From: Anaerohalosphaera lusitana
GTDB lineage: Bacteria > Planctomycetota > Phycisphaerae > Sedimentisphaerales > Anaerohalosphaeraceae
Assembly (NCBI RefSeq): GCF_002007645.1
Contig: NZ_CP019791.1
Coordinates: 3,154,593 to 3,218,592 of the forward strand
Direction: 5' to 3'
DNA length: 64,000 bases
The position numbers and the translations under genes are program-made. Each line of letters opens with the position of its first letter. Positions within the stretch are counted from its first letter, which is position 1. Below the pieces are notes generated by a model. It saw nothing but the letters and a program-made list of their open reading frames with translations, was not told the DNA's origin and did no database searches. This document shows positions 1-64,000 of this stretch, one piece after another.

Positions 1-3000
1 TATACACCATTTACCGCATAATCGAGTCTTTCAAGGGTCTGCGGCTCAGCAATGCTTCCCAGGATATTAACGAACCTCTGGGGGGTCCCATTCTGCCCGA
101 ATTCCTGTCTTTTCCCATACCATACATCTATTGCGTTAGAACCGGGCACAGGATCGAAATATGTCTCAATGAAATGGTCTCCCTCAATTTCAAGCTCCGA
201 TGGGTTCATCTGAGATTCCACCGCACCGCGATAACCCACGAAACCCCAGCCTTCGTCCGGGGACGCAGATATTCCTATCGTCTCGCCAATTACAAACTCG
301 CTGCGGTTCGGATCTCGATCGTAATAATCATTCAGCCAGAAAGTAGCGAAACGCTCAAGATCAGCGTAGTCAACCGTATCATCTGAACCTGCGATGTCAC
401 ACATAAGGCCGTCCCCAACAAGCAGCCATTGAGTCGCCATCGCAGCAAAATCACCGAACGTAACAAAGCAGTCGTTATCAAAATCTCCGGTGTCCGCATA
501 ATTATTGTTTTCAATACAGATCGGCGATGCAACGGTCCTTACCTCACCGCTGCCAAATGTCGAAAACCTGACCGTATTTTTGGAAGGATCTCCATCGAAT
601 TTTGTTACAGGCGGCACAGTGTTGATAAAGAAATCCGCACTTGCAACAGCAGCCGGTGCCTCACCGTTCAAAGAATGATTACCGCCGAAAACAGCGACTT
701 TGCTCACACTGAACGGAAGCGTCATCTCCCTAAGAGTTGTCCAATTACCACCGTCAAACGAATACTCGAATTGATATGTATCCTGTACTCGCTCAATGGC
801 AAGATAAATATGTCCGTAAGCATCGATTTCGTCATCGGGCCAGTTCTTCTGCGAGCCTGCGACAAAACGGCTTACATACACACCATTTTCTGTATCGCTG
901 GAAAACGCCTCGATTTTTGCGAAATTCAGGTAGTCGTCTTCGGCCATCAAACCCTGAAATCGAGTCCCTGCTCCCCCCTGTGAATTGAATTTCACAACGG
1001 CCCTGAAATTGTCTTCCGAAACATTTTGAACCAATCTGGGAGCTTTGGTGCCTCTCGTAGAGATCAAGTGACTTGGACCATACGGCACAGAAATATTTAA
1101 ATGACCATCTAAAACATCCCACTGACCATCACCGATCGGGTTGACAAATTTCCAAACAGACTCTTCAAATGTATTGCCGTTGAACTGTTCAAGACAGGCA
1201 TCTTCAGGCACAAAATGTGCAAACACCTTCTCGTCCTCGGTTACGGACATAGAAACCTCTGTCTCGGTCGATTGAACCGATCCGCCCCAATAGGCAAACT
1301 TATAGCCATCTGAAGGCACAGCAGTCAACTGCAGCATCTCACCGACCCCATAGGTTGCTTTATTCGGATCCGCCAAAACAGTGCCCTCTCCCTCGGTGAT
1401 AAGTTGAATGACGCACTGGGTACTTGTAACAAATTGGCCCTGTACCTCAGTTGTATTATCCCTCTTGTCCGTGCAACTGATCATGTAATAATAGCTGGCA
1501 CCTGGAACCAGATCGGTAAGGACTATGCTATGCACCGATTGAAGCGTGTTCACATTGTATTCGCCAAGCTCATAAGCCTCGGTTTCGCCATATCTAACTA
1601 ATGTAGTTGCGGGTTCATCTGTCACCCACGACAATTCACATGAGCTGGCCATTGGATAGACAGTTAGTTCACTTATTACCGGCGGCGTAATATCAGGCTC
1701 ACTCGTGGTGAAAGTGTAACCTGAGTCCACGGTCTCGTTAAGTGCAGCATCGAGGCCGGATATCTGAAAATGATATGTGGTGCTGGGGCTAAGGCCTGTC
1801 AGCTCTACGGCATGATAGGTAGTCCATTCATTACCTGCAAACGAACCGACAGCATATTGTTCCGTCAAGCCGTAGTCCAAAACCGTAGTGCAGGGCTCAT
1901 CTGATGACCAGACAATACTCGCACGATCTTCCTCAACCGTAACACCCGGCGTTCCAAGAATTGGCGGCACATTATCAACTGTATCATCGGTGCTGAAAAC
2001 CATATCACTAGAATGCGCAGTATTGCCCGCACTATCCGTACATGTTATCAAGCAGTGATATTCGACAAGCTGATCAAGGCCGGATATCTGCATGGAATGC
2101 TGGCTCTTCAGCTCGGGATCAAACAAATATCCGATCTCATACTGATCAGTCAACCCATAGTCAATTTGTGATTCCGCAGGCTCATCTGTCGTCCAGCATA
2201 TCATGGCCTTATCGCCGCCTGTCAGTATCTCAATATCACTGATAACCGGGGGATCAACATCAACCTGCTCACTGATGAAGTGATCAACAATACTTGTAAA
2301 TGCCGGTGCGTCGTTTGCCCACCCATAGTTGCCAGCTAAGAGCCCAACTTCAGAATTACTTGAGGTCCATGCAAGAGTTTCCAATATGGACCATTGAAAA
2401 CCATCGAAAGAATAATAGAAACTATACGAATCCTGCCCCCGCTCCATCCGCAGGTAATAAGGAGCGGTGAATTCCACCGTCGACACAGTACGATAAGTGA
2501 CCATATCGTTTTCAATCTTATTTATAGTCAAATATGACTCCCCACCATGCCGGATTACATCGAACGTAAGATAGTTCTGACTGTCCTGGGAGACCACAAG
2601 CCCCTGTAACTGACCATCCGTCTGCAAATCAGAGGCAAATTTGGCACTAACGTCAAAATCTGCATCATTTGTTGGCTGCAACAGCGAAGCGAACCGGCGG
2701 GTTCCAATTTCGGCCCACGCATCCTGCTGAGCGGCAATATCAGCTATAGACTCCTCTGAGAGCGGCACATTATATATCTGTACTTCGTCGATCACACCAT
2801 CAAAATACCGCGAATCAGAAAGATTGATATTCCCGATCACAGTATCCAGCGATGAAGATGTTATCATGCCGCTGTGCGCGTATTCCCCTGCCGGCTGCCC
2901 GTCAACATATAACTTTATATTCAAGCCATCATAGGTAAAAGCCAGATGCGTCCATGTGTCCGTCGCAAAAGAAATCGTGCCGTCGACAGATACAGCACCT

Positions 3001-3605
3001 CCTGTAGTACTTATTCTAACACGAGGAATCAGCCGGCCTCCAGACGGATAAACACCCAAAGAAAAAACATGGTCACCCACCTCGGTCCCTGCCGATTTAC
3101 AGACAATCCTTGCATCAGAAGCCGAATCAGCATTTATCCAGGCTGACACTGTAATGTAATCCGGATCGAGACTCTGTGAATAAGGTATTTGCACACGATC
3201 ATCAACGCCGTCGAACTCATAAGCAGATCCGATCACCCCCGAAACGAGCGTAGGCGAAGAGTCAACAGTTACCAAACCATGGTTCTCATACAACGAGCTG
3301 TCGAGCACTCCATCGGAGGGATCATCTTCCATCAGCATATAGAGGACACGTTCATAAGGCTCGGCATCAAAACAGCCTGGGTGGCCGTGACTGGGCCCAG
3401 CCGGGACCTGGAGAACCAGCGAATTGCCTGTCACAGTCTGTGTCGTATCTAGCATCGGATCATCGTAACGCCAGAAACTCTTGACCTGGTCACTGTCAAA
3501 ATAGTCCGACTGAGGTGCTCCCCTTAGGAATGGGGCAAATACAAAGATAATAGCTAACACAAAAAGTGATTTGATGGTTCTGTTCAGATACATTTTAGCC
3601 CTCAT
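1..3605 (-). CDS. Giant secreted LamG / fibronectin-type / dockerin-like protein (3' end beyond window)
   Basis: Open from an ATG at 3605 to the left edge without a stop, at least 1201 residues; the C-terminus is missing. AGGA lies 7 nt before the ATG, and a second ATG at 3593 is possible. A Sec signal peptide (about residues 1-28) is followed by a LamG domain (about 80-290, with the usual DGVDD motif), a second concanavalin-like domain resembling DUF1349, three fibronectin-III-like repeats with 'SxIxWxTDEPAxTxxxYG' character, a bacterial repeat of the Flg_new_2/InlB-B type, another concanavalin-like domain, and a dockerin-like double EF-hand near positions 330-520 flanked by the two halves of a second bacterial repeat. 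Such architectures belong to cell-surface or extracellular carbohydrate-binding proteins. No catalytic domain is visible, so the function is unknown. The TPR protein gene upstream (3815-4987) reads the same way. Confidence 0.85.
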   Translation of the reverse strand, partial: MRAKMYLNRTIKSLFVLAIIFVFAPFLRGAPQSDYFDSDQVKSFWRYDDPMLDTTQTVTGNSLVLQVPAGPSHGHPGCFDAEPYERVLYMLMEDDPSDGVLDSSLYENHGLVTVDSSPTLVSGVIGSAYEFDGVDDRVQIPYSQSLDPDYITVSAWINADSASDARIVCKSAGTEVGDHVFSLGVYPSGGRLIPRVRISTTGGAVSVDGTISFATDTWTHLAFTYDGLNIKLYVDGQPAGEYAHSGMITSSSLDTVIGNINLSDSRYFDGVIDEVQIYNVPLSEESIADIAAQQDAWAEIGTRRFASLLQPTNDADFDVSAKFASDLQTDGQLQGLVVSQDSQNYLTFDVIRHGGESYLTINKIENDMVTYRTVSTVEFTAPYYLRMERGQDSYSFYYSFDGFQWSILETLAWTSSNSEVGLLAGNYGWANDAPAFTSIVDHFISEQVDVDPPVISDIEILTGGDKAMICWTTDEPAESQIDYGLTDQYEIGYLFDPELKSQHSMQISGLDQLVEYHCLITCTDSAGNTAHSSDMVFSTDDTVDNVPPILGTPGVTVEEDRASIVWSSDEPCTTVLDYGLTEQYAVGSFAGNEWTTYHAVELTGLSPSTTYHFQISGLDAALNETVDSGYTFTTSEPDITPPVISELTVYPMASSCELSWVTDEPATTLVRYGETEAYELGEYNVNTLQSVHSIVLTDLVPGASYYYMISCTDKRDNTTEVQGQFVTSTQCVIQLITEGEGTVLADPNKATYGVGEMLQLTAVPSDGYKFAYWGGSVQSTETEVSMSVTEDEKVFAHFVPEDACLEQFNGNTFEESVWKFVNPIGDGQWDVLDGHLNISVPYGPSHLISTRGTKAPRLVQNVSEDNFRAVVKFNSQGGAGTRFQGLMAEDDYLNFAKIEAFSSDTENGVYVSRFVAGSQKNWPDDEIDAYGHIYLAIERVQDTYQFEYSFDGGNWTTLREMTLPFSVSKVAVFGGNHSLNGEAPAAVASADFFINTVPPVTKFDGDPSKNTVRFSTFGSGEVRTVASPICIENNNYADTGDFDNDCFVTFGDFAAMATQWLLVGDGLMCDIAGSDDTVDYADLERFATFWLNDYYDRDPNRSEFVIGETIGISASPDEGWGFVGYRGAVESQMNPSELEIEGDHFIETYFDPVPGSNAIDVWYGKRQEFGQNGTPQRFVNILGSIAEPQTLERLDYAVNGV

Positions 3606-3814
3606 AGAAAAATCCTGTGCGAAAAGATGTTTTTCGTTAGATGCCTCCGAGCCGACAGATAATGCCCCCCGAATTTGCCAGATACGAGATTAATACCACG
3701 TGGACAGGTTGTAAATCAGGAGGTCACATCAAATTGCTATAGGTGCGAACCACACAAAAAATATAGGGGTATTCTCTCGGATCACATATGCACGAAAATA
3801 TCCCCCCAGCGCCC

Positions 3815-4987
3815 CTATTTGAGCTTATCAAGCCTCTGCCGATAAGCTTTCGCTTCCGAGGTTTTCCCCAGCTCATCACAGCACTTAATGAGCGAATCAA
3901 GAATGGACTTTAATAGCCCGTCCGAATTTCTCAGATAGCTGCTGTCATACTCTACAGCACCACTCAGGATCTTTCTCGCCTGCTCGTAATTCCCCTTTTC
4001 GATATACCCAACAGCAAGATTGTTACATACTTTTATTGCCTCTGGATGCTCCGCCCCAAATTTCTGTTTTATGATTTCGAGCGATCTGGAATACCGCCCT
4101 ATCGCATCGGCGAACTGGCCCTGCTTATGGTTTATGCCCGCAAGGTTGTTCAAGGCCTTAGCAACTGCTGGGTGATCGGGTCCGTGGATATCCTCGAGAA
4201 TATCCACAGCATTTTCAGCATATGCTTCCGCTTCTTTGTAGTCGCCGGTTTGCTCAAGGCACAATGCCAGATTCTGCATATAGGCTGCTATTAGGGGATG
4301 TCGGTAAGGCAGAAGCTCTCTTGCCAACCCCAGAGCCTTACGCTGCATCTCCAGGGCCGCAACATACTCTTGTTGAGCAATTTTAACAGAAGCCAGGTTA
4401 TTGAGAGCCTGTGCAAGTCGTATATCTCGATTTCCGGATTCTCTGCAGTCTTGCAAAACTGTTAGATATATACGCTCGGCCCGGTCGTATGCACCTTTCA
4501 CCAGATATAGTCCAGCAAGATTATTTCGCGACGTCATAACATGAGGATGCTGGGGCGGCAGGTTAGCAAGCCTTATGCGCAAAGATTCCATCAAAAGTGT
4601 TTCCGCCTCCGCATACCTGCCCATGGTTTTCAGCAGTTGAGCAAGATTGTTCATGCTCGTAGTAGCAGCCAGACTCCCCTCCCCACTCAGACTTTTGCGT
4701 ATTGCAAGCGACTTTCGGTAATGTCTGGCTGCCCTTTCATATTGACCAAGCTGCTTGAGTATCAGCCCCAGGTTATTGTGACTCTTCGCGGTATTAGCAT
4801 GGCTTGCCCCAAATTCTTCTTTTGACACAGTCAAAGCCTTTTGGGCCAGGCCAAGTGCTGTCTTATATTCACCCCGTGCATAAACCTCTATAACGTCCCT
4901 GTTAACGGAGTCCCAATCTGCCGCAGCAATACCTGCAGGACCCCAAACCCCTGCAAGGATCAACAAGAAGATCAACGCCTTGTTCAT
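3815..4987 (-). CDS. Secreted kinesin-light-chain-type TPR protein
   Basis: About 390 residues starting with MNKALIFLLILAGVWG, a clear Sec signal peptide ending near AAA-DWD. I chose the ATG at 4987 because a strong AAGGGGG lies just upstream. The open frame extends to 5116, but the added N-terminus would overlap the terminator of the neighbouring gene and would bury the signal peptide. After the signal there are about eight 42-residue tetratricopeptide units of the kinesin-light-chain/NPHP3 style (repeated 'A..LNNLA......G.Y..A'). TPRs of this type bind other proteins; no partner can be named. The protein should be periplasmic or secreted. It lies between the two giant secreted proteins on the same strand and may act with them, but that is inference. 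Confidence 0.85.
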   Translation of the reverse strand: MNKALIFLLILAGVWGPAGIAAADWDSVNRDVIEVYARGEYKTALGLAQKALTVSKEEFGASHANTAKSHNNLGLILKQLGQYERAARHYRKSLAIRKSLSGEGSLAATTSMNNLAQLLKTMGRYAEAETLLMESLRIRLANLPPQHPHVMTSRNNLAGLYLVKGAYDRAERIYLTVLQDCRESGNRDIRLAQALNNLASVKIAQQEYVAALEMQRKALGLARELLPYRHPLIAAYMQNLALCLEQTGDYKEAEAYAENAVDILEDIHGPDHPAVAKALNNLAGINHKQGQFADAIGRYSRSLEIIKQKFGAEHPEAIKVCNNLAVGYIEKGNYEQARKILSGAVEYDSSYLRNSDGLLKSILDSLIKCCDELGKTSEAKAYRQRLDKLK

Positions 4988-5062
4988 ATTTGCCCCCTTT
5001 CTTGCACTATTCGAGTTTACCGCGCAAAGGAGCAGTGTCCACCTTGATATTGGCACTGAAAC

Positions 5063-5095
5063 AAAAAAAGCCCCTGCCGGAAAACCGACAGAGGC
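5063..5095 (-). terminator. Rho-independent terminator of the giant LamG gene
   Basis: Read on the minus strand, an 11-bp stem (5070-5080 with 5085-5095, including G-T wobbles) closes a TTTT loop and is followed by seven T residues (5069-5063). It starts about 30 bp after the stop codon of the 1907-residue gene. Confidence 0.85.
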
Positions 5096-5125
5096 CTTGA
5101 ATGCAATTAAGGTCAATTCAAGTGA

Positions 5126-8100
5126 TTAACGCTGACTGGCCATTGAAGCTATCTCCGATGAACTCAACGCTTTGTTGTAAACCATCGGGCTGTCGATCTT
5201 GCCGTCGAAGAATCGGCTGTAGAACTGACTTGCTCCTACGTAAACGCCGTTGTCATTATCCTGGATAGGTCCGGAAACGGCATAGGAACCGTCACGCCGG
5301 CCATTCACGTATACCACCATTTCGCCGCCGTCATATGTACCAGCAACATGGACCCACTGGTTTAACGGAATATCCTGCGATGAAGCCACGCGGTAACGTA
5401 CCCCGTTGACAGCGATCCTGAACTCGACCTTGCTCTCATTGCTGCCGCTCATAAGCAAGCTGTAGATCGAATAAGGTGCATACTTGTCGTATTCCTTACT
5501 GATTATCCGCTGGTCATCCTGATACGAATCAAGATATACCCAGGCCGATACAGTCATCTGATCGAGGTCCAGACTTGCGTGATCCGGCACGACAACACCA
5601 TCATCGAGACCGTCAAACTCAAAAGCCGAGTCGCTTACAACAGGCCGACCAACTATTCGGCCGTCGTTATCATACGTGGACACATCCTGCACAAGACCGT
5701 CTACCGGTTCTGAATCCATATCAAGAGCCATCACCGTCGAGCTGTCTATGACAACTTCGGATCCCGAGTCAGTCGACTCGTTTACTGTTATCATGCAGGA
5801 TTCAGTCACAGCATCAACGCCATCGGAAACCAGGAAATCGACAGTATAAGTACCAACCTGCGTACTTTCAGGCGTCCAACTGAAGACGTTATCGGTCAGC
5901 GTCGCACCAGCCGGCAGATTTGGTGATGAATACGTCAGAGCATCACCATCCGCATCTGACGCTTCGATAGCAAATTCTAGATTCTGCCCTGCTTCAACCG
6001 TCTGGTCGACAATACCGGTCACATAAGGTGCCGTATTTGTCGGCTCGGTGATGACTGGTTCAGCCAGAACCTGTACTTCCGACTCACTTACCGCGTAATC
6101 ATACAGGTGCACCTCGTCGATGATGCCATCAAAAGCACGTTCCATATCCTGACCCCGGATTCCGATCGTCAGCGGACTGCGTGACGAGTCATTGGGCACG
6201 GATTTATGGCTGACCATACCTGCCCTGACACCGTCAACATAGAAGGTCACAGTCTCTGCAGCCTGATCGTAAACCATCGCAACGTGCTGCCATTTGCCTG
6301 TCGTGATCACGTTATCGTTAGAATCAGCAACCGGACCGCCGTACGTGGCGAAGGACAGGCCGCCGAACTTGTGGTTTACGAAGAATGAATAACCAGCACT
6401 ATTTGCGCCCTTGTCCAGGATACGGCCGTAACCACGGCTTCCGAAACTGTTGGGCTTTATCCAGGCCGCGACACTCAGACTGCCCGTAAGATTCAGAGAA
6501 GCCGAATCATTAGCAGCTACGTAGTCATCGACACCGTCAAAACTGACAGCACTTCCGTTAACACCAGTTGTCCAGACTGCGCCGTTACCCAGGATCGCAT
6601 CGTTATTCATCGCTGAAGAATCATTTGCGATCTCACCGGAACCTTCGTCAAACTTCCAAACAGCCGCTAAACCTCTGCCATCGGTACTTTCGGTTACGGT
6701 TATATCAACTGTCGTACTGACCAGATCGGTACCATCTGAGACTATGAAATCAACCGTATAGCTACCAACTTGCGTACTCTCTGGCGTCCAACTGAAGACA
6801 TTGTTTGTCAATACAGCACCTGTCGGCAGATTTGGTGATGAATAAGTCAGAGCATCGCCATCCGCATCTGATGCTTCGACAACAAACTCTAGATTCTGTC
6901 CAGCTTTAACCGTCTGATCAGCAACATCTGTCACTGCAGGCGCCGTATTGGTCGGCTCGGAATTGCCAGGTTCAGCCAGAGTCTGTATGTCCGACTCACT
7001 TACCGCAAAGTCATACAGATGCACCTCATCGATGATACCATCAAAAGCACGTTCCATATCCTGACCGCGAATTCCGATCGTTAACGGACTGCCCGCTGAA
7101 TCAGAAGGTGCCTTGTTATAGCTGGCAGTACCTGCACTGACACCATCAACATAGAAGGTCACGGTCTCTGCAGCCTGGTCATAAACCATCGCAACGTGCT
7201 GCCATTTGCCTGTGGTGACCACGTTGTCGTTAGAATCAGCAACCGGACCGCCGTACGTAGCGAAGGATAGACCGCCGAACTTGTGATTTACGAAGAACGA
7301 GTAGCCTACACTGCTTGCGCCCTTGTCCAGAATACGTCCGTAACCACGGCTTCCGAAACTGTTGGGCTTGATCCAGGCTGCGACACTCAGACTGCCGGTA
7401 AGATTAAGCGATGCCGAATCATCAACAGCTACGTAATCGTCCACACCGTCAAAGCTTATACCACTGCCGCTGACACCGGTCGTCCAGGCTGCACCGTTTG
7501 TAAGCGTACCGTGATTGACCTTGGTCGAAGTGTCTCCTGCCGTACTACCGGAACCTTCATTAAACTTCCACAATCCCACCAGGCCCCTGGTCAGCAATGG
7601 AGCGTTTACATGTATGTTAACCGTCATAGTATCTGTAGCTGTTCCATCTGTAACGTTGAAGATCACACTGTAATCGCCAACCTGCTCGGACGAAGGTGTC
7701 CATACAAAATGGTTCCTGATGAATTCCGCGCCGGCGGGCATATTTTCAGCACTGTAACTGAGAAGATCACCATCGGCATCGCTAGCATTAACAGTAAAGT
7801 CCACTGTTTCATTTATGCTTGTACTCTGATCTGCTACCGGATCAAATACCGGAGAAGTATTGCCGCCGGTGGTGGTTTCTACAACGGTTATGCTCACAGT
7901 ATCTACGTCCTCGAGTTCACCATCCGAAGCAACAAACGATGTCAGATAAGTACCCGCCTGACCAACTTCCGGGGTCCACGAGAACGTGTCCCCTGCAAAA
8001 TCGGCTCCTGTAGGCAGGTTCTGAGCCGAATAACTGATACTGTCACCGTCCGGATCTGTAGCTGATACGGCAAACTCGAGCAGCGAACCTTCTTCGACAC

Positions 8101-10849
8101 TCTTATCAGGAGTATCTTCCATGACAGGTGCACTGTTGCCGCTCAAAACAGTAATGGTCACGGTTTCTGAATCCTGTAGTTCACCGTCGGTAGCATAGAA
8201 AGAAACATCATGACTGCCCACCTGGGAACTGTCAGGTGTCCAACTAAACGTGTCATCTGCAAATTCCGCACCGGTTGGTACATTGGTAGCTTTGATCAAA
8301 ACCTGATCTCCATCCGGATCACTTGCCGTGACTCCGAATGTAAGCAAATTACTCTCTTCTACGCTCTTGTCACCTATAGCGCTGAGCACCGGAGCACGGT
8401 TTTCTTCCGGCGAAGCCAACTCTACCACTTTCGCTTCAGACAGAGCTTCATTGTAGATCTTCAGATCGTCGATCGCACCGTCAAAACATCTCGCCAGATC
8501 ATACCCCCGGGTACCGACTATCATCGGACTAGCTGCTGAATCACCAGGTGCAGAGCTGTAGCTCGTTCGGCCGCGCTGCACACCGTCAATGTAGAAGGTC
8601 AATGTAGAAGCAGCATCGTCATAGACAACAGCAAAGTGATGCCACTGATCCAGTGTCAGGCTGCCCGATTCCGACGAAACGACCATCCCGCCGTAGGTCA
8701 CATAAGACAGGGCCCTTGTTTCCTGATTGACAAACACAGAATAACCGGTAGTTCCGTCGCCCTTGTCCACGATTCGACCGTAACCGGACTGACCGTAGGT
8801 CCGTGGGAACATCCAGCCCGAGATCGTAAGGCTCTGCGCGGTATTCAACGAAGCATCTGTTCCGGCGTTAACGAAATCATCAACACCATCGAAATCATAT
8901 GCAGTGTAACTGTCACTCGTAACAAGTGCAGGTGTACTGCTGTCCAGAGTTGTTCCGTCATTATGATAACGCGAACTGTCTTTCACACCATCAGCCGGAT
9001 CATCGTTAAACCTGTAATCGAGCACAAGATTCAACGGCCCTTCGTCAAAAACGTTCGGATCCAGACCTTCTTCATATTCCTGCAGGTTGTTGAACTCGTC
9101 ACCGTCAGGATTATCATCAGGTCCGCTGTCAAGGTTGCCGAAATGCTCCATCTCCCAATAATCAGCCAGACCGTCCGAATCTTCATCTACAGGATTTACG
9201 GTGATAGTGATCGTTTTGGAATCACTCATTACGCCATCTGTGGCGGTAAAGGAAACACTGTAGCTGCCGGCCTGTCCGAAAGTCGGTGTCCAACTGAACT
9301 GCTGATCCGTAAATGCGGCCCCCTCAGGCATATCCTGGGCACTGTACGTCAGCGGCTCACCATCCGGATGTGTAGCGGATACGCTAAACGTAAGCGTTTC
9401 ATTCTCATTCACGCTTTTATCGCCGATATCAGCCAGCTTGGGACCTGAACCGCCGAACTCGTACCCTGTCTTCAGACTCGGATCTGCCAGCGCGTAGCAC
9501 TCATTGAGATTAACGCCGTGTGGATGTCCGCCGGGCCTGGTGTAGCTGTACTTGTCAAAAAGCTCACCACCGACAAAAAAGTTGCCGGAACCTTCGAAAT
9601 ACGTGGAATGACCGCTTGTGCCGTTAACGACAACGTTGCTTCCGAAACTCATATCGCCGCCGTTCAGGGCATACATGTAGTTGTTATTGGCCTCGGCGTT
9701 ATATATCTGGCCGCCGATTGAGACCAGCCCTACGAATACGTTGTTGTTCATCGTGAGTCTGCTGCCGTCAACTCCCCCAGGCCAGACAACTCGCAAAGCG
9801 GTCTCATACCACTTATTGCCGCCGCGTCCAAACTCCGAACCTATAACCGTGTTGTTGCTGAACACGAAGTCATCGCCCATATCAACGAACTCAACGACAT
9901 AAACATTGTGCACGTCGTAAAGCAGGTTGTTCTCGAAAACCATGTTGCGATATCCACGTGAAGGGAAAATATCCTGATAGGTCCTTATACCTCTGGTATT
10001 ACCGAACTGGTGTATAATGTTCCCGCGTACAATTAAATTATCATTGCGAATGCTTATACCAGTGCCGTGTGTAATCCCGCTCGAACCTTCATCGACAGGG
10101 TCCTGATTGTGGATATGATTACCTTCGATACGGACGACCTCGTTACCCTTGTCCGCTGATATTTTGATACCGGAACCTGCAATGTGATGTATCTCATTGT
10201 TGGAGATCACGATATTCTTACCGAGCTGCCCTTCAAGCTTTATGCCGGTGTGAACGTCCGTAACTTCACAATTATCGATGTATATCTCGTGGAAATCCGT
10301 GGTCCCGAACGTACCTTCCATACAGATGCCATTGGACGTCAGAGACGGACCGTAACTGGACCACTTACCCCCGATCGTCATGTTCAGAAGCTTCACGCCC
10401 GAAACGATGTGATCCATATATACGCCTGACGGATAAACAGTTATGCCGTCAAAAACTGCATACAGATCACTCGCACCCGATTGGAACACCAGCTTGCCGA
10501 ATTTAGGCGTTGCACCTTCGGCAGCCTTGTAAGTTACCGGACTTGCCCAACTGCTCCCTCGGGCATCAGACCCGCTGTACGAAACACTGCCGTAATAACC
10601 GCCTTCGAGTATGACGGTATCGCCGGCACCAACCGAATTTTGCGCCTTGCTGAATGACTGCCATGGCGCACTGCTTGTCCCTGGATTGCCGTCACTCCCT
10701 GAAGCCGGATCTACATAGTACGTCCCCGCCATTGCCGCACCGGCAAACAAAAAGAAAACGCACATGAGCAGCGACCTCATGCATAGCCTCGACAATCCAT
10801 TATTGTTTTGGATCCGTCCCAAAGAATCCTTCTTTCCTTTGCTCGTCAT
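5126..10849 (-). CDS. 1907-residue secreted beta-helix / LamG / He_PIG multidomain protein
   Basis: A start ATG at 10849 with GGAG upstream gives a long-n-region signal peptide ending near residue 41 (AGAAMAG). Residues about 42-460 form a parallel beta-helix of the DUF1565/pectate-lyase-like type (DPASGSDGNPGT start, many 'NN.I..' rungs). Then come an Ig/cadherin-like He_PIG domain, a Ca-binding type-3 stretch (DEDSDGLADYWE...), and alternating LamG (four) and further He_PIG domains (five, each with an FSWTP motif), ending in a LamG domain. The last residues (ASMASQR) are not a sorting signal. It probably binds or processes polysaccharides outside the cell; no catalytic residues can be assigned for sure. 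The two central LamG+He_PIG units are near copies (see repeat entry). It is divergent from the EPS cluster. Confidence 0.9.
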   Translation of the reverse strand: MTSKGKKDSLGRIQNNNGLSRLCMRSLLMCVFFLFAGAAMAGTYYVDPASGSDGNPGTSSAPWQSFSKAQNSVGAGDTVILEGGYYGSVSYSGSDARGSSWASPVTYKAAEGATPKFGKLVFQSGASDLYAVFDGITVYPSGVYMDHIVSGVKLLNMTIGGKWSSYGPSLTSNGICMEGTFGTTDFHEIYIDNCEVTDVHTGIKLEGQLGKNIVISNNEIHHIAGSGIKISADKGNEVVRIEGNHIHNQDPVDEGSSGITHGTGISIRNDNLIVRGNIIHQFGNTRGIRTYQDIFPSRGYRNMVFENNLLYDVHNVYVVEFVDMGDDFVFSNNTVIGSEFGRGGNKWYETALRVVWPGGVDGSRLTMNNNVFVGLVSIGGQIYNAEANNNYMYALNGGDMSFGSNVVVNGTSGHSTYFEGSGNFFVGGELFDKYSYTRPGGHPHGVNLNECYALADPSLKTGYEFGGSGPKLADIGDKSVNENETLTFSVSATHPDGEPLTYSAQDMPEGAAFTDQQFSWTPTFGQAGSYSVSFTATDGVMSDSKTITITVNPVDEDSDGLADYWEMEHFGNLDSGPDDNPDGDEFNNLQEYEEGLDPNVFDEGPLNLVLDYRFNDDPADGVKDSSRYHNDGTTLDSSTPALVTSDSYTAYDFDGVDDFVNAGTDASLNTAQSLTISGWMFPRTYGQSGYGRIVDKGDGTTGYSVFVNQETRALSYVTYGGMVVSSESGSLTLDQWHHFAVVYDDAASTLTFYIDGVQRGRTSYSSAPGDSAASPMIVGTRGYDLARCFDGAIDDLKIYNEALSEAKVVELASPEENRAPVLSAIGDKSVEESNLLTFGVTASDPDGDQVLIKATNVPTGAEFADDTFSWTPDSSQVGSHDVSFYATDGELQDSETVTITVLSGNSAPVMEDTPDKSVEEGSLLEFAVSATDPDGDSISYSAQNLPTGADFAGDTFSWTPEVGQAGTYLTSFVASDGELEDVDTVSITVVETTTGGNTSPVFDPVADQSTSINETVDFTVNASDADGDLLSYSAENMPAGAEFIRNHFVWTPSSEQVGDYSVIFNVTDGTATDTMTVNIHVNAPLLTRGLVGLWKFNEGSGSTAGDTSTKVNHGTLTNGAAWTTGVSGSGISFDGVDDYVAVDDSASLNLTGSLSVAAWIKPNSFGSRGYGRILDKGASSVGYSFFVNHKFGGLSFATYGGPVADSNDNVVTTGKWQHVAMVYDQAAETVTFYVDGVSAGTASYNKAPSDSAGSPLTIGIRGQDMERAFDGIIDEVHLYDFAVSESDIQTLAEPGNSEPTNTAPAVTDVADQTVKAGQNLEFVVEASDADGDALTYSSPNLPTGAVLTNNVFSWTPESTQVGSYTVDFIVSDGTDLVSTTVDITVTESTDGRGLAAVWKFDEGSGEIANDSSAMNNDAILGNGAVWTTGVNGSAVSFDGVDDYVAANDSASLNLTGSLSVAAWIKPNSFGSRGYGRILDKGANSAGYSFFVNHKFGGLSFATYGGPVADSNDNVITTGKWQHVAMVYDQAAETVTFYVDGVRAGMVSHKSVPNDSSRSPLTIGIRGQDMERAFDGIIDEVHLYDYAVSESEVQVLAEPVITEPTNTAPYVTGIVDQTVEAGQNLEFAIEASDADGDALTYSSPNLPAGATLTDNVFSWTPESTQVGTYTVDFLVSDGVDAVTESCMITVNESTDSGSEVVIDSSTVMALDMDSEPVDGLVQDVSTYDNDGRIVGRPVVSDSAFEFDGLDDGVVVPDHASLDLDQMTVSAWVYLDSYQDDQRIISKEYDKYAPYSIYSLLMSGSNESKVEFRIAVNGVRYRVASSQDIPLNQWVHVAGTYDGGEMVVYVNGRRDGSYAVSGPIQDNDNGVYVGASQFYSRFFDGKIDSPMVYNKALSSSEIASMASQR
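5780..7595 (-). repeat. Two tandem 912-bp LamG+He_PIG coding units
   Basis: Within the 1907-residue gene, two consecutive units match with a constant offset of 912 bp (304 codons); for example the segment at 6451 recurs at 7363 and that at 5940 recurs at 6852. Each unit encodes one LamG and one He_PIG domain. Long protein stretches are identical (GSLSVAAWIKPNSFGSRGYG in both), while linkers differ. This indicates a fairly recent in-frame tandem duplication. Confidence 0.9.
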
Positions 10850-10952
10850 AAATTTCTCCTACACTTTCCTTAATTAAATAGAAACACGATTTCCCAAAAA
10901 AGCCATAGTAAAAATACCAGAACTGAATCAACTCATCTTACCATTCGGTGAA

Positions 10953-10986
10953 CTGAGTGCATGCAGTCTTGCACGCTCTCACTCAG
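10953..10986 (-). promoter_or_regulatory. Hairpin in the leader of the giant LamG gene
   Basis: CTGAGT pairs with ACTCAG, and inside it GCGTGCA pairs with TGCATGC around an AGAC loop, with a short bulge between the stems. It would lie in the 5' leader between the promoter candidate and the start at 10849. It could affect mRNA stability or be a protein-binding palindrome. Confidence 0.5.
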
Positions 10987-10991
10987 GTAGC

Positions 10992-11022
10992 ATTATAGCA
11001 ATACACATGGGGGGTTGTTCAA
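10992..11022 (-). promoter_or_regulatory. Candidate promoter for the giant LamG gene
   Basis: On the minus strand a perfect TATAAT with an extended -10 (TGC before it) occupies 10997-10992. A TTGAAC -35 candidate lies at 11022-11017, 19 bp away, which is longer than ideal. The predicted leader is about 140 nt. Confidence 0.45.
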
Positions 11023-11366
11023 TTCTTTGGCTCAGATAAAACCCTTACCACTAATAACTTTCTCAAAACCTTCCCCTTCAAATTTCCGAGTTCCAAATGC
11101 CGATTTTCTACTTAAGGCATAGATGCGATTACTTACGGACTACCTTTACAAGCCTCATAACCTGCAAAATCACAAGCGTTCCAGAATCGCCTTTTCCAAT
11201 TTAGGGCGCCGCACACTCCTGAGAGTCGAGAGACCAGCCGAAAAGTTTTAGCGAATTTTTTTTAAGTGTTTTGTCACCATCCTGCGCCACAGTATCTGTC
11301 ATTCTCAGGGAAAACCCTTCGCCCCTAAGCGGGAACATCAGGACACTGAAAGAGATTGAACCCCGA

Positions 11367-11394
11367 TTTACTTTCTGTTTCTGTGAGTTATTAT
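11367..11394 (+). promoter_or_regulatory. Weak candidate promoter of the EPS cluster
   Basis: TTTACT (11367-11372) and TATTAT (11389-11394) with a 16-bp spacer lie about 94 bp before the first gene of the cluster. Both hexamers deviate from consensus, so this is only a candidate. Confidence 0.25.
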
Positions 11395-11487
11395 TAACCT
11401 TGGAAATGAATATGGCAAAAAGGCTAACTAAATCGGTTCGCCTATTAATGAGTATGCCAATCGAAAACAAAGTCTAACAGGCGTGGC

Positions 11488-12138
11488 ATGAGCACTATAG
11501 AAAACAGAAATCTGATTTTACTGAGCCTTGGCACACTGCTTATGGTCACGGGCGGAAGCATTTACCGTCAAACACACACCGGCAAGCACCTGCCCGGTAC
11601 GACCAAGCCGAAGGACACGCTGAACGGCATGATACCCTGGGATATAGGCGACTGGCACGGCGAGGAAATTGATCTCATAGATTTTCAGGACCCGGACTTT
11701 TTTGCCGACACAGCTTTCTTGAGACGCTACAGGAACCCTGAGAAAAACCGTTACGCCGATCTCTATATCGCAGAGACAAAGATTCCCGCTGCAATGCTTG
11801 GACACCGGCCTGATGTTTGCTACGTTGCCGGAGGATGGGTTCTCGACGAAACAAAAAGTCTGAATGTCGAAACCACCACAGGGACCGCCATACCATGCAG
11901 CCTCAGCGTGTTCCATAACCCATCCGACCTGCAGCGCAAAGTTGTGCTGAACTTCTATATTTATGAGGGTGATATCTACAGAAACGAGACCGCCTTTAGA
12001 GGACTCAAATGGCGGTTAGACAGTAATAGAACGAAAAGCGACGCTTCGCTTGCACAGATACAGATCAGCTCGCAATACGAAAGCGTCGCATTGGAATACC
12101 TGCAACTAATGGGGGACGTGCTGATAGACATTCTCTGA
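11488..12138 (+). CDS. epsI: EpsI-family (DUF3485) exosortase-associated protein
   Basis: 216 residues with an N-terminal membrane anchor (about 9-26). The body has the features of the EpsI/DUF3485 family: a 'W' and 'Y' rich first half (PWDIGDWHG), then RYRNPEKNRYADLYIAET and the hallmark HRPDVCYVAGGW (His106, Cys111, Trp115). EpsI proteins occur only with exosortases, either alone or fused to their C-terminus, and help EPS/exosortase function in a way not well understood. Here epsI is the first gene of the cluster, about 14 kb before the exosortase gene at 25843. The ribosome-binding site is weak. Periplasm-facing anchored protein. Confidence 0.85.
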   Translation: MSTIENRNLILLSLGTLLMVTGGSIYRQTHTGKHLPGTTKPKDTLNGMIPWDIGDWHGEEIDLIDFQDPDFFADTAFLRRYRNPEKNRYADLYIAETKIPAAMLGHRPDVCYVAGGWVLDETKSLNVETTTGTAIPCSLSVFHNPSDLQRKVVLNFYIYEGDIYRNETAFRGLKWRLDSNRTKSDASLAQIQISSQYESVALEYLQLMGDVLIDIL

Positions 12139-12292
12139 TCCCCGCTGGTAAGGAGAATGCCAAGGCACAGTACATACAGGTCCGCAGCAACAGTGACCTG
12201 CAGTCATGAATAGGGTCTGCGCTAAGAAGCACACAAGTGCGCCCGACAGGGACGGAGTATATTAAGACCTATCAAATTCGGGAGCAATCAAA

Positions 12293-13219
12293 ATGAAGCC
12301 TTTAGTAACAGTCGGCATGCCGGTTTACAATGGATCCAAATATCTCCGAGAGGCGCTCGATTCGCTGCTCGGCCAAAGCTTTCGGGATTTCAAACTGATC
12401 ATTTCTGACAACGCTTCTACAGACGACACCCCTATGATTTGTGCCGAGTACGCAGCAAAGGACCACAGGATCGACTACTTCCGACACGAGAGCAACAAAG
12501 GAGCAGCATTCAATTTCAATTTCGTCTTCAACAAATGCAACTCAAAGTACTTCAAATGGGCCGCCCACGATGACATTTGCAAAGCTTCCTACCTCGAAAA
12601 ATGCGTCACAGTACTTGAATCGGCTGACGATGATATGATTCTTGCCCACACCCAGGCGAAGACAATTGATCGCGGATCAGCAGTGATCGCAAACATTGAA
12701 ACTTTCTCGATCGAGCAGCAAAAGCGATCAGAACGGTTTGATTATCTCATTCGACACATCCCTCCATGCACCTCCGTTTTCGGCCTGATAAGATCAGAAG
12801 CTTTGAGAAAGACTGACCTTCTCGGACGATACTATGCTTCAGACGTTGTATTACTGGCTCAGCTCAGTCTCATGGGAAAATTTGCACTCATCGAAGAACC
12901 TCTCTTTCTCAGAAGAAAACACCCGGAATCTTCACTGCACCTCGATCCCACCCACAGGGGCATAGCCAGGTGGTTCGACACCAGCAATAACCAGGCCCTG
13001 ATAATGCCCGCACTGAGACTCTTGAAGGGGCTCACCGAAACAGTGAGAAAAGCAGACATGAGCCTTGCCGAAAAAGCTGCCTGCTGCAAAGTTCTTATGA
13101 AATACTGGATTCCGCAAAAAAAGAAGTACCTCGTCAGGGACATCACCCTGCCTGTTCGTTACCCGTTCAATCAGATCATACAAAAGAGTTCGTTAATATT
13201 TCGAGGAAAGAGAGCATAG
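12293..13219 (+). CDS. Glycosyltransferase family 2
   Basis: 308 residues with the GT-A fold signatures of family 2: VTVGMPVYNG at the start, 'LxxLLxQSFxDFKLIISDNASTD' around residues 20-44, and a metal-binding HDD (Asp93-Asp94) after a conserved 'KYFKW'. GGGAGC lies before the ATG. It should transfer a sugar from a nucleotide donor to a lipid-linked intermediate on the cytoplasmic face. A 154-bp gap separates it from epsI, and the next gene starts immediately after its stop. Confidence 0.9.
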   Translation: MKPLVTVGMPVYNGSKYLREALDSLLGQSFRDFKLIISDNASTDDTPMICAEYAAKDHRIDYFRHESNKGAAFNFNFVFNKCNSKYFKWAAHDDICKASYLEKCVTVLESADDDMILAHTQAKTIDRGSAVIANIETFSIEQQKRSERFDYLIRHIPPCTSVFGLIRSEALRKTDLLGRYYASDVVLLAQLSLMGKFALIEEPLFLRRKHPESSLHLDPTHRGIARWFDTSNNQALIMPALRLLKGLTETVRKADMSLAEKAACCKVLMKYWIPQKKKYLVRDITLPVRYPFNQIIQKSSLIFRGKRA

Positions 13220-14323
13220 ATGAAAGCGGCAAACGACCAAAGACTTGCTATTGCATTCCTGCTCCCAGGAAGAGGTTACAGCGGAGGAGTCAGAGCGGGT
13301 GTAAGAATGGCTGCTGAGATGCAAAAGCGAGGACACATTGTCAAACTCTTTTATAAGAACAAACGCACCCCGCTCCGCCGTTGCGTCAAAGGACTAAAAA
13401 ACATCATCCAAAGAACACCATCGGACTGGGTTGGCAACTACGCGGGAACTGTGCAGGGATTCACAACTCTGAATGACCAGATGCTGGACTGGGCTGATAT
13501 TGCAATCTCCGTCGGTCCTGACTGCACCGAAGACCTCGAAACTCTGGACAACGAAAACATTGTAAAAATATTCCACGTCCACGGCCTGACTCTTAGAAAC
13601 CCTCACCTGAAGGAAACCGCCTGGAAGAGCCCGTTGCTAAAAATAGCTGTATCAGACTATGTCAAGAGAGAACTTAACTCAGCCGGAGCTAAACCAATTG
13701 CTGGTGTCATCGGCAACGGCATCGATACGAGTGAATACTACCCAGAACCATGCGATCAAAGAAACGGGATCGGCACCGTCTATGGTCAAGGCGTAGCAAA
13801 GTCACCAGATACGATCTGTCGCACTTTCGGGCTTCTTTACGAAAACCTTGCTCGCCAGTGTGAATTCTTCTGCTTCGGAAGCTGCCCGCGACCCCGCGAT
13901 CTTCCCAAATTCGTGCAATACCACAGACTACCTACAATCGCCCAGGCCCGCAGAATATATTCTCAGTGCTCTACATGGTTTTGCGCTAGCCGGAGCGAAG
14001 GCTTTGCGATGCCGCTCCTGGAAGCAATGGCTTGTGGTTGTTCTGTCGTCACTTTCGATTGTGGCGGATGCAGGGATTTTATCAAAGACGGCGAGAACGG
14101 CCTCATCTTGCCTGAAGCAAACGCAGAGAAACTCGCAGCCACCATAACCAGGCTGATCTACGACGTTCCATTAAATAATTATTTAGCGCAAAATGCTGCT
14201 GATACAGCAAGCCAATGGACCTGGCACGAAGTAGCAAAAAACATGGAAACTCTCCTCTGGAAGATCGTTTCCCACCAGCCAAAAGAACAGCCAGTTAATA
14301 ACCCATTTTACACAACGGTTTGA
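13220..14323 (+). CDS. Glycosyltransferase family 4
   Basis: 367 residues. The N-terminal half has the glycine-rich donor/acceptor loop (LLPGRGYSGGVRAG), and the C-terminal half has the retaining GT4 motif SRSEGFAMPLLEAMACG with the E-x7-E pair at Glu260 and Glu268. It is a GT-B enzyme likely to extend the EPS repeat unit. The ATG at 13220 directly follows the preceding TAG, so it is translationally linked. Donor and linkage cannot be read from sequence. Confidence 0.9.
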   Translation: MKAANDQRLAIAFLLPGRGYSGGVRAGVRMAAEMQKRGHIVKLFYKNKRTPLRRCVKGLKNIIQRTPSDWVGNYAGTVQGFTTLNDQMLDWADIAISVGPDCTEDLETLDNENIVKIFHVHGLTLRNPHLKETAWKSPLLKIAVSDYVKRELNSAGAKPIAGVIGNGIDTSEYYPEPCDQRNGIGTVYGQGVAKSPDTICRTFGLLYENLARQCEFFCFGSCPRPRDLPKFVQYHRLPTIAQARRIYSQCSTWFCASRSEGFAMPLLEAMACGCSVVTFDCGGCRDFIKDGENGLILPEANAEKLAATITRLIYDVPLNNYLAQNAADTASQWTWHEVAKNMETLLWKIVSHQPKEQPVNNPFYTTV

Positions 14324-14324
14324 C

Positions 14325-15902
14325 ATGAACCACCTCCCGAAAGACAACAACCTTCAGAAACGCCCTTCTCTAGTCCTCAATGCTATGAGCACATGGGGCC
14401 CACTTCTGACCAATACCGTTATCAGCCTTATTCTAACCCCCCTACTGGTTGCAACACTGGGTAAAGTCGACTACGGCATCTGGATCCTCGTAGGCAGCTT
14501 CATCGGATACTACGGTCTGTTGCGCATAGGGGTAGGTTCGGGCATTCTCCGTTTTGTCCCCTATCACCACGCCAGAGGCGACAAACAGGCGGTTTCAGAA
14601 ACAATGACAACCGCTGTTGCATTTTTTATCATCATTGGCTTGACGATAGCATTGATCTCATTCCTGATAAGCGAGCCGCTGGGCCACTTCTATTCCGCCA
14701 GCAACGACCTTGTATACCTCATCCGAATAATGGGACTTGCAGCCGCTTTTGAATGCGTTTTTCGCGTTTTTGATTCCGCTATCAGGGCTTACGAGCGATG
14801 GCTAATTGCGAATCTGGTTACAGTGATCTTCGCCATTACCAGGGCACTTGCGATCGCAGGCTGCCTGTACATGGGATATGGATTGATAGAGATCGGTTTC
14901 GCAAATCTTTTCGCAACTGTCGGCGCGCTGATAATCGCTTACATCACCTTCAAAAAAACATGCAAGGATGTCAAGCTCGCATTTCCGCTTATAAAACTGG
15001 GCCGGCTGAACGGATTGGCAAAATTCGGCCTTCTGACCATGGTCATCAAGATCGTCTATACTCTCCGTCTGGCCAATCACAAACTGATAATCGGCAAAAT
15101 GATCTCAATCGAAGCGGTAGCCCTCTATGCCATAGCATCTATACTCATTCGCAATGCACGCCTGGCCTCAGTTTCTCCAATAACCGTGCTCTTTCCACGT
15201 TTCTCATACCTGGATGGAAAGAACAGAAAGGAAGCAGCCGTGGATTTGCTGGTAAAATCCATCAGATACGGGGCAATAATTTCATCAGGCATAATGCTCA
15301 TTGTCTTTGCTGTCAGTGATGAATTCATACATCTCTGGCTGGACAGCAGCTTCATACAGGTCGTACCGCCATTGATGATACTGGCTGCCGGCACTCTGGT
15401 TGAAGCATCCTTTTCTGCGACCGGATCCTTTCTAAGCGGAATGGGCTACCAGAAACTTTATGCCATCATAACCGCTATTGAGGGCATCCTCGAGATCACA
15501 ATAGCAGTGACGATCACCTTGGTAACCGATCTCGGCCTGACCGGAATAGCACTCTCGTTCCTTTGCACTATCAGCCTTATGCACGGCATAGTCATGCCCC
15601 TGATCATTGGCCATATGCAGCACATAAATCCGTTGAGATTCTATACTCATGGCATTCTTATTCCCTGGACGATCCTGGCTGTGATCCTAATGACTAACGA
15701 TCACTTTATAGCAAGACAGACAATCGACAACTGGTCATTGCTTCTAACCCATGTACTCGCCCTCGCAACTGCATATATAGTACCCGCATTCTTTCTCGCA
15801 ACTACGAGAGAAGAAAAACAGCGAATAATCAATATCTGCAAGACATCATGCGTTATGACCGCAGGATGGGCCAGGAAATACTTTGCACCGCTTACTACCT
15901 GA
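14325..15902 (+). CDS. Wzx-like oligosaccharide flippase
   Basis: 525 residues with about 12-14 hydrophobic segments and the typical N-terminus of polysaccharide transporters (ALGKVDYGIWILVGSF region; RIGVGSGILRFVPYH). MOP/MATE-fold flippases of this kind move undecaprenyl-linked repeat units across the inner membrane. It starts one base after the preceding stop. With the ligase-like protein at 16842 and the BY-kinase at 27754 it makes a Wzx/Wzy-type pathway. Confidence 0.88.
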   Translation: MNHLPKDNNLQKRPSLVLNAMSTWGPLLTNTVISLILTPLLVATLGKVDYGIWILVGSFIGYYGLLRIGVGSGILRFVPYHHARGDKQAVSETMTTAVAFFIIIGLTIALISFLISEPLGHFYSASNDLVYLIRIMGLAAAFECVFRVFDSAIRAYERWLIANLVTVIFAITRALAIAGCLYMGYGLIEIGFANLFATVGALIIAYITFKKTCKDVKLAFPLIKLGRLNGLAKFGLLTMVIKIVYTLRLANHKLIIGKMISIEAVALYAIASILIRNARLASVSPITVLFPRFSYLDGKNRKEAAVDLLVKSIRYGAIISSGIMLIVFAVSDEFIHLWLDSSFIQVVPPLMILAAGTLVEASFSATGSFLSGMGYQKLYAIITAIEGILEITIAVTITLVTDLGLTGIALSFLCTISLMHGIVMPLIIGHMQHINPLRFYTHGILIPWTILAVILMTNDHFIARQTIDNWSLLLTHVLALATAYIVPAFFLATTREEKQRIINICKTSCVMTAGWARKYFAPLTT

Positions 15903-15921
15903 AAAACTGATAATCTGACAA

Positions 15922-16845
15922 ATGACTAATAACATGAAAAAAACCATTCAACGTAAGCCGCAATTCAGAACGCAGGTTGTGACATTTGAGGACTCGCAAC
16001 ACAAATCCATCTACAAATGTCCCGCCAGCGAACTTGCCAAAGAATTCATAAAAACGATCCCGGAAAAGGAACAGGCAAATGCGGAATACGTTAAGGATGT
16101 ATTCGAGGTTTTGAACGGAACACTCCACGGATCTTCCATAGAATACGACTACCTGCCGCTGCCATCGGTAGAAGACAAAGTAATAGAGTGCCTGCAGAAA
16201 CGTCGCATTGATCAGGCAACTAAGTGGCTTGATGATTTCATTGCCCGGATCAACTCACTGCCGGTAACAAAAACTCTTCCCATTGAGTTCCTTACGATAA
16301 TCGCCCGCTCGGAAACATGTGATTTTGAATCTGCCCGTTGTCTTTGCCCCGGCCTGATAGATTTGATACCGCGTAACGTGCTTTGCAAAAATGACAACTG
16401 GATAATCATCGATAACGAATGGTCTTTTCGATTTGCCGTACCCGTTTCTTTCGTCATCTTCAGATCCATTTACAGTATTGCCGTTCTTTATCAGAACCTT
16501 ATCAGGCTGAACGCTTCTCGTAACGAACCTGCAGTAGTATTCTTTAAGAGCGGGCACAAAACATATTATATCCCTCTCAAATGGAGCAGATTCCTGACTC
16601 AGTTGGACATTAGAACCTCGACGATGTTGCGTTGGGAAACAGCTTTTCAAAAATATGTCACAGGCATAAGCAGCCAGTTAGATAAGCGTGTACCAGACAG
16701 ACCACAATGTCGCACAGCATTCTTTTGTACCAATCTTTTTGTACGCAGCAAACTAACGCATCTATCCCTCTTACGGAGAGCCGAAAAACGTGCTGCACGA
16801 TTTATTGACACATTCTGTAACCATGATAGGTGGTTGAAACCATGA
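15922..16845 (+). CDS. Uncharacterised EPS-cluster protein with DxEW-type motif
   Basis: 307 residues, no signal peptide and no clear membrane span. I do not recognise a family for the whole protein. Around residues 150-190 the pattern IIDNEWSFRFAVPVSFVIFRS resembles the 'D.EW....P..FV.FR' segment found near the end of several polysaccharide-locus methyltransferases and transferases, but the SAM-binding part of those proteins is absent here. The C-terminus is rich in basic residues. The neighbours are the flippase and the polymerase/ligase, and the stop overlaps the next start (ATGA). A role in repeat-unit modification or assembly is inference only. Confidence 0.75.
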   Translation: MTNNMKKTIQRKPQFRTQVVTFEDSQHKSIYKCPASELAKEFIKTIPEKEQANAEYVKDVFEVLNGTLHGSSIEYDYLPLPSVEDKVIECLQKRRIDQATKWLDDFIARINSLPVTKTLPIEFLTIIARSETCDFESARCLCPGLIDLIPRNVLCKNDNWIIIDNEWSFRFAVPVSFVIFRSIYSIAVLYQNLIRLNASRNEPAVVFFKSGHKTYYIPLKWSRFLTQLDIRTSTMLRWETAFQKYVTGISSQLDKRVPDRPQCRTAFFCTNLFVRSKLTHLSLLRRAEKRAARFIDTFCNHDRWLKP

Positions 16846-18230
16846 CAGCAATTACAATGATAATTGCAGCATTAGGCAGCGGCCTGGTCATATTGGCTCA
16901 ACCAATATGGGGGCTGATAATATACATTACTCTGCTCGCATGGTATCCATCATACTTGAAAGTATCATTGAGCGGGATCGATTTCTCCGTAGGTCGAATA
17001 ATTATCCTGGCAGTCTTTCTTCGCATATTGATGCATTCAGAGCTTTTGAGCCGATTCAGGCTCAATACTGCTGACAAGCTCATAATAGTTTATTTCGCTG
17101 CTCAAACAGTGGCGGGCATGTTTACAGAAAGCGAGTTCAACGCCTTCATAGTCAATCGAGGCGGTGCGGCATTTGACATGGCACTGCCCTATTTCGCCTT
17201 CCGAATTGTTGTCTGCTCCGCTCAGGACTATCGAAAACTTTTCAAGGGCATATTATTTACACTCGGCCCCTTGGCTATGATCGGTCTTTATCAGTCTTTC
17301 ACCGGCGTAAACCCGTTCGGCTTCATGCAGAAATTTGCATCGACAGGAAGGCTCCCGGATTACACCCCATTACCGCGGCACGGCTTCTACAGGGCCAATC
17401 TGACCTTTGGCGTTTCAATAATGAGCGGTCTGTTTTTTGCTATGCTCGGAACAGCGGCGATAGGCCTCATACCCGCGAAAGATTCACCGGCAAGAAGATG
17501 GTGGCTGATCGGGTTGATCTGCATGGCCGCGGGCGTGTTCTCGTCGATCAGCAGCGGTTCATGGCTTGTAGGCATGGTCGCAGTCATGTTTGTTTTCTTC
17601 TATCCGTATCGCAAGTACTGGAGAGGTGCTCTATTCGCCATCGTAATGCTTCTTCTCTCCGTCGAGATCTACAGCAACAGGAACTTCTATGACGTTCTCG
17701 GGAGCTTCACACTCAACCCCCGCAGCGCATGGTATAGGGCCCAGTTGATCGAAGTTGCTCTTTTCAAGGGCGGCATGGAGGATCACTGGTTGGCTGGATA
17801 TGGACACGAAGACCCTGGCTGGAGCAAACAGATCGACAACCGGGACCACACAGATATGGTTAACCATTATCTTATGGTGCTTTCAAGATACGGCCTTTTG
17901 GGCCTGATCCCCTTCATGGCCCTTTTGTACTTTGTTCTCAAGTATCTCTATTTAGCTTTCCAGATGGCCCGAAACTTTGCCGGCAAATTCATGGTTTGGG
18001 GCCTGACAGGCGCAATACTGGGCACTATGGCAACGTTTTTCTCATGCAGTCTTTTCTCCCAGCCCTCAACAGCCTTCTATGTATTACTCGCTCTGGGCGC
18101 ATCTATGCCCACCATCGTTGCAAGATCTGAATTCGCCCGCCGGCGTGCATTTTTCGAAGAGCATAAACGAATGTTAGCGATGACGCAAGACACCGGCGCA
18201 TCAAAAGTACCGGCTCAACAGACTGTTTGA
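16842..18230 (+). CDS. O-antigen ligase / Wzy-like polymerase
   Basis: About 462 residues with roughly 11-12 membrane segments and a large hydrophilic loop before the last group of helices (containing WYRAQLIEVALF and GYGHEDPGW), as in the Wzy_C/WaaL family. These proteins polymerise or transfer lipid-linked glycans on the periplasmic face. I prefer the ATG at 16842, which overlaps the previous stop and has AGGTGG 8 nt upstream, over the in-frame GTG at 16830. Polymerase versus ligase cannot be decided from sequence. Confidence 0.85.
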   Translation: MTAITMIIAALGSGLVILAQPIWGLIIYITLLAWYPSYLKVSLSGIDFSVGRIIILAVFLRILMHSELLSRFRLNTADKLIIVYFAAQTVAGMFTESEFNAFIVNRGGAAFDMALPYFAFRIVVCSAQDYRKLFKGILFTLGPLAMIGLYQSFTGVNPFGFMQKFASTGRLPDYTPLPRHGFYRANLTFGVSIMSGLFFAMLGTAAIGLIPAKDSPARRWWLIGLICMAAGVFSSISSGSWLVGMVAVMFVFFYPYRKYWRGALFAIVMLLLSVEIYSNRNFYDVLGSFTLNPRSAWYRAQLIEVALFKGGMEDHWLAGYGHEDPGWSKQIDNRDHTDMVNHYLMVLSRYGLLGLIPFMALLYFVLKYLYLAFQMARNFAGKFMVWGLTGAILGTMATFFSCSLFSQPSTAFYVLLALGASMPTIVARSEFARRRAFFEEHKRMLAMTQDTGASKVPAQQTV

Positions 18231-18259
18231 TTATACTAATAGCAAACACAAGGAATCAT

Positions 18260-19201
18260 ATGGATCTATCCATCATAATCGTAAGCTGGAACACTAAACA
18301 GGTCCTGCATGATTGTCTCGAATCCGTCTATCAACAAACAGCGGGTGTTGATTTCGAAGTGATCGTCGTTGACAACGCATCCTCCGATGGTTCACCTCAT
18401 ATGGTTGCCCACAATTTCCCGCAAGCAACCCTCGTAAGCAATGAGGATAACCGGGGATTTGCTGCAGCAAATAACCAGGGCATCCAAAAAGCTTCTGGTG
18501 AGTATGTACTGCTCCTGAATTCCGACACCATTGTACTCGACAACGCCATCTCAAGGACCCTTGAATTCGCAAAGCAACAAAATGATACCGCTGTCACCGG
18601 CTGCAAAGTTCTTAACCAGGATGGATCCCTGCAGCGAAGCTGCTTCATGTATCCGTCACTGACCAACATGTTCATGTCTACGTTCTATCTCAACAAGATA
18701 TTCCCACGTAGTACCTTCTTCGGTCGCGAAGCGATGACCTGGTGGGACCGTGAAGACAGCCGTGAAGTCGAGGTTGTCACCGGCTGCTTTATGCTTGTCA
18801 AAAAAGAAGCTATCGATCGCGTTGGCATGATGGACGAGGATTACTTCATGTACGGCGAAGAGACCGACTGGTGTTACCGTTTTAATAAGAACGGCTACAA
18901 GATCCGCTTCACACCCGAAGGACAGATAATTCACTTAGGCGGACAGAGCACCCGTCAGGTCAAACCGGAAATGATTATACAACTGAAATTGAGCATTCTT
19001 AGATTCATCCGCAAACAGAAAGGTTTTTTCGCCCACAAAGTCGCAGCAATGCTGATGATCGTATTCTTCGCATTGCGGCTGCCCGTTTGGTCGGCCATCT
19101 ATCTGGCTGACCAGGGCAGACGAAAAGAAGCCGCCATCAGACATTCTGCCTATCTCAAAGGAATCAAAACTGTTTTTCTTTCGGCATTCGCAAAGGAGTA
19201 A
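18260..19201 (+). CDS. Glycosyltransferase family 2 (rhamnosyltransferase-like)
   Basis: 313 residues from the ATG at 18260, which has AAGGA upstream; the frame is open from 18227, but the extra 11 residues would precede the conserved DLSIIIVSWNT start. Motifs: VVDNASSDGS, the DxD-type LLLNSDT, and the later region GCFMLVKKEA ... GEETDWCYR typical of the GT2 subgroup that includes rhamnosyltransferases. The C-terminal 60 residues are hydrophobic and could associate with membrane. Cytoplasmic-face sugar transfer in EPS synthesis. Confidence 0.9.
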   Translation: MDLSIIIVSWNTKQVLHDCLESVYQQTAGVDFEVIVVDNASSDGSPHMVAHNFPQATLVSNEDNRGFAAANNQGIQKASGEYVLLLNSDTIVLDNAISRTLEFAKQQNDTAVTGCKVLNQDGSLQRSCFMYPSLTNMFMSTFYLNKIFPRSTFFGREAMTWWDREDSREVEVVTGCFMLVKKEAIDRVGMMDEDYFMYGEETDWCYRFNKNGYKIRFTPEGQIIHLGGQSTRQVKPEMIIQLKLSILRFIRKQKGFFAHKVAAMLMIVFFALRLPVWSAIYLADQGRRKEAAIRHSAYLKGIKTVFLSAFAKE

Positions 19202-19203
19202 TT

Positions 19204-20577
19204 TTGAGCATTAGTACCCTGAAAACAGATTCAAGGATCAAGGCCAAAGGCATTCAGTCGATGCTGATTAAAAGAACTCTGGGCCCGTTCAGAAAACGCA
19301 GAAAATGGCTCGCTCGGACACAATGGATGACTGCAGAGCAAATAAATGAACTGCAGACCAGCCTTATGATCAGCTTGATTGAAAATATTTTCCACAACAT
19401 CCCCTTCTACCGATCCATCATGGACAGCGCCGGCCTGACACCGTCAAACTTTCAAACACTGCAAGACATACAAAAAATGCCCATACTGAACAAGGACACG
19501 GTTCGTAACAACCTCGACGCGATGATCAACACTGCAGTCTCCCCTGCCATGCTACACAAAGCAAGCACAGGCGGAACCAGCAGCCACCCCTTACCCGTAT
19601 ACAGGGACTGGCGATCGATCGGCAACGAACACGCCTTCGTAAGAAGACAGTTCGATTGGGCGGGTCTGAAACTCAACGACAGATGTGCATACCTGACCTG
19701 GCGCAAAGTCTCCTCCGTCAACGATAAAAACAGCAAATATTTCGCCTACGACCCAGCCATGCACGAACTGATCCTCTCAACATATCATCTTTCACAGGAA
19801 ACCGCCGAGCAGTATTTACACGCCATCTGCCGCTTCAAGGTTAAGGCACTAGTCGGATATCCAAGCGCGATATACAGCCTCGCAAAGTTCCTCGGGCACA
19901 CCTGCCGCAAAGCACAACTGAAAGCCGTACTCACCAGTTCAGAAGTTCTCGACGATGACATAAAGGCCGCGATCGAGTCCCGATTCGGTTGCCCTGTGTT
20001 CGACTTCTACGGCAGCGCAGAAAGAACCTGCTACATCCACACCTGCGAAAAAGGAAGCTACCACATAATCCCTGAATACGGCATTACCGAGCTCATACCT
20101 TCCTCAAAACCATACGAAGCATTTTACAAGATAGTCGCAACCGGATTCTGGAACAACGCAATGCCCTTCATCAGATACGACACCCAGGATATGGTCTCCG
20201 TTTCGGACAACACTTGCACTTGCGGTAGAAATTACCCAGTCATAGACAAAATAATAGGCCGCGAATCCAACACGGTAACAACACGATCAGGAAGAAAGAT
20301 CGGCTCCACCGCCATGTACCGCCTGTGCAAGAACGCCTGCTCCCAGATAGCAAAACTCCCGGTCACAGACATCGGCGTCAGGTCAACTAAGGACGGCAGC
20401 TTGACACTCGAATACGTACCCGCAGACAGTTTCAGCCCTTCTGATCGCCGAAAGATCCATAACATCGTAGTAACGGAACTGCCGAATGAATTGTCACTGT
20501 CAACCAGAAGAGTCAGTCAACTCACCAAAACAAAGAACGGTAAATGCCTCAGTATCATCTATCCTGTACACAAATAG
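19204..20577 (+). CDS. CapK/PaaK-like adenylate-forming enzyme
   Basis: 457 residues. A TTG start at 19204 is supported by AAAGGAG 5 nt upstream. The sequence has the features of the phenylacetate-CoA-ligase-like CapK family: HKASTGGTSSHPLPVY (phosphate-binding loop), EVLDDDIKAAIESRFG, DFYGSAERTCYIHTC and RYDTQDMV. CapK-type proteins occur in capsule and EPS loci and are thought to activate or attach an acyl or amino-acid-like group. Substrate unknown. This suggests the polymer or its anchor may carry a non-sugar substituent. Confidence 0.85.
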   Translation: MSISTLKTDSRIKAKGIQSMLIKRTLGPFRKRRKWLARTQWMTAEQINELQTSLMISLIENIFHNIPFYRSIMDSAGLTPSNFQTLQDIQKMPILNKDTVRNNLDAMINTAVSPAMLHKASTGGTSSHPLPVYRDWRSIGNEHAFVRRQFDWAGLKLNDRCAYLTWRKVSSVNDKNSKYFAYDPAMHELILSTYHLSQETAEQYLHAICRFKVKALVGYPSAIYSLAKFLGHTCRKAQLKAVLTSSEVLDDDIKAAIESRFGCPVFDFYGSAERTCYIHTCEKGSYHIIPEYGITELIPSSKPYEAFYKIVATGFWNNAMPFIRYDTQDMVSVSDNTCTCGRNYPVIDKIIGRESNTVTTRSGRKIGSTAMYRLCKNACSQIAKLPVTDIGVRSTKDGSLTLEYVPADSFSPSDRRKIHNIVVTELPNELSLSTRRVSQLTKTKNGKCLSIIYPVHK

Positions 20578-20594
20578 CAAAGGAGCGAACTGCA

Positions 20595-21800
20595 TTGATC
20601 TCAGGTCATGACATCATATGCTTCGGCCCCACCGACTGGTGGTCCGGCAATCCCAGTTGCACAACCCATATAATGCGGCTTCTCGCACAACAGAACCGCA
20701 TATTATATATAAACCCGTTCAGCTCGGATCTGTCAGGAAGGATCAGAAAAGGCATTGCAGCGCGCATGCTAAGAAAAACGCGAAGCATCCTCAAGTGTTA
20801 TCGTCGTGAATCTGAGAGCCTTCACATTTACAGCCCCGTCTTCCTGCCCTTCCAGGGCAAGCACCATCTAGACAGCTTGAACAATACGATCCTCCGGCAT
20901 CAGTTATCCACGGTAGTAAAACTGCTCAAATTCAAACGACCCATCGTCTGGGTTGAAAACGTAAGATCAGCCGAAATGATCAGCTCAATGAAGCCGAAAC
21001 TTACCGTTTACCATGTCTCGGATCTGTTTGCGAAATGCAAGTACACCGCCAACAAGGTACAACTCGGCAAAAGAGAACAAGCTGTCACGCGGATGTCCGA
21101 TCTGCTCATATGCGTATCGCAAAGACTCTACGACCTGAAACGCAGCCAGCATTCAAATGTCCACTATATCCCTCATGGCGTCGATTACTCCCTTTTCAAA
21201 GAAGCCGCAGCATCAGGCTCCAAACACCCTGCTGCCACAAACGTCCCATCACCCATTATCGGCTACTACGGATCACTCACGCCCAACAATGACATCGAGA
21301 CATTGAAGCACTGTGCAGACAAACTTCCTTCATATTCATTCATACTTGCAGGCCAAATCACCGGCGGAGATTACGAGGACCTTCTCGCCAAACCAAACGT
21401 GCACTATATCGGCAAGCAGCCGTATGAGCAAATACCTTCCCTCTGTGCAAGCTTTGACGTATGCCTGCTGCCCTGGCGCGTTACCGACTGGATCAGGCAC
21501 TGCAACCCGCTCAAATTGGCCGAATACATGGCCTCAGGCAGACCCATAGTTTCAGTCAGAATAGATGAGGTAGCATCGCTTTACAATGAACTCATCAGTG
21601 TTGCTGATTCACCCCAAAGCTTCTGCGACGCTATAGTACACGAACTCACGAATGATACTGAAGCACGGTCAAAACAGCGTCAGCAACTGGCCCAGGATCG
21701 AAGCTGGACCGCCCAGGTTGACAAAATATCCGAACTGATTGCATCCAGACTCGAAGACGAAGCCGCTGACCGAGACACATTCCGAATGAGGAGCCAATGA
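20595..21800 (+). CDS. TuaH-like glycosyltransferase
   Basis: About 401 residues from the TTG at 20595, which has AAAGGAG 9 nt upstream; an ATG at 20544 would overlap the previous gene by 34 bp. The N-terminus (ICFGPTDWWSG ... THIMRLLAQQNRILYINPF) and the later stretches VYHVSDLF, YIPHGVDYSLF, GYYGSLTPNNDIETL and LPWRVTDWIRHCNPLKLAEYM resemble the TuaH-type GT-B glycosyltransferases often found with exosortase EPS loci. The stop overlaps the capA-like start (ATGA). Confidence 0.82.
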   Translation: MISGHDIICFGPTDWWSGNPSCTTHIMRLLAQQNRILYINPFSSDLSGRIRKGIAARMLRKTRSILKCYRRESESLHIYSPVFLPFQGKHHLDSLNNTILRHQLSTVVKLLKFKRPIVWVENVRSAEMISSMKPKLTVYHVSDLFAKCKYTANKVQLGKREQAVTRMSDLLICVSQRLYDLKRSQHSNVHYIPHGVDYSLFKEAAASGSKHPAATNVPSPIIGYYGSLTPNNDIETLKHCADKLPSYSFILAGQITGGDYEDLLAKPNVHYIGKQPYEQIPSLCASFDVCLLPWRVTDWIRHCNPLKLAEYMASGRPIVSVRIDEVASLYNELISVADSPQSFCDAIVHELTNDTEARSKQRQQLAQDRSWTAQVDKISELIASRLEDEAADRDTFRMRSQ

Positions 21801-22888
21801 AAAAGAAAACGAAAATAGCCTTCCTAGGCGACATCATGTGCGGCGACTCTTTCTACGCCATGGGCAAAGGAGTCCGCAGGAATCTCTGCAAAAGAGGCAT
21901 TGATTTCCTCCCCGAAAGCACCAGAGAAATACTCAGCCAACACAATGCTGTCTTCGCAAACGTCGAATGTGTCATTTCCGACATAGACCAACGCCCCCGA
22001 TCCTTGCGTAGCATGCAGTTGCGGGCAAGCCCTTACGCTGCCGTACTGTTGAGATCCTGGGGGGTTACTGTTGCCAACGTTGCAAACAATCACATCCTTG
22101 AACACGGCAGAAAGGCGGCATGCGATACTGTCAAAAATCTCGAAGCTGTCGGCATAAAAGTCGTAGGCGCAGGCGCAAGAAAAGACTTCTCCGGCGGACT
22201 CTCGGTCGCAAAGCTGAATTGCAATGATGAAACCATAGAGATCGCAGGCATTTCAATGCGGAATGAAAAGTACTCGTTCAATGACGTACACAGGTACGAA
22301 ATGATGCTTTTTGCTGAAAGATGCGCAAACGCTGTTCGACCCTGCATTTGCAGCATCCACTGGGGTGATGAATACATTGACAGACCCAGCCATGAACAGG
22401 CAATGTTTGCCCGTTCATTGATCACCTCAGGCGCAACTGCCGTAATAGGTCATCATCCGCATGTCGTACAGGGAATAGAGTACAGCCGGGGAAATCTCAT
22501 AGCATACAGTCTGGGCAACTTCATATTCAACGGAATATGGAAGGACACAAGATGGTCCGTCATCTTGAGCCTCACTTTTGAAGGAAACGTTATTGCCGAA
22601 GCACAGCTTTTCCCAATCGTCATGGACAATGAGTATCGCCCGCACATTGCAGCAGGTGATCAGGAGCGAACAATACTCAAAGAGGTGGTACGCAGAAACG
22701 GCATACTTCGTACAGTTGCGGACAACCCTCATTATCAAAGCGAATATGAAAACGACTTGCTCAAAAAAACAGCCGGATTTAAGAAACATCTGCGTTTACA
22801 CACAGTAAGCAGCATACCGACACAGCCGCCAATATTCTGGCCACAGATACTCGCTCGCCCGCTGAAAAGGCGAATAGGCACATGGTAA
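21797..22888 (+). CDS. CapA-family (PGA_cap) metallophosphatase-like protein
   Basis: 363 residues. Family signatures: FLGDIMCGD at the N-terminus, ANVECVISD, ANNHILEHG, SIHWGDEY, GHHPHVVQG and AYSLGNFIF, which in this calcineurin-like family provide metal ligands. CapA/PGA_cap proteins work in capsule synthesis (originally poly-gamma-glutamate) and are often outside the membrane, but no signal peptide is visible here, so this copy is probably cytoplasmic. It overlaps the previous gene by 4 bp. Exact reaction unknown. Confidence 0.87.
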   Translation: MKKKTKIAFLGDIMCGDSFYAMGKGVRRNLCKRGIDFLPESTREILSQHNAVFANVECVISDIDQRPRSLRSMQLRASPYAAVLLRSWGVTVANVANNHILEHGRKAACDTVKNLEAVGIKVVGAGARKDFSGGLSVAKLNCNDETIEIAGISMRNEKYSFNDVHRYEMMLFAERCANAVRPCICSIHWGDEYIDRPSHEQAMFARSLITSGATAVIGHHPHVVQGIEYSRGNLIAYSLGNFIFNGIWKDTRWSVILSLTFEGNVIAEAQLFPIVMDNEYRPHIAAGDQERTILKEVVRRNGILRTVADNPHYQSEYENDLLKKTAGFKKHLRLHTVSSIPTQPPIFWPQILARPLKRRIGTW

Positions 22889-22926
22889 AAAATAAAAACC
22901 TTTGGCTTTAATCAGGAGAGAAAGAC

Positions 22927-23949
22927 ATGCTTAATGGAGGAGTAATTGGTTTCGGACGTATGGGCATTACACATTATGCCATTCTTAACACCCACCCAGC
23001 AGTAAATATCACCTGCGTTTGCGAATCATCAAACTTTGTCCGCAAACAGCTCAAACGCTATGCCGACGTCAATCTGTACGGCAGCTACAAAAAGATGCTG
23101 AGCAAAGAAGATTTGCATTTTGTGATCGTTGCAACACCAACGGCTTACCACGCTGACATAGTCAGTGATGCACTGGACAGCAACACAGCCGTATTCGTCG
23201 AAAAACCGCTGGCCCTGCGTCGGGACGAAAGCAGCTCTCTCACCGACAAGGCCGCAAGCAAAAATGCTGTTAATCAGGTTGGATATTTCCTTAGATTCAA
23301 TGAAGTATTCAAGACAGTAAAGGACATCGTGGACCACGGCTATATCGGCGACGTCATCCACTACAAAAACGAAATGTACGGCCGAACGGTCCTGAAAAGC
23401 TCTAAAAGCTGGAGAAGCAAGGGCGAACTTGGAGGCGGCTGCATTCTGGATTTTGCATCACACTGCATCGACCTGGCACAGTTCATGTTCGGCCCCGTCT
23501 CCAGGGTCGGCGGAAGCATGCTTAAAACGATCTATTCTGAAAAGGTAGAGGACGCAGTCTACACAATGCTCGAACACGAAAACGGCCTCTCCGGAAATGT
23601 AATGGTCACCTGGAGCGATGAAAGCTATCGCAAACCCTTCAACAGAATAGAAATACTTGGCAGCCAGGGCAAAATAATAGCGGACAGACAGGAATATCGG
23701 CTTTATCTCCGAAAGGACCCCGACCCAGAGAGCCCATATACAAAAGGCTGGAACATTCACTACCTGCCCGAGCTCGACCAGCCCGTTCGATACTCGCTTC
23801 GCGGCAGTGAGTTCACTCTCCAACTTGATCATTTCATACAAAGCGTAATAGAAAATGACACCCAGGGCGCTTGCACATTCGAAGACGGCGAAAGAGCGGA
23901 CCGGGTGATCGACATGATAAGGGAAGATTTCATTTCAAGGAGTGCATAA
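22927..23949 (+). CDS. Gfo/Idh/MocA-family oxidoreductase
   Basis: 340 residues. An N-terminal Rossmann fold (GVIGFGRMGITHY) binds NAD(P), the conserved EKPLA follows near residue 97, and the C-terminal alpha/beta domain carries GGGCILDFASHCIDLAQF. This is the usual layout for dehydrogenases acting on sugars, often nucleotide-sugar intermediates in polysaccharide loci. GGAGAG stands before the ATG. Substrate unknown. The next gene begins two bases after its stop. Confidence 0.9.
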   Translation: MLNGGVIGFGRMGITHYAILNTHPAVNITCVCESSNFVRKQLKRYADVNLYGSYKKMLSKEDLHFVIVATPTAYHADIVSDALDSNTAVFVEKPLALRRDESSSLTDKAASKNAVNQVGYFLRFNEVFKTVKDIVDHGYIGDVIHYKNEMYGRTVLKSSKSWRSKGELGGGCILDFASHCIDLAQFMFGPVSRVGGSMLKTIYSEKVEDAVYTMLEHENGLSGNVMVTWSDESYRKPFNRIEILGSQGKIIADRQEYRLYLRKDPDPESPYTKGWNIHYLPELDQPVRYSLRGSEFTLQLDHFIQSVIENDTQGACTFEDGERADRVIDMIREDFISRSA

Positions 23950-23951
23950 CC

Positions 23952-24869
23952 ATGGATAGAGTTATTTTGGGTGATAATCAGTTCTTCGGCGTAAGCCATC
24001 TTTCAGAAGAAAAAGGTATGGAACGCGCCCGCCGGTTCCAAAACATTGACGAAATAATCAAAGTGATTGACTACGCTTATTCCGCTGGGATAAGAGGCTT
24101 TTCATTCAGCACCCACGCTCAGGTCGAGATCATTTGCGATTACTTCAGAGATAACCAGCATAAGTACCCTGGCATCAGATTCTATCCCTGCGTACCATAT
24201 GCCCACAAGTATGCAAACATGGTAAATGAACAAGGGATACTTGGCGCTGTCTCTGAAGTTGTTCTCAGCGACAACAGCGCATCCAATGCATTTGGAATGA
24301 TGGCAAAGGCCGGCAATTTCGTCTTTACCCAACATCCCAGACGTATCATGGAGCTGCTGCTCGATGCAGAAATGAAAATGTTTCGAGACCTGAACGTAGA
24401 GGTTGTTTTCCTGCAGAACATAATCACTGATCTCCTGCTCGGACTCGGCTGGGCGGATGTCTTCTGCGATTTCATTGACTATATCGAGAACAATTACAAT
24501 GCGCGTGCAGGCTTTATGACGCTCAACATGCCCCGCCTGCTGCATCTTCTCAAGTCCAATGGGGTCGAAAGCCCTGTCATCTGCAGTGCCATCAACAAAA
24601 AAGGCTTCCAGATGAATCCCGGCCTCGAAGCATACGAGACCGCGCTGACTCATGAATCATTCGAGCCCGTCGCAATGTCCGTTCTTGCAGCAGGTGCTCT
24701 GAGACCAACCGAAGCCATAGATTACATTTCCGGCTTCAAAAGCATCAAGTCCGTCATATTCGGTGCTTCTACTCCGGCACATATAACAGCAACGAAAGAA
24801 CTTATCGAATCAGCATTTTCACAAGAACAGCGAACTCAACCCGTAGTTGCATACCAGAAGCAGGCTTAA
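23952..24869 (+). CDS. Uncharacterised TIM-barrel-like protein (aldo/keto-reductase-like ends)
   Basis: About 305 residues from the ATG at 23952 (AAGGAG upstream). I do not recognise a characterised family. The N-terminus VILGDNQFFGVSHLSEEKG and a conserved-looking GIRGFSFSTHAQVE, together with a C-terminal IFGASTPAHITATKELI, resemble the first and last strands of aldo/keto-reductase-type barrels, but I cannot find the AKR catalytic tetrad. The gene lies between a sugar oxidoreductase and the Alg14-like gene, so a role in sugar precursor metabolism is likely by context only. Confidence 0.75.
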   Translation: MDRVILGDNQFFGVSHLSEEKGMERARRFQNIDEIIKVIDYAYSAGIRGFSFSTHAQVEIICDYFRDNQHKYPGIRFYPCVPYAHKYANMVNEQGILGAVSEVVLSDNSASNAFGMMAKAGNFVFTQHPRRIMELLLDAEMKMFRDLNVEVVFLQNIITDLLLGLGWADVFCDFIDYIENNYNARAGFMTLNMPRLLHLLKSNGVESPVICSAINKKGFQMNPGLEAYETALTHESFEPVAMSVLAAGALRPTEAIDYISGFKSIKSVIFGASTPAHITATKELIESAFSQEQRTQPVVAYQKQA

Positions 24870-24870
24870 C

Positions 24871-25353
24871 ATGAAAAATATGAGATCAGGCAAGAAAAGA
24901 ACTATTTGCGTTGGATGCTCCGCTGGTGGACATATGAGCCAATTATTGATCCTGTTGAACTGCTGGGACTTTCAGCAGAAACCGGACCTCTATGTAACGA
25001 CCAGAAAGCAGACGGCCCAGCCGTTAGAAAGCCGGGGACCAACCTACTGCATCGGCGAATGCAACAGACGTAAGCCTGTCCGCAGCTTACTCGTACTGCT
25101 GAAAACCCTGTCACTCGCTCTTCGAAAAAGACCGGATGTGATTATTACCACCGGCTCGATGCCTCTGGCTCTGTTCTGCGGGTGGTCAAAACTGCTCGGA
25201 GCAAAGATCGTCTGGATCGACAGCATAACGAACATTGAAAAGCTCTCTGTTTCAGGACGATTCGTCAGACACTTCGCAGACCTGATGCTCGTCCAATGGC
25301 CTGAATTAACTAACAGATACACTAAAGCAGAGTATGTTGGAGCGATAGTATGA
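24871..25353 (+). CDS. Alg14/PssD-like glycosyltransferase membrane subunit
   Basis: 160 residues from the ATG at 24871. The GCSAGGHMSQL motif near the N-terminus and VIITTGSMPLALFC with a following hydrophobic stretch match the Alg14/PssD family, which recruits the catalytic Alg13-like subunit to the membrane. The stop overlaps the start of the next gene, which encodes that partner. The pair acts as one GT28-type glycosyltransferase. Confidence 0.85.
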   Translation: MKNMRSGKKRTICVGCSAGGHMSQLLILLNCWDFQQKPDLYVTTRKQTAQPLESRGPTYCIGECNRRKPVRSLLVLLKTLSLALRKRPDVIITTGSMPLALFCGWSKLLGAKIVWIDSITNIEKLSVSGRFVRHFADLMLVQWPELTNRYTKAEYVGAIV

Positions 25354-25838
25354 TATTTCTGACAGTGGGCGCACAATTCGGCTTTGACAGGCTCGTAAAA
25401 GCTGTCGACATGTGTGTCGAAAAAGGCGTCATAAAGGACGATCTCTTTGCCCAGGTGGGAAACGGAAGATATATACCCCGAAACTTTCCGTTCAAACCGC
25501 TGTTGAATTCAAAACAGTATGGCGAACAGTTCGCAAATGCCTCAGCCGTCATAGGCCATGCAGGAATGGGTACCATAATCACAGCCTTGAAAATGAACAA
25601 ACCCCTCCTTGCAATGCCGAGGCTGAAGGAATTTGGCGAAGTCGTCAATGACCATCAGATAGCAATATGCCGTCGATTTGCCGCAGAGGGTCTGCTCCTG
25701 CCCGCCTACAGCGAAACGGAACTGCCCGAGCGGGTCGTCAATCTTGCAGAATTTGTCCCGCTCAAAAGAGAACCACAGCCGGAAAAAGTATTTGACCGAA
25801 TACGCGAATTCTTGAAAGAGCTGGATCGAGGTCTTTGA
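25350..25838 (+). CDS. Alg13/PssE-like glycosyltransferase catalytic subunit
   Basis: 162 residues resembling the C-terminal domain of GT28 enzymes (MurG-like): IFLTVGAQFGFDRLVKAVD, then AVIGHAGMGTIITALKMNKP with the donor-binding 'GHxGxGT' and the loop around residues 95-115. It overlaps the Alg14-like gene by 4 bp, so the two are probably made in equal amounts and form a complex. It probably adds a sugar to the growing lipid-linked unit. Confidence 0.87.
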   Translation: MIFLTVGAQFGFDRLVKAVDMCVEKGVIKDDLFAQVGNGRYIPRNFPFKPLLNSKQYGEQFANASAVIGHAGMGTIITALKMNKPLLAMPRLKEFGEVVNDHQIAICRRFAAEGLLLPAYSETELPERVVNLAEFVPLKREPQPEKVFDRIREFLKELDRGL

Positions 25839-25842
25839 TCCC

Positions 25843-27741
25843 ATGACATATGACAATTTACAGGTAATTCTTCTAACCGAATGCTGTCATTTTCACAGCT
25901 CAGCCCTGGAAAAGGTACGTAATCGTTGCCTTTGGCCCGTACTCGGCCGACCAGCCCTGGAGAGAACACTCATACAGTTAAAGGATAGAGGCCTGGTCAA
26001 TGTCAGCATCTCCTTGGGAACAGGCGAATTATCAGAGGATGAAGTAAATGTACCAAAGGATATGAATGCCGCATTTTTAAAAGAATCGCTACCCGTAGGA
26101 TCGGCTGGCATCATTCGACAAGCGGCCGAAGCGACCCCTGAAGCCCAAAAATTCGTTATATTCAGCTCAAGTATTTGCAAACTCCCCGATATTGACAGCA
26201 TTCTCGAGACACACCTTAAAAAGAAGGCTGATCTGACAATCGCAATGGACGCCGTTCATGAGCAGGACCACATGGTCACCGGCAAAACCGAAGCATTTAT
26301 CTGCAACAGAAGCGTATGTCCCTATATAGATTCAGATTCCTACATCGACATAAAGGAACATTTGATCCCCTCATTGATCAAACAGGGAGGCACGGTAGCT
26401 TACAGTAGATTGGCCTTTTCTTTGCTCCACTTCACGGATTGGCGGAGCTATCTCCATGCGGTCCGACAGTTGCTCTTGGATGAAGACACCCTGCCTTCAA
26501 TAGTTCGCAATGATCGTTTCACACGGCATTCAGAGAACATTCTCATTGGCACCGATGCCCGGATAGCGAAGAACGTTCGCATATTCGGCCCCTGTCTCAT
26601 AGGACCTGATGCAAGAATCGAAAAAGACTCGACCATCATAGGCCCTTCGGTGATCGGTAAAAACACAATCGTCGAAAGCAACTGCCTGCTCAAAGATGTG
26701 ATTGTATGGGACGATGTAACAATAGATAAGAATTGCGAACTCAGCAACTGCGTAATCAGTCAGAACACACGGTTAAAAAAGAACTCATCAAGGCAGAATA
26801 GTGTAATAGCGGCGAAAGACAGAAATTTCTTGCCGAATCATTCACTAAAATTACCCGCCGCTATTCGCTCACAAAGTCAAAAGTGCATTAACAGAGGCCT
26901 TCTCACTAAAGTCTTTGCCATAACAGCAGTTTTTCTATTCACATGGTCATACTGGCCTCAGATTTCAAATCTGCTTGATATCTGGCAAAACAGCAGACTT
27001 CATGCTGCAGGTGCCCTCGTCCCGCCGCTGGCACTCTATGCTGCCTGGACAAAGAGAGAAGAACTTTCTAAGCTCAAATTAAGGCCCAGCCTCTGGGGAA
27101 TTCTGGCATTGAGCCTCGCAGAAATCACACGTCATTTCGGAACATATTTCATGTATGGATCACTGAACAGGCTCTCCATCCTGATCGCGATCACCGGACT
27201 GCTTCTGTTGTTCTTTGGAATCTCTTCCATACGCAGGACAGCCCCGCTGCTGCTCTTTCTGCTGCTCATGTTTCCCCTGCCCACCTCTTTAAGAAATTCG
27301 ATCTCAGTACCCCTGCAGGAACTGGCCATCAGTTCGGTCATGTTCGGTATGGAAATAATGGGCATAACTGTCTCACGTGACGGTGCCTACCTGGATTTTG
27401 ACTCTGCACGGATCCTCGTAAGTGAAGGATGCAACGGCTTGCGAATGATCATGGCATTCGCAATTCTAACTTGCTTTATAGCATTGATCATCGAAAGCCC
27501 GACGTGGATCAAGTCCTCACTAATACTCTCCTGCATACCTCTCAGCTTGTTGTGTAACTCTATCCGACTCGGCGCAACCGCCCGACTGAGTATGCAGATC
27601 GGCTCTAACGAAATTCAGCAAACAATACACGACATTGGAGGACTCGCCATGGTCCCCCTGGCCATGGGTTTCGTTTTGCTCGAATTACGTTTCTTTTCAA
27701 GCTTTACCAGAAATGGATCTCTCATCCTTAAACGAAAATAA
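25843..27741 (+). CDS. Exosortase fused to degenerate nucleotidyltransferase / hexapeptide module
   Basis: 632 residues in one uninterrupted frame. Residues 1-225 resemble a sugar nucleotidyltransferase (LWPVLGRPALERTLIQL), but the GxGTR-type nucleotide loop is replaced by LLTECCHFHSS, so catalysis is doubtful. Residues about 233-315 are left-handed beta-helix hexapeptides (GPCLIGPDARIEKD, SVIGKNTIVES). From about 353 there are about eight membrane spans with the exosortase signature: Cys530 in SEGCNGLR, Arg575 in CNSIRLG and His596 in HDIGG, the expected Cys-Arg-His set. Exosortases cleave and re-anchor proteins with PEP-CTERM tails at the membrane. The fusion is unusual. The candidate substrate is encoded at 36368 and EpsI at 11488. 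Confidence 0.9.
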   Translation: MTYDNLQVILLTECCHFHSSALEKVRNRCLWPVLGRPALERTLIQLKDRGLVNVSISLGTGELSEDEVNVPKDMNAAFLKESLPVGSAGIIRQAAEATPEAQKFVIFSSSICKLPDIDSILETHLKKKADLTIAMDAVHEQDHMVTGKTEAFICNRSVCPYIDSDSYIDIKEHLIPSLIKQGGTVAYSRLAFSLLHFTDWRSYLHAVRQLLLDEDTLPSIVRNDRFTRHSENILIGTDARIAKNVRIFGPCLIGPDARIEKDSTIIGPSVIGKNTIVESNCLLKDVIVWDDVTIDKNCELSNCVISQNTRLKKNSSRQNSVIAAKDRNFLPNHSLKLPAAIRSQSQKCINRGLLTKVFAITAVFLFTWSYWPQISNLLDIWQNSRLHAAGALVPPLALYAAWTKREELSKLKLRPSLWGILALSLAEITRHFGTYFMYGSLNRLSILIAITGLLLLFFGISSIRRTAPLLLFLLLMFPLPTSLRNSISVPLQELAISSVMFGMEIMGITVSRDGAYLDFDSARILVSEGCNGLRMIMAFAILTCFIALIIESPTWIKSSLILSCIPLSLLCNSIRLGATARLSMQIGSNEIQQTIHDIGGLAMVPLAMGFVLLELRFFSSFTRNGSLILKRK

Positions 27742-27753
27742 AGGAGCACGATT

Positions 27754-29973
27754 ATGAATCAGATCGATAAGTACTATGAATCATATCTAGGCTCGTACGC
27801 CCAGGAAGGCACAAAGCAAGAATCTGAAAACACCTTGACATTGTTCAAGATAATCAAGGCACTGCTGCGACGGTGGTACATCGTTCTGCTGACCGTGGTC
27901 GTCCTTTGTGCGATAGGCATCCCCGCCATCTTCTACATGTTCAAACCGTCTTACGAAACAGTCGGCGCCATCAGAGTTTCACCGATACTCCCCAATGTAC
28001 TCTTCGACGACGCCGAAACCCAGGACGTAATGCCCAACTACCAGGGCTTTATGAACACCCAGGCCGAGCTCATGTCCAGCAACGAGATCCTCAATCGCGT
28101 CGCCGAAGACATGGCCAAAAGAGGCATACGCATATGCGAACCCGATATGGACCCCGTAGCGATCCTGAAGCTCATGATCAACAAAGAAACCATCCTCATC
28201 GAGCCCGGCGAAAAAACAGAACTGATCAACATCAAAATGAAAACCAACAACACCGCATTCTCTGAAGAACTTGTCGACTCGTTCATACGCGTCTATATGA
28301 CTATGCAGGCCTATGAAGAAAATCAGGGCGAAGACAACAAACTCGCCTTGCTTGAGAACAAAAGAGCTTCAACAGCAAAACAAATGCAGCAGCAGCGAAA
28401 GATCATTCGCCAGCTCGCCGAAGAATTCGGCACAACAAGTCTCACCGGCCGACAGGAAATGATGCTTGAGCAGGTAATGAAGCTCCAGAATGAACTTACG
28501 ACCCTCGAAACCAAAAGGATTGCCCTTGAGGCCAACGTACAGATGAAAGTCAACGGTGACAAGGTCCTGCTCGCCCCCACCGACCGCATGAAGCTAAAAT
28601 ACGAATTCATAAATGCTGACTTGACCATAAAGGCCCTCACCGAAGACATGGCCAAACTGGAAAGAGATGTACTGGGCGATCAGCAAACAATGGTCTCAGG
28701 CAATCCAAGGCTCGAACAAAGAAAAGAAATACTCACAGCCTTAAAAACACGACTGGACCAGAGACGCGAGGACATAGGCAAAAAATTTGAGGAGCTCATA
28801 GAGGAACAGATAAACCGCAGCTCGGAGTTTCAGGTGGCCGAACTCAAAGCCGAACTTGCCAAAGTCCGCGAAAACGAACGGCGCATAAGAGAAAAACTAG
28901 AAGGTACCAACGCAGAATTAATCACATTAGGCAAAAGACACCTCGCGATAAAGGACCACCAGGAACAGCTCGAGCTAACCAAAGAACTTTACGACGCTAT
29001 CAATCGCAAGATCCAGAAGATCGAAATGGAAAGCCAAAGACCCGCCCGCGTCTCCGTCGCCTACTATGCATCCAGCGTCATCGCCAAAGATAAAAGACAA
29101 AAGCTGGCGATCGTTGCGGTCCTTGGTTCAATTTGCTGCGGCGGCTTTCTTGGAGTAATGATCGATCGATCAGACAAACGCATGCGTACACCCACCGACC
29201 TAAACAAATCACTAAGCACCCGCATCATCGGCACAACCGTATGCCCAACCGAGGTCAAAAGATCAGAGCTCTCGGAAAGACTCGCCGACGACTACCGCAC
29301 TATACGAGCCAACATCAGCATGCTCGAAGAAGAGAATCAACACATATTAGCAGTAACAAGCAGTCAGCCCAAGGACGGCAAGACTACCTTCTCGATCAAT
29401 TTCGCTGCAAGCCTGGCACAGAACGACCGAAAGGTCCTGCTCATTGACGGCGACCTGAGAAAACCAGACATTGCACGCATCCTGAATCTCCCTGAAGGCA
29501 CTACAGGACTTTCCGACGTCCTTGAAGGCAAACCATTTGCCAACGCTCTCTGGTACGCACCATCAGCAGGATTCGATGTCCTCGGCAATTACGACCGTTG
29601 TCTCAAGGCCTGCGACAGGCTGTCCAGACCCGAGGTCCAAAGCAACATACGAAATCTTTGCAGATACTACGATCATGTTGTAATAGACACCCCTCCTGTA
29701 CTCGCCTTCCCCGACGCCCTGCTTTGGGCTCGCATCGCCGACGCGACAATACTCGCCAGCTTCGCAGGCAAAACAGCAGCAGACGACCTCAAGGAAGCTT
29801 ACGGCAGGCTTCATGAACTCAACATCACTGTGCTGGGGACGGTCCTCAACGGTGTCCACACCGCTCACTCATACAATAAATACGGCTACAGATATTACAA
29901 GGCATCCTCATCACCCGCCGACAAAAACGGCCCTACACGAAACAGACCTCTTCTGCTCACATCAGGGAACTGA
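27754..29973 (+). CDS. Wzz/BY-kinase polysaccharide co-polymerase (tyrosine autokinase)
   Basis: 739 residues. A chain-length-determinant (Wzz) domain is held by membrane spans at about 42-65 and 450-470, with a long coiled-coil periplasmic part between them. The C-terminal cytoplasmic BY-kinase domain has Walker A SSQPKDGKTT (536-545), Walker A' LLIDGDLR (562-569) and Walker B VVIDTPP (642-648), followed by a tyrosine cluster (Tyr707, 710, 712, 714, 715) that would be autophosphorylated. Such proteins set polymer length with Wzy and Wza. AAGGAG precedes the ATG. It is encoded between the two enzymes that carry the hexapeptide module. Confidence 0.93.
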   Translation: MNQIDKYYESYLGSYAQEGTKQESENTLTLFKIIKALLRRWYIVLLTVVVLCAIGIPAIFYMFKPSYETVGAIRVSPILPNVLFDDAETQDVMPNYQGFMNTQAELMSSNEILNRVAEDMAKRGIRICEPDMDPVAILKLMINKETILIEPGEKTELINIKMKTNNTAFSEELVDSFIRVYMTMQAYEENQGEDNKLALLENKRASTAKQMQQQRKIIRQLAEEFGTTSLTGRQEMMLEQVMKLQNELTTLETKRIALEANVQMKVNGDKVLLAPTDRMKLKYEFINADLTIKALTEDMAKLERDVLGDQQTMVSGNPRLEQRKEILTALKTRLDQRREDIGKKFEELIEEQINRSSEFQVAELKAELAKVRENERRIREKLEGTNAELITLGKRHLAIKDHQEQLELTKELYDAINRKIQKIEMESQRPARVSVAYYASSVIAKDKRQKLAIVAVLGSICCGGFLGVMIDRSDKRMRTPTDLNKSLSTRIIGTTVCPTEVKRSELSERLADDYRTIRANISMLEEENQHILAVTSSQPKDGKTTFSINFAASLAQNDRKVLLIDGDLRKPDIARILNLPEGTTGLSDVLEGKPFANALWYAPSAGFDVLGNYDRCLKACDRLSRPEVQSNIRNLCRYYDHVVIDTPPVLAFPDALLWARIADATILASFAGKTAADDLKEAYGRLHELNITVLGTVLNGVHTAHSYNKYGYRYYKASSSPADKNGPTRNRPLLLTSGN

Positions 29974-31644
29974 TTGCTTATGCTAAGAAAAATCACACAA
30001 TGCACAATCCTTGAAGATCTAACCGCGGAGTCTAACCCCCCCATCGGCAACTGGCTTGCAGCGCATCAATGGCGACTGAATGCACTAATTCAGATAGTCA
30101 GGCAGAATGCCGCCTGCAAATGCAGTCACATCTTTTATCCAGCGTCATGGCGTATTTCCAGCGATGATCGAAACCTCACGCCATATGACTGCACACTACT
30201 ACTGAAAACACTCAAAAATGAAATCTCAGATCACAAAAACATCCTCCTGAATCACGCTAAGAACGTCACAAGGATCGACCCTGCAATACTGCGATCTCTG
30301 ATCGAACGCTATTCGGATATTGACGTGCTGGCCGTCAATGTCAGAAAGGACCTCACCCGCATCACCGAAAGAGCGATACTGAATGAACATGGCAATGTCT
30401 GCGGCTTCAAGAGGTTCTACAATCATGGAGCTTTACGTGAAATGCAATGCACCGATTGGCCTGATTACCTCTTGATCAACAGCAACATCCTCACTGACCT
30501 GCCCGATGACATCGATCTCATCACTGATTTCACACGGTTTTGGAAATTCATCATTGAGCACAATCACTCTCGGGTCACAGTTGGCGTTCCAGGTCAGATC
30601 GTTCCGTTACAGAATAGCGTCGAAACAGTTTTAGATATGGCTCACAGCATCATCTCGAGCAAAACAAGAACCGATCATACACCGATTGACGGTATGAAAA
30701 AAGTTCAGGATCCGTCCATCCGAATAATCGGCAACGTTCTGGCAGGCCCAAATCTCTCCTTGGGGAAAAACTGTGTACTTCTCGGCCCTTCGATTATCGG
30801 CAAGAACGTGCATATACAAGACGGATCTCTCATTGATTCCAGTGTCATCGATGACAACACCTGCGTCGAATCCGGCTCAAGGATCAGAAATACGTTCTTA
30901 ACCCACTCCGAAACCAAGTGCTCAGCCGAAAATACATCAGACTTACAGCTCAGCGAACCCATCCAAATTTCAGGTGCTCTGGGCTATCCAAATTACCCAA
31001 AACGCTGTCTGGATGCACTCGCATCGCTGGGCCTTATTCTCGTCTCGGCACCTGTCATGCTCGCTATAGCAGCCGCGATAAAGCTCGAATCGCCCGGCCC
31101 AGCAATATTCAAACATCGCAGACAGGGTCTCTCCGGCAGAGAATTTCAATGCCTGAAATTCAGAACAATGGTAACAGGCGCAGACCAAATGCAGCAGATA
31201 CTGAGATCATTGAACGAAGTTGACGGCCCTCAATTCAAAATAGAAAACGATCCGCGAGTCAGCAGGCTTGGGAGGTTTCTCAGAGCAACATACCTGGACG
31301 AACTGCCGCAATTATTTAACGTTCTGGCCGGTCATATGAGTCTCGTAGGCCCAAGACCCTCACCTGCGCGGGAGAACCTGTTTTGCCCGCACTGGCACGA
31401 TGCAAGGCTGTCCGTCAAACCCGGCATAACGGGTTTATGGCAGGTAAAACGTAATCCTGAGCGAACTCACGATTTCCAGGAATGGCTCAAATATGATGTT
31501 GAATATGTCAATTCGATCAGCTTCAAGCTGGATCTCTGGATATTCCTGCAAACAATAAAAAAACTCACATCGAAACTGGCAGAACCGCTTGCCGTTCGGA
31601 TTTTCAATTGGAAACGCCTGAATCATGTCCCGGAAAAAACGTAA
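29974..31644 (+). CDS. Priming glycosyl-1-phosphate transferase with N-terminal hexapeptide module
   Basis: About 556 residues; start either TTG 29974 (AGGGA 5 nt upstream) or ATG 29980. Residues 1-240 are unrecognised but occupy the place of a nucleotidyltransferase domain. About 248-318 are left-handed beta-helix hexapeptides (GPSIIGKNVHIQDGS). From 343 the sequence is a complete bacterial sugar transferase (PF02397, WcaJ/PglC-like): KRCLDALASLGL, a membrane hairpin, IKLESPGPAIFKHRRQG, LKFRTM, the DELPQLFNVL region and VGPRP. It would load the first sugar phosphate onto undecaprenyl phosphate. The five or so predicted N-terminal helices of WcaJ are missing and replaced by this soluble module. 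Confidence 0.87.
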   Translation: MLMLRKITQCTILEDLTAESNPPIGNWLAAHQWRLNALIQIVRQNAACKCSHIFYPASWRISSDDRNLTPYDCTLLLKTLKNEISDHKNILLNHAKNVTRIDPAILRSLIERYSDIDVLAVNVRKDLTRITERAILNEHGNVCGFKRFYNHGALREMQCTDWPDYLLINSNILTDLPDDIDLITDFTRFWKFIIEHNHSRVTVGVPGQIVPLQNSVETVLDMAHSIISSKTRTDHTPIDGMKKVQDPSIRIIGNVLAGPNLSLGKNCVLLGPSIIGKNVHIQDGSLIDSSVIDDNTCVESGSRIRNTFLTHSETKCSAENTSDLQLSEPIQISGALGYPNYPKRCLDALASLGLILVSAPVMLAIAAAIKLESPGPAIFKHRRQGLSGREFQCLKFRTMVTGADQMQQILRSLNEVDGPQFKIENDPRVSRLGRFLRATYLDELPQLFNVLAGHMSLVGPRPSPARENLFCPHWHDARLSVKPGITGLWQVKRNPERTHDFQEWLKYDVEYVNSISFKLDLWIFLQTIKKLTSKLAEPLAVRIFNWKRLNHVPEKT

Positions 31645-34600
31645 TATCATAACCGCCCTTTCGGCATTCATTCTTCTGGTCGTCGTCATTTTTGCATTGA
31701 ACGTGATCCATGACTGGCAGCAGAAACGTTTGTCCGAAAAAACCTACAGCCAGGGACTGAACGCCTACCAGCAGAACAACTGGGCCCAAGCAGCAAAACA
31801 CTTCCGTACCTATCTTTCCAAAAACGGCACCGACAACGAAATTCTGGCAAAATTCGCCCAGGCCCAGCTTAATCGCAGGCCACTAAAAAAACAGTACTTC
31901 GACAGTGCAATACGCTCCTACCGGCGGATTCTTTTGAACGACCCACAAAACCTGACCGCCGCGATGGCTCTCATTGACAGACTTATCGAGAACGATCTGC
32001 CGGCCGAAGCTGAACTCGTCGTAAACAGATTGACCGGACTCGCAAAACATCCTCAGATAAGACTCAGGCTCGCTCTTGCCAAACAAAAACAGGGTGACTT
32101 CAATTCAGCAGTCAAAATAACGAAACAATTGATCCAGTCTGACCCCAGAATACTCAAAGCGTACGAGCTCCTCATTCAAACAGCTTCTCAAAAACCGGAG
32201 ATCATGAATGAAGCCGGAATGTATTGGTGCGAGAAATGTCAGGAAGAAAATCCGCAAAACCCAATGAGCCATATTCTAATGGCCGAACAGCAGATAATGC
32301 AAGGCAATGATGAACAGGCATTGAACGATCTAAACAACGCAGCAGCATTACCAAATATGAGTCATGATGTACATCTTCGCCTTGCTGACAACTATAAAAA
32401 TCTGAACAAGACAGACCTTTCCCTCCAGCATCTCGAACATGCCCGCAAGATCGAAGCTAACAGTTTCAAACTATGGAAAGCCTACGCCGAACATGCGATT
32501 ACATCAAGCGACACCTCCAAAATGACATACGTTGCGCAGCAGGCCCTGAAAGACCTTGATCCCGATGATTGGGACTTTACACCCATAGCCGCAGAATTGC
32601 TCATTCACTCCGATGAGCTGAATCAAGCAGAACAAATGATTCAGCAATACCGGGAAAACGGAGGTTTACGAACTACAGCATGTTTCCTCGAAGGCTTGAT
32701 CTTTGTCCGAAGAAATGAAAATTCCAGGGCCATAGATTCATGGGAAAGGGCTCTTCAACTCGGCGACCCCACACTGAGAACAAGACTTGAACTTGCCGCC
32801 CTGTTCTTGCAGCAGGGATTGCCTTACCGGGCCCAGAGGGTACTTACAGACTGTGATAACTATGAGAACCGAATAGAGGTCCTGCTTTTAAGGGCCCAAA
32901 CAGCCAGACTTTTGAAAAAAGCCCCCGAAGCGATCGAATACTATCAGAAAGCTTTGCAGCTTTATCCCGAAAATGCGGATATCATGAGCCGCTATTTTGA
33001 CTATGCGCTGACAGTTTTCGAAGATCCAGATATTCCTATCAGCAAAGGAGAACTCGGTTCTGTTCTGGAACGGCTCTTGAACACGGATATCCCCAAGCCA
33101 AAGAAGCGTCTCCTTTCAATGAGATTCTATCTCGCAGCCGATCAACTGAACAACTGTGAAAAAGAACTGAATCAGCTCAAACAAGAAGGATCGCTGACTT
33201 CAGAACATCTGCTGATTCAAGCGGATCTCGAATACAAAAAATCTGATCTACGCAAGGCACTTGACATTCTCGAAACGATCCAGCCGGACGACCCATACTA
33301 CATCCAGGCCTCACTCAAGGGTGCCCGGATCTGTACAAAAAGCGGAAATCCGGAACTGTCAGAAAGCTTCCTGCAACGTAAACTTGAACATGCCGCATCG
33401 AAAGAGGCAAGAAATATACTCCTGGTAAGCTTGCTCGACATTACCAATGACCGTACCGACGACGCCGACTTCAGCAAGCTTAAAACGCTGCATGAGCGAT
33501 TCGGCCCATCGATAGCTTTAAATCGAAGATTACTTCATTGCGATCAAACATATGATGAACCCCTGCTAGTTGAAAGCCTGATCGATGAACTGAGAAACAT
33601 CGAAGGCGAAAACGGCTGGCGATGGAGATATGAAACAGTAAGGCACTGGCTGAACTTGCCGGACTTCACATCGCGTTACACTGAAGCAGTGCAACTGACT
33701 GAAGAAATACAACGGATGTATCCCGAACTGCAAACATCACATATACTTATGGCCAGAACCCATGAAACAGCAAGAAGAACCAACCTGGCCCTTAAGTCAT
33801 ACCGCCAGGCATTGCAGCAGAACCCATCAGATATCGACTTAGCACTCGAACTCATAAAGGTCCTCAAACGAGCTGACAAGCATAAAGAGGCAGAAACTCT
33901 GAGCCGAACATACATCGATCGGTTCCCCTACAACCCCCTGCTGGCCTCATTGTCTGCAGACTACTACATAAGCCACGAACAACTTCAAAAAGCCGAAATG
34001 GTGCTCTCTAAAGTAATTGAAAAAGAACCTGACAACATCACCATACTGCTGCGGCTAATAGAAACTCAGATCAGCATGAAGGATTTCGACTCCGCGGAAA
34101 GAACCCTCAGCGACCTCCTTAAACAACTCCCAGCAGCACAAAGCATAGAATCGTGTACCGCAGCCGTCAATTTTAGCCTTGCAAAAGGCGACACAAGAAC
34201 GGCTGTCAAATACTGTAACGACCTTCTCAAGAACCGTGAATCCTCAAGGCCATATCTGCTTCGAGCCAGAATATATTCATTGACTGGAAAAACTACATTG
34301 GCAATGGATGATCTTCTTCGAGCGGTTCAGGTCGAGCCGACTGATTCAGGGGCCTGGCTGGAACTCGCAGTATTTTATCATTCGATCGGTGACATAAAAC
34401 AAAGCATTGAAGCGATCGGAAAATGTCTTCAGATCGACCCATACGATCCGACGATCCGAAAACATGCTAGCCGCATCATGCTCGAAAGCAATGACACAGC
34501 CGTCCGAAAACGCGGACTGGAAATACTCAAAAAGGAACGCTCAAAAAACAAAGAAGACACATCGCTGGCCCTTCTCGAAGCACAGAGCCTATATAGGATG

Positions 34601-35800
34601 AGGAACAGAACCGACCGACTCAAAGCAGAAGAGATCTTGCGTCTGCTCATCAAGAAAAATCCCCTGGACAGTAACTTATGGCTCACCTGGGTCCATGAAC
34701 TTAAACGGTTAAACGAGACAGAAAAAGCAAGCCAGGTTCTTGAACAGGGACTTATCTATTTACCGAATAACCCTCTGCTTCTTTCACAGATCGAAAATTT
34801 GGGGCGCGAGGATATGGATCACGACTCAGTAAAAAGGCTTCAAGAAGTGGTTCGCAGCAGACCCTCGGATTCTCAGGCCGCGATAGCCCTGGCCAGAAAA
34901 CTGATAGATTCACAAAAACCTGACGAAGCTTCAGAGCTGCTCGAAAAACAGCTCGCGGTTTGTCAACCACAGGCCAGACCGCGTCTCGAAACTCTCCATG
35001 CGGTTGCTCAGTATCATGGCGGACACATAGATAAATCTGAAAAAGAATTCAACGAACTCCTGAAAAAGTATCCTGGCAACCCCCTAATACTTGCCGAGCG
35101 GTTCAGGGTCCTCTTTCAGCAAGGCCGGCAAGCGGAAATCGAAGAACTAGCAAAGGCAGAGATTCAGAAGGACCCCAGACAAAAGCCTCTTTTCATAGCG
35201 GTCATCAGGCAGATGGCAAATTATGAAGACACCAAGTCCGTCACCCTCGCAACCTCAATTGCAGAAGCGGTCCACACTGTTTTTGAAAACGATGCAACGA
35301 TCATGAGCATCCTGGGCGCTCTGTATCGCAAACGACAGAAGGATCAGGATTCCATAAGGATGTACACAAAGATAGTCTCGCAATACCCGGAACACGTTGA
35401 GGCCATCAATAACCTGGCATGGCTGCGATCGGAAGTGGACCGCAAATACAACGAGGCCTTCGACCTCACCCAGCAAGGCCTTGACACAGCGGACTCATAT
35501 CCCAACCTCATCGATACACGAGGCGTAATCAATTATCGCATGGAGAACTACAAAGCCGCTCGTTCGGATTTCATTAGAGCCTTGGAAACAGCCGAAGTAG
35601 GCGGCCCGTTATATGTCAACAGCACTTTCCATCTGGGCCGCACCCTCGCAGCAATGAACGAAAACAAACAGGCACTCCAAAAACTAAAAGAGGCCCTTGA
35701 GTTCAATGAATACGCAAAAGTCTTATCGAATCAGAATATAGAGGAAGCTAACCGCCTTATTAACCTTTTGATCGGAACGGTGGAACAAAATGAGCACTAA
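31625..35800 (+). CDS. Giant TPR protein of the exosortase/EPS cluster
   Basis: 1391 residues with one N-terminal membrane anchor (about residues 8-28, IITALSAFILLVVVIFALNV) and then TPR repeats nearly to the C-terminus. Large TPR proteins (PrsT-like) are regular members of exosortase/PEP-CTERM EPS loci and probably scaffold the periplasmic assembly or export machinery. The start overlaps the previous gene by 20 bp and the end overlaps the LuxR gene by 11 bp, so expression is coupled. The repeats are divergent, suggesting age rather than recent expansion. Confidence 0.85.
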   Translation: MSRKKRNIITALSAFILLVVVIFALNVIHDWQQKRLSEKTYSQGLNAYQQNNWAQAAKHFRTYLSKNGTDNEILAKFAQAQLNRRPLKKQYFDSAIRSYRRILLNDPQNLTAAMALIDRLIENDLPAEAELVVNRLTGLAKHPQIRLRLALAKQKQGDFNSAVKITKQLIQSDPRILKAYELLIQTASQKPEIMNEAGMYWCEKCQEENPQNPMSHILMAEQQIMQGNDEQALNDLNNAAALPNMSHDVHLRLADNYKNLNKTDLSLQHLEHARKIEANSFKLWKAYAEHAITSSDTSKMTYVAQQALKDLDPDDWDFTPIAAELLIHSDELNQAEQMIQQYRENGGLRTTACFLEGLIFVRRNENSRAIDSWERALQLGDPTLRTRLELAALFLQQGLPYRAQRVLTDCDNYENRIEVLLLRAQTARLLKKAPEAIEYYQKALQLYPENADIMSRYFDYALTVFEDPDIPISKGELGSVLERLLNTDIPKPKKRLLSMRFYLAADQLNNCEKELNQLKQEGSLTSEHLLIQADLEYKKSDLRKALDILETIQPDDPYYIQASLKGARICTKSGNPELSESFLQRKLEHAASKEARNILLVSLLDITNDRTDDADFSKLKTLHERFGPSIALNRRLLHCDQTYDEPLLVESLIDELRNIEGENGWRWRYETVRHWLNLPDFTSRYTEAVQLTEEIQRMYPELQTSHILMARTHETARRTNLALKSYRQALQQNPSDIDLALELIKVLKRADKHKEAETLSRTYIDRFPYNPLLASLSADYYISHEQLQKAEMVLSKVIEKEPDNITILLRLIETQISMKDFDSAERTLSDLLKQLPAAQSIESCTAAVNFSLAKGDTRTAVKYCNDLLKNRESSRPYLLRARIYSLTGKTTLAMDDLLRAVQVEPTDSGAWLELAVFYHSIGDIKQSIEAIGKCLQIDPYDPTIRKHASRIMLESNDTAVRKRGLEILKKERSKNKEDTSLALLEAQSLYRMRNRTDRLKAEEILRLLIKKNPLDSNLWLTWVHELKRLNETEKASQVLEQGLIYLPNNPLLLSQIENLGREDMDHDSVKRLQEVVRSRPSDSQAAIALARKLIDSQKPDEASELLEKQLAVCQPQARPRLETLHAVAQYHGGHIDKSEKEFNELLKKYPGNPLILAERFRVLFQQGRQAEIEELAKAEIQKDPRQKPLFIAVIRQMANYEDTKSVTLATSIAEAVHTVFENDATIMSILGALYRKRQKDQDSIRMYTKIVSQYPEHVEAINNLAWLRSEVDRKYNEAFDLTQQGLDTADSYPNLIDTRGVINYRMENYKAARSDFIRALETAEVGGPLYVNSTFHLGRTLAAMNENKQALQKLKEALEFNEYAKVLSNQNIEEANRLINLLIGTVEQNEH

Positions 35801-36164
35801 GACAATGGACAAGCAAGCAAAAGTAAGCCGTAGTTCTGAGTACCATCTGCCCAGCACAGTACTTCTGGACAACAAGCAATGGCTCTACATCCAAAGACGC
35901 TATCGCATGACCCCCAGAGAGGTGCAGATCGTAAAGCTCGTCTGTCAGGGTCTCAGCAATAAGGAAATTGCTGACATACTCGACGTAAGCAGCGGCACCA
36001 TCAAGGCACACATCAGAAACATCTACCGGAAAAGCTGGGTCCACACCCGCATCGAAATGCTCATCCGGTTTCTGGAAGATGTAGCCGCCGCAAATATCGA
36101 GCCCGATGACTACGACCACAGCTACTCACGCATCAAAGAAAACACCAGCCACATAGACAGCTAA
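35790..36164 (+). CDS. LuxR-type HTH transcriptional regulator without receiver
   Basis: 124 residues. The GerE/LuxR helix-turn-helix spans about 41-100: TPREVQIVKLVCQGLSNKEI, then ADILDVSSGTIKAHIRNIY. No receiver or ligand-binding domain precedes it; the first 40 residues are polar. Stand-alone LuxR proteins bind DNA constitutively or through partners. It overlaps the TPR gene by 11 bp and comes just before the small PEP-CTERM-like gene, so it may control that gene or the cluster promoter; this is inference. Confidence 0.88.
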   Translation: MSTKTMDKQAKVSRSSEYHLPSTVLLDNKQWLYIQRRYRMTPREVQIVKLVCQGLSNKEIADILDVSSGTIKAHIRNIYRKSWVHTRIEMLIRFLEDVAAANIEPDDYDHSYSRIKENTSHIDS

Positions 36165-36367
36165 GCTCAAACCGGCCTGATATACCGACAATAGCTTTGC
36201 ATTAGCGGAAAGTGTATACGATGCAATACAAAATAACAGCACTAATACAGATTCGGCATGGCTCACAATACATACATGTCAACACCCTTCCAAGAGCACC
36301 CCCATTTGCCGGAAACACAGCGACCTGTGAACAGTCGCGTTAATAAGTAATATTGAGGAGACTCACC

Positions 36368-36832
36368 ATGAATTTAAAACTAATGACAACTATAATCGTT
36401 CTAGCTTTTGCGGCGACTGCGACCGCAAGTTTTGACTATGCAGCTCTAGATGAAAGCCAGGCTTCTGCGACCGGCTGGCAGTTGGAAGCAACTGGTGTGG
36501 AACCAACACTTCCTGCATCAGCTAAAAAAACTGACAAGTTCGTCGTAAGATCCGGCAAATGGGGCACAGACGATGAAGATGTTGATCCCGAAGACGTACT
36601 CGCCGTAAAGCCCGGCAACGGAAATGCTAATGGAATCGTAAAGAACGTGATTCCTAAAAATCTGGTGCCCGGCAACGGCAATTGGGAAGATGTCTCATCC
36701 GGTGTCGTCCAGACCCCGACAAATGGCGACGCGACAGACGGACCCTCTGCAACTCCTCTGCCCAGCTCAATGACCCTGGGCTTGATAGGCGTGAGCATGG
36801 TTGGCCTGTTGAGAAAACGCCATGCAGCTTGA
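36368..36832 (+). CDS. Small secreted protein with PEP-CTERM-like sorting tail
   Basis: 154 residues from the ATG at 36368, chosen over an in-frame TTG at 36353 because GAGGAG lies about 8 nt before it. An N-terminal signal peptide (MNLKLMTTIIVLAFAATATA) is followed by an acidic, Gly/Asn-rich region without cysteine. The C-terminus is a tripartite sorting signal: PLPSS, a hydrophobic stretch (MTLGLIGVSMVGLL) and basic RKRH. PEP-CTERM proteins normally have a Pro-Glu-Pro here; this copy has Pro-Leu-Pro. It is the only PEP-CTERM-like protein I find in the window and probably the local exosortase substrate. A separate promoter is likely in the 188-bp gap upstream. Confidence 0.78.
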   Translation: MNLKLMTTIIVLAFAATATASFDYAALDESQASATGWQLEATGVEPTLPASAKKTDKFVVRSGKWGTDDEDVDPEDVLAVKPGNGNANGIVKNVIPKNLVPGNGNWEDVSSGVVQTPTNGDATDGPSATPLPSSMTLGLIGVSMVGLLRKRHAA

Positions 36833-36848
36833 TGCATGCTAAGTCTTG

Positions 36849-36910
36849 AACTGGTCACGGTGCTGTCCTGAAAGCTGCCTTGAAACCCATTCTATGCATC
36901 GTGACCAGTT
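36849..36910 (+). repeat. Inverted repeat after the PEP-CTERM-like gene
   Basis: AACTGGTCACGGTGC (36849-36863) pairs with GCATCGTGACCAGTT (36896-36910) over 15 positions with one G-T wobble and a 32-nt loop. There is no T run after it, so it is not a classic intrinsic terminator. It may attenuate read-through, protect the abundant upstream mRNA or bind a dimeric regulator. Confidence 0.6.
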
Positions 36911-36968
36911 TATAAACCAATTTTAACAGTTCATCTCAATCAAACATAAAACACTTGGGGGAAAACAA

Positions 36969-37706
36969 ATGAAATTTCAAGAAATGATCATCTCGGTGAT
37001 CCTGGTTCCATGTTTAATACTGACAACTGGCTGCTTTTCTTCAAACCCGGAAGACATAAACGCTTTTCTAATGCCCGACCAGGCGGAGATCGCGGCCCAG
37101 AACTACCTTCTTCGGCCTCCAGACAGAATCGTGATTCATTGCACCAGCATCCCCGAACTGCACGAACAGGAACAGGCTATCAGACCGGACGGCAAGATCG
37201 CTTTCCAGGATATCGGAGAACTGAAAGTCGCAGGTAAAACACCTAATGAAGTTTCAGGAATCCTGAAAGACAGACTCTCAAAGCTCTACAAGCTTACTGG
37301 CGATATACCCGTCGATGTCAGAGTAGCAGAATACAGAAGCGCCGCATACTATGTCTTCGGCGAAGTCAACTTCCCCGGCGCTAAACCATTCACCGGAAGA
37401 GATACGGTCCTCAGCGCGATCAGCAAAAGCCGGCCTACCGGTTCCTCCTGGTCCGAAAGGGTACAGATCATCAGACCCTCCAGCGATCCAGAAGAAAGGC
37501 CTAAGATATTCGAAGTAAATCTCAACCGTATGCTCGCACACGGTGACACAAGCAAGAATGTATTGCTCCAGGAAGGCGACATGATTTACGTACCGCCAAC
37601 AATACTGGCAGCAAGTGCGGAAGTGATCGAAGAAATTGTAAGGCCCGTCGGAAGAGCCTTCGCACCAGTCAACATAACCCAGACAGGCGGCGACGGGGGT
37701 TTCTAA
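36969..37706 (+). CDS. Wza-type polysaccharide export lipoprotein
   Basis: 245 residues. A lipoprotein signal ends in LTTGC (Cys22). A polysaccharide export (Poly_export, PF02563) domain follows (YLLRPPDRIVIHC, IRPDGKIAFQDIGELKVAGKT), then a SLBB-type domain (YYVFGEVNFPGAKPFTG). OPX proteins form the outer-membrane channel or periplasmic conduit for EPS and pair with the Wzz/BY-kinase at 27754. It is shorter than Wza (about 380 residues) and has no clear C-terminal helix barrel. GGGGGAAAAC precedes the ATG. Confidence 0.9.
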   Translation: MKFQEMIISVILVPCLILTTGCFSSNPEDINAFLMPDQAEIAAQNYLLRPPDRIVIHCTSIPELHEQEQAIRPDGKIAFQDIGELKVAGKTPNEVSGILKDRLSKLYKLTGDIPVDVRVAEYRSAAYYVFGEVNFPGAKPFTGRDTVLSAISKSRPTGSSWSERVQIIRPSSDPEERPKIFEVNLNRMLAHGDTSKNVLLQEGDMIYVPPTILAASAEVIEEIVRPVGRAFAPVNITQTGGDGGF

Positions 37707-37751
37707 CCCACAGCAAATTACTAATGACAACTTGAGCACACGGAGGTTGAA

Positions 37752-38117
37752 ATGCAGCTACACGTACTGCCAAGAAGAAAAAGCAAATCCCGGCAAAACC
37801 ACAACCTGGAAACCATCCGCATACTGGAGGAAAAACAGCGTGCATTAGAAGAGTCCTGGCTTTACGACCTTGAACCTCTTGCAAGACTTCTCTCAGAATT
37901 GCACGAGTCCAATTTCGAACTAACAACACCTCCGGATGAAGCCATAAACGCCGCTTTAGCAGCTTGGCAGCTCGGGGGCGAGGCCTGCATGAGAAAGTTG
38001 CGGGACATGACCATCGAACGCTCCAAACCCGATCAGGCACAAACGTTGTCGCAATGCCTTGATTTCTGGTGGGACGGAATAGGGTCCTGGCGGCTCGAAC
38101 CCGCCCTTTCACGATAA
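37752..38117 (+). CDS. Small uncharacterised protein ending the EPS cluster
   Basis: 121 residues, starting with a basic stretch (PRRKSKSRQNHN) and then mostly helical and acidic, with Trp-rich motifs (SWLYDLEPLARLL, CLDFWWDGIGSW). No signal peptide or membrane span. GGAGG lies 6 nt before the ATG, which supports translation. I do not recognise the family. It follows the export lipoprotein gene by 45 bp and is the last gene before the tRNA. Confidence 0.65.
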   Translation: MQLHVLPRRKSKSRQNHNLETIRILEEKQRALEESWLYDLEPLARLLSELHESNFELTTPPDEAINAALAAWQLGGEACMRKLRDMTIERSKPDQAQTLSQCLDFWWDGIGSWRLEPALSR

Positions 38118-38279
38118 AAATTCGAGCAAGTTCCGCAGGTTTTTAGCACTCTTTTGCACTAAAACCCCTTGCAAATACCTTGATAGCCTTGTAAATTACT
38201 CAAACTATTACAGAGGCTGTTATGGTATCTTTGCGCTTCCAGCTCCTGATAATCTGATGCATAAATAAACCCATAAGAT

Positions 38280-38353
38280 GCGCTCGTAGCTCAGCAGGAT
38301 AGAGCATCGGTTTCCTAAACCGGAGGTCCCAGGTTCGAATCCTGGCGGGCGTA
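38280..38353 (+). tRNA. tRNA-Arg (anticodon CCU)
   Basis: 74 nt that fold into a full cloverleaf: acceptor GCGCTCG with CGGGCGT (two G-T pairs), D arm GCTC/GAGC, anticodon loop TTCCTAA giving anticodon CCU, and T arm CCAGG-TTCGAAT-CCTGG. Discriminator A; CCA is not encoded. Confidence 0.96.
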
Positions 38354-38361
38354 TATAAGCG

Positions 38362-38390
38362 AAGGCACGGCAAGCAAAGCCGTGCCTTTT
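38362..38390 (+). terminator. Rho-independent terminator after tRNA-Arg
   Basis: AAGGCACGGC (38362-38371) pairs with GCCGTGCCTT (38379-38388) around a 7-nt loop; the last four bases are T. It starts 9 bp after the tRNA. It also lies just beyond the end of the permease gene on the other strand and might act on both. Confidence 0.85.
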
Positions 38391-38404
38391 CGCATCAAAG
38401 AACG

Positions 38405-39436
38405 TCATTTCGCCATTTCTTTGTGCTTCTTCTTAAAGAGTCCGGGCACCAGAACGACCAACAGCAAAATCCCCGCCGCATGCTGCCACCACGCAGTGTC
38501 CATCTCGTGCATATGCTCTGCCACCCGTCCGCCAATCCCCGGAAACATAGCGTCCAGAAGGAAGCCCGCGCTCAACGCGCAAACAACCACCGTTAGCAGG
38601 TATATCAATGCCGTTTTTCTGCCCATTATATTCCACAAAGTTGTAAATGTGGCTGCATTCGTCGCAGGCCCAGTCATAAGAAAAACAAGAGCCGCCCCAG
38701 GCGTCAGCCCCTTTGCAACCAACACCGCCGCAACAGGGATCGAAGCGGTCGCGCAGACATACAGAGGTATCCCAAATACAAGCATCAGCAGCATAGACGG
38801 CAAACCCGCGCTTACGTGCGAAGCGAAGAAATCATCCGGTATAACCGCGGCCAGGATCGCAGCAATAATAATCCCCACGATCATCGGCCTTCCAATATCT
38901 CGCGGCAGCGTTACGAAACCATGCTTAAAAAGACGTATCAGCCAGAAAGGCTGCTTCTTCCCGCCGCAGCAACTGTCCTCTTCCTCAGCACCATCCGCAA
39001 CCTCACCCGCTACTTTCTCTCCTGACCCGCCGGTAAGCTGAACAGCAAATCCGCCGATCAGACCCGTTATAAATGCGATTACCGGCCTGAATACCGCAAA
39101 GATAGGCCCAAGCAATGCATACGTCGCCAATATACTGTCAACCCCCGTCTGAGGTGTCGAAAGCAAAAATGACACCGTCGCCCCCTTCGCCGCCCCATGC
39201 TTACGCAATGACATCCCCACAGGGATCACACCGCACGAACACAACGGCAAAGGCACCCCGAATAACGACGCCTTGACCACAGGCCAAAAGCCGCCGCCCC
39301 CCAGATGATTCTCAACGAATCTCGCTGAGAGTATCACGGAAAGGATGCCGGCCACCAGGAAACCGAACAGCAGATACGGCGCCATCTCCGTCAATGTCCC
39401 CCAGAACTCGCCTGCCAGCATCACTATAGTATCCAT
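38405..39436 (-). CDS. SO_0444/ArsP-type permease (DUF318), metal efflux
   Basis: 343 residues, about eight to nine membrane helices. The conserved family segment FGVPLPLCSCGVIPVG with its CSC pair and the later TPQTGVDS are typical of PF03773 permeases, which export organoarsenicals, copper or zinc in different groups. A charged cytoplasmic insert with Cys-Cys (EEEDSCCGGKK) around residues 148-160 could bind metal. It ends the operon Rrf2 - cupin - ferredoxin - permease, so expression is probably under the Rrf2 protein. Confidence 0.85.
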   Translation of the reverse strand: MDTIVMLAGEFWGTLTEMAPYLLFGFLVAGILSVILSARFVENHLGGGGFWPVVKASLFGVPLPLCSCGVIPVGMSLRKHGAAKGATVSFLLSTPQTGVDSILATYALLGPIFAVFRPVIAFITGLIGGFAVQLTGGSGEKVAGEVADGAEEEDSCCGGKKQPFWLIRLFKHGFVTLPRDIGRPMIVGIIIAAILAAVIPDDFFASHVSAGLPSMLLMLVFGIPLYVCATASIPVAAVLVAKGLTPGAALVFLMTGPATNAATFTTLWNIMGRKTALIYLLTVVVCALSAGFLLDAMFPGIGGRVAEHMHEMDTAWWQHAAGILLLVVLVPGLFKKKHKEMAK

Positions 39437-39454
39437 CGTTAACTCCTTCTATGA

Positions 39455-40180
39455 CTACATAGTAGTGCGTTCAAGCACTTCACCATGCAAGCTCACTGTA
39501 ACATCATCAAACTTCATATCCTTGCCGCTGGCTTCTACTGCCTGCTTTGCAAGACGCGTCAATCCCGAGCAGCAAGGCACCTGCATATGAAGCACGCTCA
39601 GACTGTTAAGGTCGTTCTGCCTGATTATCTCAGCCAGCTTATCAACATACGGTCCTGTATTATCGAGCTTCGGACACGCAATTGCAAGGCTGTGATCCTT
39701 GAGAATCTCGCTATGGAAATTACCCATCGCGAACGCAACGCAATCAGCAGCCAGCACAAGGTCCGAGTTCTTGAAATACTCCGCATTCGGCGACACCAGC
39801 GCAAGCTGTACAGGCCACTGAGCCAACTGAGAACTCGTATCCCCATCCCGCTGCTCGCTGTCCCCACGCTTACCCTGAAACATCTGAGCCATCATACCAG
39901 GACAACCGCCCCCGCTCGGACGCTTCTTGGCGTTTTCCTGAGCTTTGATACGCTCATTGGTTGCCTCTTCGTCAAATTCCTCGGCGTCTCTTTCTTCGAT
40001 CGAGATCGCGTCCATCGGGCAATGCCCAAGACACGCACCGAGACCATCGCAATATATTTCGCTAACCAGCTTGGCCTTGCCGTCGATTATCTCAATCGCA
40101 TTCTCGGCACATGCTGTCACACAATCACCACAGCCGTTACATTTACTTTCGTCGATCTTTACTATTTCACGTTTTGCCAT
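39455..40180 (-). CDS. Two-cluster 4Fe-4S ferredoxin-like protein
   Basis: 241 residues. The N-terminal 60 residues hold two [4Fe-4S] motifs, CNGCGDCVTAC and CDGLGACLGHCP (the second with a wider first spacing). The middle has a Gly/Cys patch (SGGGCPGMM). The C-terminal domain contains VLAADCVAFAMG, ACPKLD and VPCCSGL, cysteine patterns seen in iron-sulfur proteins of anaerobes annotated as '4Fe-4S binding protein'. It probably works in electron transfer or sensing rather than in a known enzyme complex. It is 18 bp from the permease gene. Confidence 0.85.
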   Translation of the reverse strand: MAKREIVKIDESKCNGCGDCVTACAENAIEIIDGKAKLVSEIYCDGLGACLGHCPMDAISIEERDAEEFDEEATNERIKAQENAKKRPSGGGCPGMMAQMFQGKRGDSEQRDGDTSSQLAQWPVQLALVSPNAEYFKNSDLVLAADCVAFAMGNFHSEILKDHSLAIACPKLDNTGPYVDKLAEIIRQNDLNSLSVLHMQVPCCSGLTRLAKQAVEASGKDMKFDDVTVSLHGEVLERTTM

Positions 40181-40217
40181 ATCTGTAAAACCTCTCTCAT
40201 GAGAAAATAGTTCGCGT

Positions 40218-40565
40218 TCACGCCCTGATCATAGTCAGCAGCATCTTGAATTTCTGTTCCGCCTTAACAGCATGGGGCACATCGGCAGGCATAATGATCA
40301 CCTCGCCTGCAGCAACTTCATGCTCTTCACCGTCAATTATTATCACGCCTTGTCCGTCCACGATCTGAACCAACGCATCAAAAGGAGCACTGTGCTCACT
40401 CAAAGCCTGGCCCTTAGCAAAAGCGAACAACGTCACCGTCCCGGTCCCCTTGTCCAGCAGGGTCTTGCTGACCACAGCATCGTCCGCATAATCGATCAGC
40501 CCGTTCAAACTACCTTTTTTACCAAGCACGGCATCCAGTACTTTTTTCTTTTTATCATTTGTCAT
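40218..40565 (-). CDS. Small cupin-domain protein
   Basis: 115 residues, a single cupin barrel with motif 1 around GQALSEHSAPFDALVQIVDG and motif 2 MPADVPHAV. Histidines and a Glu in these positions may bind one metal ion. The family is broad, with roles from small-molecule sensing to isomerases. Its ATG overlaps the Rrf2 stop (ATGA). It may sense or bind the small molecule linked to the operon. Confidence 0.85.
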   Translation of the reverse strand: MTNDKKKKVLDAVLGKKGSLNGLIDYADDAVVSKTLLDKGTGTVTLFAFAKGQALSEHSAPFDALVQIVDGQGVIIIDGEEHEVAAGEVIIMPADVPHAVKAEQKFKMLLTMIRA

Positions 40566-40981
40566 TTAGCAGCCCTTTCAGCTCGTTCGATTGTAAAATC
40601 CAGTAAACTTACACCGTCAAGAAAACCATCTACGTCTCTTTGCAATTCCCGAAGCTTTCGGCAAAGCCCACAACTGCCGCTTCGAACACAGCCCTCACTA
40701 CCAGCAGTACACTTATTCACCGTTATAGGCCCTTGAATGACTTCAACAATCTCCGTGACCTTTATCTCTTCAGGACCGCGAGACAACTCAAAACCACCCT
40801 TTGGTCCCATTTTACTGCTCACAAGGCCTGTTTTATGTAGCTTCTGGAGCAGTTTGGCAGTTATCTGATAAGGCATTCCGCACAACTCTGCAATGTCTCT
40901 TGCCGGAACCGAACGCCCCTCATTGGCCAGAAATATCATGGCTCTCAAGGCATAATCAGTATTTCGTCTAATAATCTCCAC
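40562..40981 (-). CDS. Rrf2-family transcriptional regulator
   Basis: 139 residues from a GTG start at 40981 with AGGGAG 6 nt upstream; this gives the usual Rrf2 beginning (EIIRRNTDYALRAMIFLA). Longer in-frame starts (41005, 41026) would put coding sequence inside the operator. The winged helix is followed by CTAGSEGCVRSGSCGLC, a cysteine cluster like that of iron-sulfur or redox-sensing members (IscR, NsrR). It heads the operon and probably represses itself through the inverted repeat just upstream, responding to redox or metal stress. Confidence 0.88.
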   Translation of the reverse strand: MEIIRRNTDYALRAMIFLANEGRSVPARDIAELCGMPYQITAKLLQKLHKTGLVSSKMGPKGGFELSRGPEEIKVTEIVEVIQGPITVNKCTAGSEGCVRSGSCGLCRKLRELQRDVDGFLDGVSLLDFTIERAERAAK

Positions 40982-40994
40982 TTGAAGCTCCCTA

Positions 40995-41029
40995 AGTATG
41001 ACCATTTCAGTCTTACTTACGGTCATACT
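40995..41029. promoter_or_regulatory. Operator-like inverted repeat before the Rrf2 gene
   Basis: AGTATGACC (40995-41003) and its exact complement GGTCATACT (41021-41029) are separated by 17 bp. The right half overlaps the -10 box and the left half lies near the likely transcript start. This position fits autorepression by a dimeric Rrf2 protein. Confidence 0.6.
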
Positions 41030-41053
41030 AATAGCTTGTTCCCTTCATTGCAA
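41025..41053 (-). promoter_or_regulatory. Promoter of the Rrf2 operon
   Basis: On the minus strand TTGCAA (41053-41048) and TAGTAT (41030-41025) are spaced by 17 bp, a good sigma-70-type match, about 45 bp before the GTG start of the Rrf2 gene. Confidence 0.6.
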
Positions 41054-41113
41054 GAAAAATTTGATTCATAAAGAAACCTGGGTAACCGAAGCAGCCTCCT
41101 GCAACCCCACACG

Positions 41114-41193
41114 CCAGCCGCATAATTTCACAGTCCGGCGAGAATGGACCTCCAAAAAGTTCGTCGGAGGCACGGCTGTTAATTTCTGCGGCG
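41114..41193. repeat. 80-bp palindromic dispersed repeat, copy 1
   Basis: 77 of 80 bases match copy 2 at 51348-51427, with no gaps. Outer arms CCGCATAATT and AATTTCTGCGG are nearly complementary, and an inner ACCTCC/GGAGG stem is present. It lies between the end of the 576-residue gene and the Rrf2 promoter, both on the minus strand. The rest of the gap (41054-41245) holds nothing recognisable. Confidence 0.85.
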
Positions 41194-41245
41194 CACAACT
41201 TGCCGTTTCCCCATTATTCCATGATTATTCAGAAATTTGCCCGCT

Positions 41246-42976
41246 TTATAGGCTTTGGGCTTCGATCTTCCCGTCAGGCTTTATCCTGACTGTGCCGCGA
41301 AGCTCTTTCGACGAAACAAAGCGATATACTTTGTCGCATTCGACCGTCACATCATGCCCGTCGATCGTGACCGTTATATCATCCTCGTGCCCGCGTTCGT
41401 GCAGTATATTCGCCAGCGCAAAAGCCTTCTCAGCACCGTCACCCCGCTGATAATTCACGACCTCGTCAGGCTGAGCGATCCTCTTGCCCTGGTAAATGGA
41501 CTCGTTGACCATGGGCCCGAGCCACTTTACCAGCTTCTCAGTGCTTATATCTTTTGCCGTCTCAATACTTACGGGATTGCGCTCGATCGCGGCCCTGGCA
41601 AATGGAACCCAGTCACACGTTTCCATGTCCCTGTACGCATAGAATGCAAGATCGACCATCTTGTTGCTGCTCCGCAACCCCTGAAGATAATCGATGATCT
41701 CTTCCCTGCTCTGCTCTGGCGATATCTTTACCGGCTCGGTCTCGTGAAACTTTTTATCACCGCTTGGCAGCCTCGGCTCGGTCTTGAGAAAATCAGTCAT
41801 ATCTTCCATGAATGCATCTACATCCGGCAGCAAAGTACTGAGATAATCTTTCAGCTTCGCCTGCCCCTCAGGGTCAAAAACGTCTATCTGTTCGTATTCG
41901 ACAAAGGCCCTCAACTGCTCGGAACACATGCGGTCCAGACGCTTATAAGGCGTAAAATCTTCGTCAGACACTTCCTCCAGCAGCTTATCGAACGTCTGGT
42001 CTGCAATACGGTAATTACTGCCGTGCTCATACCTGAACAAAACATCGGCATCGATGAACTTCTTCTGCCCCCGCAGCTCCCTGCAGTACTGAAAATATTT
42101 CTGGTAATCATGATAGGCACGCAGAAAGTTAGAAAATGTCAGAAGATCGAACTGCTCCGTCAGATAATCATCCAGACGATTCTTAAATCCTTCATATGCC
42201 TTAGGGTCAATGGTAGCATCATCATAAAAACAGTGCACATGCCCTGTCGAGTGAGCGACGATCGTTATCTGCTCATTCTTCATGGCACGCTGAGCCTTCA
42301 TGGAAATCTCAGTGCCGTTGAACCACATACTCTTGGTCACGATCCGGCGATTGTTTGTTATCACCCCGCCGTTCACATCCACATAGTTCTGAGAATGCAA
42401 AGGCGTGAGGATCATATAAATATCCTCCAGCGGAATATCACAAACCACAAATGCAGCCGCCGCATAAAGCGCCGCCAGCGACACACACTCCCCCGCCTTC
42501 TTGTCATAACCAGGCTTGTACTGAAAGGCGTCCATAGCCTCCAGCGTCTCGGTCTTCCAGTACGGAATTATCTCGCTGTCATATTTATCAAGACCGAAAT
42601 GCTTTCGGATCTCAACGTCAAAATAGTACTTATCCCCGGTATACCCGAACAGCGCATTACTCTGCGCAATATCGCGAGGATCGATCGTATCCTTGAATCT
42701 CTCCAGCTCCACATCCTTATGCGTCAAACCCCACGTCTCAAGGTCCAGGTTGAAATCATACTCGTCCATGATAAACTGGCGCATACGCATGAATCGTCGG
42801 TAAGGCGTCTTGTTCTTTATCTTCTCAAATGTCTCCAGCTTACGCCACTTCCACAGTATCGGGCTCATGATATTTGCCAGCACCAGGCTGTACATAAGCT
42901 CCGGATAAACGAATATCTCCATATCCGAAAGCGTGATCGCCGATGAATACTTTTCAAGCTCTTCTGCCTTGATCAT
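41246..42976 (-). CDS. Uncharacterised transglutaminase-like protein
   Basis: About 576 residues from the ATG at 42976, which overlaps the previous stop (ATGA); an in-frame TTG lies 18 bp earlier. No signal peptide. In the middle, GECVSLAALYAAAAFV provides a Cys at a helix start and TPLHSQNYVDV a later His, the order seen in transglutaminase/papain-like folds, and Asn/Asp follow nearby. The N- and C-terminal thirds match nothing I know. It is co-transcribed with a TIGR02757 protein. Function unknown; a cytoplasmic thiol enzyme is a guess. Confidence 0.75.
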   Translation of the reverse strand: MIKAEELEKYSSAITLSDMEIFVYPELMYSLVLANIMSPILWKWRKLETFEKIKNKTPYRRFMRMRQFIMDEYDFNLDLETWGLTHKDVELERFKDTIDPRDIAQSNALFGYTGDKYYFDVEIRKHFGLDKYDSEIIPYWKTETLEAMDAFQYKPGYDKKAGECVSLAALYAAAAFVVCDIPLEDIYMILTPLHSQNYVDVNGGVITNNRRIVTKSMWFNGTEISMKAQRAMKNEQITIVAHSTGHVHCFYDDATIDPKAYEGFKNRLDDYLTEQFDLLTFSNFLRAYHDYQKYFQYCRELRGQKKFIDADVLFRYEHGSNYRIADQTFDKLLEEVSDEDFTPYKRLDRMCSEQLRAFVEYEQIDVFDPEGQAKLKDYLSTLLPDVDAFMEDMTDFLKTEPRLPSGDKKFHETEPVKISPEQSREEIIDYLQGLRSSNKMVDLAFYAYRDMETCDWVPFARAAIERNPVSIETAKDISTEKLVKWLGPMVNESIYQGKRIAQPDEVVNYQRGDGAEKAFALANILHERGHEDDITVTIDGHDVTVECDKVYRFVSSKELRGTVRIKPDGKIEAQSL

Positions 42977-43857
42977 TTTCTCACTCGTAAACAATAACCA
43001 TATAACTCACACAGGTCGCACTTCTCAGTAAGCTTACCCGTGCAATTATCAATAATTCCAATTCTGCTCAAACTGAAATCATACTTCACCGGATCCTCAG
43101 GCCGGACCTTCGCAAAACTTTCCGTTATCTCCAGCGCTGCCTTGAGCGAAACCGTCTTCCTGCCATACAAACCCAGTATCCTGCACAAACGTTCCATATG
43201 TACATCGATCGGCACAACCAGCTTTGCCGGGCTGATCGTTTGCCAGACACCCGGATCGACCTCGTCATCACGAACCATCCATCGCAAAAAAAGGTTCAGC
43301 CGCTTCGATGCGCTCCCCCTCGCCGGACTCGCAAGCAGATACTTCACCCCCCTGCTTACCTCCTTCTGATAAAGCTCCTCATACAGATCCGAAAGATGAT
43401 CGCAAAAAGCTGTCAATACCGGCACAATGGTAGAATGCTCATCCCGGTCGGTCTCAGCAAAATAATTCTCGATCGAACCGAATCTGACCAACACCTTCTG
43501 CAATACGCCGAACAGCTCCGCCAGGTCCTTCCCCGTATTGAAACGATGCTTGAAACCCGCCAGCTCCGCCGCCTTGCTGTCGTTGAACCGCCTGACATAA
43601 TCGCCGGGTCTCTTACCCATCACTCCCAGCAGCCCCGTCACACTTCGCTCTATCTGAGTCACCCTGCCGTACGCCAGCGCCGCCGCGACAAAGCCAGCCA
43701 TCTCCTGATCCAGCGGCTCCTCGTATCTGTATACAAATTGAAGCGGGTCCGGAGGAATAAGCTCCCTCCGGTTATACCGCTCATATATCCGCTCTAAGAC
43801 AGACTCAAGTTGCCCTTGCGATCTATTCACCTTTGACAGCAGCCGCAAATTCCTCAA
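42973..43857 (-). CDS. TIGR02757 (DUF2400) family protein
   Basis: 294 residues matching the TIGR02757/DUF2400 family: DPLQFVYRYEEPLDQEMAGF, AALAYGRVTQI, NLFLRWMVR, KLVVPIDVHMERL and a C-terminal Cys set (NCTGKLTEKCDLCELYGYC) like the iron-sulfur loop of endonuclease III relatives. The family is related to HhH base-excision glycosylases but is uncharacterised. The start lies inside the preceding gene (35-bp overlap). Confidence 0.87.
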   Translation of the reverse strand: MRNLRLLSKVNRSQGQLESVLERIYERYNRRELIPPDPLQFVYRYEEPLDQEMAGFVAAALAYGRVTQIERSVTGLLGVMGKRPGDYVRRFNDSKAAELAGFKHRFNTGKDLAELFGVLQKVLVRFGSIENYFAETDRDEHSTIVPVLTAFCDHLSDLYEELYQKEVSRGVKYLLASPARGSASKRLNLFLRWMVRDDEVDPGVWQTISPAKLVVPIDVHMERLCRILGLYGRKTVSLKAALEITESFAKVRPEDPVKYDFSLSRIGIIDNCTGKLTEKCDLCELYGYCLRVRK

Positions 43858-44485
43858 AGTCCATCTTGTCCAGCATCGCGCCTATGCGCTGATGAGGCCT
43901 TGCATTGGCCTTGAAATAGTCGATGATCCTATCAACCAGTTCCATCGCCTCCGTCTCGCTCAGGTCCTTGGCGAGTTCACGAGCAAGTCTAGGTCGACCA
44001 CCGCCGTTGCCCCCTACCAGAACCTTCCAGCCGTTCTTCATGCCGACCAGCCCCACATCCTTGATGCAGGTCTCAGCACACTGATTCGGACAGCCGCTAA
44101 CGCCGATCTTGAACTTGCCCGGCAGATCCATACCATGATACTTGCCGTCAAACTTCATGCCCAATGCCAAACTGTCCTGCATACCCTTCTTGCAGAAAGT
44201 AGTACCCGGACACGCCTTGACGCTGCGCACGCAAATACCAACAGCAAAGCCGGGCGACATCCCCAGCTCACTCCAGACCGCGTCAACGTCTTTTTCGTCA
44301 AGTCCTACTATAGCAATGCGAGCCGCACTGGTAACCTTAAGCGCCTGCGCACCATATTTCTCCGCCACATCAGCGATCTTACGCAAAGTCTCAGGCTTAA
44401 CGACCCCGCAAGGAATATGCGGAGCAACAGCGTACGTCTTTTTATCTCTCTGTATTATCGCGCCTTTTTCGCCATCTTGAAGCAC
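43823..44485 (-). CDS. Short nitrite/sulfite-reductase-like siroheme protein
   Basis: 220 residues, about one third of assimilatory sulfite reductase size. It has the ferredoxin-like half domain and the iron-sulfur/siroheme cysteines CPGTTFC and CPNQCAETC. Such short proteins occur in anaerobes and archaea and are grouped with dissimilatory-type sulfite reductases; activity is mostly unproven. It overlaps the TIGR02757 gene. Its upstream side (44486-44595) is short and ends at the insertion sequence, which may have cut off its original promoter. Confidence 0.85.
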   Translation of the reverse strand: MLQDGEKGAIIQRDKKTYAVAPHIPCGVVKPETLRKIADVAEKYGAQALKVTSAARIAIVGLDEKDVDAVWSELGMSPGFAVGICVRSVKACPGTTFCKKGMQDSLALGMKFDGKYHGMDLPGKFKIGVSGCPNQCAETCIKDVGLVGMKNGWKVLVGGNGGGRPRLARELAKDLSETEAMELVDRIIDYFKANARPHQRIGAMLDKMDFEEFAAAVKGE

Positions 44486-44586
44486 AGCAGTCTCCTTAAA
44501 ATGCGTTCCAAATCAATTAGTCGCTCTATGCGAATGACTTAGAATAACATTTTTCGCCGGAATATCAACCCTTCATCACAAAACAG

Positions 44587-44595
44587 GCCCCTGTG
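44587..44595. repeat. 9-bp target-site duplication, left
   Basis: GCCCCTGTG directly before the left inverted repeat of the insertion sequence; the same nine bases follow the right end at 45958-45966. Confidence 0.85.
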
Positions 44596-44611
44596 GGGTG
44601 CATCACAATAT

Positions 44612-45643
44612 TTAGGCACAGTCTTTTATAGCATATTCCCATAAATCGCTGTGCAGTGCGGTTCTGACTTCCAGCATAGCGGATGCTCCTTGTCGGCTCC
44701 ACCGCATCCCTGAGCTCTTCAGGCGGGCCTGCACAACGGTTTTGCATGAACTTTCTATCGGTCCGCTGTCCACGCGAAGCCCCATAGCCAGCAATTTCGG
44801 ATAGTCGATCCGCTCAATCCGCCGAGACAGGAAGTTGATCAGCTTCGACAAGGCCTCGGCGTCTTCGCTGCTCGCAACCCGGCTTTTGCTGATTCGCAAG
44901 CTCCTGATCAGTTTTTTGGGCCCCTTATCTCGAAGTACATGACAGTATTTGCTTCGCCAGCGATTGCTCCTCTTCGAATTTTCACCGTAAAGCAAACTGG
45001 CACACTCGCCAATGTGCTGACAGCAGTGCCAGTAATCAACTACTTGTTTTGCATTAGGAAGATTGCTTTTTATATGCCTGTGAAAACCTTCCGCACCGTC
45101 CATTAAAAACGTCATGTCTTTGGCTTTCGATGCTCCAATCCGAATCGCCTCACGACGGGCAAGAGAGCCGAACTGCTTGATCGGACCGAGCACAGCACGA
45201 TGGCTGACCTTACTACAGGCGTCATCCTCGTAACGCAGAAGTTTGACTTCCTTCCACCCTTCACGACGTACGTTTATCAACACTCCGTCGGCATAGCCAT
45301 ACAGCTTACTGCCGGCAATTTCGTCCCACTTCCGGTCGTCGCTGCTGCAATCACGGTTTTGTCTGATAGAGCCTGAAACCGCCAATATCCGCCTTCTCAG
45401 CGATTCGTGAGATATATGAATACTGAAGTCTTGACGCAAAAATCGGCTAACCTCTTTATAAGGGCCACTTGCCGTATGACGCAATACCAGCTCGTTGGCG
45501 ATCCGGCTGTATTTGCGGCCGCTGCTGACAAGATTGCTGATCGGCTTGCTGCTGCCGCAACTGCAATGATAATAAGTGCCGGTAAGACTTATATTGCCAC
45601 GCTTGGTGATGAACTCGTAGGATTTGCTGCCCTTGTGTCTCAT
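44612..45643 (-). CDS. Transposase, main part (second frame)
   Basis: 343 residues. It begins at the A9 run with the second half of a zinc ribbon (YYHCSCGSS), then a helix-turn-helix-like region (SRFLRQDFSIHISHESLRRR). The DDE catalytic core follows: ADGVLI with the first Asp, FLMDGAEGFHRHI with the second, VDYWHCCQHIGE, and a late RVDSGPIESSCK with Glu. No in-frame ribosome-binding site fits the ATG at 45643, so it is more likely made as a fusion by -1 frameshifting from the 45640-45879 frame. Confidence 0.85.
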   Translation of the reverse strand: MRHKGSKSYEFITKRGNISLTGTYYHCSCGSSKPISNLVSSGRKYSRIANELVLRHTASGPYKEVSRFLRQDFSIHISHESLRRRILAVSGSIRQNRDCSSDDRKWDEIAGSKLYGYADGVLINVRREGWKEVKLLRYEDDACSKVSHRAVLGPIKQFGSLARREAIRIGASKAKDMTFLMDGAEGFHRHIKSNLPNAKQVVDYWHCCQHIGECASLLYGENSKRSNRWRSKYCHVLRDKGPKKLIRSLRISKSRVASSEDAEALSKLINFLSRRIERIDYPKLLAMGLRVDSGPIESSCKTVVQARLKSSGMRWSRQGASAMLEVRTALHSDLWEYAIKDCA

Positions 45644-45879
45644 TTTTTTTTACACTTGCCGCAACGCCGGTAGTCCGAATCAGTCTGGGATTTTTCCAAT
45701 GCCGTCTGGATAGCCTTTCGCTGCACATCCTTGAGTAAAGGCTCAAGCGTTCTGACGATCTGATCATCGCTGACATCCAGCAACGTCCCATTAGCCGCGG
45801 AATCGAGCTCGTCGTGGAGCTCCTGGCAACCCTTGCGAAATTCGGCAACCGCTTCTTCAATCCAATCCTGCTGTGACAT
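45640..45879 (-). CDS. Transposase N-terminal part (first frame)
   Basis: 79 residues: a helical N-terminus (SQQDWIEEAVAEFRKGCQEL) and a C-terminus RRCGKCKKK with the first CxxC of a zinc ribbon whose second half lies in the next frame. Its stop TGA directly follows nine A residues on the coding strand, an ideal slippery site; a -1 shift gives a fusion of about 420 residues. Confidence 0.8.
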   Translation of the reverse strand: MSQQDWIEEAVAEFRKGCQELHDELDSAANGTLLDVSDDQIVRTLEPLLKDVQRKAIQTALEKSQTDSDYRRCGKCKKK

Positions 45880-45957
45880 GATATACCTCGAAAAATAACC
45901 TTTTCTCTAAGTTATACCATATCCAAAATGTTCGCGCCACCTTTTTTTGATGCACCC

Positions 45958-45966
45958 GCCCCTGTG
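45958..45966. repeat. 9-bp target-site duplication, right
   Basis: GCCCCTGTG after the right inverted repeat, identical to 44587-44595. Confidence 0.85.
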
Positions 45967-45986
45967 CTTGATATCCAGCACGCACA

Positions 45987-46514
45987 TCAATGCTGGTGAA
46001 CATGGCCCGCTTGACCATGTTCATGCCCATGGTCACTCATAGCCGCCTGGCTGTCCTCATCAAAATAAGCCTTCTCAAAATCCCCAAGCAGCGCCCGCAG
46101 TTCCGCAACATATTCCAGATCGGTAGTCTGCTTAGCTTTCATGGCATTATACAGCAGCTTGTGAAGCAGTGTAAGCTGCTTGTTATATTCCTTCTGCGTC
46201 TCAACGCTCGCACCTTCTTCAGGCGGCGCAAGCCTCTGCGCCATGAAATAGTACGTAACATCCTCACTGAACTTCTGAGCGTGCTCCTCTTTGTTCGTCA
46301 CCCACCTTACAAGCTGATTCGCATTCTTGCCCGGATCGATCGAAAGCTCCTCGATCTGTTTCATGGATTTCTCTATCGTCCTGATATCCTCAGCCATCGA
46401 ACCGATCCGAGCCTGATCGTCATAAATCCCGCAAGGTATCTGACAGTGCGAATAAACGATCGGCGCAGCCGCCGCCATCAGCAAACCTATTACAGTAATT
46501 GCCTTCGTCTTCAT
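45987..46514 (-). CDS. sodN: Nickel superoxide dismutase with Sec signal peptide
   Basis: 175 residues. Residues 1-22 are a Sec signal peptide, and cleavage after Ser22 would expose HCQIPCGIY, the N-terminal nickel hook (His1, Cys2, Cys6 of the mature enzyme; Tyr9 also conserved). The rest is the four-helix bundle of Ni-SOD, followed by a His-rich tail (DHGHEHGQAGHVHQH) that could store or donate nickel. It converts superoxide to oxygen and peroxide, here in the periplasm. It follows the ferritin-like gene by 15 bp. Classical Ni-SOD needs the SodX peptidase, so this copy would be matured by signal peptidase instead. Confidence 0.92.
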   Translation of the reverse strand: MKTKAITVIGLLMAAAAPIVYSHCQIPCGIYDDQARIGSMAEDIRTIEKSMKQIEELSIDPGKNANQLVRWVTNKEEHAQKFSEDVTYYFMAQRLAPPEEGASVETQKEYNKQLTLLHKLLYNAMKAKQTTDLEYVAELRALLGDFEKAYFDEDSQAAMSDHGHEHGQAGHVHQH

Positions 46515-46529
46515 GATAGTCTCTCCTCT

Positions 46530-47027
46530 CTATGGAAATGGCACATAATTATCGAGGTGTACAAACTCAGCGTTTTCCAGGTAATACTCCGGCTTCTCGA
46601 CAAAGTCACAAATGTTGTCGATCACAAACCAGTGCTTCTGCTCCTCTTCCGCCAGTCTGTGGAATATCTTCTTCTCAACCTCATCATCCGCCTCTTTCTC
46701 CTTCTGCAGATAGTAGTCCCTCGCCTCCTCTTCTATCTTCTTGGCCTGATGATAAACCTCTTTCTCATCATCCTCAAACTTTATCTCCTCGCGCGCACCC
46801 TGCATCTTCTCAAATACCTTCTTCGCATCCGCCAGCACATCCGTCTTCGTCACACCCTCCGGCGTCTCCTGCTTCATCCGCTCAACGGTATGATAGTGCT
46901 TCTCTTCCTCGTCAGCCAGCATCTGCAAAATATGCTTAACCCCGACTGACTTACTCTTCTCGGCCATGTCCAGGTACTTCTCCCGGCTCATCTTCTCTTT
47001 TTCCATTGCAAACTCAAAAATATCCAT
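46530..47027 (-). CDS. Ferritin-like/rubrerythrin-type di-iron protein
   Basis: 165 residues, four-helix bundle. Paired metal motifs are LADEEEKHYHTVERM (ExxH) in the first half and LAEEEQKHWFVID in the second, with upstream Glu residues (MEKEKMSREKYL, EEEARDYYLQKE). There is no C-terminal rubredoxin domain. Such erythrins reduce peroxide or store iron. It lies between the CusA-like gene and sodN, suggesting a shared metal/oxygen-stress role: the peroxide made by Ni-SOD could be its substrate. Confidence 0.88.
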   Translation of the reverse strand: MDIFEFAMEKEKMSREKYLDMAEKSKSVGVKHILQMLADEEEKHYHTVERMKQETPEGVTKTDVLADAKKVFEKMQGAREEIKFEDDEKEVYHQAKKIEEEARDYYLQKEKEADDEVEKKIFHRLAEEEQKHWFVIDNICDFVEKPEYYLENAEFVHLDNYVPFP

Positions 47028-47091
47028 CTCTTGCTCTCCTTCAATTCGCTGCTATTAAGTTTACTTATAGAGCGGCCAAGCTGCTCCTGCT

Positions 47092-50000
47092 TTAACTTCG
47101 CACCGCCCTTCTCTCACGTATAGCACAATACAACACCGGCACAACCAGCGTCGTCAAAACTTCTATCGTCATCCCCCCCACCGACGGTATCGCCATCGGC
47201 ACCATAATATCCGAACCCCTCCCCGTAGACGTCAGCACCGGAATAAGCGCCAAAATCGTTGTCGCCGTCGTCATCAGACAAGGCCGTATCCGCCTCTTGC
47301 CCGCCTCGATTACAGCCTCACGAACCTCCTCAACAGACTCGGTCTTACGCCTGTCGAAAGTCTGCTGCAGATACGTGCACATGACCACGCCGTCATCGGA
47401 CGCAATGCCAAAGAGCGCAAGAAAACCGACCCAGATCGCCACACTCAAATTGATCGTGTGCACCTGAAACAGCTCTCTCATATTCGTCCCAAGGACAGAA
47501 AAGTCCAGAAACCAGTCCTGCCCATACAACCATATCAACATGAACCCCCCGCTCCACGCAACAATAATTCCCGAAAAAATCAGAGAAGTCACGGATACCG
47601 ACTTAAATTGCATATACAATATTATAAAAATGATCAGTAGTGCCAGCGGAACCACAATACTCAGCGTCCTCTGAGCCCTTATCTGGTTCTCATAACTGCC
47701 CGCAAACGCATAACTCACCCCCGCAGGCAGCTTGAATTCACCCGCCTCGATCTTCTCCTGCAAAAACGCCTGAGCCTGCTCAACCGTATCGACTTCCGCA
47801 TATCCTTCATTCTTGTCGAACAGCACATAGCTCGTCAAAAACGTATCCTCACTCTTGATCGCTTGCGGCCCGCGCACATAATCGATATCCGCAAGCTGCG
47901 TCAGCGGTATCTGCGCCCCATCGCTCGCCGGCACAAGTATCTCGCCCAGCGTTTCTATCTCATCACGCAGTTCCCGCATATACCTCACCCGAACGGGATA
48001 CCGCTCCCGCCCCTCAACCGTCGTAGTGATCCGCTTACCGCCGATCGCAACCTCGATAACATCCTGCACCGTCCCGATGCTCATCCCGTACCGAGCGATC
48101 GCCTCACGATCGATATCTATCTCGATATAAGGCTTACCAACCACCCTATCCGCGATCACCGCCGACGCCTTCACAGCCGGCACTTGCTTCAGATACTTCT
48201 CCAGCTCCAGCCCCACCGCCTCGATCGTCTCCAGGTCCGGCCCCTTCACCTTGATACCCATCGGCGCACGCATACCGCTCTGCAGCATCACAAGCCTCGC
48301 CGATATTGGCTGCAGCACCGGCGCACTCGTCGTTCCAGGTATCTTACCCGCGTCCACGATCTCATCCCAGATATCGCTCGGCGACTTGATATGCTCCCGC
48401 CATTGTCTGTAAGGCCGCCCGTCCTCGTCCGGTATAAGCTCACCCTGCTCATCGCGCACGAACTCGCCCGACTCCTCGTCATACCTGAACCTGATCCTGT
48501 GCCCATCCTCATCCAGCTTATACTCAGACTTATAATTGATAACCGTCTCGATCATCGAGATAGGCGCAGGATCCAGAGGCGTATCCGCCCTGCCGATCTT
48601 ACCTACCGCCGACTCAACCTCCGGAATCGCCTCGAACGCAACGTCCTGCTTCTTGATAATATCAAGCGCCTCACCGATCGAAGCATGCGGCATCGTCGTC
48701 GGCATATACAAAAACGACCCTTCATCCAGCGGCGGCATAAACTCCTTACCCAGCCCCGGAAAAGCCGCCTGCGCGTTAGTCCACAACAAACTCGTACGGA
48801 ACCGCTCAGGCACAAATCCGAATACGTTCGCAAAACCAAACCACACCAGAACAGCCAAAAGTACCAGCGCCGAAGGTATCATCATAAACACCGTCTTATG
48901 CCTCAAGCACCAGCCAAGTATATAAGGATACCCCTTCTGGAACAGCTTGAAGAACACAAGCAGAGAACCGATCAGCAGACCGACAAAGACAATATTTTTC
49001 ACCATCCCCTCTTCCGGCCCCAGCGGCAGCCAGTGAGTCGTCAGAATAACACCAACAAACGCAGCCGTCAAGATCGTCACCAGCAGCTCGGTATGCGACC
49101 TGATCCTCTCGGGCACATAGTCCCGCGTTCCCTGGTAGATCGCAATTGCAACTATCGCCGCTCCGATCCACCAGTTGAACATAATCCCCGCAAACACACC
49201 GCAAACACCCAGCACGATCGCCAACGACATATGCAGCACCTTGCCCGGCTTGAACCGCTTTGTGAAAAGTATATGAGCCGCCGGCGGAATTATCGTTATG
49301 GCAACCACAACCGCAGCCACCAGCGCAAAGGTCTTCGTAAACGCCAAAGGCCTGAACAGCTTACCCTCCGCACCCGTCATCGTGAACACCGGCAAAAAGC
49401 TCACTACCGTAGTCATCACCGCTGTCACAACCGCCGAAGCCACTTCGCTCGCTGCACGATAAACAACCTCGAGCGTATTCTCCCCCGGCCCGGCCCGCTC
49501 CAGATGCTTCAGTATGTTCTCGCAGATCACGATACCCATATCCACCATCGTACCGATAGCTATCGCAATACCCGAAAGCGCAACAATGTTGGCATCCACC
49601 CCGAACAGCTTCATCGCGATAAAGCACATCAGCACAGCCAAAGGCAGCAGACCGCTGATAAGCACTGAACTGCCGAAGTGCATCACCAGGATCACGACCA
49701 CGATGATGGTCACCAGTATTTCTTCAGTGAGCGCACTTTCCAGCGTACCAAGCGTTTCATAGATCAACCCCGTCCGGTCATAAAACGGAACAATGGTCAG
49801 CTTGGACGTCGTCCCGTCCGCCAGCGTCTTCTCAGGCAAACCGGGCGAAATCTCCTCGATCTTCGCTTTCACGTTCTTGATAGCTTCAAGCGGATTATAG
49901 CCGTACCTGACCACTACAACGCCGCCTACCGCTTCTGCTCCGCCCTTATCCAACGCGCCGCGCCGCAGCGCAGGACCCAGCGTCACATGCCCCACCTGCT

Positions 50001-50859
50001 CGACCGTGATAGGCACGTTATCCGTAACCTTCACAACCGTGTCACGGATATCGTCAACGTCCTCGATAAACCCTAAACCGCGCACAACATACTCCGCGCG
50101 GTTCAGCTCGATCATCCTCGCCCCCACATCAACGTTCGAGGATTTTACTGCACTGAATATCTCCGGCAGAGTCACCCCCGCCGCTCGCATAGCGTCCGGA
50201 TCCACATCGATCTGATACTCGCGAACAAAACCGCCGACCGACGCTACTTCGCTGACACCCTCGGCACTCATCAGCCCGTAACGAACAAACCAGTCCTGCA
50301 CCGATCGAAGCTCGTCAAGATCCCAGCCGCCTGCCGGGTTACCTTCTTTATCACGTCCCTCGAGCGTATACCAGAACACCTGACCCAACGCAGTAGCGTC
50401 AGGCCCAAGCGCCGGTTTGACGCCCTCAGGCAACGTCCCCTCAGGCAGAGAATTGAGCTTCTCCAGCACACGACTCCGCGACCAGTAAAACTCTACGTCT
50501 TCCTCGAATATGACGTATATGCTCGAAAAGCCGAAAAAGGAAAAACTTCGCACAGTCTTCACGCCCGGCATACCAAGCAGAGAAACCGTCATCGGATACG
50601 TTATCTGGTCCTCAACATCCTGCGGTGACCGCCCTGGCCATTCGGTAAAGACTATCTGCTGATTTTCCCCAATGTCCGGTATCGCATCCACCGGAACCGG
50701 GTCGCGAGGCACCTGTGAGACTTCCCAGTCAAAAGGAGCCACCATGAAGCCCCAGCCGACCACAAATATGACCAGTAACCCAACGATCAACTTGTTCTTC
50801 AAACAGAAAAGAATTGTCTTATCTATCAAAGATGCTTTATGATCCAACCGCTCGTTCAT
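47092..50859 (-). CDS. CusA/CzcA-like heavy-metal efflux RND pump
   Basis: 1255 residues, about 200 longer than E. coli CusA. Typical parts: DAIPDIGENQQIVFTEWPGR near the N-terminus, IAIAIGTMVDMGIVICENIL in TM4 with the proton-relay Asp, a second-half repeat, and IASDDGVVMCTYL in the late helices. After the first membrane group (from ILFTKRFKPG) there is an extra block of about four hydrophobic segments, and before DIWDEIVDAGKIPG a charged insert rich in Asp/Glu/Arg. It exports Cu+, Ag+ or another divalent metal together with the CusB-like (51628) and TolC-like (53636) proteins. Confidence 0.92.
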   Translation of the reverse strand: MNERLDHKASLIDKTILFCLKNKLIVGLLVIFVVGWGFMVAPFDWEVSQVPRDPVPVDAIPDIGENQQIVFTEWPGRSPQDVEDQITYPMTVSLLGMPGVKTVRSFSFFGFSSIYVIFEEDVEFYWSRSRVLEKLNSLPEGTLPEGVKPALGPDATALGQVFWYTLEGRDKEGNPAGGWDLDELRSVQDWFVRYGLMSAEGVSEVASVGGFVREYQIDVDPDAMRAAGVTLPEIFSAVKSSNVDVGARMIELNRAEYVVRGLGFIEDVDDIRDTVVKVTDNVPITVEQVGHVTLGPALRRGALDKGGAEAVGGVVVVRYGYNPLEAIKNVKAKIEEISPGLPEKTLADGTTSKLTIVPFYDRTGLIYETLGTLESALTEEILVTIIVVVILVMHFGSSVLISGLLPLAVLMCFIAMKLFGVDANIVALSGIAIAIGTMVDMGIVICENILKHLERAGPGENTLEVVYRAASEVASAVVTAVMTTVVSFLPVFTMTGAEGKLFRPLAFTKTFALVAAVVVAITIIPPAAHILFTKRFKPGKVLHMSLAIVLGVCGVFAGIMFNWWIGAAIVAIAIYQGTRDYVPERIRSHTELLVTILTAAFVGVILTTHWLPLGPEEGMVKNIVFVGLLIGSLLVFFKLFQKGYPYILGWCLRHKTVFMMIPSALVLLAVLVWFGFANVFGFVPERFRTSLLWTNAQAAFPGLGKEFMPPLDEGSFLYMPTTMPHASIGEALDIIKKQDVAFEAIPEVESAVGKIGRADTPLDPAPISMIETVINYKSEYKLDEDGHRIRFRYDEESGEFVRDEQGELIPDEDGRPYRQWREHIKSPSDIWDEIVDAGKIPGTTSAPVLQPISARLVMLQSGMRAPMGIKVKGPDLETIEAVGLELEKYLKQVPAVKASAVIADRVVGKPYIEIDIDREAIARYGMSIGTVQDVIEVAIGGKRITTTVEGRERYPVRVRYMRELRDEIETLGEILVPASDGAQIPLTQLADIDYVRGPQAIKSEDTFLTSYVLFDKNEGYAEVDTVEQAQAFLQEKIEAGEFKLPAGVSYAFAGSYENQIRAQRTLSIVVPLALLIIFIILYMQFKSVSVTSLIFSGIIVAWSGGFMLIWLYGQDWFLDFSVLGTNMRELFQVHTINLSVAIWVGFLALFGIASDDGVVMCTYLQQTFDRRKTESVEEVREAVIEAGKRRIRPCLMTTATTILALIPVLTSTGRGSDIMVPMAIPSVGGMTIEVLTTLVVPVLYCAIRERRAVRS

Positions 50860-50910
50860 TCGTGCTCCAATTGACTGAAAACCAATTCAAACTTCACTGA
50901 CGCCCTGCTT

Positions 50911-51258
50911 TTATCCCTGAAACTGCGGAAGCTCATCGACATACTTCTCGGGATTTTCCTCGAACGTGTCGATGCATCCCGGACAGCAGAAATAAACGGT
51001 CTTGCCCTTATACTCTGTCGAGATGCCCTTATCTATTTCATTGCCCATGATCGGACATATCTTCTGAGCGGTCTCTTCCGACCCTGCCTCAGACTCTTCT
51101 TCCATTGCCTCATGATCATGCCCTTCATGGTTCTCGTGGTCCATTTGCTCATTTTCGACAGGCGCACTTTCACCGCCGTTCTCGCCGCACCCGCTCAGAC
51201 CAATCACAACAAAACTACCAACAACCAAAACACAAATTACGATTGCCAGATTTCTCAT
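50911..51258 (-). CDS. YHS/TRASH-domain lipoprotein
   Basis: 115 residues. Lipobox LSGC with Cys24 is followed by a His/Glu-rich linker (HENHEGHDHEAMEEE) and one YHS-like domain with the Cys set CPIMG ... VYFCCPGC. TRASH/YHS domains bind copper or related metals. It is very similar to the two C-terminal modules of the CusB-like protein. The position between the pump genes suggests a periplasmic metal donor or chaperone, similar in role to CusF. Confidence 0.85.
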   Translation of the reverse strand: MRNLAIVICVLVVGSFVVIGLSGCGENGGESAPVENEQMDHENHEGHDHEAMEEESEAGSEETAQKICPIMGNEIDKGISTEYKGKTVYFCCPGCIDTFEENPEKYVDELPQFQG

Positions 51259-51347
51259 CTTACTTGCTCCTTACAATAAAAGATTCATAACGAAATATTT
51301 GGGAAAGAAGCCGACATTCAATTTCTTCCCCTTAGTTACCAAAATCA

Positions 51348-51427
51348 CCAGCCGCATAATTTCACAGTCCGCCGAGAATGGACCTCCAAAAAGTTCGTCG
51401 GAGGCGCGGCTGTTAAATTCTGCGGCG
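51348..51427. repeat. 80-bp palindromic dispersed repeat, copy 2
   Basis: Matches 41114-41193 at 77 of 80 bases. Its arms pair better than in copy 1 (GCCGCATAATTT with AAATTCTGCGGC). Like copy 1 it sits in a gap between two minus-strand genes. Confidence 0.85.
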
Positions 51428-51459
51428 GCTCATCTGGTCTCTTGATGAGCAAAAAATCA

Positions 51460-51622
51460 AGGGTAGCTCTAATAATTGCTTTTGAGCGGCAAGTAGAAGA
51501 TTTTTGCATTCCGGCAAGGAAGACAAATCAGCTTTAGTTGCAGCTAAAGCGGTTTTTGTCTGACGCCGCTCGGAATCAAAAAGATTCGCTTGACCGCCAA
51601 AATGAATTGTTAGAGGTGCCCT
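51460..51622. mobile_element. MITE-like 163-bp imperfect palindrome
   Basis: The two halves are imperfect inverted copies over about 70 bp: the left end AGGGTAGCTCTAATAATT matches the complement of the right end, AGGGCACCTCTAACAATT, and the centre folds as GCTTTAG-ttgcag-CTAAAGC. Flanks share AAAATC (51453-51458 and 51623-51628), a possible target duplication. It has no coding capacity. It directly follows the CusB-like stop. Confidence 0.6.
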
Positions 51623-51627
51623 AAAAT

Positions 51628-53475
51628 CTATTCTTCACCACCGCTGAACTGCGGAAGCTTATCAATATACTTCTCCGGATTTTTCTGAAACTCTTCAGGA
51701 CATCCCGCACAGCAGAAATAAACCTTCTTGCCTTTGTACTCCACAAAAATATCCTTGTTGATCTTACCGCCCATCACAGGACAGATCGTCTGCTCAGTTG
51801 CTGAGTCTTCAGCTTCAGTATCTTCCTCACTGAACTGCGGAAGCTTATCCAGATACTTCTCCGGATTCTTCTGAAACTCCTCAGGACATCCCGCACAGCA
51901 GAAATAAACCTTCTTGCCTTTGTACTCCACGAAAATATCCTTGTTGATCTTACCGCCCATGACCGGGCACACGATCTGTTCACCATCGCTCTCGACTTCC
52001 AGCTTGGCTCCGTCTTTGCTGTCGGGATCATCATCGTCAGGCGACATCATGCTCGGCTTTGCCTGTATCTGCAATGCCGAATCGATCTTGAAATTACCGC
52101 TCGTAACGATCTCATCACCTGCTTCCAGACCGCTCTGAACGATATAATATTCGCCTGCCTTCGGACCCAGCACGATCTCCCTTCCTTCAAACGTGGGCTT
52201 GTCCTCACCGGGCAGCTTCAGATAAACCACCGCCCGTTTACCGGTGACCAGCACGGATGTTTCCGGAATCACCAGCGGAGCCTGCTGCTCACCTTCTGCT
52301 ATCTCCATGTATCCCATAGAACCGGTCTCCACTAGATCCATTCCACAGATGTCGCAATCGCCCGCCGCCTCTTTCACAATAGACGGATGCATCGGACATA
52401 TCCACTTACCCGCCATTGACGGATCCATGACCTGCCCACCCATCGAGACCTTGGGAGTAACCGTCGCACGAACGAACATCCCCGGCTTGAGCTTTCTGCC
52501 GGGATTCTGCACATTCACTCGCAGCTTAACAGTTCGCGTTTCCTCGTTAAGGATCGGGTCAATAAACGCTATCTTGCCCGTAAACACTTCCCCGGGATAC
52601 GCCTCACTAGTGAAGTCGACCGTCTGACCGTACCGTATCCACATCATGTCCGACTCGTATGCGTCCAGCTTCACCCATACCTGTGACAGGTCCGCGATCG
52701 TATATATCTTCGTCCCCGTCTCGACATACATACCCTCGGTAGCGTTCTTGTGTATAACCACCCCGCCTATGGGAGCATAGATGGTAATATGTTCCGAAGG
52801 CTCGCCCGCCTTCTCGATCTCCTCAATCTGATGATTGGTAAGTCCCAGCAGCCGCAATCTCTCACGTGCGGCTGCAATGTTATTATTCGCCAGCTTACTC
52901 GCCATCTCCGAACCGTCGCTCTTGAGCTTATTCGCCGACTTGATCGCCGACAAAAGAGCCTGCTGGTCCGCCAGAAGCTCAGGACTGTAAAGTTTGACCA
53001 TATGATCGCCCTTACGGACATCGATGCCCGTATAATCCACGAACAGACGATCCAGTCTCCCCGGCACCCACGCGGCAATATTCTTCACCCGTGTTTCGTC
53101 ATAGTCGATCTTGCCCACCATATCGATCTCAGCCTCGACGAACTTACGCTGCACAACACTGGTCTCAACATCCATCAGCTTGACAGCCGCCTCAGAAAAA
53201 CTGATCTGCCTCGGCGCACCACCATCTTCCCCGCTTTCCAGCGGTATCAGGTCCATTCCGCATATGGGACAATCCCCAGGCTCATCCTGAAGGATCTGCG
53301 GATGCATCGAACACGTCCATTGAACCTGTTCCTCCGCAGTATCCTCAGCAGCCGCATGATCAGCATGCGTTTGATCGATGGGTTTTGCAAGATAACCCAG
53401 GACAAAAACGAATCCCAGCAAGAGAATGATGCCCAGTACTTTACTAGAGTTTATAACTACGCGTTTAACTTTCAT
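51628..53475 (-). CDS. CusB-like RND adaptor with two HMBD and two YHS/TRASH modules
   Basis: 615 residues. A signal/anchor (about 12-32) is followed by a heavy-metal-binding domain (WTCSMHPQ at residue 53, CPICGMD), the membrane-fusion hairpin and barrel domains (VDYTGIDVRKGDHMVKLYS; YAPIGGVVIHKNATEGMYV), a second HMBD (ICPMHPS, CDICGMD), then the last beta domain and two nearly identical YHS/TRASH modules (about 498-545 and 560-610), each with CPVMGG and YFCCAGC. The adaptor joins the CusA-like pump to the TolC-like channel in the periplasm. Four metal-binding modules in one adaptor are unusual. Confidence 0.9.
   Translation of the reverse strand: MKVKRVVINSSKVLGIILLLGFVFVLGYLAKPIDQTHADHAAAEDTAEEQVQWTCSMHPQILQDEPGDCPICGMDLIPLESGEDGGAPRQISFSEAAVKLMDVETSVVQRKFVEAEIDMVGKIDYDETRVKNIAAWVPGRLDRLFVDYTGIDVRKGDHMVKLYSPELLADQQALLSAIKSANKLKSDGSEMASKLANNNIAAARERLRLLGLTNHQIEEIEKAGEPSEHITIYAPIGGVVIHKNATEGMYVETGTKIYTIADLSQVWVKLDAYESDMMWIRYGQTVDFTSEAYPGEVFTGKIAFIDPILNEETRTVKLRVNVQNPGRKLKPGMFVRATVTPKVSMGGQVMDPSMAGKWICPMHPSIVKEAAGDCDICGMDLVETGSMGYMEIAEGEQQAPLVIPETSVLVTGKRAVVYLKLPGEDKPTFEGREIVLGPKAGEYYIVQSGLEAGDEIVTSGNFKIDSALQIQAKPSMMSPDDDDPDSKDGAKLEVESDGEQIVCPVMGGKINKDIFVEYKGKKVYFCCAGCPEEFQKNPEKYLDKLPQFSEEDTEAEDSATEQTICPVMGGKINKDIFVEYKGKKVYFCCAGCPEEFQKNPEKYIDKLPQFSGGEE
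51644..51978 (-). repeat. Tandem YHS-coding repeat (2 x 149 bp)
   Basis: 51644-51792 and 51830-51978 have the same length and differ at about a dozen positions, several of them silent. This is a recent in-frame duplication within the CusB-like gene. Confidence 0.88.
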
Positions 53476-53635
53476 ATTATATTAGACCCTTCGATTAACT
53501 CAACACCGACTAGACCAAACGTGGCAAGTGACGATGAAAATCAGTATGATTTTCAAAACAAATCAGTTTTTCACAAGCCCCTATGATAAACTCCGATTAA
53601 ACAGAATGTTTAAAGAACTGAATTATTTCTTCACT

Positions 53636-54937
53636 TTACTTAATCCTACCGCCGGTCAGGGCTTCCAGTTCAGCTAAAGACTGTAAACTGTCTGTAATTG
53701 CCCTTTCCAGCTTCAACTGAAACTCCAGCAACTGCCTTTGAGCATCGACAAGGCTCAAAAAATCAACTTTACCGCTCATATACGCGGTTTCAGAAGCCGA
53801 CACCATCTCGGTTGCCTTAGGCACCAGGATATCCTCGTACAGCTCCACCTTCCTGTTGCCGTCCTGAACCAGATAAACGGTTTTTGACGCTCTTGCGATA
53901 AGATCATTCTGCAGCTCGACCACCTGCGACTTGGCCTTGAGCATATTTGCGGTCGCCTGCCGTTCCCGCGCCCGATTGTTCTTGCCCCATATAGGCAAAT
54001 TAAAAGAAACCGTCGCCATCAGCGCATCCTGACCGCTGTCCGAAACACCCGAATTTACCGCACTCCCCACATCAATCCACTCAATACCCGCTGTCACATC
54101 AGGATATGACCGCTTCCGCGCCAGAACCACCCGCTGACGCGCAACCTCAACCCCGAATCTTTGAGCAGTCAACTCGGGATTCTTTTCCTGCAGGAAAGCC
54201 AGCATCTTTTCCTCCTGCACAGCCTCCGGCTCATACTCTGCCCTCTCGGGCCACGGCAGCGCCGCATCCTCTGGTCTGTTAAGCAACGCATTCAGCTTAG
54301 CCAATATCGGCCTGCGAAGCTCCCTCAGACTCTCCAGTTCATCCGCCAGCTTGGCGTATTCAACCTGTGCCCGAATTATATCCGGATGCTCCGCTGCAGC
54401 AGCCTTGTAACGTATTCGCGCGACCTCCTCAAAATGCTCCAGCAGCTCCAGATTCTGCTCCGCGATCTCGATAGCATTGAAAAGATATGCATACTCGTAA
54501 AATGCCTGTTTGACCTTATTAAAAAGTTCCAGTTTTACAGCTTCGTATCTCTCTTTCGCAGCCTTCGCAGCCATAGCCGCAGCATCGGTCCTGGCCTCGA
54601 TCACACCGAACCACGGAAAAGTCTGGCTGATACCAACCCTCTGCTTCTGCGGCCCAACACGTGTCTCTACTTCTTCGATAAAATACGTATACTTGAATTG
54701 AGGGTCCGGAAGAGCCTCTGACTGAGGCACCTGTTCAACCGCTGCGCGAAATTCCTGAAATGCCCCTTTCAGCTCCGCGTTGTGAAGCGCAGCGTACCTC
54801 AAATAGTCCCTCAAAGTACTAACTTTTACCGTCTTTTGCTCACTTTCACCCTGCTTTTGCCCAGAAACTCCCACTTTTGAAAGCACTAATACGACCACTA
54901 TAAATACCCACACTGTCCTGTTCAAGCTGCTTTTCAA
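53636..54937 (-). CDS. TolC-family outer-membrane factor (CusC-like)
   Basis: 433 residues with a TTG start at 54937 (AGGGAGAT 5 nt upstream). Signal peptide, then the two repeated coiled-coil/beta halves of outer-membrane efflux proteins (PF02321): DYLRYAALHNAELKGAFQEF at the beginning and LPIWGKNNRARERQATANML in the second half. It forms the exit duct for the CusA/CusB-like pump. It is first in the efflux group; a 160-bp gap before the adaptor gene shows nothing notable. Confidence 0.9.
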   Translation of the reverse strand: MKSSLNRTVWVFIVVVLVLSKVGVSGQKQGESEQKTVKVSTLRDYLRYAALHNAELKGAFQEFRAAVEQVPQSEALPDPQFKYTYFIEEVETRVGPQKQRVGISQTFPWFGVIEARTDAAAMAAKAAKERYEAVKLELFNKVKQAFYEYAYLFNAIEIAEQNLELLEHFEEVARIRYKAAAAEHPDIIRAQVEYAKLADELESLRELRRPILAKLNALLNRPEDAALPWPERAEYEPEAVQEEKMLAFLQEKNPELTAQRFGVEVARQRVVLARKRSYPDVTAGIEWIDVGSAVNSGVSDSGQDALMATVSFNLPIWGKNNRARERQATANMLKAKSQVVELQNDLIARASKTVYLVQDGNRKVELYEDILVPKATEMVSASETAYMSGKVDFLSLVDAQRQLLEFQLKLERAITDSLQSLAELEALTGGRIK

Positions 54938-55082
54938 GGCTTATCTCCCTAAAATGTTTCACCATTTATATGCTATAAACCCACTGGCTGCGCTGGTGTC
55001 GATAACACAAAAATCCAAAATTTTCCATCCAATTATAAACCGCTAAACCATTGCTGCATAACATGTTAGCTGCTGCTGCCTA

Positions 55083-56624
55083 CTAAGACATCAACGGCCG
55101 CCACTTCCGTCCATCTGCCTCGATCAGCCTGTCCGCGGACTCTGGCCCAGCCGTTCCAGCCGCATACTCATACAACTCACCTGCTCCAGAATCCGCCATT
55201 TTGATCACCGGATCCAGCAATTTCCACGAAAGCTCCACATCATCCTGCCGCGTAAACAGCGTCTGATCACCCACCATGCTGTCCAGCAGCAGCCTCTGAT
55301 ACGCCTCCGGGGCTCCGCTGCCGAACACTTTTGCATAGTCAAAATTCATGTTCAGAGTCGTCATACACACCTTCGAACCCGGCCTCTTGGCCTGAAAACT
55401 CAGTTTTATGCCCTCATCAGGCTGGATTTTCAACACTATCGTATTCGCCGGCAGCTCGTCCAATCCCACCGCCGCGAACATCGAATGAGGCACTGTCTTG
55501 AATGTGATCGCTACCTCTGTCAATCTCGCCGGCAGCCGTTTTCCGGTCCGCAGATAGAACGGCACACCTTTCCACCGCCAATTATCAACCAATAATTTCG
55601 CCGCTACATACGTATCCGTCCGCGAATCCTCTGCAACGCCTTCTTCCTGGCGATAGCCCACTACGTCCTCGCCTTCTACCTCACCAGCAGCATACTGCCC
55701 TCTAATGACTGCAGAATCAATGTTTTCATCTTCCAGAGGCCGAATGCATTTGAGCAGTTTGACCTTTTCATCGCGTATATGGTCCGCCTCAAATGAGGCC
55801 GGAGGCTCCATCGCCACCAGCGCCAGCATACCAAGCATATGATTCTGGAACATATCCCTAACTGCGCCTGCACTCTCATAATATCCTGCCCTGTGTCCTA
55901 TACCCAACGACTCGGCTATGGTTATCTGAACGTGATCCACGTAGTTTCGGTTCCATACAGGTTCAAAAATTGTATTAGCAAACCGAAACATAAGAATATT
56001 CTGCACGGTTTCCTTGCCCAGATAGTGATCGATCCTGTAGACCTGAGATTCATGAAAATGCTCGCCTATACGCCTGTTGAGCTCTCTTGCGGTCTCCAGG
56101 TCGTGTCCGAACGGTTTTTCAATTACCAGCCGCGGCTGGCCGGGACATTCGCAGGATATCGGCTTCGACAGGCCGGCCTGTCCCAGGTGTTCGGCGACAT
56201 CGGCATATATTTTGGGCGGCACAGAAAGGTAGAAAATATGACAGCCCCCTACCGCATATTTACCGTCCAGCTCTTTGAGTCGGGCCTTTATATCTTCGTA
56301 GAACTTGGGATCATCGTACTGGCCGGACAGATAAAACATCCGAGTAAGAAATTTTTCCGATACGTCTCTGTTCTGGGCCGTTTTCTCGACGCTCTCCCGA
56401 ACGACCGAACGAAATTCCTCATCACTGAATTGCGTTCGGCCGCAACCCATAAGGTAAAATTTATCCGACAGCAGACCTCGCTCATACAAATCGTGCAGAC
56501 TGCCGAACAGTTTTCGGCGGGCAAGATCTCCCGAAGCACCAAACACTACAAGGCCGTACGGCTGGCCGGGTATTTCCGCACAAGCCATTTCCTGGTTGTC
56601 CACCGTCGGCTGCACCTCAGGCAT
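55083..56624 (-). CDS. zwf: Glucose-6-phosphate 1-dehydrogenase
   Basis: 513 residues, the normal family length. N-terminal NADP-binding [16 protein letters not shown], the active-site signature [14 protein letters not shown], and [14 protein letters not shown]. It oxidises glucose-6-phosphate to 6-phosphogluconolactone, the first step of the oxidative pentose-phosphate pathway, giving NADPH. The start overlaps the DUF255 gene by 8 bp, so the two are cotranscribed. Cytoplasmic. Confidence 0.96.
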
Positions 56625-58665
56625 TTTCCGGTTCCTTTCCCGCTAATTCATCGATTGCTTTTCTGAAAACCTCCATGTCCGTGACGGGCTCACGGCATGC
56701 TTTACCAATGCAAATATATGCCGTGGTGCTGTTGTCCTTTGTTTCGACTTCACTTTCAACCTTCCACCAGGTTCGAGGCAGAAACCTTTCGTTGACTGCA
56801 TCGAGCATTTCCGTGACCTCGGGCCCCTGCTCGCCGGGTGCTATTCGAATCGAACTGACGGGGCCGAGTCTGTAGTCAAGTCCTGTGAGCATATCTGCAA
56901 GTGATGTCGGGACGGTTTCAAATCTGCCCGAAAAGGCCTTGAGCAACTGCTCCGCTCGATCCATGAAATCCTGTCTGTCCGCAAGGCAGGCCGCTCTTAG
57001 CAGAACCTCTGCAGCAATAGAATTGCCGCTGGGCAGGGCGCCGTCGTAGTCAGGCTTGAATCTCATTAAAGGCGAATCGCTCTGCTCGTCCGTCAGATAG
57101 AAGCTGCCGTCCTGGGCCTGGAACTTGTCAAGCATTTCCTCGATCAGTTCAACGGTCCTGTCCTGCCATTCGGGGCTGATATCCGCCAGATTAATATCAA
57201 GCAGACCCCGTGCGAGGAATGCATAATCCTCCAGCGTGCCGCGTCCTATCTTTGCCCCCTCGAAGCTGTGCCGTCGCAACTGTGTGCCCTCCGCCAGATC
57301 GTCAAGCAGGTAGATCGCCGCCCGTCTTGCTGCGTCGAGGTAATTCTCATTACCGAGAACTCTGCCGCCTGCGGCGAAAGCCGAGATCGCAAGGCCGTTC
57401 CATGCGGTTATGACTTTTTCATCTCTGGCTGGCCTTGTCCTTGTCTTTCTGGCCTGGAACAACTTTTTCTTCGCCGAATATATAAGTTTTTCATAGTCAG
57501 CTTCACTGATTTCGTGTCTCGGGGCGACTTCGGAAACATCCCCGCTAATTGAAAGTGTGGACGGCTGGTCAGAGATGCCGAAATAATCGCAAACTATATC
57601 AGCCGTCTTGCCATCAAGCACGTCAGCCACTTCTTCTCTGGTCCAGAGATAGAATTTGCCTTCAACACCTTCACTGTCGGCGTCTTCGGCGGAATAGAAT
57701 CCACCCTGCGGTGACTGCATGTCCCTGATGAGGTAATCCAGCGTTTCGCGTGCTGCGTCTGCGTAGAATTGCTCGCCGGTAATCTGATAGAACTGCAGAT
57801 ATATTTTTGCGAGGAGGGCCTGGTCGTAAAGCATCTTTTCGTAGTGCGGGATCTGCCATTTCGCATCGGTGGCATACCTGTGAAACCCGCCGCCTAGTTG
57901 GTCATAGATGCCGCCTTGAGCCATCTTATTGAGAGTTTGACCCACCATCGATAATGCATCCTGATTTCCTGTCCGGTACCAATAGATGAGCAGGAACGAC
58001 AGATTACCGGGCTGGGGGAACTTTGGAGCAGCATTAAAACCGCCGTTTTTCCTGTCAAAATTCGTATGCAGCTCCTTAAACGCCATATCGAGCATTTGAT
58101 CGCTCAGGTCGGTTTTGGCGGGTGTATTGGCAAGCTGACTGATAAGCAGATTCGTAAATCTGCCGGCTGATGTGATCAATTCTTCACGACGGTTATTCCA
58201 GGCCTCTACAAGGGCGAGCAGCACCCTGTCAAAACCCGCGTGACCTCCTGCATCGCGCGGGGGGAAGTATGTTCCACCGTAGAATGGCTGCTTGTCAGGC
58301 GTGAGGAATACAGACAGGGGCCAACCACCGCCGCCCGTCATCGCCTGAACTGCCTGCATGTAGATACTGTCGACATCGGGGCGTTCCTCACGGTCAACCT
58401 TGATCGAAACGAAGTGCGTATTGAGTATGGATGCGATCTCGGGATCGCTGAAGCTTTCCTGGGCCATGACATGACACCAGTGGCAGGAAGAATATCCGAC
58501 AGACAAAAATACAGGCTTATCTTCGTCGACGGCTTTTTTGAACGCGTCCTCGCCCCACTGATACCATTCGACGGGATTTTCGGCATGTGATCTCAGGTAA
58601 GGACTGGATGCTTCGGCGAGGCGATATCCTCCCTTTTTGACAGTATTATCAGCACTGGACTTCAT
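56617..58665 (-). CDS. DUF255/YyaL-type thioredoxin-domain protein
   Basis: About 682 residues from the ATG at 58665 (GGAGG 8 nt upstream). The N-terminal thioredoxin-like domain (DUF255) has [15 protein letters not shown] with a CxxC. The C-terminal (alpha/alpha)6 barrel resembles N-acylglucosamine 2-epimerases and cellobiose epimerases ([34 protein letters not shown]). The family (YyaL, SSP411) is widespread and its reaction is not established. It is coupled to zwf, so a role in sugar or redox metabolism is plausible. Confidence 0.9.
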
Positions 58666-58786
58666 AGTTGTAACCTCCACTAGTCTTTCAAACAAAAGCT
58701 GTAATCAGAAGCAAAACAACGCAGCTAACTTAGTTTTTACGCACCAAACAGCTACCAGCACGCAAAAAAGACGAGAAGTCATCCCG

Positions 58787-59251
58787 TTAAGCCGAATTTG
58801 GGAAAACAACCCTTATGAGCTCATCGGGCTCAAGCCGCCATGCGGAACCTTTGCCCTCGTAAAAGCCGTGCTCTTCGATCAGATGAATATTGAGGTCCGA
58901 CCACTGGATAGTTTGGCCGGTGCGTTTGTTTCTGACTGCTGTGATCCTCTTTGCGAATCTGCCGCTGTGTGGCCAGGGGCAGACGAGTATGCCCTTCGCC
59001 TCGTCGACCATGACCTCGAGCTCGCCTTCAACCTCAGCCAGCATGCCCAGGCGGGCGATGCCTGCTTCGGTCAATTCGCGCATACGTTTGGCTATCTGTT
59101 TATGCGTTTTATTATGGTGCTCAACTGCTGCTGCATCGGTGTCCAGTATCTCGGTGAGGTCACGAGGGTCATCGCCCAGAAATCCACCAGCGACAAGCTT
59201 TGAGGACCGCAGGACGCTTTCAAGCTTTTCCATGTCAGGCGATTTCTTCAC
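58787..59251 (-). CDS. Uncharacterised protein downstream of nqrF
   Basis: 154 residues from a GTG at 59251 with AGGGGA 5 nt upstream. Mixed alpha/beta, no signal peptide or membrane span. Features: an N-terminal LRSSKLVAGGFLGDDPRDL, a central HHNKTHKQIAKRMREL and a Trp/Pro-rich C-terminal half (ILVCPWPHSGRFAKRI, IQWSDLNIHLIEEHGF). I do not recognise the family. It follows nqrF by 9 bp, so it probably belongs to the operon. Confidence 0.75.
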   Translation of the reverse strand: MKKSPDMEKLESVLRSSKLVAGGFLGDDPRDLTEILDTDAAAVEHHNKTHKQIAKRMRELTEAGIARLGMLAEVEGELEVMVDEAKGILVCPWPHSGRFAKRITAVRNKRTGQTIQWSDLNIHLIEEHGFYEGKGSAWRLEPDELIRVVFPNSA

Positions 59252-59260
59252 AGCATTCCC

Positions 59261-60361
59261 CTATGCGAATTTATCGTAGAATATCTTATCCTCAGCCATT
59301 CCCAGTTCGCCGAGCACCTTGACGGATGCGTCGATCATGCCCGGACTGCCGCACAGGTAAGCTTCGCATTCGGCGGCGTTCGAGACATTGCGTCGGACCG
59401 CATCGGTGACTAGCCCGGTCTCTCCGTCCCACTGCTCGTCCTCTTCGGGACTTGCTACCACTGGGACGAACTTGAAATTTGCGAGTTCCTGCTCGAACTG
59501 TTTCATCTCGTCCAGAAGGAACAGTTCTTTGACCTTGTTGGCCCCGAAGAAGTAGGTAGCGGGCCTTTGTATATCCATGTTCTTCATGTGGTGCAGAATG
59601 CATTTGATCGGGGCCATGCCCGAACCGCCGGCGATAAAGATCGCTGGTGCATCGGTATCGCTGAGGTGAAACTCGCCGTGAGGGCCGTTCATGGTGATTT
59701 CATCATCCAGACCGATATATTCGAACAGCCAGGTAGTACAGATCCCGCCGGGCACGAGCCTTACTATGGTTTCGACGGCGTTTTTGTCAGCAGGATCCGA
59801 GGAAATGGAATATGCACGATATACTTCTTCGATGCCGGACTTGTATGAGGGCGTCTTTAGCTGGATGTATTGGCCGGGGGTGAAATCAATTCTGTCGGGT
59901 TCGACCAGTTCGAATCTGAACTGCTTGATATCGTGGGTGAGGTCCTTGATTTCGGCGATTTTTGCAGTGAATTCGCTAACCGAGAGCAGCTCCTTCGGAA
60001 CAAGTATGCTGAGGTTGTTTCGCACCTTGACCTGGCAGGCGAGTCGATAGTCGTTCTCTATTTCGTCTTTCTCTAAAAACGGCAATTCTGTCGGCATGAG
60101 ATGTCCTGCGCCTTCGGGGACCTTGAGCTTGCACAGGCCGCAGGTACCTCGTCCGCCGCAGGCACTGGGAACGAAAAGTTTCTGATCGGTGAGGACGCTG
60201 AGCAGCGACTTGCCGCCCTGGACCTTTATCTCTTCTTCGCCGTTTACATCTATTGTGCATTCGCCGTAGTTGCCGACTGTCTTTTCAGATATCACCAGCA
60301 GAAGCGCAAGTCCGGCTCCTATGCTGCTGACTGCCAATACTGAAAGCACAACGGTCATCAT
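59261..60361 (-). CDS. nqrF: Na+-translocating NADH:quinone reductase subunit F
   Basis: 366 residues (family about 405). An N-terminal membrane anchor is followed by a [2Fe-2S] domain with CGGRGTCGLC and a later Cys in LACQVKV, then FAD-binding (YRAYSISSDP) and NADH-binding (FIAGGSGMAPI, YLCGSPGM) domains. It takes electrons from NADH and passes them into the complex. Last of the nqr genes on this strand. Confidence 0.95.
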   Translation of the reverse strand: MMTVVLSVLAVSSIGAGLALLLVISEKTVGNYGECTIDVNGEEEIKVQGGKSLLSVLTDQKLFVPSACGGRGTCGLCKLKVPEGAGHLMPTELPFLEKDEIENDYRLACQVKVRNNLSILVPKELLSVSEFTAKIAEIKDLTHDIKQFRFELVEPDRIDFTPGQYIQLKTPSYKSGIEEVYRAYSISSDPADKNAVETIVRLVPGGICTTWLFEYIGLDDEITMNGPHGEFHLSDTDAPAIFIAGGSGMAPIKCILHHMKNMDIQRPATYFFGANKVKELFLLDEMKQFEQELANFKFVPVVASPEEDEQWDGETGLVTDAVRRNVSNAAECEAYLCGSPGMIDASVKVLGELGMAEDKIFYDKFA

Positions 60362-60362
60362 T

Positions 60363-60950
60363 TTAGCTCAACACCCCCGTAAAACCGATAAACGCCAGTG
60401 CCATCAGTCCCGCGATGATCAGGGTTATGCCCGGTCCCTGGAGGCCCTCGGGTACGTTTGCGGTGTTCATTCGCTGCCGTATGCCCGCCATTGCCAGGAT
60501 CGCCAGCAGCCAGCCGATTCCGCTGCCGAAGCCGTACGCGATGGTGACGATGAACGAATAATCACGAATAACCATGAACAGCGAAACGCCGAGGATGGCG
60601 CAGTTTACGGTGATCAGCGGCAGGAATATGCCAAGATTGGCGTAGAGAACGGGTGAGAAACGCTCGATGACCATCTCGACAAACTGCACGAAGGCAGCGA
60701 TGACGATGATGAACATTATAAAGCGGAAAAATTCCAGTTCTAGAGGCACAAGCACATAATGATAAGCGACCCAGTTCAGCAGTGATGTGCAGGTCATCAC
60801 GAATATGACGGCAAAGCCCAGGCCCATGGCGGTCTTGACCTCACGTGAAACGGACGTGAACGGGCACATACCGAGAAAATATACGAGCAGTATGTTGTTG
60901 GTGAAAATGGCTGCGAAACCGACCGTCAGTGCTGTTCGTAATTCTTCCAT
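60363..60950 (-). CDS. nqrE: Na+-translocating NADH:quinone reductase subunit E
   Basis: 195 residues with six membrane helices. LVYFLGMCPFTSVSREVKTA near the N-terminus and a second Cys in ILGVSLF-type context belong to the NqrE/RnfA family, whose symmetric Cys pair (with NqrD) binds an iron centre. It starts two bases after nqrD and ends one base before nqrF. NqrE rather than RnfA is inferred from the neighbouring nqrF. Confidence 0.94.
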   Translation of the reverse strand: MEELRTALTVGFAAIFTNNILLVYFLGMCPFTSVSREVKTAMGLGFAVIFVMTCTSLLNWVAYHYVLVPLELEFFRFIMFIIVIAAFVQFVEMVIERFSPVLYANLGIFLPLITVNCAILGVSLFMVIRDYSFIVTIAYGFGSGIGWLLAILAMAGIRQRMNTANVPEGLQGPGITLIIAGLMALAFIGFTGVLS

Positions 60951-60952
60951 GG

Positions 60953-61579
60953 TTATTTAGCCTCCTCTCTGGGCTTGAACGACCTGCAGAGCCAGATGGT
61001 GCACGCCAGAGCGAAGAAGGCTCCGGGGGGCATGACCATGATGGTCCACTTGTCCCAGATGGTCGAAAAGTACGGCATCGGATAGCCCAGGATGCTTCCC
61101 ATGCCCAGGAGCTCGCGGCTGGTTGCAATGACCAGCAGCAGCATGGAATAGCCGACGCCGTTGGAAAAGCCGTCGACGATGGAGGGCCATATCGGGTTCG
61201 AGCGTGCGAAGCCTTCGCAGCGCCCCATGATGATGCAGTTCGTGATGATCAGGCCGACATAGGGGCCGAGGTTTTCGCTCATTTCGGGCCAGTAGCCCTT
61301 GAGGATCACATCGACGATGATGACGTAGAAAGCTATAATGAGCGTCTGCACCATCATTCGGATGCTGTGGGGAGTCACCTTGCGGAGAGCGGAAACGGTC
61401 AGGGCGCTGAACGTCAGTACGAGAGTCAGCGAAACGCACATAACGAGGGTGTTCATGACGACATTGGTGACGGCAAGGGTGCTGCAAATTCCGAGGATCT
61501 GCCGGAAGACCGGGTTGTTGTACCACAGACCCTGGACCATGATGCCGCCGGTTGTTTTTGCCTGCTCTCCGTTAGTCAT
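60953..61579 (-). CDS. nqrD: Na+-translocating NADH:quinone reductase subunit D
   Basis: 208 residues, six helices. NPVFRQILGICSTLAVTN and LGPYVGLIITNCIIMGRCEG are NqrD/RnfE signatures, including the Cys that coordinates iron with NqrE. The ATG overlaps the nqrC stop (ATGA). Confidence 0.94.
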   Translation of the reverse strand: MTNGEQAKTTGGIMVQGLWYNNPVFRQILGICSTLAVTNVVMNTLVMCVSLTLVLTFSALTVSALRKVTPHSIRMMVQTLIIAFYVIIVDVILKGYWPEMSENLGPYVGLIITNCIIMGRCEGFARSNPIWPSIVDGFSNGVGYSMLLLVIATSRELLGMGSILGYPMPYFSTIWDKWTIMVMPPGAFFALACTIWLCRSFKPREEAK

Positions 61580-62184
61580 GACTTATCCGTTTCTGTTGAT
61601 CCGCCCTTCCACTGCTGTATGTCTTCGTTGATGAGTACTTCGAGACGTTTGACCGTCTGGGTTGCGCCTGTTATGGCCTCGACCTCGTTCTGATCGAGCT
61701 CGGAGCCGTATGGCTCTATCTGCAAAGGTTTGCCCTGTTGAGCTATGACCTTGCCCTGGAACTGCCGGCGCCAATCCTCTTCCATGATCTTGCCGCCGAG
61801 ACCAGGGGTTTCGTTCTGCTCGTAAAAAGCTATGCCGGTGATGGTTTTGCGGTCCTTTTCGAAACCGATCACGCCTCTGATCGGCGCCCAGAATCCTTTG
61901 CCCGCGACAGGCAGTGCGTAGCCTTTTGTTTCACCGTCCTCCACCAATTCGTAAGAGCCGTCTTCTTTGGGTCCCTGCATCAGTTCGACGAATTTATCGT
62001 GTACCTGCTGACGTTTGAGGTCGCCGTTTCTTGCGACGGCTTCGAGCACTGCACGCTCGAAGGCTATCTGTTCGTTCGCTTCGACCCGCTCTTGGGTAGA
62101 GAAAGTGAAGCCGATAAGTACGGAGCTGAAAAAGGCAGTCACGATGAACATGTATACAACGGGATACCAGACTTTATTGGTCAT
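61576..62184 (-). CDS. nqrC: Na+-translocating NADH:quinone reductase subunit C
   Basis: 202 residues (usual about 255). One N-terminal membrane helix, then an FMN-binding domain with EAITGATQTVKRL, where the second Thr carries covalently bound FMN. It passes electrons towards NqrB. Both ends overlap neighbours by 4 bp. Confidence 0.93.
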   Translation of the reverse strand: MTNKVWYPVVYMFIVTAFFSSVLIGFTFSTQERVEANEQIAFERAVLEAVARNGDLKRQQVHDKFVELMQGPKEDGSYELVEDGETKGYALPVAGKGFWAPIRGVIGFEKDRKTITGIAFYEQNETPGLGGKIMEEDWRRQFQGKVIAQQGKPLQIEPYGSELDQNEVEAITGATQTVKRLEVLINEDIQQWKGGSTETDKS

Positions 62185-63161
62185 GACTCACCCCCTGCCG
62201 CTGCGAGTTTGGCTTTCTTGCGTTTGCCGTAACTTTTGACGCCGTAGTCGATGATCGGGGCGAACATATTGCCGAGAAGGATCGAGAACATCAGGCCGCC
62301 GTTGAAGATGGAGAAGTTGCGTATGACCGTGGTGCACAGGGCGATGATGATGCCGTAGTATATTCGGCCCCAGTTTGTGCGGGGCGAGCTGACGGGGTCG
62401 GTCGCCATGTAGAATGCGCCGAAAAGGAAACCGCCGCCCAGCAGAGCCGTCCATGCGTAATCCATGTTCACGACGCCGGCGGAGGCGAGTATCTGGTTGA
62501 GGACGGCGTAGCTTATGACTACAGAGAGGATGGTCGTTCTGCTTGCTGTTTTGGTATAATAGAGATAGAGGCCGCCGATTAGTATGAGCATTGCCGAGGT
62601 GACGCCTGCGCTGCCGCTGATGCCGCCGAAGAACAGATCGAACGCAGCGGGTATGTCGCCGCCGGCTTTCATGGCCGCCATAGGTGTGACGGAGGTGATA
62701 GCGTCGGTGTTCGTTCCTGTGCTCCATTGGCCTAGTGCACCCCAGCCGCCGAGCGGTGCTGACGGGGGCCATTTTGCGGTCAGAGCGACGGGGAAAGAGA
62801 TATAGACAAAACATCTGCCGGCAAGTGCGGGATTGAAGAAGTTCTTGCCGAATCCTCCGAAGACTTCCTTGGAGAACATGATCGCGAAGCTAACCCCGAT
62901 AATCTGTACGTGCCATGGCGTGTGCGGGGGGATGACGAGTGAGAACAGCACGGCCGTTACGAAGGCAGCCTCTGTGACGGGCTGGCCCCGCTTTCGGCAG
63001 AACAGGTGTTCGACTATGAAGGCAGTTAAACAGCAGACAAGGAGCGAAACGAGGGAACGCCATCCAAAGAAATAGACGGCACCGATCGCGGGTGGAATAC
63101 TTGCGATCAGGACCCTTCGCATCGCAACCTGTCTGCGTAAAATACTGCTGTACTTAATCAT
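62181..63161 (-). CDS. nqrB: Na+-translocating NADH:quinone reductase subunit B (short form)
   Basis: 326 residues, about 80 shorter than most NqrB at the N-terminus. The membrane core is well kept: IIGVSFAIMFSKEVFGG, NFFNPALAGRCFVYISFPV, TDAITSVTPMAAM (region of the FMN-binding Thr) and GGFLFGAFYMATDPVSSPRT. It is the main Na+-pumping and quinone-facing subunit. The ribosome-binding site before the ATG at 63161 is weak, and an ATG at 63122 is an alternative. No nqrA precedes it; the rubredoxin gene ends 33 bp upstream. Confidence 0.88.
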   Translation of the reverse strand: MIKYSSILRRQVAMRRVLIASIPPAIGAVYFFGWRSLVSLLVCCLTAFIVEHLFCRKRGQPVTEAAFVTAVLFSLVIPPHTPWHVQIIGVSFAIMFSKEVFGGFGKNFFNPALAGRCFVYISFPVALTAKWPPSAPLGGWGALGQWSTGTNTDAITSVTPMAAMKAGGDIPAAFDLFFGGISGSAGVTSAMLILIGGLYLYYTKTASRTTILSVVISYAVLNQILASAGVVNMDYAWTALLGGGFLFGAFYMATDPVSSPRTNWGRIYYGIIIALCTTVIRNFSIFNGGLMFSILLGNMFAPIIDYGVKSYGKRKKAKLAAAGGES

Positions 63162-63194
63162 CGAAGAAGATTGGTTTAGATCCGTATCAAGCTG

Positions 63195-63356
63195 TTAGTC
63201 AACAGGCTCGAATTCTTCCTTGCCTGCGCCGCAATCCGGGCACACCCAGTCGTCCGGTATATCATCAAACGCGGTGCCTGGATCGACGCCGTTGGCCGGG
63301 TCACCCTTCTCGGGGTCGTAAATATAGCCGCACATTAAGCAACGATACTTCTTCAT
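63195..63356 (-). CDS. Rubredoxin
   Basis: 53 residues: [20 protein letters not shown] at the start and WVCPDCGAG near the end give the two CxxC pairs that hold one iron. AAGGAG lies 6 nt before the ATG. The spacing and the aromatic residues fit a classical one-iron rubredoxin. It donates electrons, probably to the rubrerythrin-like protein encoded just upstream (peroxide reduction). Confidence 0.95.
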
Positions 63357-63392
63357 GGTAACTCCTTGTTGTCAAATTAGTATAAAGTAAAA

Positions 63393-63884
63393 TTATCTGA
63401 TAGAAGCAAGGGCCTTATTGAGCGTCTGAATATGGCTCATCTCTTCTCTGATGATGTTCTGGACCTTATCCTTGCCTGCCTTCTGCGGAACGATATCCTT
63501 GATGCCGAGGTAGAAGGCAACAGAGTTCTTTTCAGCGCCGAGGGCCGCTCTGAGGATCTCTTCACGGCTTTCGTTGCCGGTCAAAGTTTCGTCGAGAGAC
63601 TTTTTACCCTCATAGCCGTGTGCGGAAGCCATGGACTGCAGATACATCTCGGCTTCGCCCTCTGGGTCGAAGGTGTTTTCTTCCTTCTCAAGTTCATTCA
63701 GGCTTTCCCTCATTTCGAGAAAAGTTTTTTCATGTCCATCTTCCATCTCAGCCAACGAAGTGAGCATCTTCTTCGTTTCAGGGTCGGACGAATTGTCCGC
63801 TGCTTTACGATAGAACTTAGCGCCATTGCGCTCTATCTCAATGGCCATTTCAAAAATTTCATCAGCATTGAACGTAATGCTCAT
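63393..63884 (-). CDS. Rubrerythrin-like ferritin-fold protein
   Basis: 163 residues from the ATG at 63884 (GGAG 7 nt upstream); an in-frame TTG just before it is less likely. Two helical halves carry di-iron ligands: EMAIEIERNGAKFYRKAAD with LAEMEDGHEKTFLEM, and LRAALGAEKNSVAFYLGI with IIREEMSHIQTL. No rubredoxin domain is attached; a separate rubredoxin gene follows at 63356. Likely an NAD(P)H-rubredoxin-dependent peroxide reductase. Confidence 0.88.
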   Translation of the reverse strand: MSITFNADEIFEMAIEIERNGAKFYRKAADNSSDPETKKMLTSLAEMEDGHEKTFLEMRESLNELEKEENTFDPEGEAEMYLQSMASAHGYEGKKSLDETLTGNESREEILRAALGAEKNSVAFYLGIKDIVPQKAGKDKVQNIIREEMSHIQTLNKALASIR

Positions 63885-64000
63885 CAAGCTTCTCCTTCTG
63901 CCTCTTCAGGCGTAAAAGTACGTTGACCAAGTTCTCTATCCATCATGAACAGGGCCTGGGGGTTGCCTTCGACCAGTTTAAGCTGACTTACGAGCTTGCC
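63884..64000 (-). CDS. C-terminal end of a gene cut by the window edge
   Basis: The last 38 codons are visible, with residues such as QLKLVEGNPQALFMMDREL before an acidic tail ending GEA. The stop TGA overlaps the next ATG by one base. Too little is present to name the product; position suggests the same oxidative-stress operon. Confidence 0.6.
   Translation of the reverse strand, partial: GKLVSQLKLVEGNPQALFMMDRELGQRTFTPEEAEGEA

Follow-up and report, generated by a model that had tools for sequence, protein, structure and literature searches.

A degenerate nucleotidyltransferase and β-helix module fused to an exosortase in Anaerohalosphaera lusitana, with a homologous module on a neighbouring phosphoglycosyl transferase

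One gene of Anaerohalosphaera lusitana joins a degenerate nucleotidyltransferase domain and a left-handed β-helix to an exosortase, the presumed anchoring enzyme for cell-surface proteins, in a single frame, and a module of the same predicted fold stands at the N-terminus of the initiating phosphoglycosyl transferase encoded in this locus. The presence of this sister module on the enzyme that starts the polysaccharide suggests, from sequence, that the exosortase and polysaccharide machines are physically coupled. Exosortases have been seen in polysaccharide loci since 2006, and both the reason for this association and the partner to which the cleaved proteins are joined form a standing question in the field. 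Together, the fusion and the sister module would tie protein sorting directly to polysaccharide synthesis through a physical connection open to experiment; their arrangement points to a lipid-linked glycan as a possible acceptor. Coordinates without a locus or contig prefix refer to the window, the whole stretch of 64,000 nucleotides of DNA that was analysed.

Architecture of the fused frame

The fusion, here named NT-EXO, is encoded on the forward strand by a frame of 632 residues that runs from an ATG at 25843 to a stop at 27741 (25843..27741) with no internal stops, as the first-pass annotation had read it, and its parts were assigned with Pfam, NCBIfam and a structure model. Residues 1-225 (25843..26517, +) form a degenerate, GT-A-like nucleotidyltransferase domain recognised by alignment and fold search, and residues 226-322 (26518..26808, +) a left-handed β-helix evident from Pfam and the structure model. 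These are followed by a disordered basic linker in the model (residues 323-350; 26809..26892, +), lying 5' of the first membrane helix, and by the exosortase membrane domain (residues 351-621; 26893..27705, +; Pfam and structure model). The Pfam family Exosortase_EpsH (PF09721) matches residues 365-616 (E 1.3e-46) with a score of 159.5 bits against a curated cut-off of 25.7, while LbH_EIF2B and Hexapep match residues 232-324 (E 4.8e-16) and 251-283 (E 2.4e-9), respectively. Nothing in Pfam reaches its cut-off on the N-terminal ~220 residues alone. The NCBIfam mannose-1-phosphate guanylyltransferase model covers residues 29-324 (E 2.1e-20) and bridges the first two parts.

The exosortase portion displays the expected catalytic residues Cys530 (codon at 27430..27432, +), Arg575 (27565..27567, +) and His596 (27628..27630, +), each invariant in an alignment of 48 fusions. 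The earlier claim of a complete exosortase bearing these three residues is thereby upheld at the level of sequence, with a sorting activity that is putative. Only general exosortase models of NCBIfam pass their cut-offs on NT-EXO, and the named exosortase types in that collection each fall below their own. The structure model has a mean pLDDT of 84, with predicted membrane helices spanning residues 351-621, mostly at pLDDT > 75 and with the approximately eight helices of an exosortase, and a linker at residues 327-350 with pLDDT < 50. In the fold search with this model the list was filled by matches to the N-terminal module, such that the exosortase part was barely tested. Basic residues that flank a membrane helix mark the cytoplasmic side under the positive-inside rule; the basic stretch that leads into the first membrane helix thus fits a nucleotidyltransferase/β-helix (NT) module that probably resides in the cytoplasm.

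A degenerate module and its sister

The model of residues 1-330 aligns in structure comparison to eIF2B-epsilon, GMPPB, VTC1 and ADP-glucose pyrophosphorylases. The top matches, to eIF2B-epsilon and GMPPB, extend over 312-327 residues with Z 28-30 and an rmsd of ~3 Å, the best being eIF2B-epsilon (Z 30, 327 residues, rmsd 2.8), and a profile search against solved structures found the same protein families. Together with the Pfam and NCBIfam matches, these values bear out the first reading of the protein as a nucleotidyltransferase-like domain, a β-helix and an exosortase. Among enzyme families, mannose-1-phosphate guanylyltransferase comes nearest to the module by profile.

Across 79 aligned NT modules, stand-alone ones included, the residues at the VTC1 positions Gly11, Thr12, Arg13, Lys23 and Asp111 are lost and replaced mostly by Asp, Phe, Gly, Thr/Arg/Ala and Ser/Ala/Asn, respectively, with Gly also found in place of the metal-binding Asp111. 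The phosphate loop G-x-G-T-R is absent, and the catalytic Lys and Arg are each found in 3 of the 79 modules. The equivalent region of the window's module reads ECCHFHSS; the loss of the nucleotide loop, first noticed in this copy, therefore holds for the family as well. The guanine contacts of VTC1 are residue 80 and Gly85 (PMC9168903), the former given as Asp80 in the text of that paper and as Glu in the chain sequence. At the first of these positions a Glu or Asp is present in 74 of the 79 modules, a Glu there being shared with eIF2B-epsilon, a pseudoenzyme with no known guanine sensing in that pocket, and Gly85 is kept in all 79. The window's copy likewise keeps the base-reading loop, as Glu81 and G86-S-A-G89. 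In VTC1 the sugar is held by a segment whose counterpart in the NT modules, between the residue 132 strand and the residue 152 strand, is ~20 residues shorter (spacing mostly 21-22), so that a whole GDP-sugar may not fit. The loss of the catalytic residues and the retention of the guanine contacts together characterise the module, as far as its residues tell, as a pseudoenzyme throughout the family, and one to which a guanine base may still bind.

The motifs Y/F-x-D-I-K-E-x-L-I-P and G-T/S-A-G are conserved in NT modules throughout the order. The copy in the window ranks among the more eroded modules: its order-conserved DFGRCP motif is replaced by CHFHSS, and it is fast-evolving, with an end branch of 2.23 in the NT tree.

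Two genes downstream of NT-EXO, an initiating phosphoglycosyl transferase (29974..31644, +), here NT-PGT, bears a second pseudo-nucleotidyltransferase/LbH module at its N-terminus (~1-323), as indicated by Pfam, NCBIfam, a structure model and profile-profile comparison. Its catalytic end has Bac_transf (PF02397) at residues 343-531 (E 3.8e-61) and a structural match to WbaP (Z 19.7, 161 residues, rmsd 2.6), and PglC also matches. The N-terminal 323 residues align to GMPPB and VTC1 with Z ~17 over 273-280 residues at an rmsd of ~5, and a comparison of profiles built from 32 exosortase-type and 26 transferase modules (PGT-N) gave a probability of 99.7% and E 2.6e-27. By these models and profiles the two modules are homologous and of the same predicted fold. 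On our reading of the alignment, the PGT-N modules have lost the base loop and keep a strand pair, E-K-V ... G-F-R-R, which falls in the region missing from the NT-EXO module. This paralogous module, outside 25843-27741 and missed by the first-pass annotation, constitutes the strongest evidence for coupling. In the NT-PGT proteins of Phycisphaerae, the pseudo-nucleotidyltransferase/β-helix N-terminus takes the place of the four-helix bundle and the domain of unknown function that are usual in such transferases.

Locus and distribution of the fusion

NT-EXO belongs to a cassette found throughout the order Sedimentisphaerales, with the gene order [PssD-PssE] - NT-EXO - Wzz/BY-kinase - NT-PGT - TPR. 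In the window, the PssD/Alg14-like (24847..25353, +) and PssE-like (25350..25838, +) glycosyltransferase subunits, both recognised by Pfam and NCBIfam, precede the fusion, and a fused Wzz chain-length determinant and BY-kinase domain (27754..29973, +) lies between NT-EXO and NT-PGT. A TPR protein of 1391 residues like PrsT of PEP-CTERM/exosortase systems (31625..35800, +) follows, the latter two having been identified by Pfam, NCBIfam and locus comparison. The exosortase-associated EpsI (DUF3485; Pfam) is a separate gene at 11488..12138 (+). The polysaccharide locus also encodes a PGA_cap capsule-synthesis-like protein (21797-22888), present at this locus in several relatives too, and frames that lack any Pfam match at 15922-16845, 19204-20577 and 23871-24869, the second of which has homologues in many related loci. 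Divergent from the locus, and adjoining a TPR protein, is the gene for a protein of 1907 residues with Laminin_G_3, PKD and Ig-like domains (5126-10849, -).

The genome of A. lusitana, a single contig of 4.25 Mb, encodes two exosortases, NT-EXO and a separate protein of 329 residues (C1:3473449) that belongs to another subfamily in the exosortase tree. Substrates for exosortases exist, since 49 PEP-CTERM proteins exceed the TIGR02595 cut-off in this genome, and the two sorting systems may divide these targets between them.

Throughout Sedimentisphaerales the fusion is the standard form of this exosortase; unfused and secondarily split forms also occur. From the DNA of relatives, 62 distinct frames bearing both NT and exosortase were read, five of them outside the order; the named records that carry fusions are Sedimentisphaerales, Phycisphaerae and Planctomycetota MAGs. 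By hand count, the NT profile finds frames of ~560-740 residues in about 74 of the 161 genomes of the order. Within the same family (39 genomes), many have an exosortase of ~335 residues together with another whose open frame spans 640-690 residues, and 15 long exosortase frames were aligned end to end. A stop or frameshift between the two parts was sought, and the fusion was instead found to read through in dozens of relatives, with a few natural splits. One of these splits, at L142:9512-10879, has an NT gene (455 residues with an insert) that adjoins a separate exosortase, and another, at L216:3521-4483, consists of three genes in the order NT, EpsI and exosortase. Fused frames across family and order rule out a one-off fusion. 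An assembly artefact or chance read-through has a negligible probability and is ruled out for practical purposes by the single-contig genome, by the 62 distinct fused frames from independent genomes and by two fusions found outside the class (L293, L297). Two records, L209 (CAMDDF010000073.1, 'Candidatus Kuenenia stuttgartiensis') and L207 (MVQL01000127.1, 'Pelotomaculum'), carry the Sedimentisphaerales cassette, and their titles look wrong.

The loci L104-L108 hold a second group of NT-EXO fusions, which belongs to a different order of the class. In the exosortase tree the fusions of Sedimentisphaerales form one clade (100/100) and those of f19 another (98/90) that includes one long-branched single exosortase, and the AU test does not reject a single origin, with the fusions constrained to one group (p 0.42). 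The other orders of Phycisphaerae have NT as a gene of its own, 335-470 residues long, at the same place in the locus, and at L111 and L222 the exosortase and EpsI are separate genes of the same cluster. All 26 genomes with a stand-alone NT that were tested for any exosortase have one. Within the order, the loci L130, L131, L132 and L141 have an NT gene with no attached exosortase. In the NT tree the unfused NT genes of the order nest within the clade of fused modules, and the unfused exosortases at L142, L143 and L216 likewise fall within the fused exosortase clade; the exosortase part has thus been split off or lost several times and NT retained. Since these members of the order retain NT with no exosortase attached, the module appears to be maintained because of some partner that is not the exosortase domain, and the distribution points to a function independent of it.

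NT-PGT lies downstream in 55 of 58 loci (44 with a fused and 11 with a stand-alone NT), these being the named-record loci with an NT frame and at least 4.5 kb of downstream sequence. Among 396 genomes of the class, both modules are present in 101, NT only in 23 and the PGT module only in six, the last being drafts from the order (e.g. G014 and G018) in which contig ends are a likely cause. Operon conservation alone could explain this co-occurrence.

Proposed docking, its rivals and known systems

In the explanation that we favour, with evenly balanced confidence, a sugar-nucleotide pyrophosphorylase of the GMPPB type gave rise to the NT module, which is non-catalytic and docks the exosortase onto the polysaccharide-initiation enzyme by β-helix pairing, possibly gated by a guanine nucleotide. 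In known relatives the subunits touch mainly or solely through the β-helix, which is the main contact in GMPPA-GMPPB (PMC9168903), GMPPA is an inactive, GDP-mannose-binding regulatory partner of GMPPB (PMC11228364), and the large phosphoglycosyl transferases WbaP and EpsZ dimerise or are regulated through their N-terminal region (PMC10942596, PMC12802240). By analogy, the NT modules of the exosortase and the phosphoglycosyl transferase would pair in the cytoplasm through their β-helices and so keep the exosortase close to the point at which the lipid-linked polysaccharide is begun. A guanine nucleotide in the remaining base pocket may signal how much sugar nucleotide is available, in the manner of GDP-mannose with GMPPA, and PEP-CTERM processing would in this manner be tied to polysaccharide synthesis in place and perhaps in time. 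The evolutionary distances of NT and PGT-N have a residual correlation of 0.44 after the PGT-C and BY-kinase background is removed, the highest among the pairs tested; this value is modest and suggestive of coupling, with the NT-EXO pair, which shares a chain, close at 0.37 and NT-Wzz at 0.33. In the L104-L108 fusion loci the N-terminus of the PGT (e.g. that encoded by the gene at L104:13468-15042) is a reduced homologous domain, W-x-V-N-G ... Y-P-E-S ... E-R-H-Y-x-D-S, in which no β-helix was detectable, so that pairing by β-helices is not universal and fails for that group. In Haloferax, the archaeosortase ArtA shares its site with the acceptor-making enzymes PssA/PssD (PMC7157517), and a lipid-linked glycan is by this analogy a reasonable guess for the acceptor of the cleaved proteins.

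In a comparison with the GMPPA type, the homologous module on the phosphoglycosyl transferase was found to co-occur with NT and to be itself degenerate. NT-EXO keeps the base loop and NT-PGT the strand pair around the sugar, and the two may therefore sense one ligand jointly; that two dead paralogous modules form an obligate hetero-complex of this kind, a membrane machine for sorting and priming, is a rather doubtful extension of docking. It is somewhat unlikely that the module acts as a lone, GMPPA-like sensor, which on binding a guanine nucleotide or a GDP-sugar would gate in cis the exosortase on its own chain, with no pairing to the phosphoglycosyl transferase. The retained base-reading loop, the lost catalytic residues, the nearest enzyme family by profile and the precedent of GMPPA all agree with such a sensor, but NT stands with no attached exosortase in many Phycisphaerae and outlives the exosortase part in members of the order, and its shortened 132-152 segment may be too small for a whole GDP-sugar.

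The improbable notion that NT serves only to dimerise or stabilise the exosortase, unlinked to polysaccharide synthesis, draws on the common occurrence of β-helix dimers in this fold (PMC9168903) and on the loss of even the family motif from the window's copy. It fits poorly, however, with specific motifs conserved order-wide, a fixed operon position and the homologous sister module that the phosphoglycosyl transferase carries. An active sugar-nucleotide enzyme, either a nucleotidyltransferase or a hexapeptide acyltransferase and a source of precursor at the membrane, would have the fold of active pyrophosphorylases in its favour, but the phosphate loop, Lys and metal-binding Asp are gone in nearly all 79 modules, and the motif table largely refutes this highly improbable alternative. 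The first-pass interpretation of the module, as a sensor of a sugar nucleotide or a dock to the glycan machinery, is thus partly supported; we judge the idea right and the function putative.

In the open-licence literature, no paper was found on a fusion of a nucleotidyltransferase with either an exosortase or a phosphoglycosyl transferase. A common, known exosortase extension was also looked for, and none of the Pfam and NCBIfam models searched describes or names either this extension or the NT family, whose pseudo-pyrophosphorylases occur class-wide in Planctomycetota. The exosortase fusions described in 2006 by Haft involve a C-terminal EpsI part or CAAX-protease-like domains (PMC1569441), whereas the extension of NT-EXO is N-terminal and comprises 330 residues of pseudo-nucleotidyltransferase and β-helix. 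In other respects NT-EXO resembles EpsH/XrtA (PF09721, TIGR02602; PMC1569441) in its membrane domain, its Cys/Arg/His residues and its polysaccharide locus, and the systems are alike in the PEP-CTERM proteins of the genome and the EpsI and PrsT-like neighbours. ArtA of Haloferax is of the same superfamily, but is co-localised with lipid enzymes and has no fused docking module. The inactive nucleotidyltransferase and β-helix of eIF2B epsilon/gamma, which serve complex assembly and share the Pfam family LbH_EIF2B with NT, are likewise similar, although eIF2B is a eukaryotic exchange factor that is functionally unrelated to NT-EXO. Human GMPPA/GMPPB and plant VTC1/KJC share with NT the fold, the β-helix and an inactive module with base-reading residues, and the pairing with a paralogue is a likeness to GMPPA/GMPPB by analogy only. 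These proteins are soluble, whereas NT is fused to a membrane exosortase, and, in contrast to GMPPA/GMPPB, the candidate partner of NT is also inactive, and part of the sugar-binding segment of NT is missing. The large monotopic phosphoglycosyl transferases WbaP, WcaJ and EpsZ resemble NT-PGT in the catalytic C-terminal domain and differ from it at the N-terminus, where they bear a four-helix bundle and a domain of unknown function in place of the pseudo-nucleotidyltransferase and β-helix.

Follow-up and report, generated by a model that had tools for sequence, protein, structure and literature searches.

An exosortase and a priming phosphoglycosyl transferase (PGT), encoded on either side of a BY-kinase gene in Anaerohalosphaera lusitana, carry related front ends, both predicted to adopt the complete two-domain fold of sugar-nucleotide pyrophosphorylases, with the exosortase-side module having lost the catalytic residues of these enzymes. 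We give a rough probability of 0.5 to the reading that the two pseudo-pyrophosphorylases pair, hold the PGT and the exosortase near the BY-kinase, and tune priming.

An exosortase and a priming transferase flank a BY-kinase gene

The window is the whole stretch of DNA that was analysed, 64,000 nucleotides of contig NZ_CP019791.1, from a host genome of 4.25 Mb in a single contig; coordinates below count from its first nucleotide. The locus encodes PssD/PssE-like glycosyltransferases, an exosortase, a Wzz/BY-kinase, a priming transferase, a PrsT-like TPR protein, a PEP-CTERM-like small protein and an export lipoprotein. The genes of the exosortase and of the priming transferase flank the BY-kinase gene (27754-29973), as an earlier note on this DNA had stated. 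The features used here are the following.

25843..27741, + strand: 632-residue exosortase (XRT) fused to an N-terminal module (open reading frame and profile matches)
25843..26532, + strand: exosortase residues 1-230, a pseudo-nucleotidyltransferase domain that has lost its catalytic residues (NCBIfam, model, motifs)
26536..26814, + strand: exosortase residues 232-324, LbH_EIF2B beta helix (Pfam, model)
26935..27690, + strand: EpsH domain of the exosortase, with Cys-Arg-His in EGCNG, NSIR and IHDIGG (Pfam and motifs)
27754..29973, + strand: Wzz-type chain-length protein with a BY (tyrosine auto-) kinase domain, between exosortase and PGT (profile matches)
29980..31644, + strand: 554-residue priming enzyme, a monotopic phosphoglycosyl transferase (PGT) fused to an N-terminal module (open reading frame and profile matches)
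29980..30699, + strand: PGT residues 1-240, divergent pyrophosphorylase-like (Rossmann/NTP-transferase) front (AlphaFold model, PDB matches, front-profile match)
30712..30909, + strand: PGT residues 245-310, left-handed beta helix of hexapeptides (BLASTP, Pfam, model)
31000..31566, + strand: PGT catalytic domain (Bac_transf), with the Asp-Glu dyad in LDELPQ (Pfam and motif)
31625..35800, + strand: neighbouring TPR protein, PrsT-like (PEP_TPR_lipo, E 2.2e-67, under the curated cut-off)
36353..36832, + strand: small protein whose C terminus forms a PEP-CTERM-like tail (36749-36820; 19.2 bits, cut-off 20.7), a candidate exosortase substrate
36969..37706, + strand: polysaccharide export lipoprotein, Poly_export/SLBB (profile matches)

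The exosortase is identified by its EpsH domain (E 1.3e-46) together with the Cys, Arg and His that we take to act in its active site. The Cys pattern is strict in 41 of 46 exosortases and reads ACNG in four more, L091 being without such a string, and the Arg and His patterns are found in all 46; judged by these motifs, the active site looks intact. The open reading frame of the priming enzyme (29974-31644, + strand) opens at a TTG at 29974 and has its first ATG at 29980, from which the protein probably counts 554 residues. Its residues 341-529 match Pfam Bac_transf (E 3.7e-61) and contain an Asp-Glu dyad, presumably the PGT active site, which places the protein among the monotopic phosphoglycosyl transferases. 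DE-[ILVM]-PQ was present in each of the 41 order-level PGT sequences read, and this active site looks intact as well. We ruled out a large PGT of the WbaP/WcaJ type, given the lack of four N-terminal transmembrane helices and of a PF13727 match. No hydrophobic stretch precedes residue 343, the 19-residue Kyte-Doolittle maximum over residues 1-330 being 0.99, and this hydropathy confirms the earlier claim that the usual N-terminal helices are absent from the enzyme.

Both front ends are predicted to adopt a pyrophosphorylase fold

The hexapeptides reported earlier on both proteins are real: the PGT matches Hexapep (E 1.7e-6) and LbH_EIF2B (E 2.2e-6), and the exosortase matches LbH_EIF2B (E 4.8e-16). 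The 240 PGT residues ahead of them, described in the earlier note as unrecognised, indeed match no Pfam or NCBIfam family, but they are predicted to form a divergent nucleotidyltransferase-like domain, as judged from PDB structure matches and front profiles. Unlike that of the PGT, the exosortase front is recognisable by sequence, with an NCBIfam mannose-1-phosphate guanylyltransferase match over residues 29-324 (E 2.1e-20). Pfam NTP_transferase (PF00483) matches 25 of 28 order-level exosortase modules, the window's own not being among them, and 3/3 of the class members of this kind that were tested; it matches none of 35 order-level PGT modules and none of seven class PGT fronts.

Models of the modules were built from the window proteins and named-locus sequences only. 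The exosortase module (residues 1-330) gave a model of pLDDT 88 and pTM 0.87, with a Foldseek E of 3e-16 and, in VIA-align, a best match to eIF2B-epsilon (9hve_I) over 325 aligned residues (Z 31.0, rmsd 2.8). The AlphaFold model of the PGT module (residues 1-320) is of only fair quality (pLDDT 80, pTM 0.67), with a Foldseek E of 1.4e-10, a TM-score of about 0.5 and a best VIA-align match to the GDP-mannose pyrophosphorylase 7x8j_B over 277 aligned residues (Z 16.8, rmsd 4.9). Both predicted models display a Rossmann-like NTP-transferase domain followed by a left-handed beta helix, suggesting that each front end comprises the complete pyrophosphorylase fold. The two were compared by the order of their elements and by shared structure matches. 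Both match the same solved proteins over their full length, namely tlr0611, GMPPA/GMPPB, VTC1, eIF2B and AGPase, and by our reading the order of secondary structure corresponds between them, apart from a hairpin of the PGT and some additional short elements.

The two front ends are related beyond the beta helix

Direct BLASTP of the PGT against the exosortase aligned the beta helix only (residues 229-309 with 227-307, E 2e-8), and whole-module profiles at the order level, which gave a probability of 99.3% (E 4.9e-20), were mostly carried by the helix. With the fronts alone, order-only profiles gave no signal (1.2%, score 19.6, with 20 column shuffles reaching 22.7). Class-wide profiles of the fronts with the helix removed (70 PGT against 93 exosortase-side sequences) aligned in hhalign at 94.9-95.3% with E 2-4e-8 and a score of 58.8; the alignment was collinear over 191-214 columns, and in the controls the reversed profile scored 14.2 and 50 column shuffles reached at most 22.1. 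The likeness of the exosortase and priming-enzyme front ends that the earlier note proposed thus holds, from front profiles and shared structure matches, as a full-length kinship, and the comparison of alignments and predicted structures that it called for shows that this kinship extends beyond generic hexapeptides, contrary to the outcome that the note had named as its refutation.

That the likeness is due to chance or convergence, with generic hexapeptides set on two unrelated fronts, is in our view barely credible. The failure of narrow front profiles to match is what this account would expect, but the wide profiles are collinear and both models match the same solved structures full-length, so that it is disfavoured.

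The exosortase-side module has nearly always lost its catalytic residues

We denote by M the first module, of the exosortase-side kind, whether free or fused. M sequences were aligned to solved pyrophosphorylases in two alignments of 55 and 51 rows, with 11 sequences in common, and were read for the GxGTR G-loop, the Lys of the P-K motif and two metal-binding Asp, which we take to be the catalytic residues of pyrophosphorylases. The Lys and both Asp are all absent from 52 of 55 M rows in one alignment and 48 of 51 in the other, and a GxGTR-like string occurs in one row and two rows, respectively. These sequence patterns indicate that M is catalytically degenerate, and with the G-loop, the Lys and both Asp missing we rejected M as an active pyrophosphorylase. 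A G-x-A-G loop, presumably the nucleotide-contact loop in relatives, is present in 55/55 and 49/51 rows. The PGT front is too divergent for pyrophosphorylase motifs to be placed.

As a side observation, the two modules display complementary wear: a beta hairpin is kept in the PGT module (residues 129-146) and missing from M (exosortase residues 84-92), whereas M retains the G-x-A-G loop, which is invisible in the PGT module.

The arrangement is conserved within the order

Most of the named relatives in which the exosortase module was found are Planctomycetota MAGs from Phycisphaerae/Sedimentisphaerales; one carries the label Pelotomaculum. In a single-sequence search of 298 class genomes, the PGT front was found in 33 genomes of the window's own order, its own family included and one short match with an internal stop excluded; any match at E<=1e-3 occurred in 60 of the 298, most of those beyond the 33 through the helix only. 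Among 52 named loci found with the exosortase module, 35 display the exosortase with its module, the BY-kinase and the PGT with its module, in that order. Of the remaining 17, six are without BY-kinase and PGT and four without PGT, and in most the contig ends. Among these, the PGT lies about 3.5 kb away (L104) or on another contig (L085 and L093), and L101 (CP070675.1), a complete chromosome, encodes a module-bearing exosortase, no PGT module being found genome-wide. L118 ends at a contig end inside the module, and L103 and L121 contain no classified gene, their contigs ending in the module gene. In L096, L105 and L111, a stand-alone module is followed by the BY-kinase and the PGT, and in L126 the module likewise stands alone, with the exosortase encoded separately; all four genomes encode an exosortase, elsewhere or next door. 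This conserved arrangement around the BY-kinase suits a shared regulatory or scaffold role of the related front ends, for which the earlier note had suggested a regulator-binding or scaffold function.

One locus (L078:8-4154, also G247:C211, which may be the same genome) encodes module, exosortase and Wzz/BY-kinase as a triple fusion, in a single open reading frame of some 1382 aa, with the contig ending in the kinase.

Outside the order, the module is mostly free of the exosortase

We examined 40 class stretches chosen, not at random, among the M matches listed. Outside the order, the typical arrangement is a stand-alone M gene, followed by a BY-kinase gene and a PGT gene with the second module. 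A PGT is present in 37 of the 40 stretches, 31 with a helix-bearing module (L167 and L171 counted among them) and six with the front but no LbH; a BY-kinase is present in 29, and M (or M-exosortase), BY-kinase and PGT follow in that order in 27. The six PGT fronts without a beta helix (L163, L164, L165, L168, L169, L170), whose partner M retains its own, still match order-level PGT fronts (91%, E 1.1e-6). In three stretches without a separate M, the PGT itself carries an M-type module (L167:2583-4679, L171:8240-9979, L179:9589-11472).

Fusions of M to an exosortase occur in four of the 40 stretches (L163, L164, L169, L170) and look independent; three more were found in another family elsewhere in the phylum (L175-L177). 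In a quick tree of M, with a long window branch (2.3) and a count that is indicative, the exosortase-fused label needs at least six changes, suggesting that the fusion arose or was undone repeatedly. In a phylum-wide sample, M was detected at E<=1e-20 in 12 of 294 genomes. Because M is free in most class relatives and four order loci have the exosortase apart, the attachment of the exosortase looks secondary. From gene content, the steadiest association appears to be that of M with a module-bearing PGT in an operon with a BY-kinase, which the exosortase joins by fusion.

A possible paired regulator of priming

In the reading that we favour, M, fused here to the exosortase, and the PGT module would pair as a heterodimer, in the manner of GMPPA/GMPPB or eIF2B gamma/epsilon, and would keep the PGT and, here, the exosortase together next to the BY-kinase, at the cytoplasmic side of the membrane. 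The pair may sense a nucleotide, a nucleotide sugar or the state of the kinase, and could thereby tune the commitment of undecaprenyl phosphate to the polymer, that is, priming; through its fusion to M, the exosortase would place protein sorting at the priming site. The mixed trimers for which the earlier note proposed a test are not borne out by the nearest structures, which are not trimeric acyltransferases: the subunits of GMPPA/GMPPB, eIF2B gamma/epsilon and AGPase associate in dimers or in bigger assemblies of even number, and by this analogy heterodimers would be the better fit. Pairing from helix to helix cannot always hold, because six loci have helix-less PGT fronts while M keeps its helix.

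The modules may instead act independently, each as an allosteric sensor for the enzyme that carries it, in the form of a homodimer or a cis domain; exosortase and PGT would then make no contact, and the likeness would reflect ancestry and operon co-residence. The M-exosortase without a PGT module in the L101 genome and the PGTs that carry an M-type module in stretches lacking a separate M (L167, L171, L179), which count against pairing, agree with this account, as does the precedent of WbaP, whose regulatory domain acts in cis (extract of PMC10942596). However, M and PGT co-occur in 37/40 M loci, the six helix-less PGTs also have a related front, and a partner in trans is the best explanation for a free M that has no enzyme attached; we consider independent sensing possible but doubtful. 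Were the modules a scaffold only, tethering exosortase, BY-kinase and PGT without sensing a ligand, the recurrent attachment of M to one enzyme or another (exosortase or PGT) and the joining of module, exosortase and BY-kinase in one open reading frame (L078) would follow naturally. Retention in nearly all M of the G-x-A-G loop, which we take to contact nucleotide, goes beyond the needs of a spacer and makes a pure scaffold unlikely.

It is highly improbable that the modules still make or channel a nucleotide sugar for the PGT, as a bifunctional enzyme would. Their fold is that of sugar-nucleotide pyrophosphorylases, and PGT fusions to functional domains are known (PMC10942596, in extract), but M is without the catalytic Lys, both metal Asp and the G-loop, and the PGT front has no NTP_transferase match in 35/35 order-level members.

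Comparison with known systems

The favoured pairing of M with the PGT module has a close parallel in GMPPA, which, according to the extract of PMC11228364, is a non-catalytic GDP-mannose sensor controlling GMPPB; that pair shares with ours the fold of both modules and offers a catalytically dead partner and nucleotide-sugar sensing. Here, by contrast, M is degenerate, its partner is too divergent for motifs, and the two are attached to an exosortase and a PGT. The gamma and epsilon subunits of eIF2B are pseudo-pyrophosphorylases serving as regulatory subunits, and the exosortase module is structurally closest to eIF2B-epsilon (Z 31.0); eIF2B is a eukaryotic translation factor, however, and the planctomycete modules have no catalytic GEF part.

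Among PGTs, the cytoplasmic domain of WbaP binds uridine nucleotides and UMP inhibits the enzyme, and its front end recurs on PglF, a dehydratase of unrelated function, which gives a precedent for the sharing of one sensor by two pathway enzymes (extract of PMC10942596). Our PGT shares with WbaP and the Bi-PGTs an accessory cytoplasmic domain ahead of the PGT core (same extract), but it has no four-helix bundle, a pyrophosphorylase-like domain replaces PF13727, and a sister module sits on the exosortase. The BY-kinase adjoining this PGT recalls CapB1, which phosphorylates the PGT CapM (extract of PMC12802240).

Exosortases are tied to exopolysaccharide genes by genome association, with no physical link known in the extract of PMC1569441. 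The EpsH/PEP-CTERM systems described there share with the present locus the exosortase domain and an operon with exopolysaccharide genes, and differ in that the exosortase here has an extra cytoplasmic module of about 360 residues. Our searches of the open-licence PMC literature turned up neither an exosortase with a front of the pyrophosphorylase kind nor the paired operon; the domain types are known, and it is their pairing on exosortase and PGT that was not found described there. The related pseudoenzyme module on both enzymes is a concrete candidate for a physical link from sorting to exopolysaccharide priming. If true, it would join the WbaP/PglF domain as another way of exerting feedback control over undecaprenyl-phosphate commitment. 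The wider proposal of a bacterial counterpart, in planctomycetes, of the GMPPA/GMPPB-eIF2B principle, in which a dead pair assembled around the BY-kinase would read the nucleotide-sugar state of the cell, control on that basis the entry into exopolysaccharide synthesis at its first membrane step and, through fusion, couple PEP-CTERM sorting to this step, is put forward tentatively, as something we think rather less than probable. Genome-wide, 47 PEP-CTERM matches were detected, the one in the locus falling just below the cut-off and 44 lying above it.
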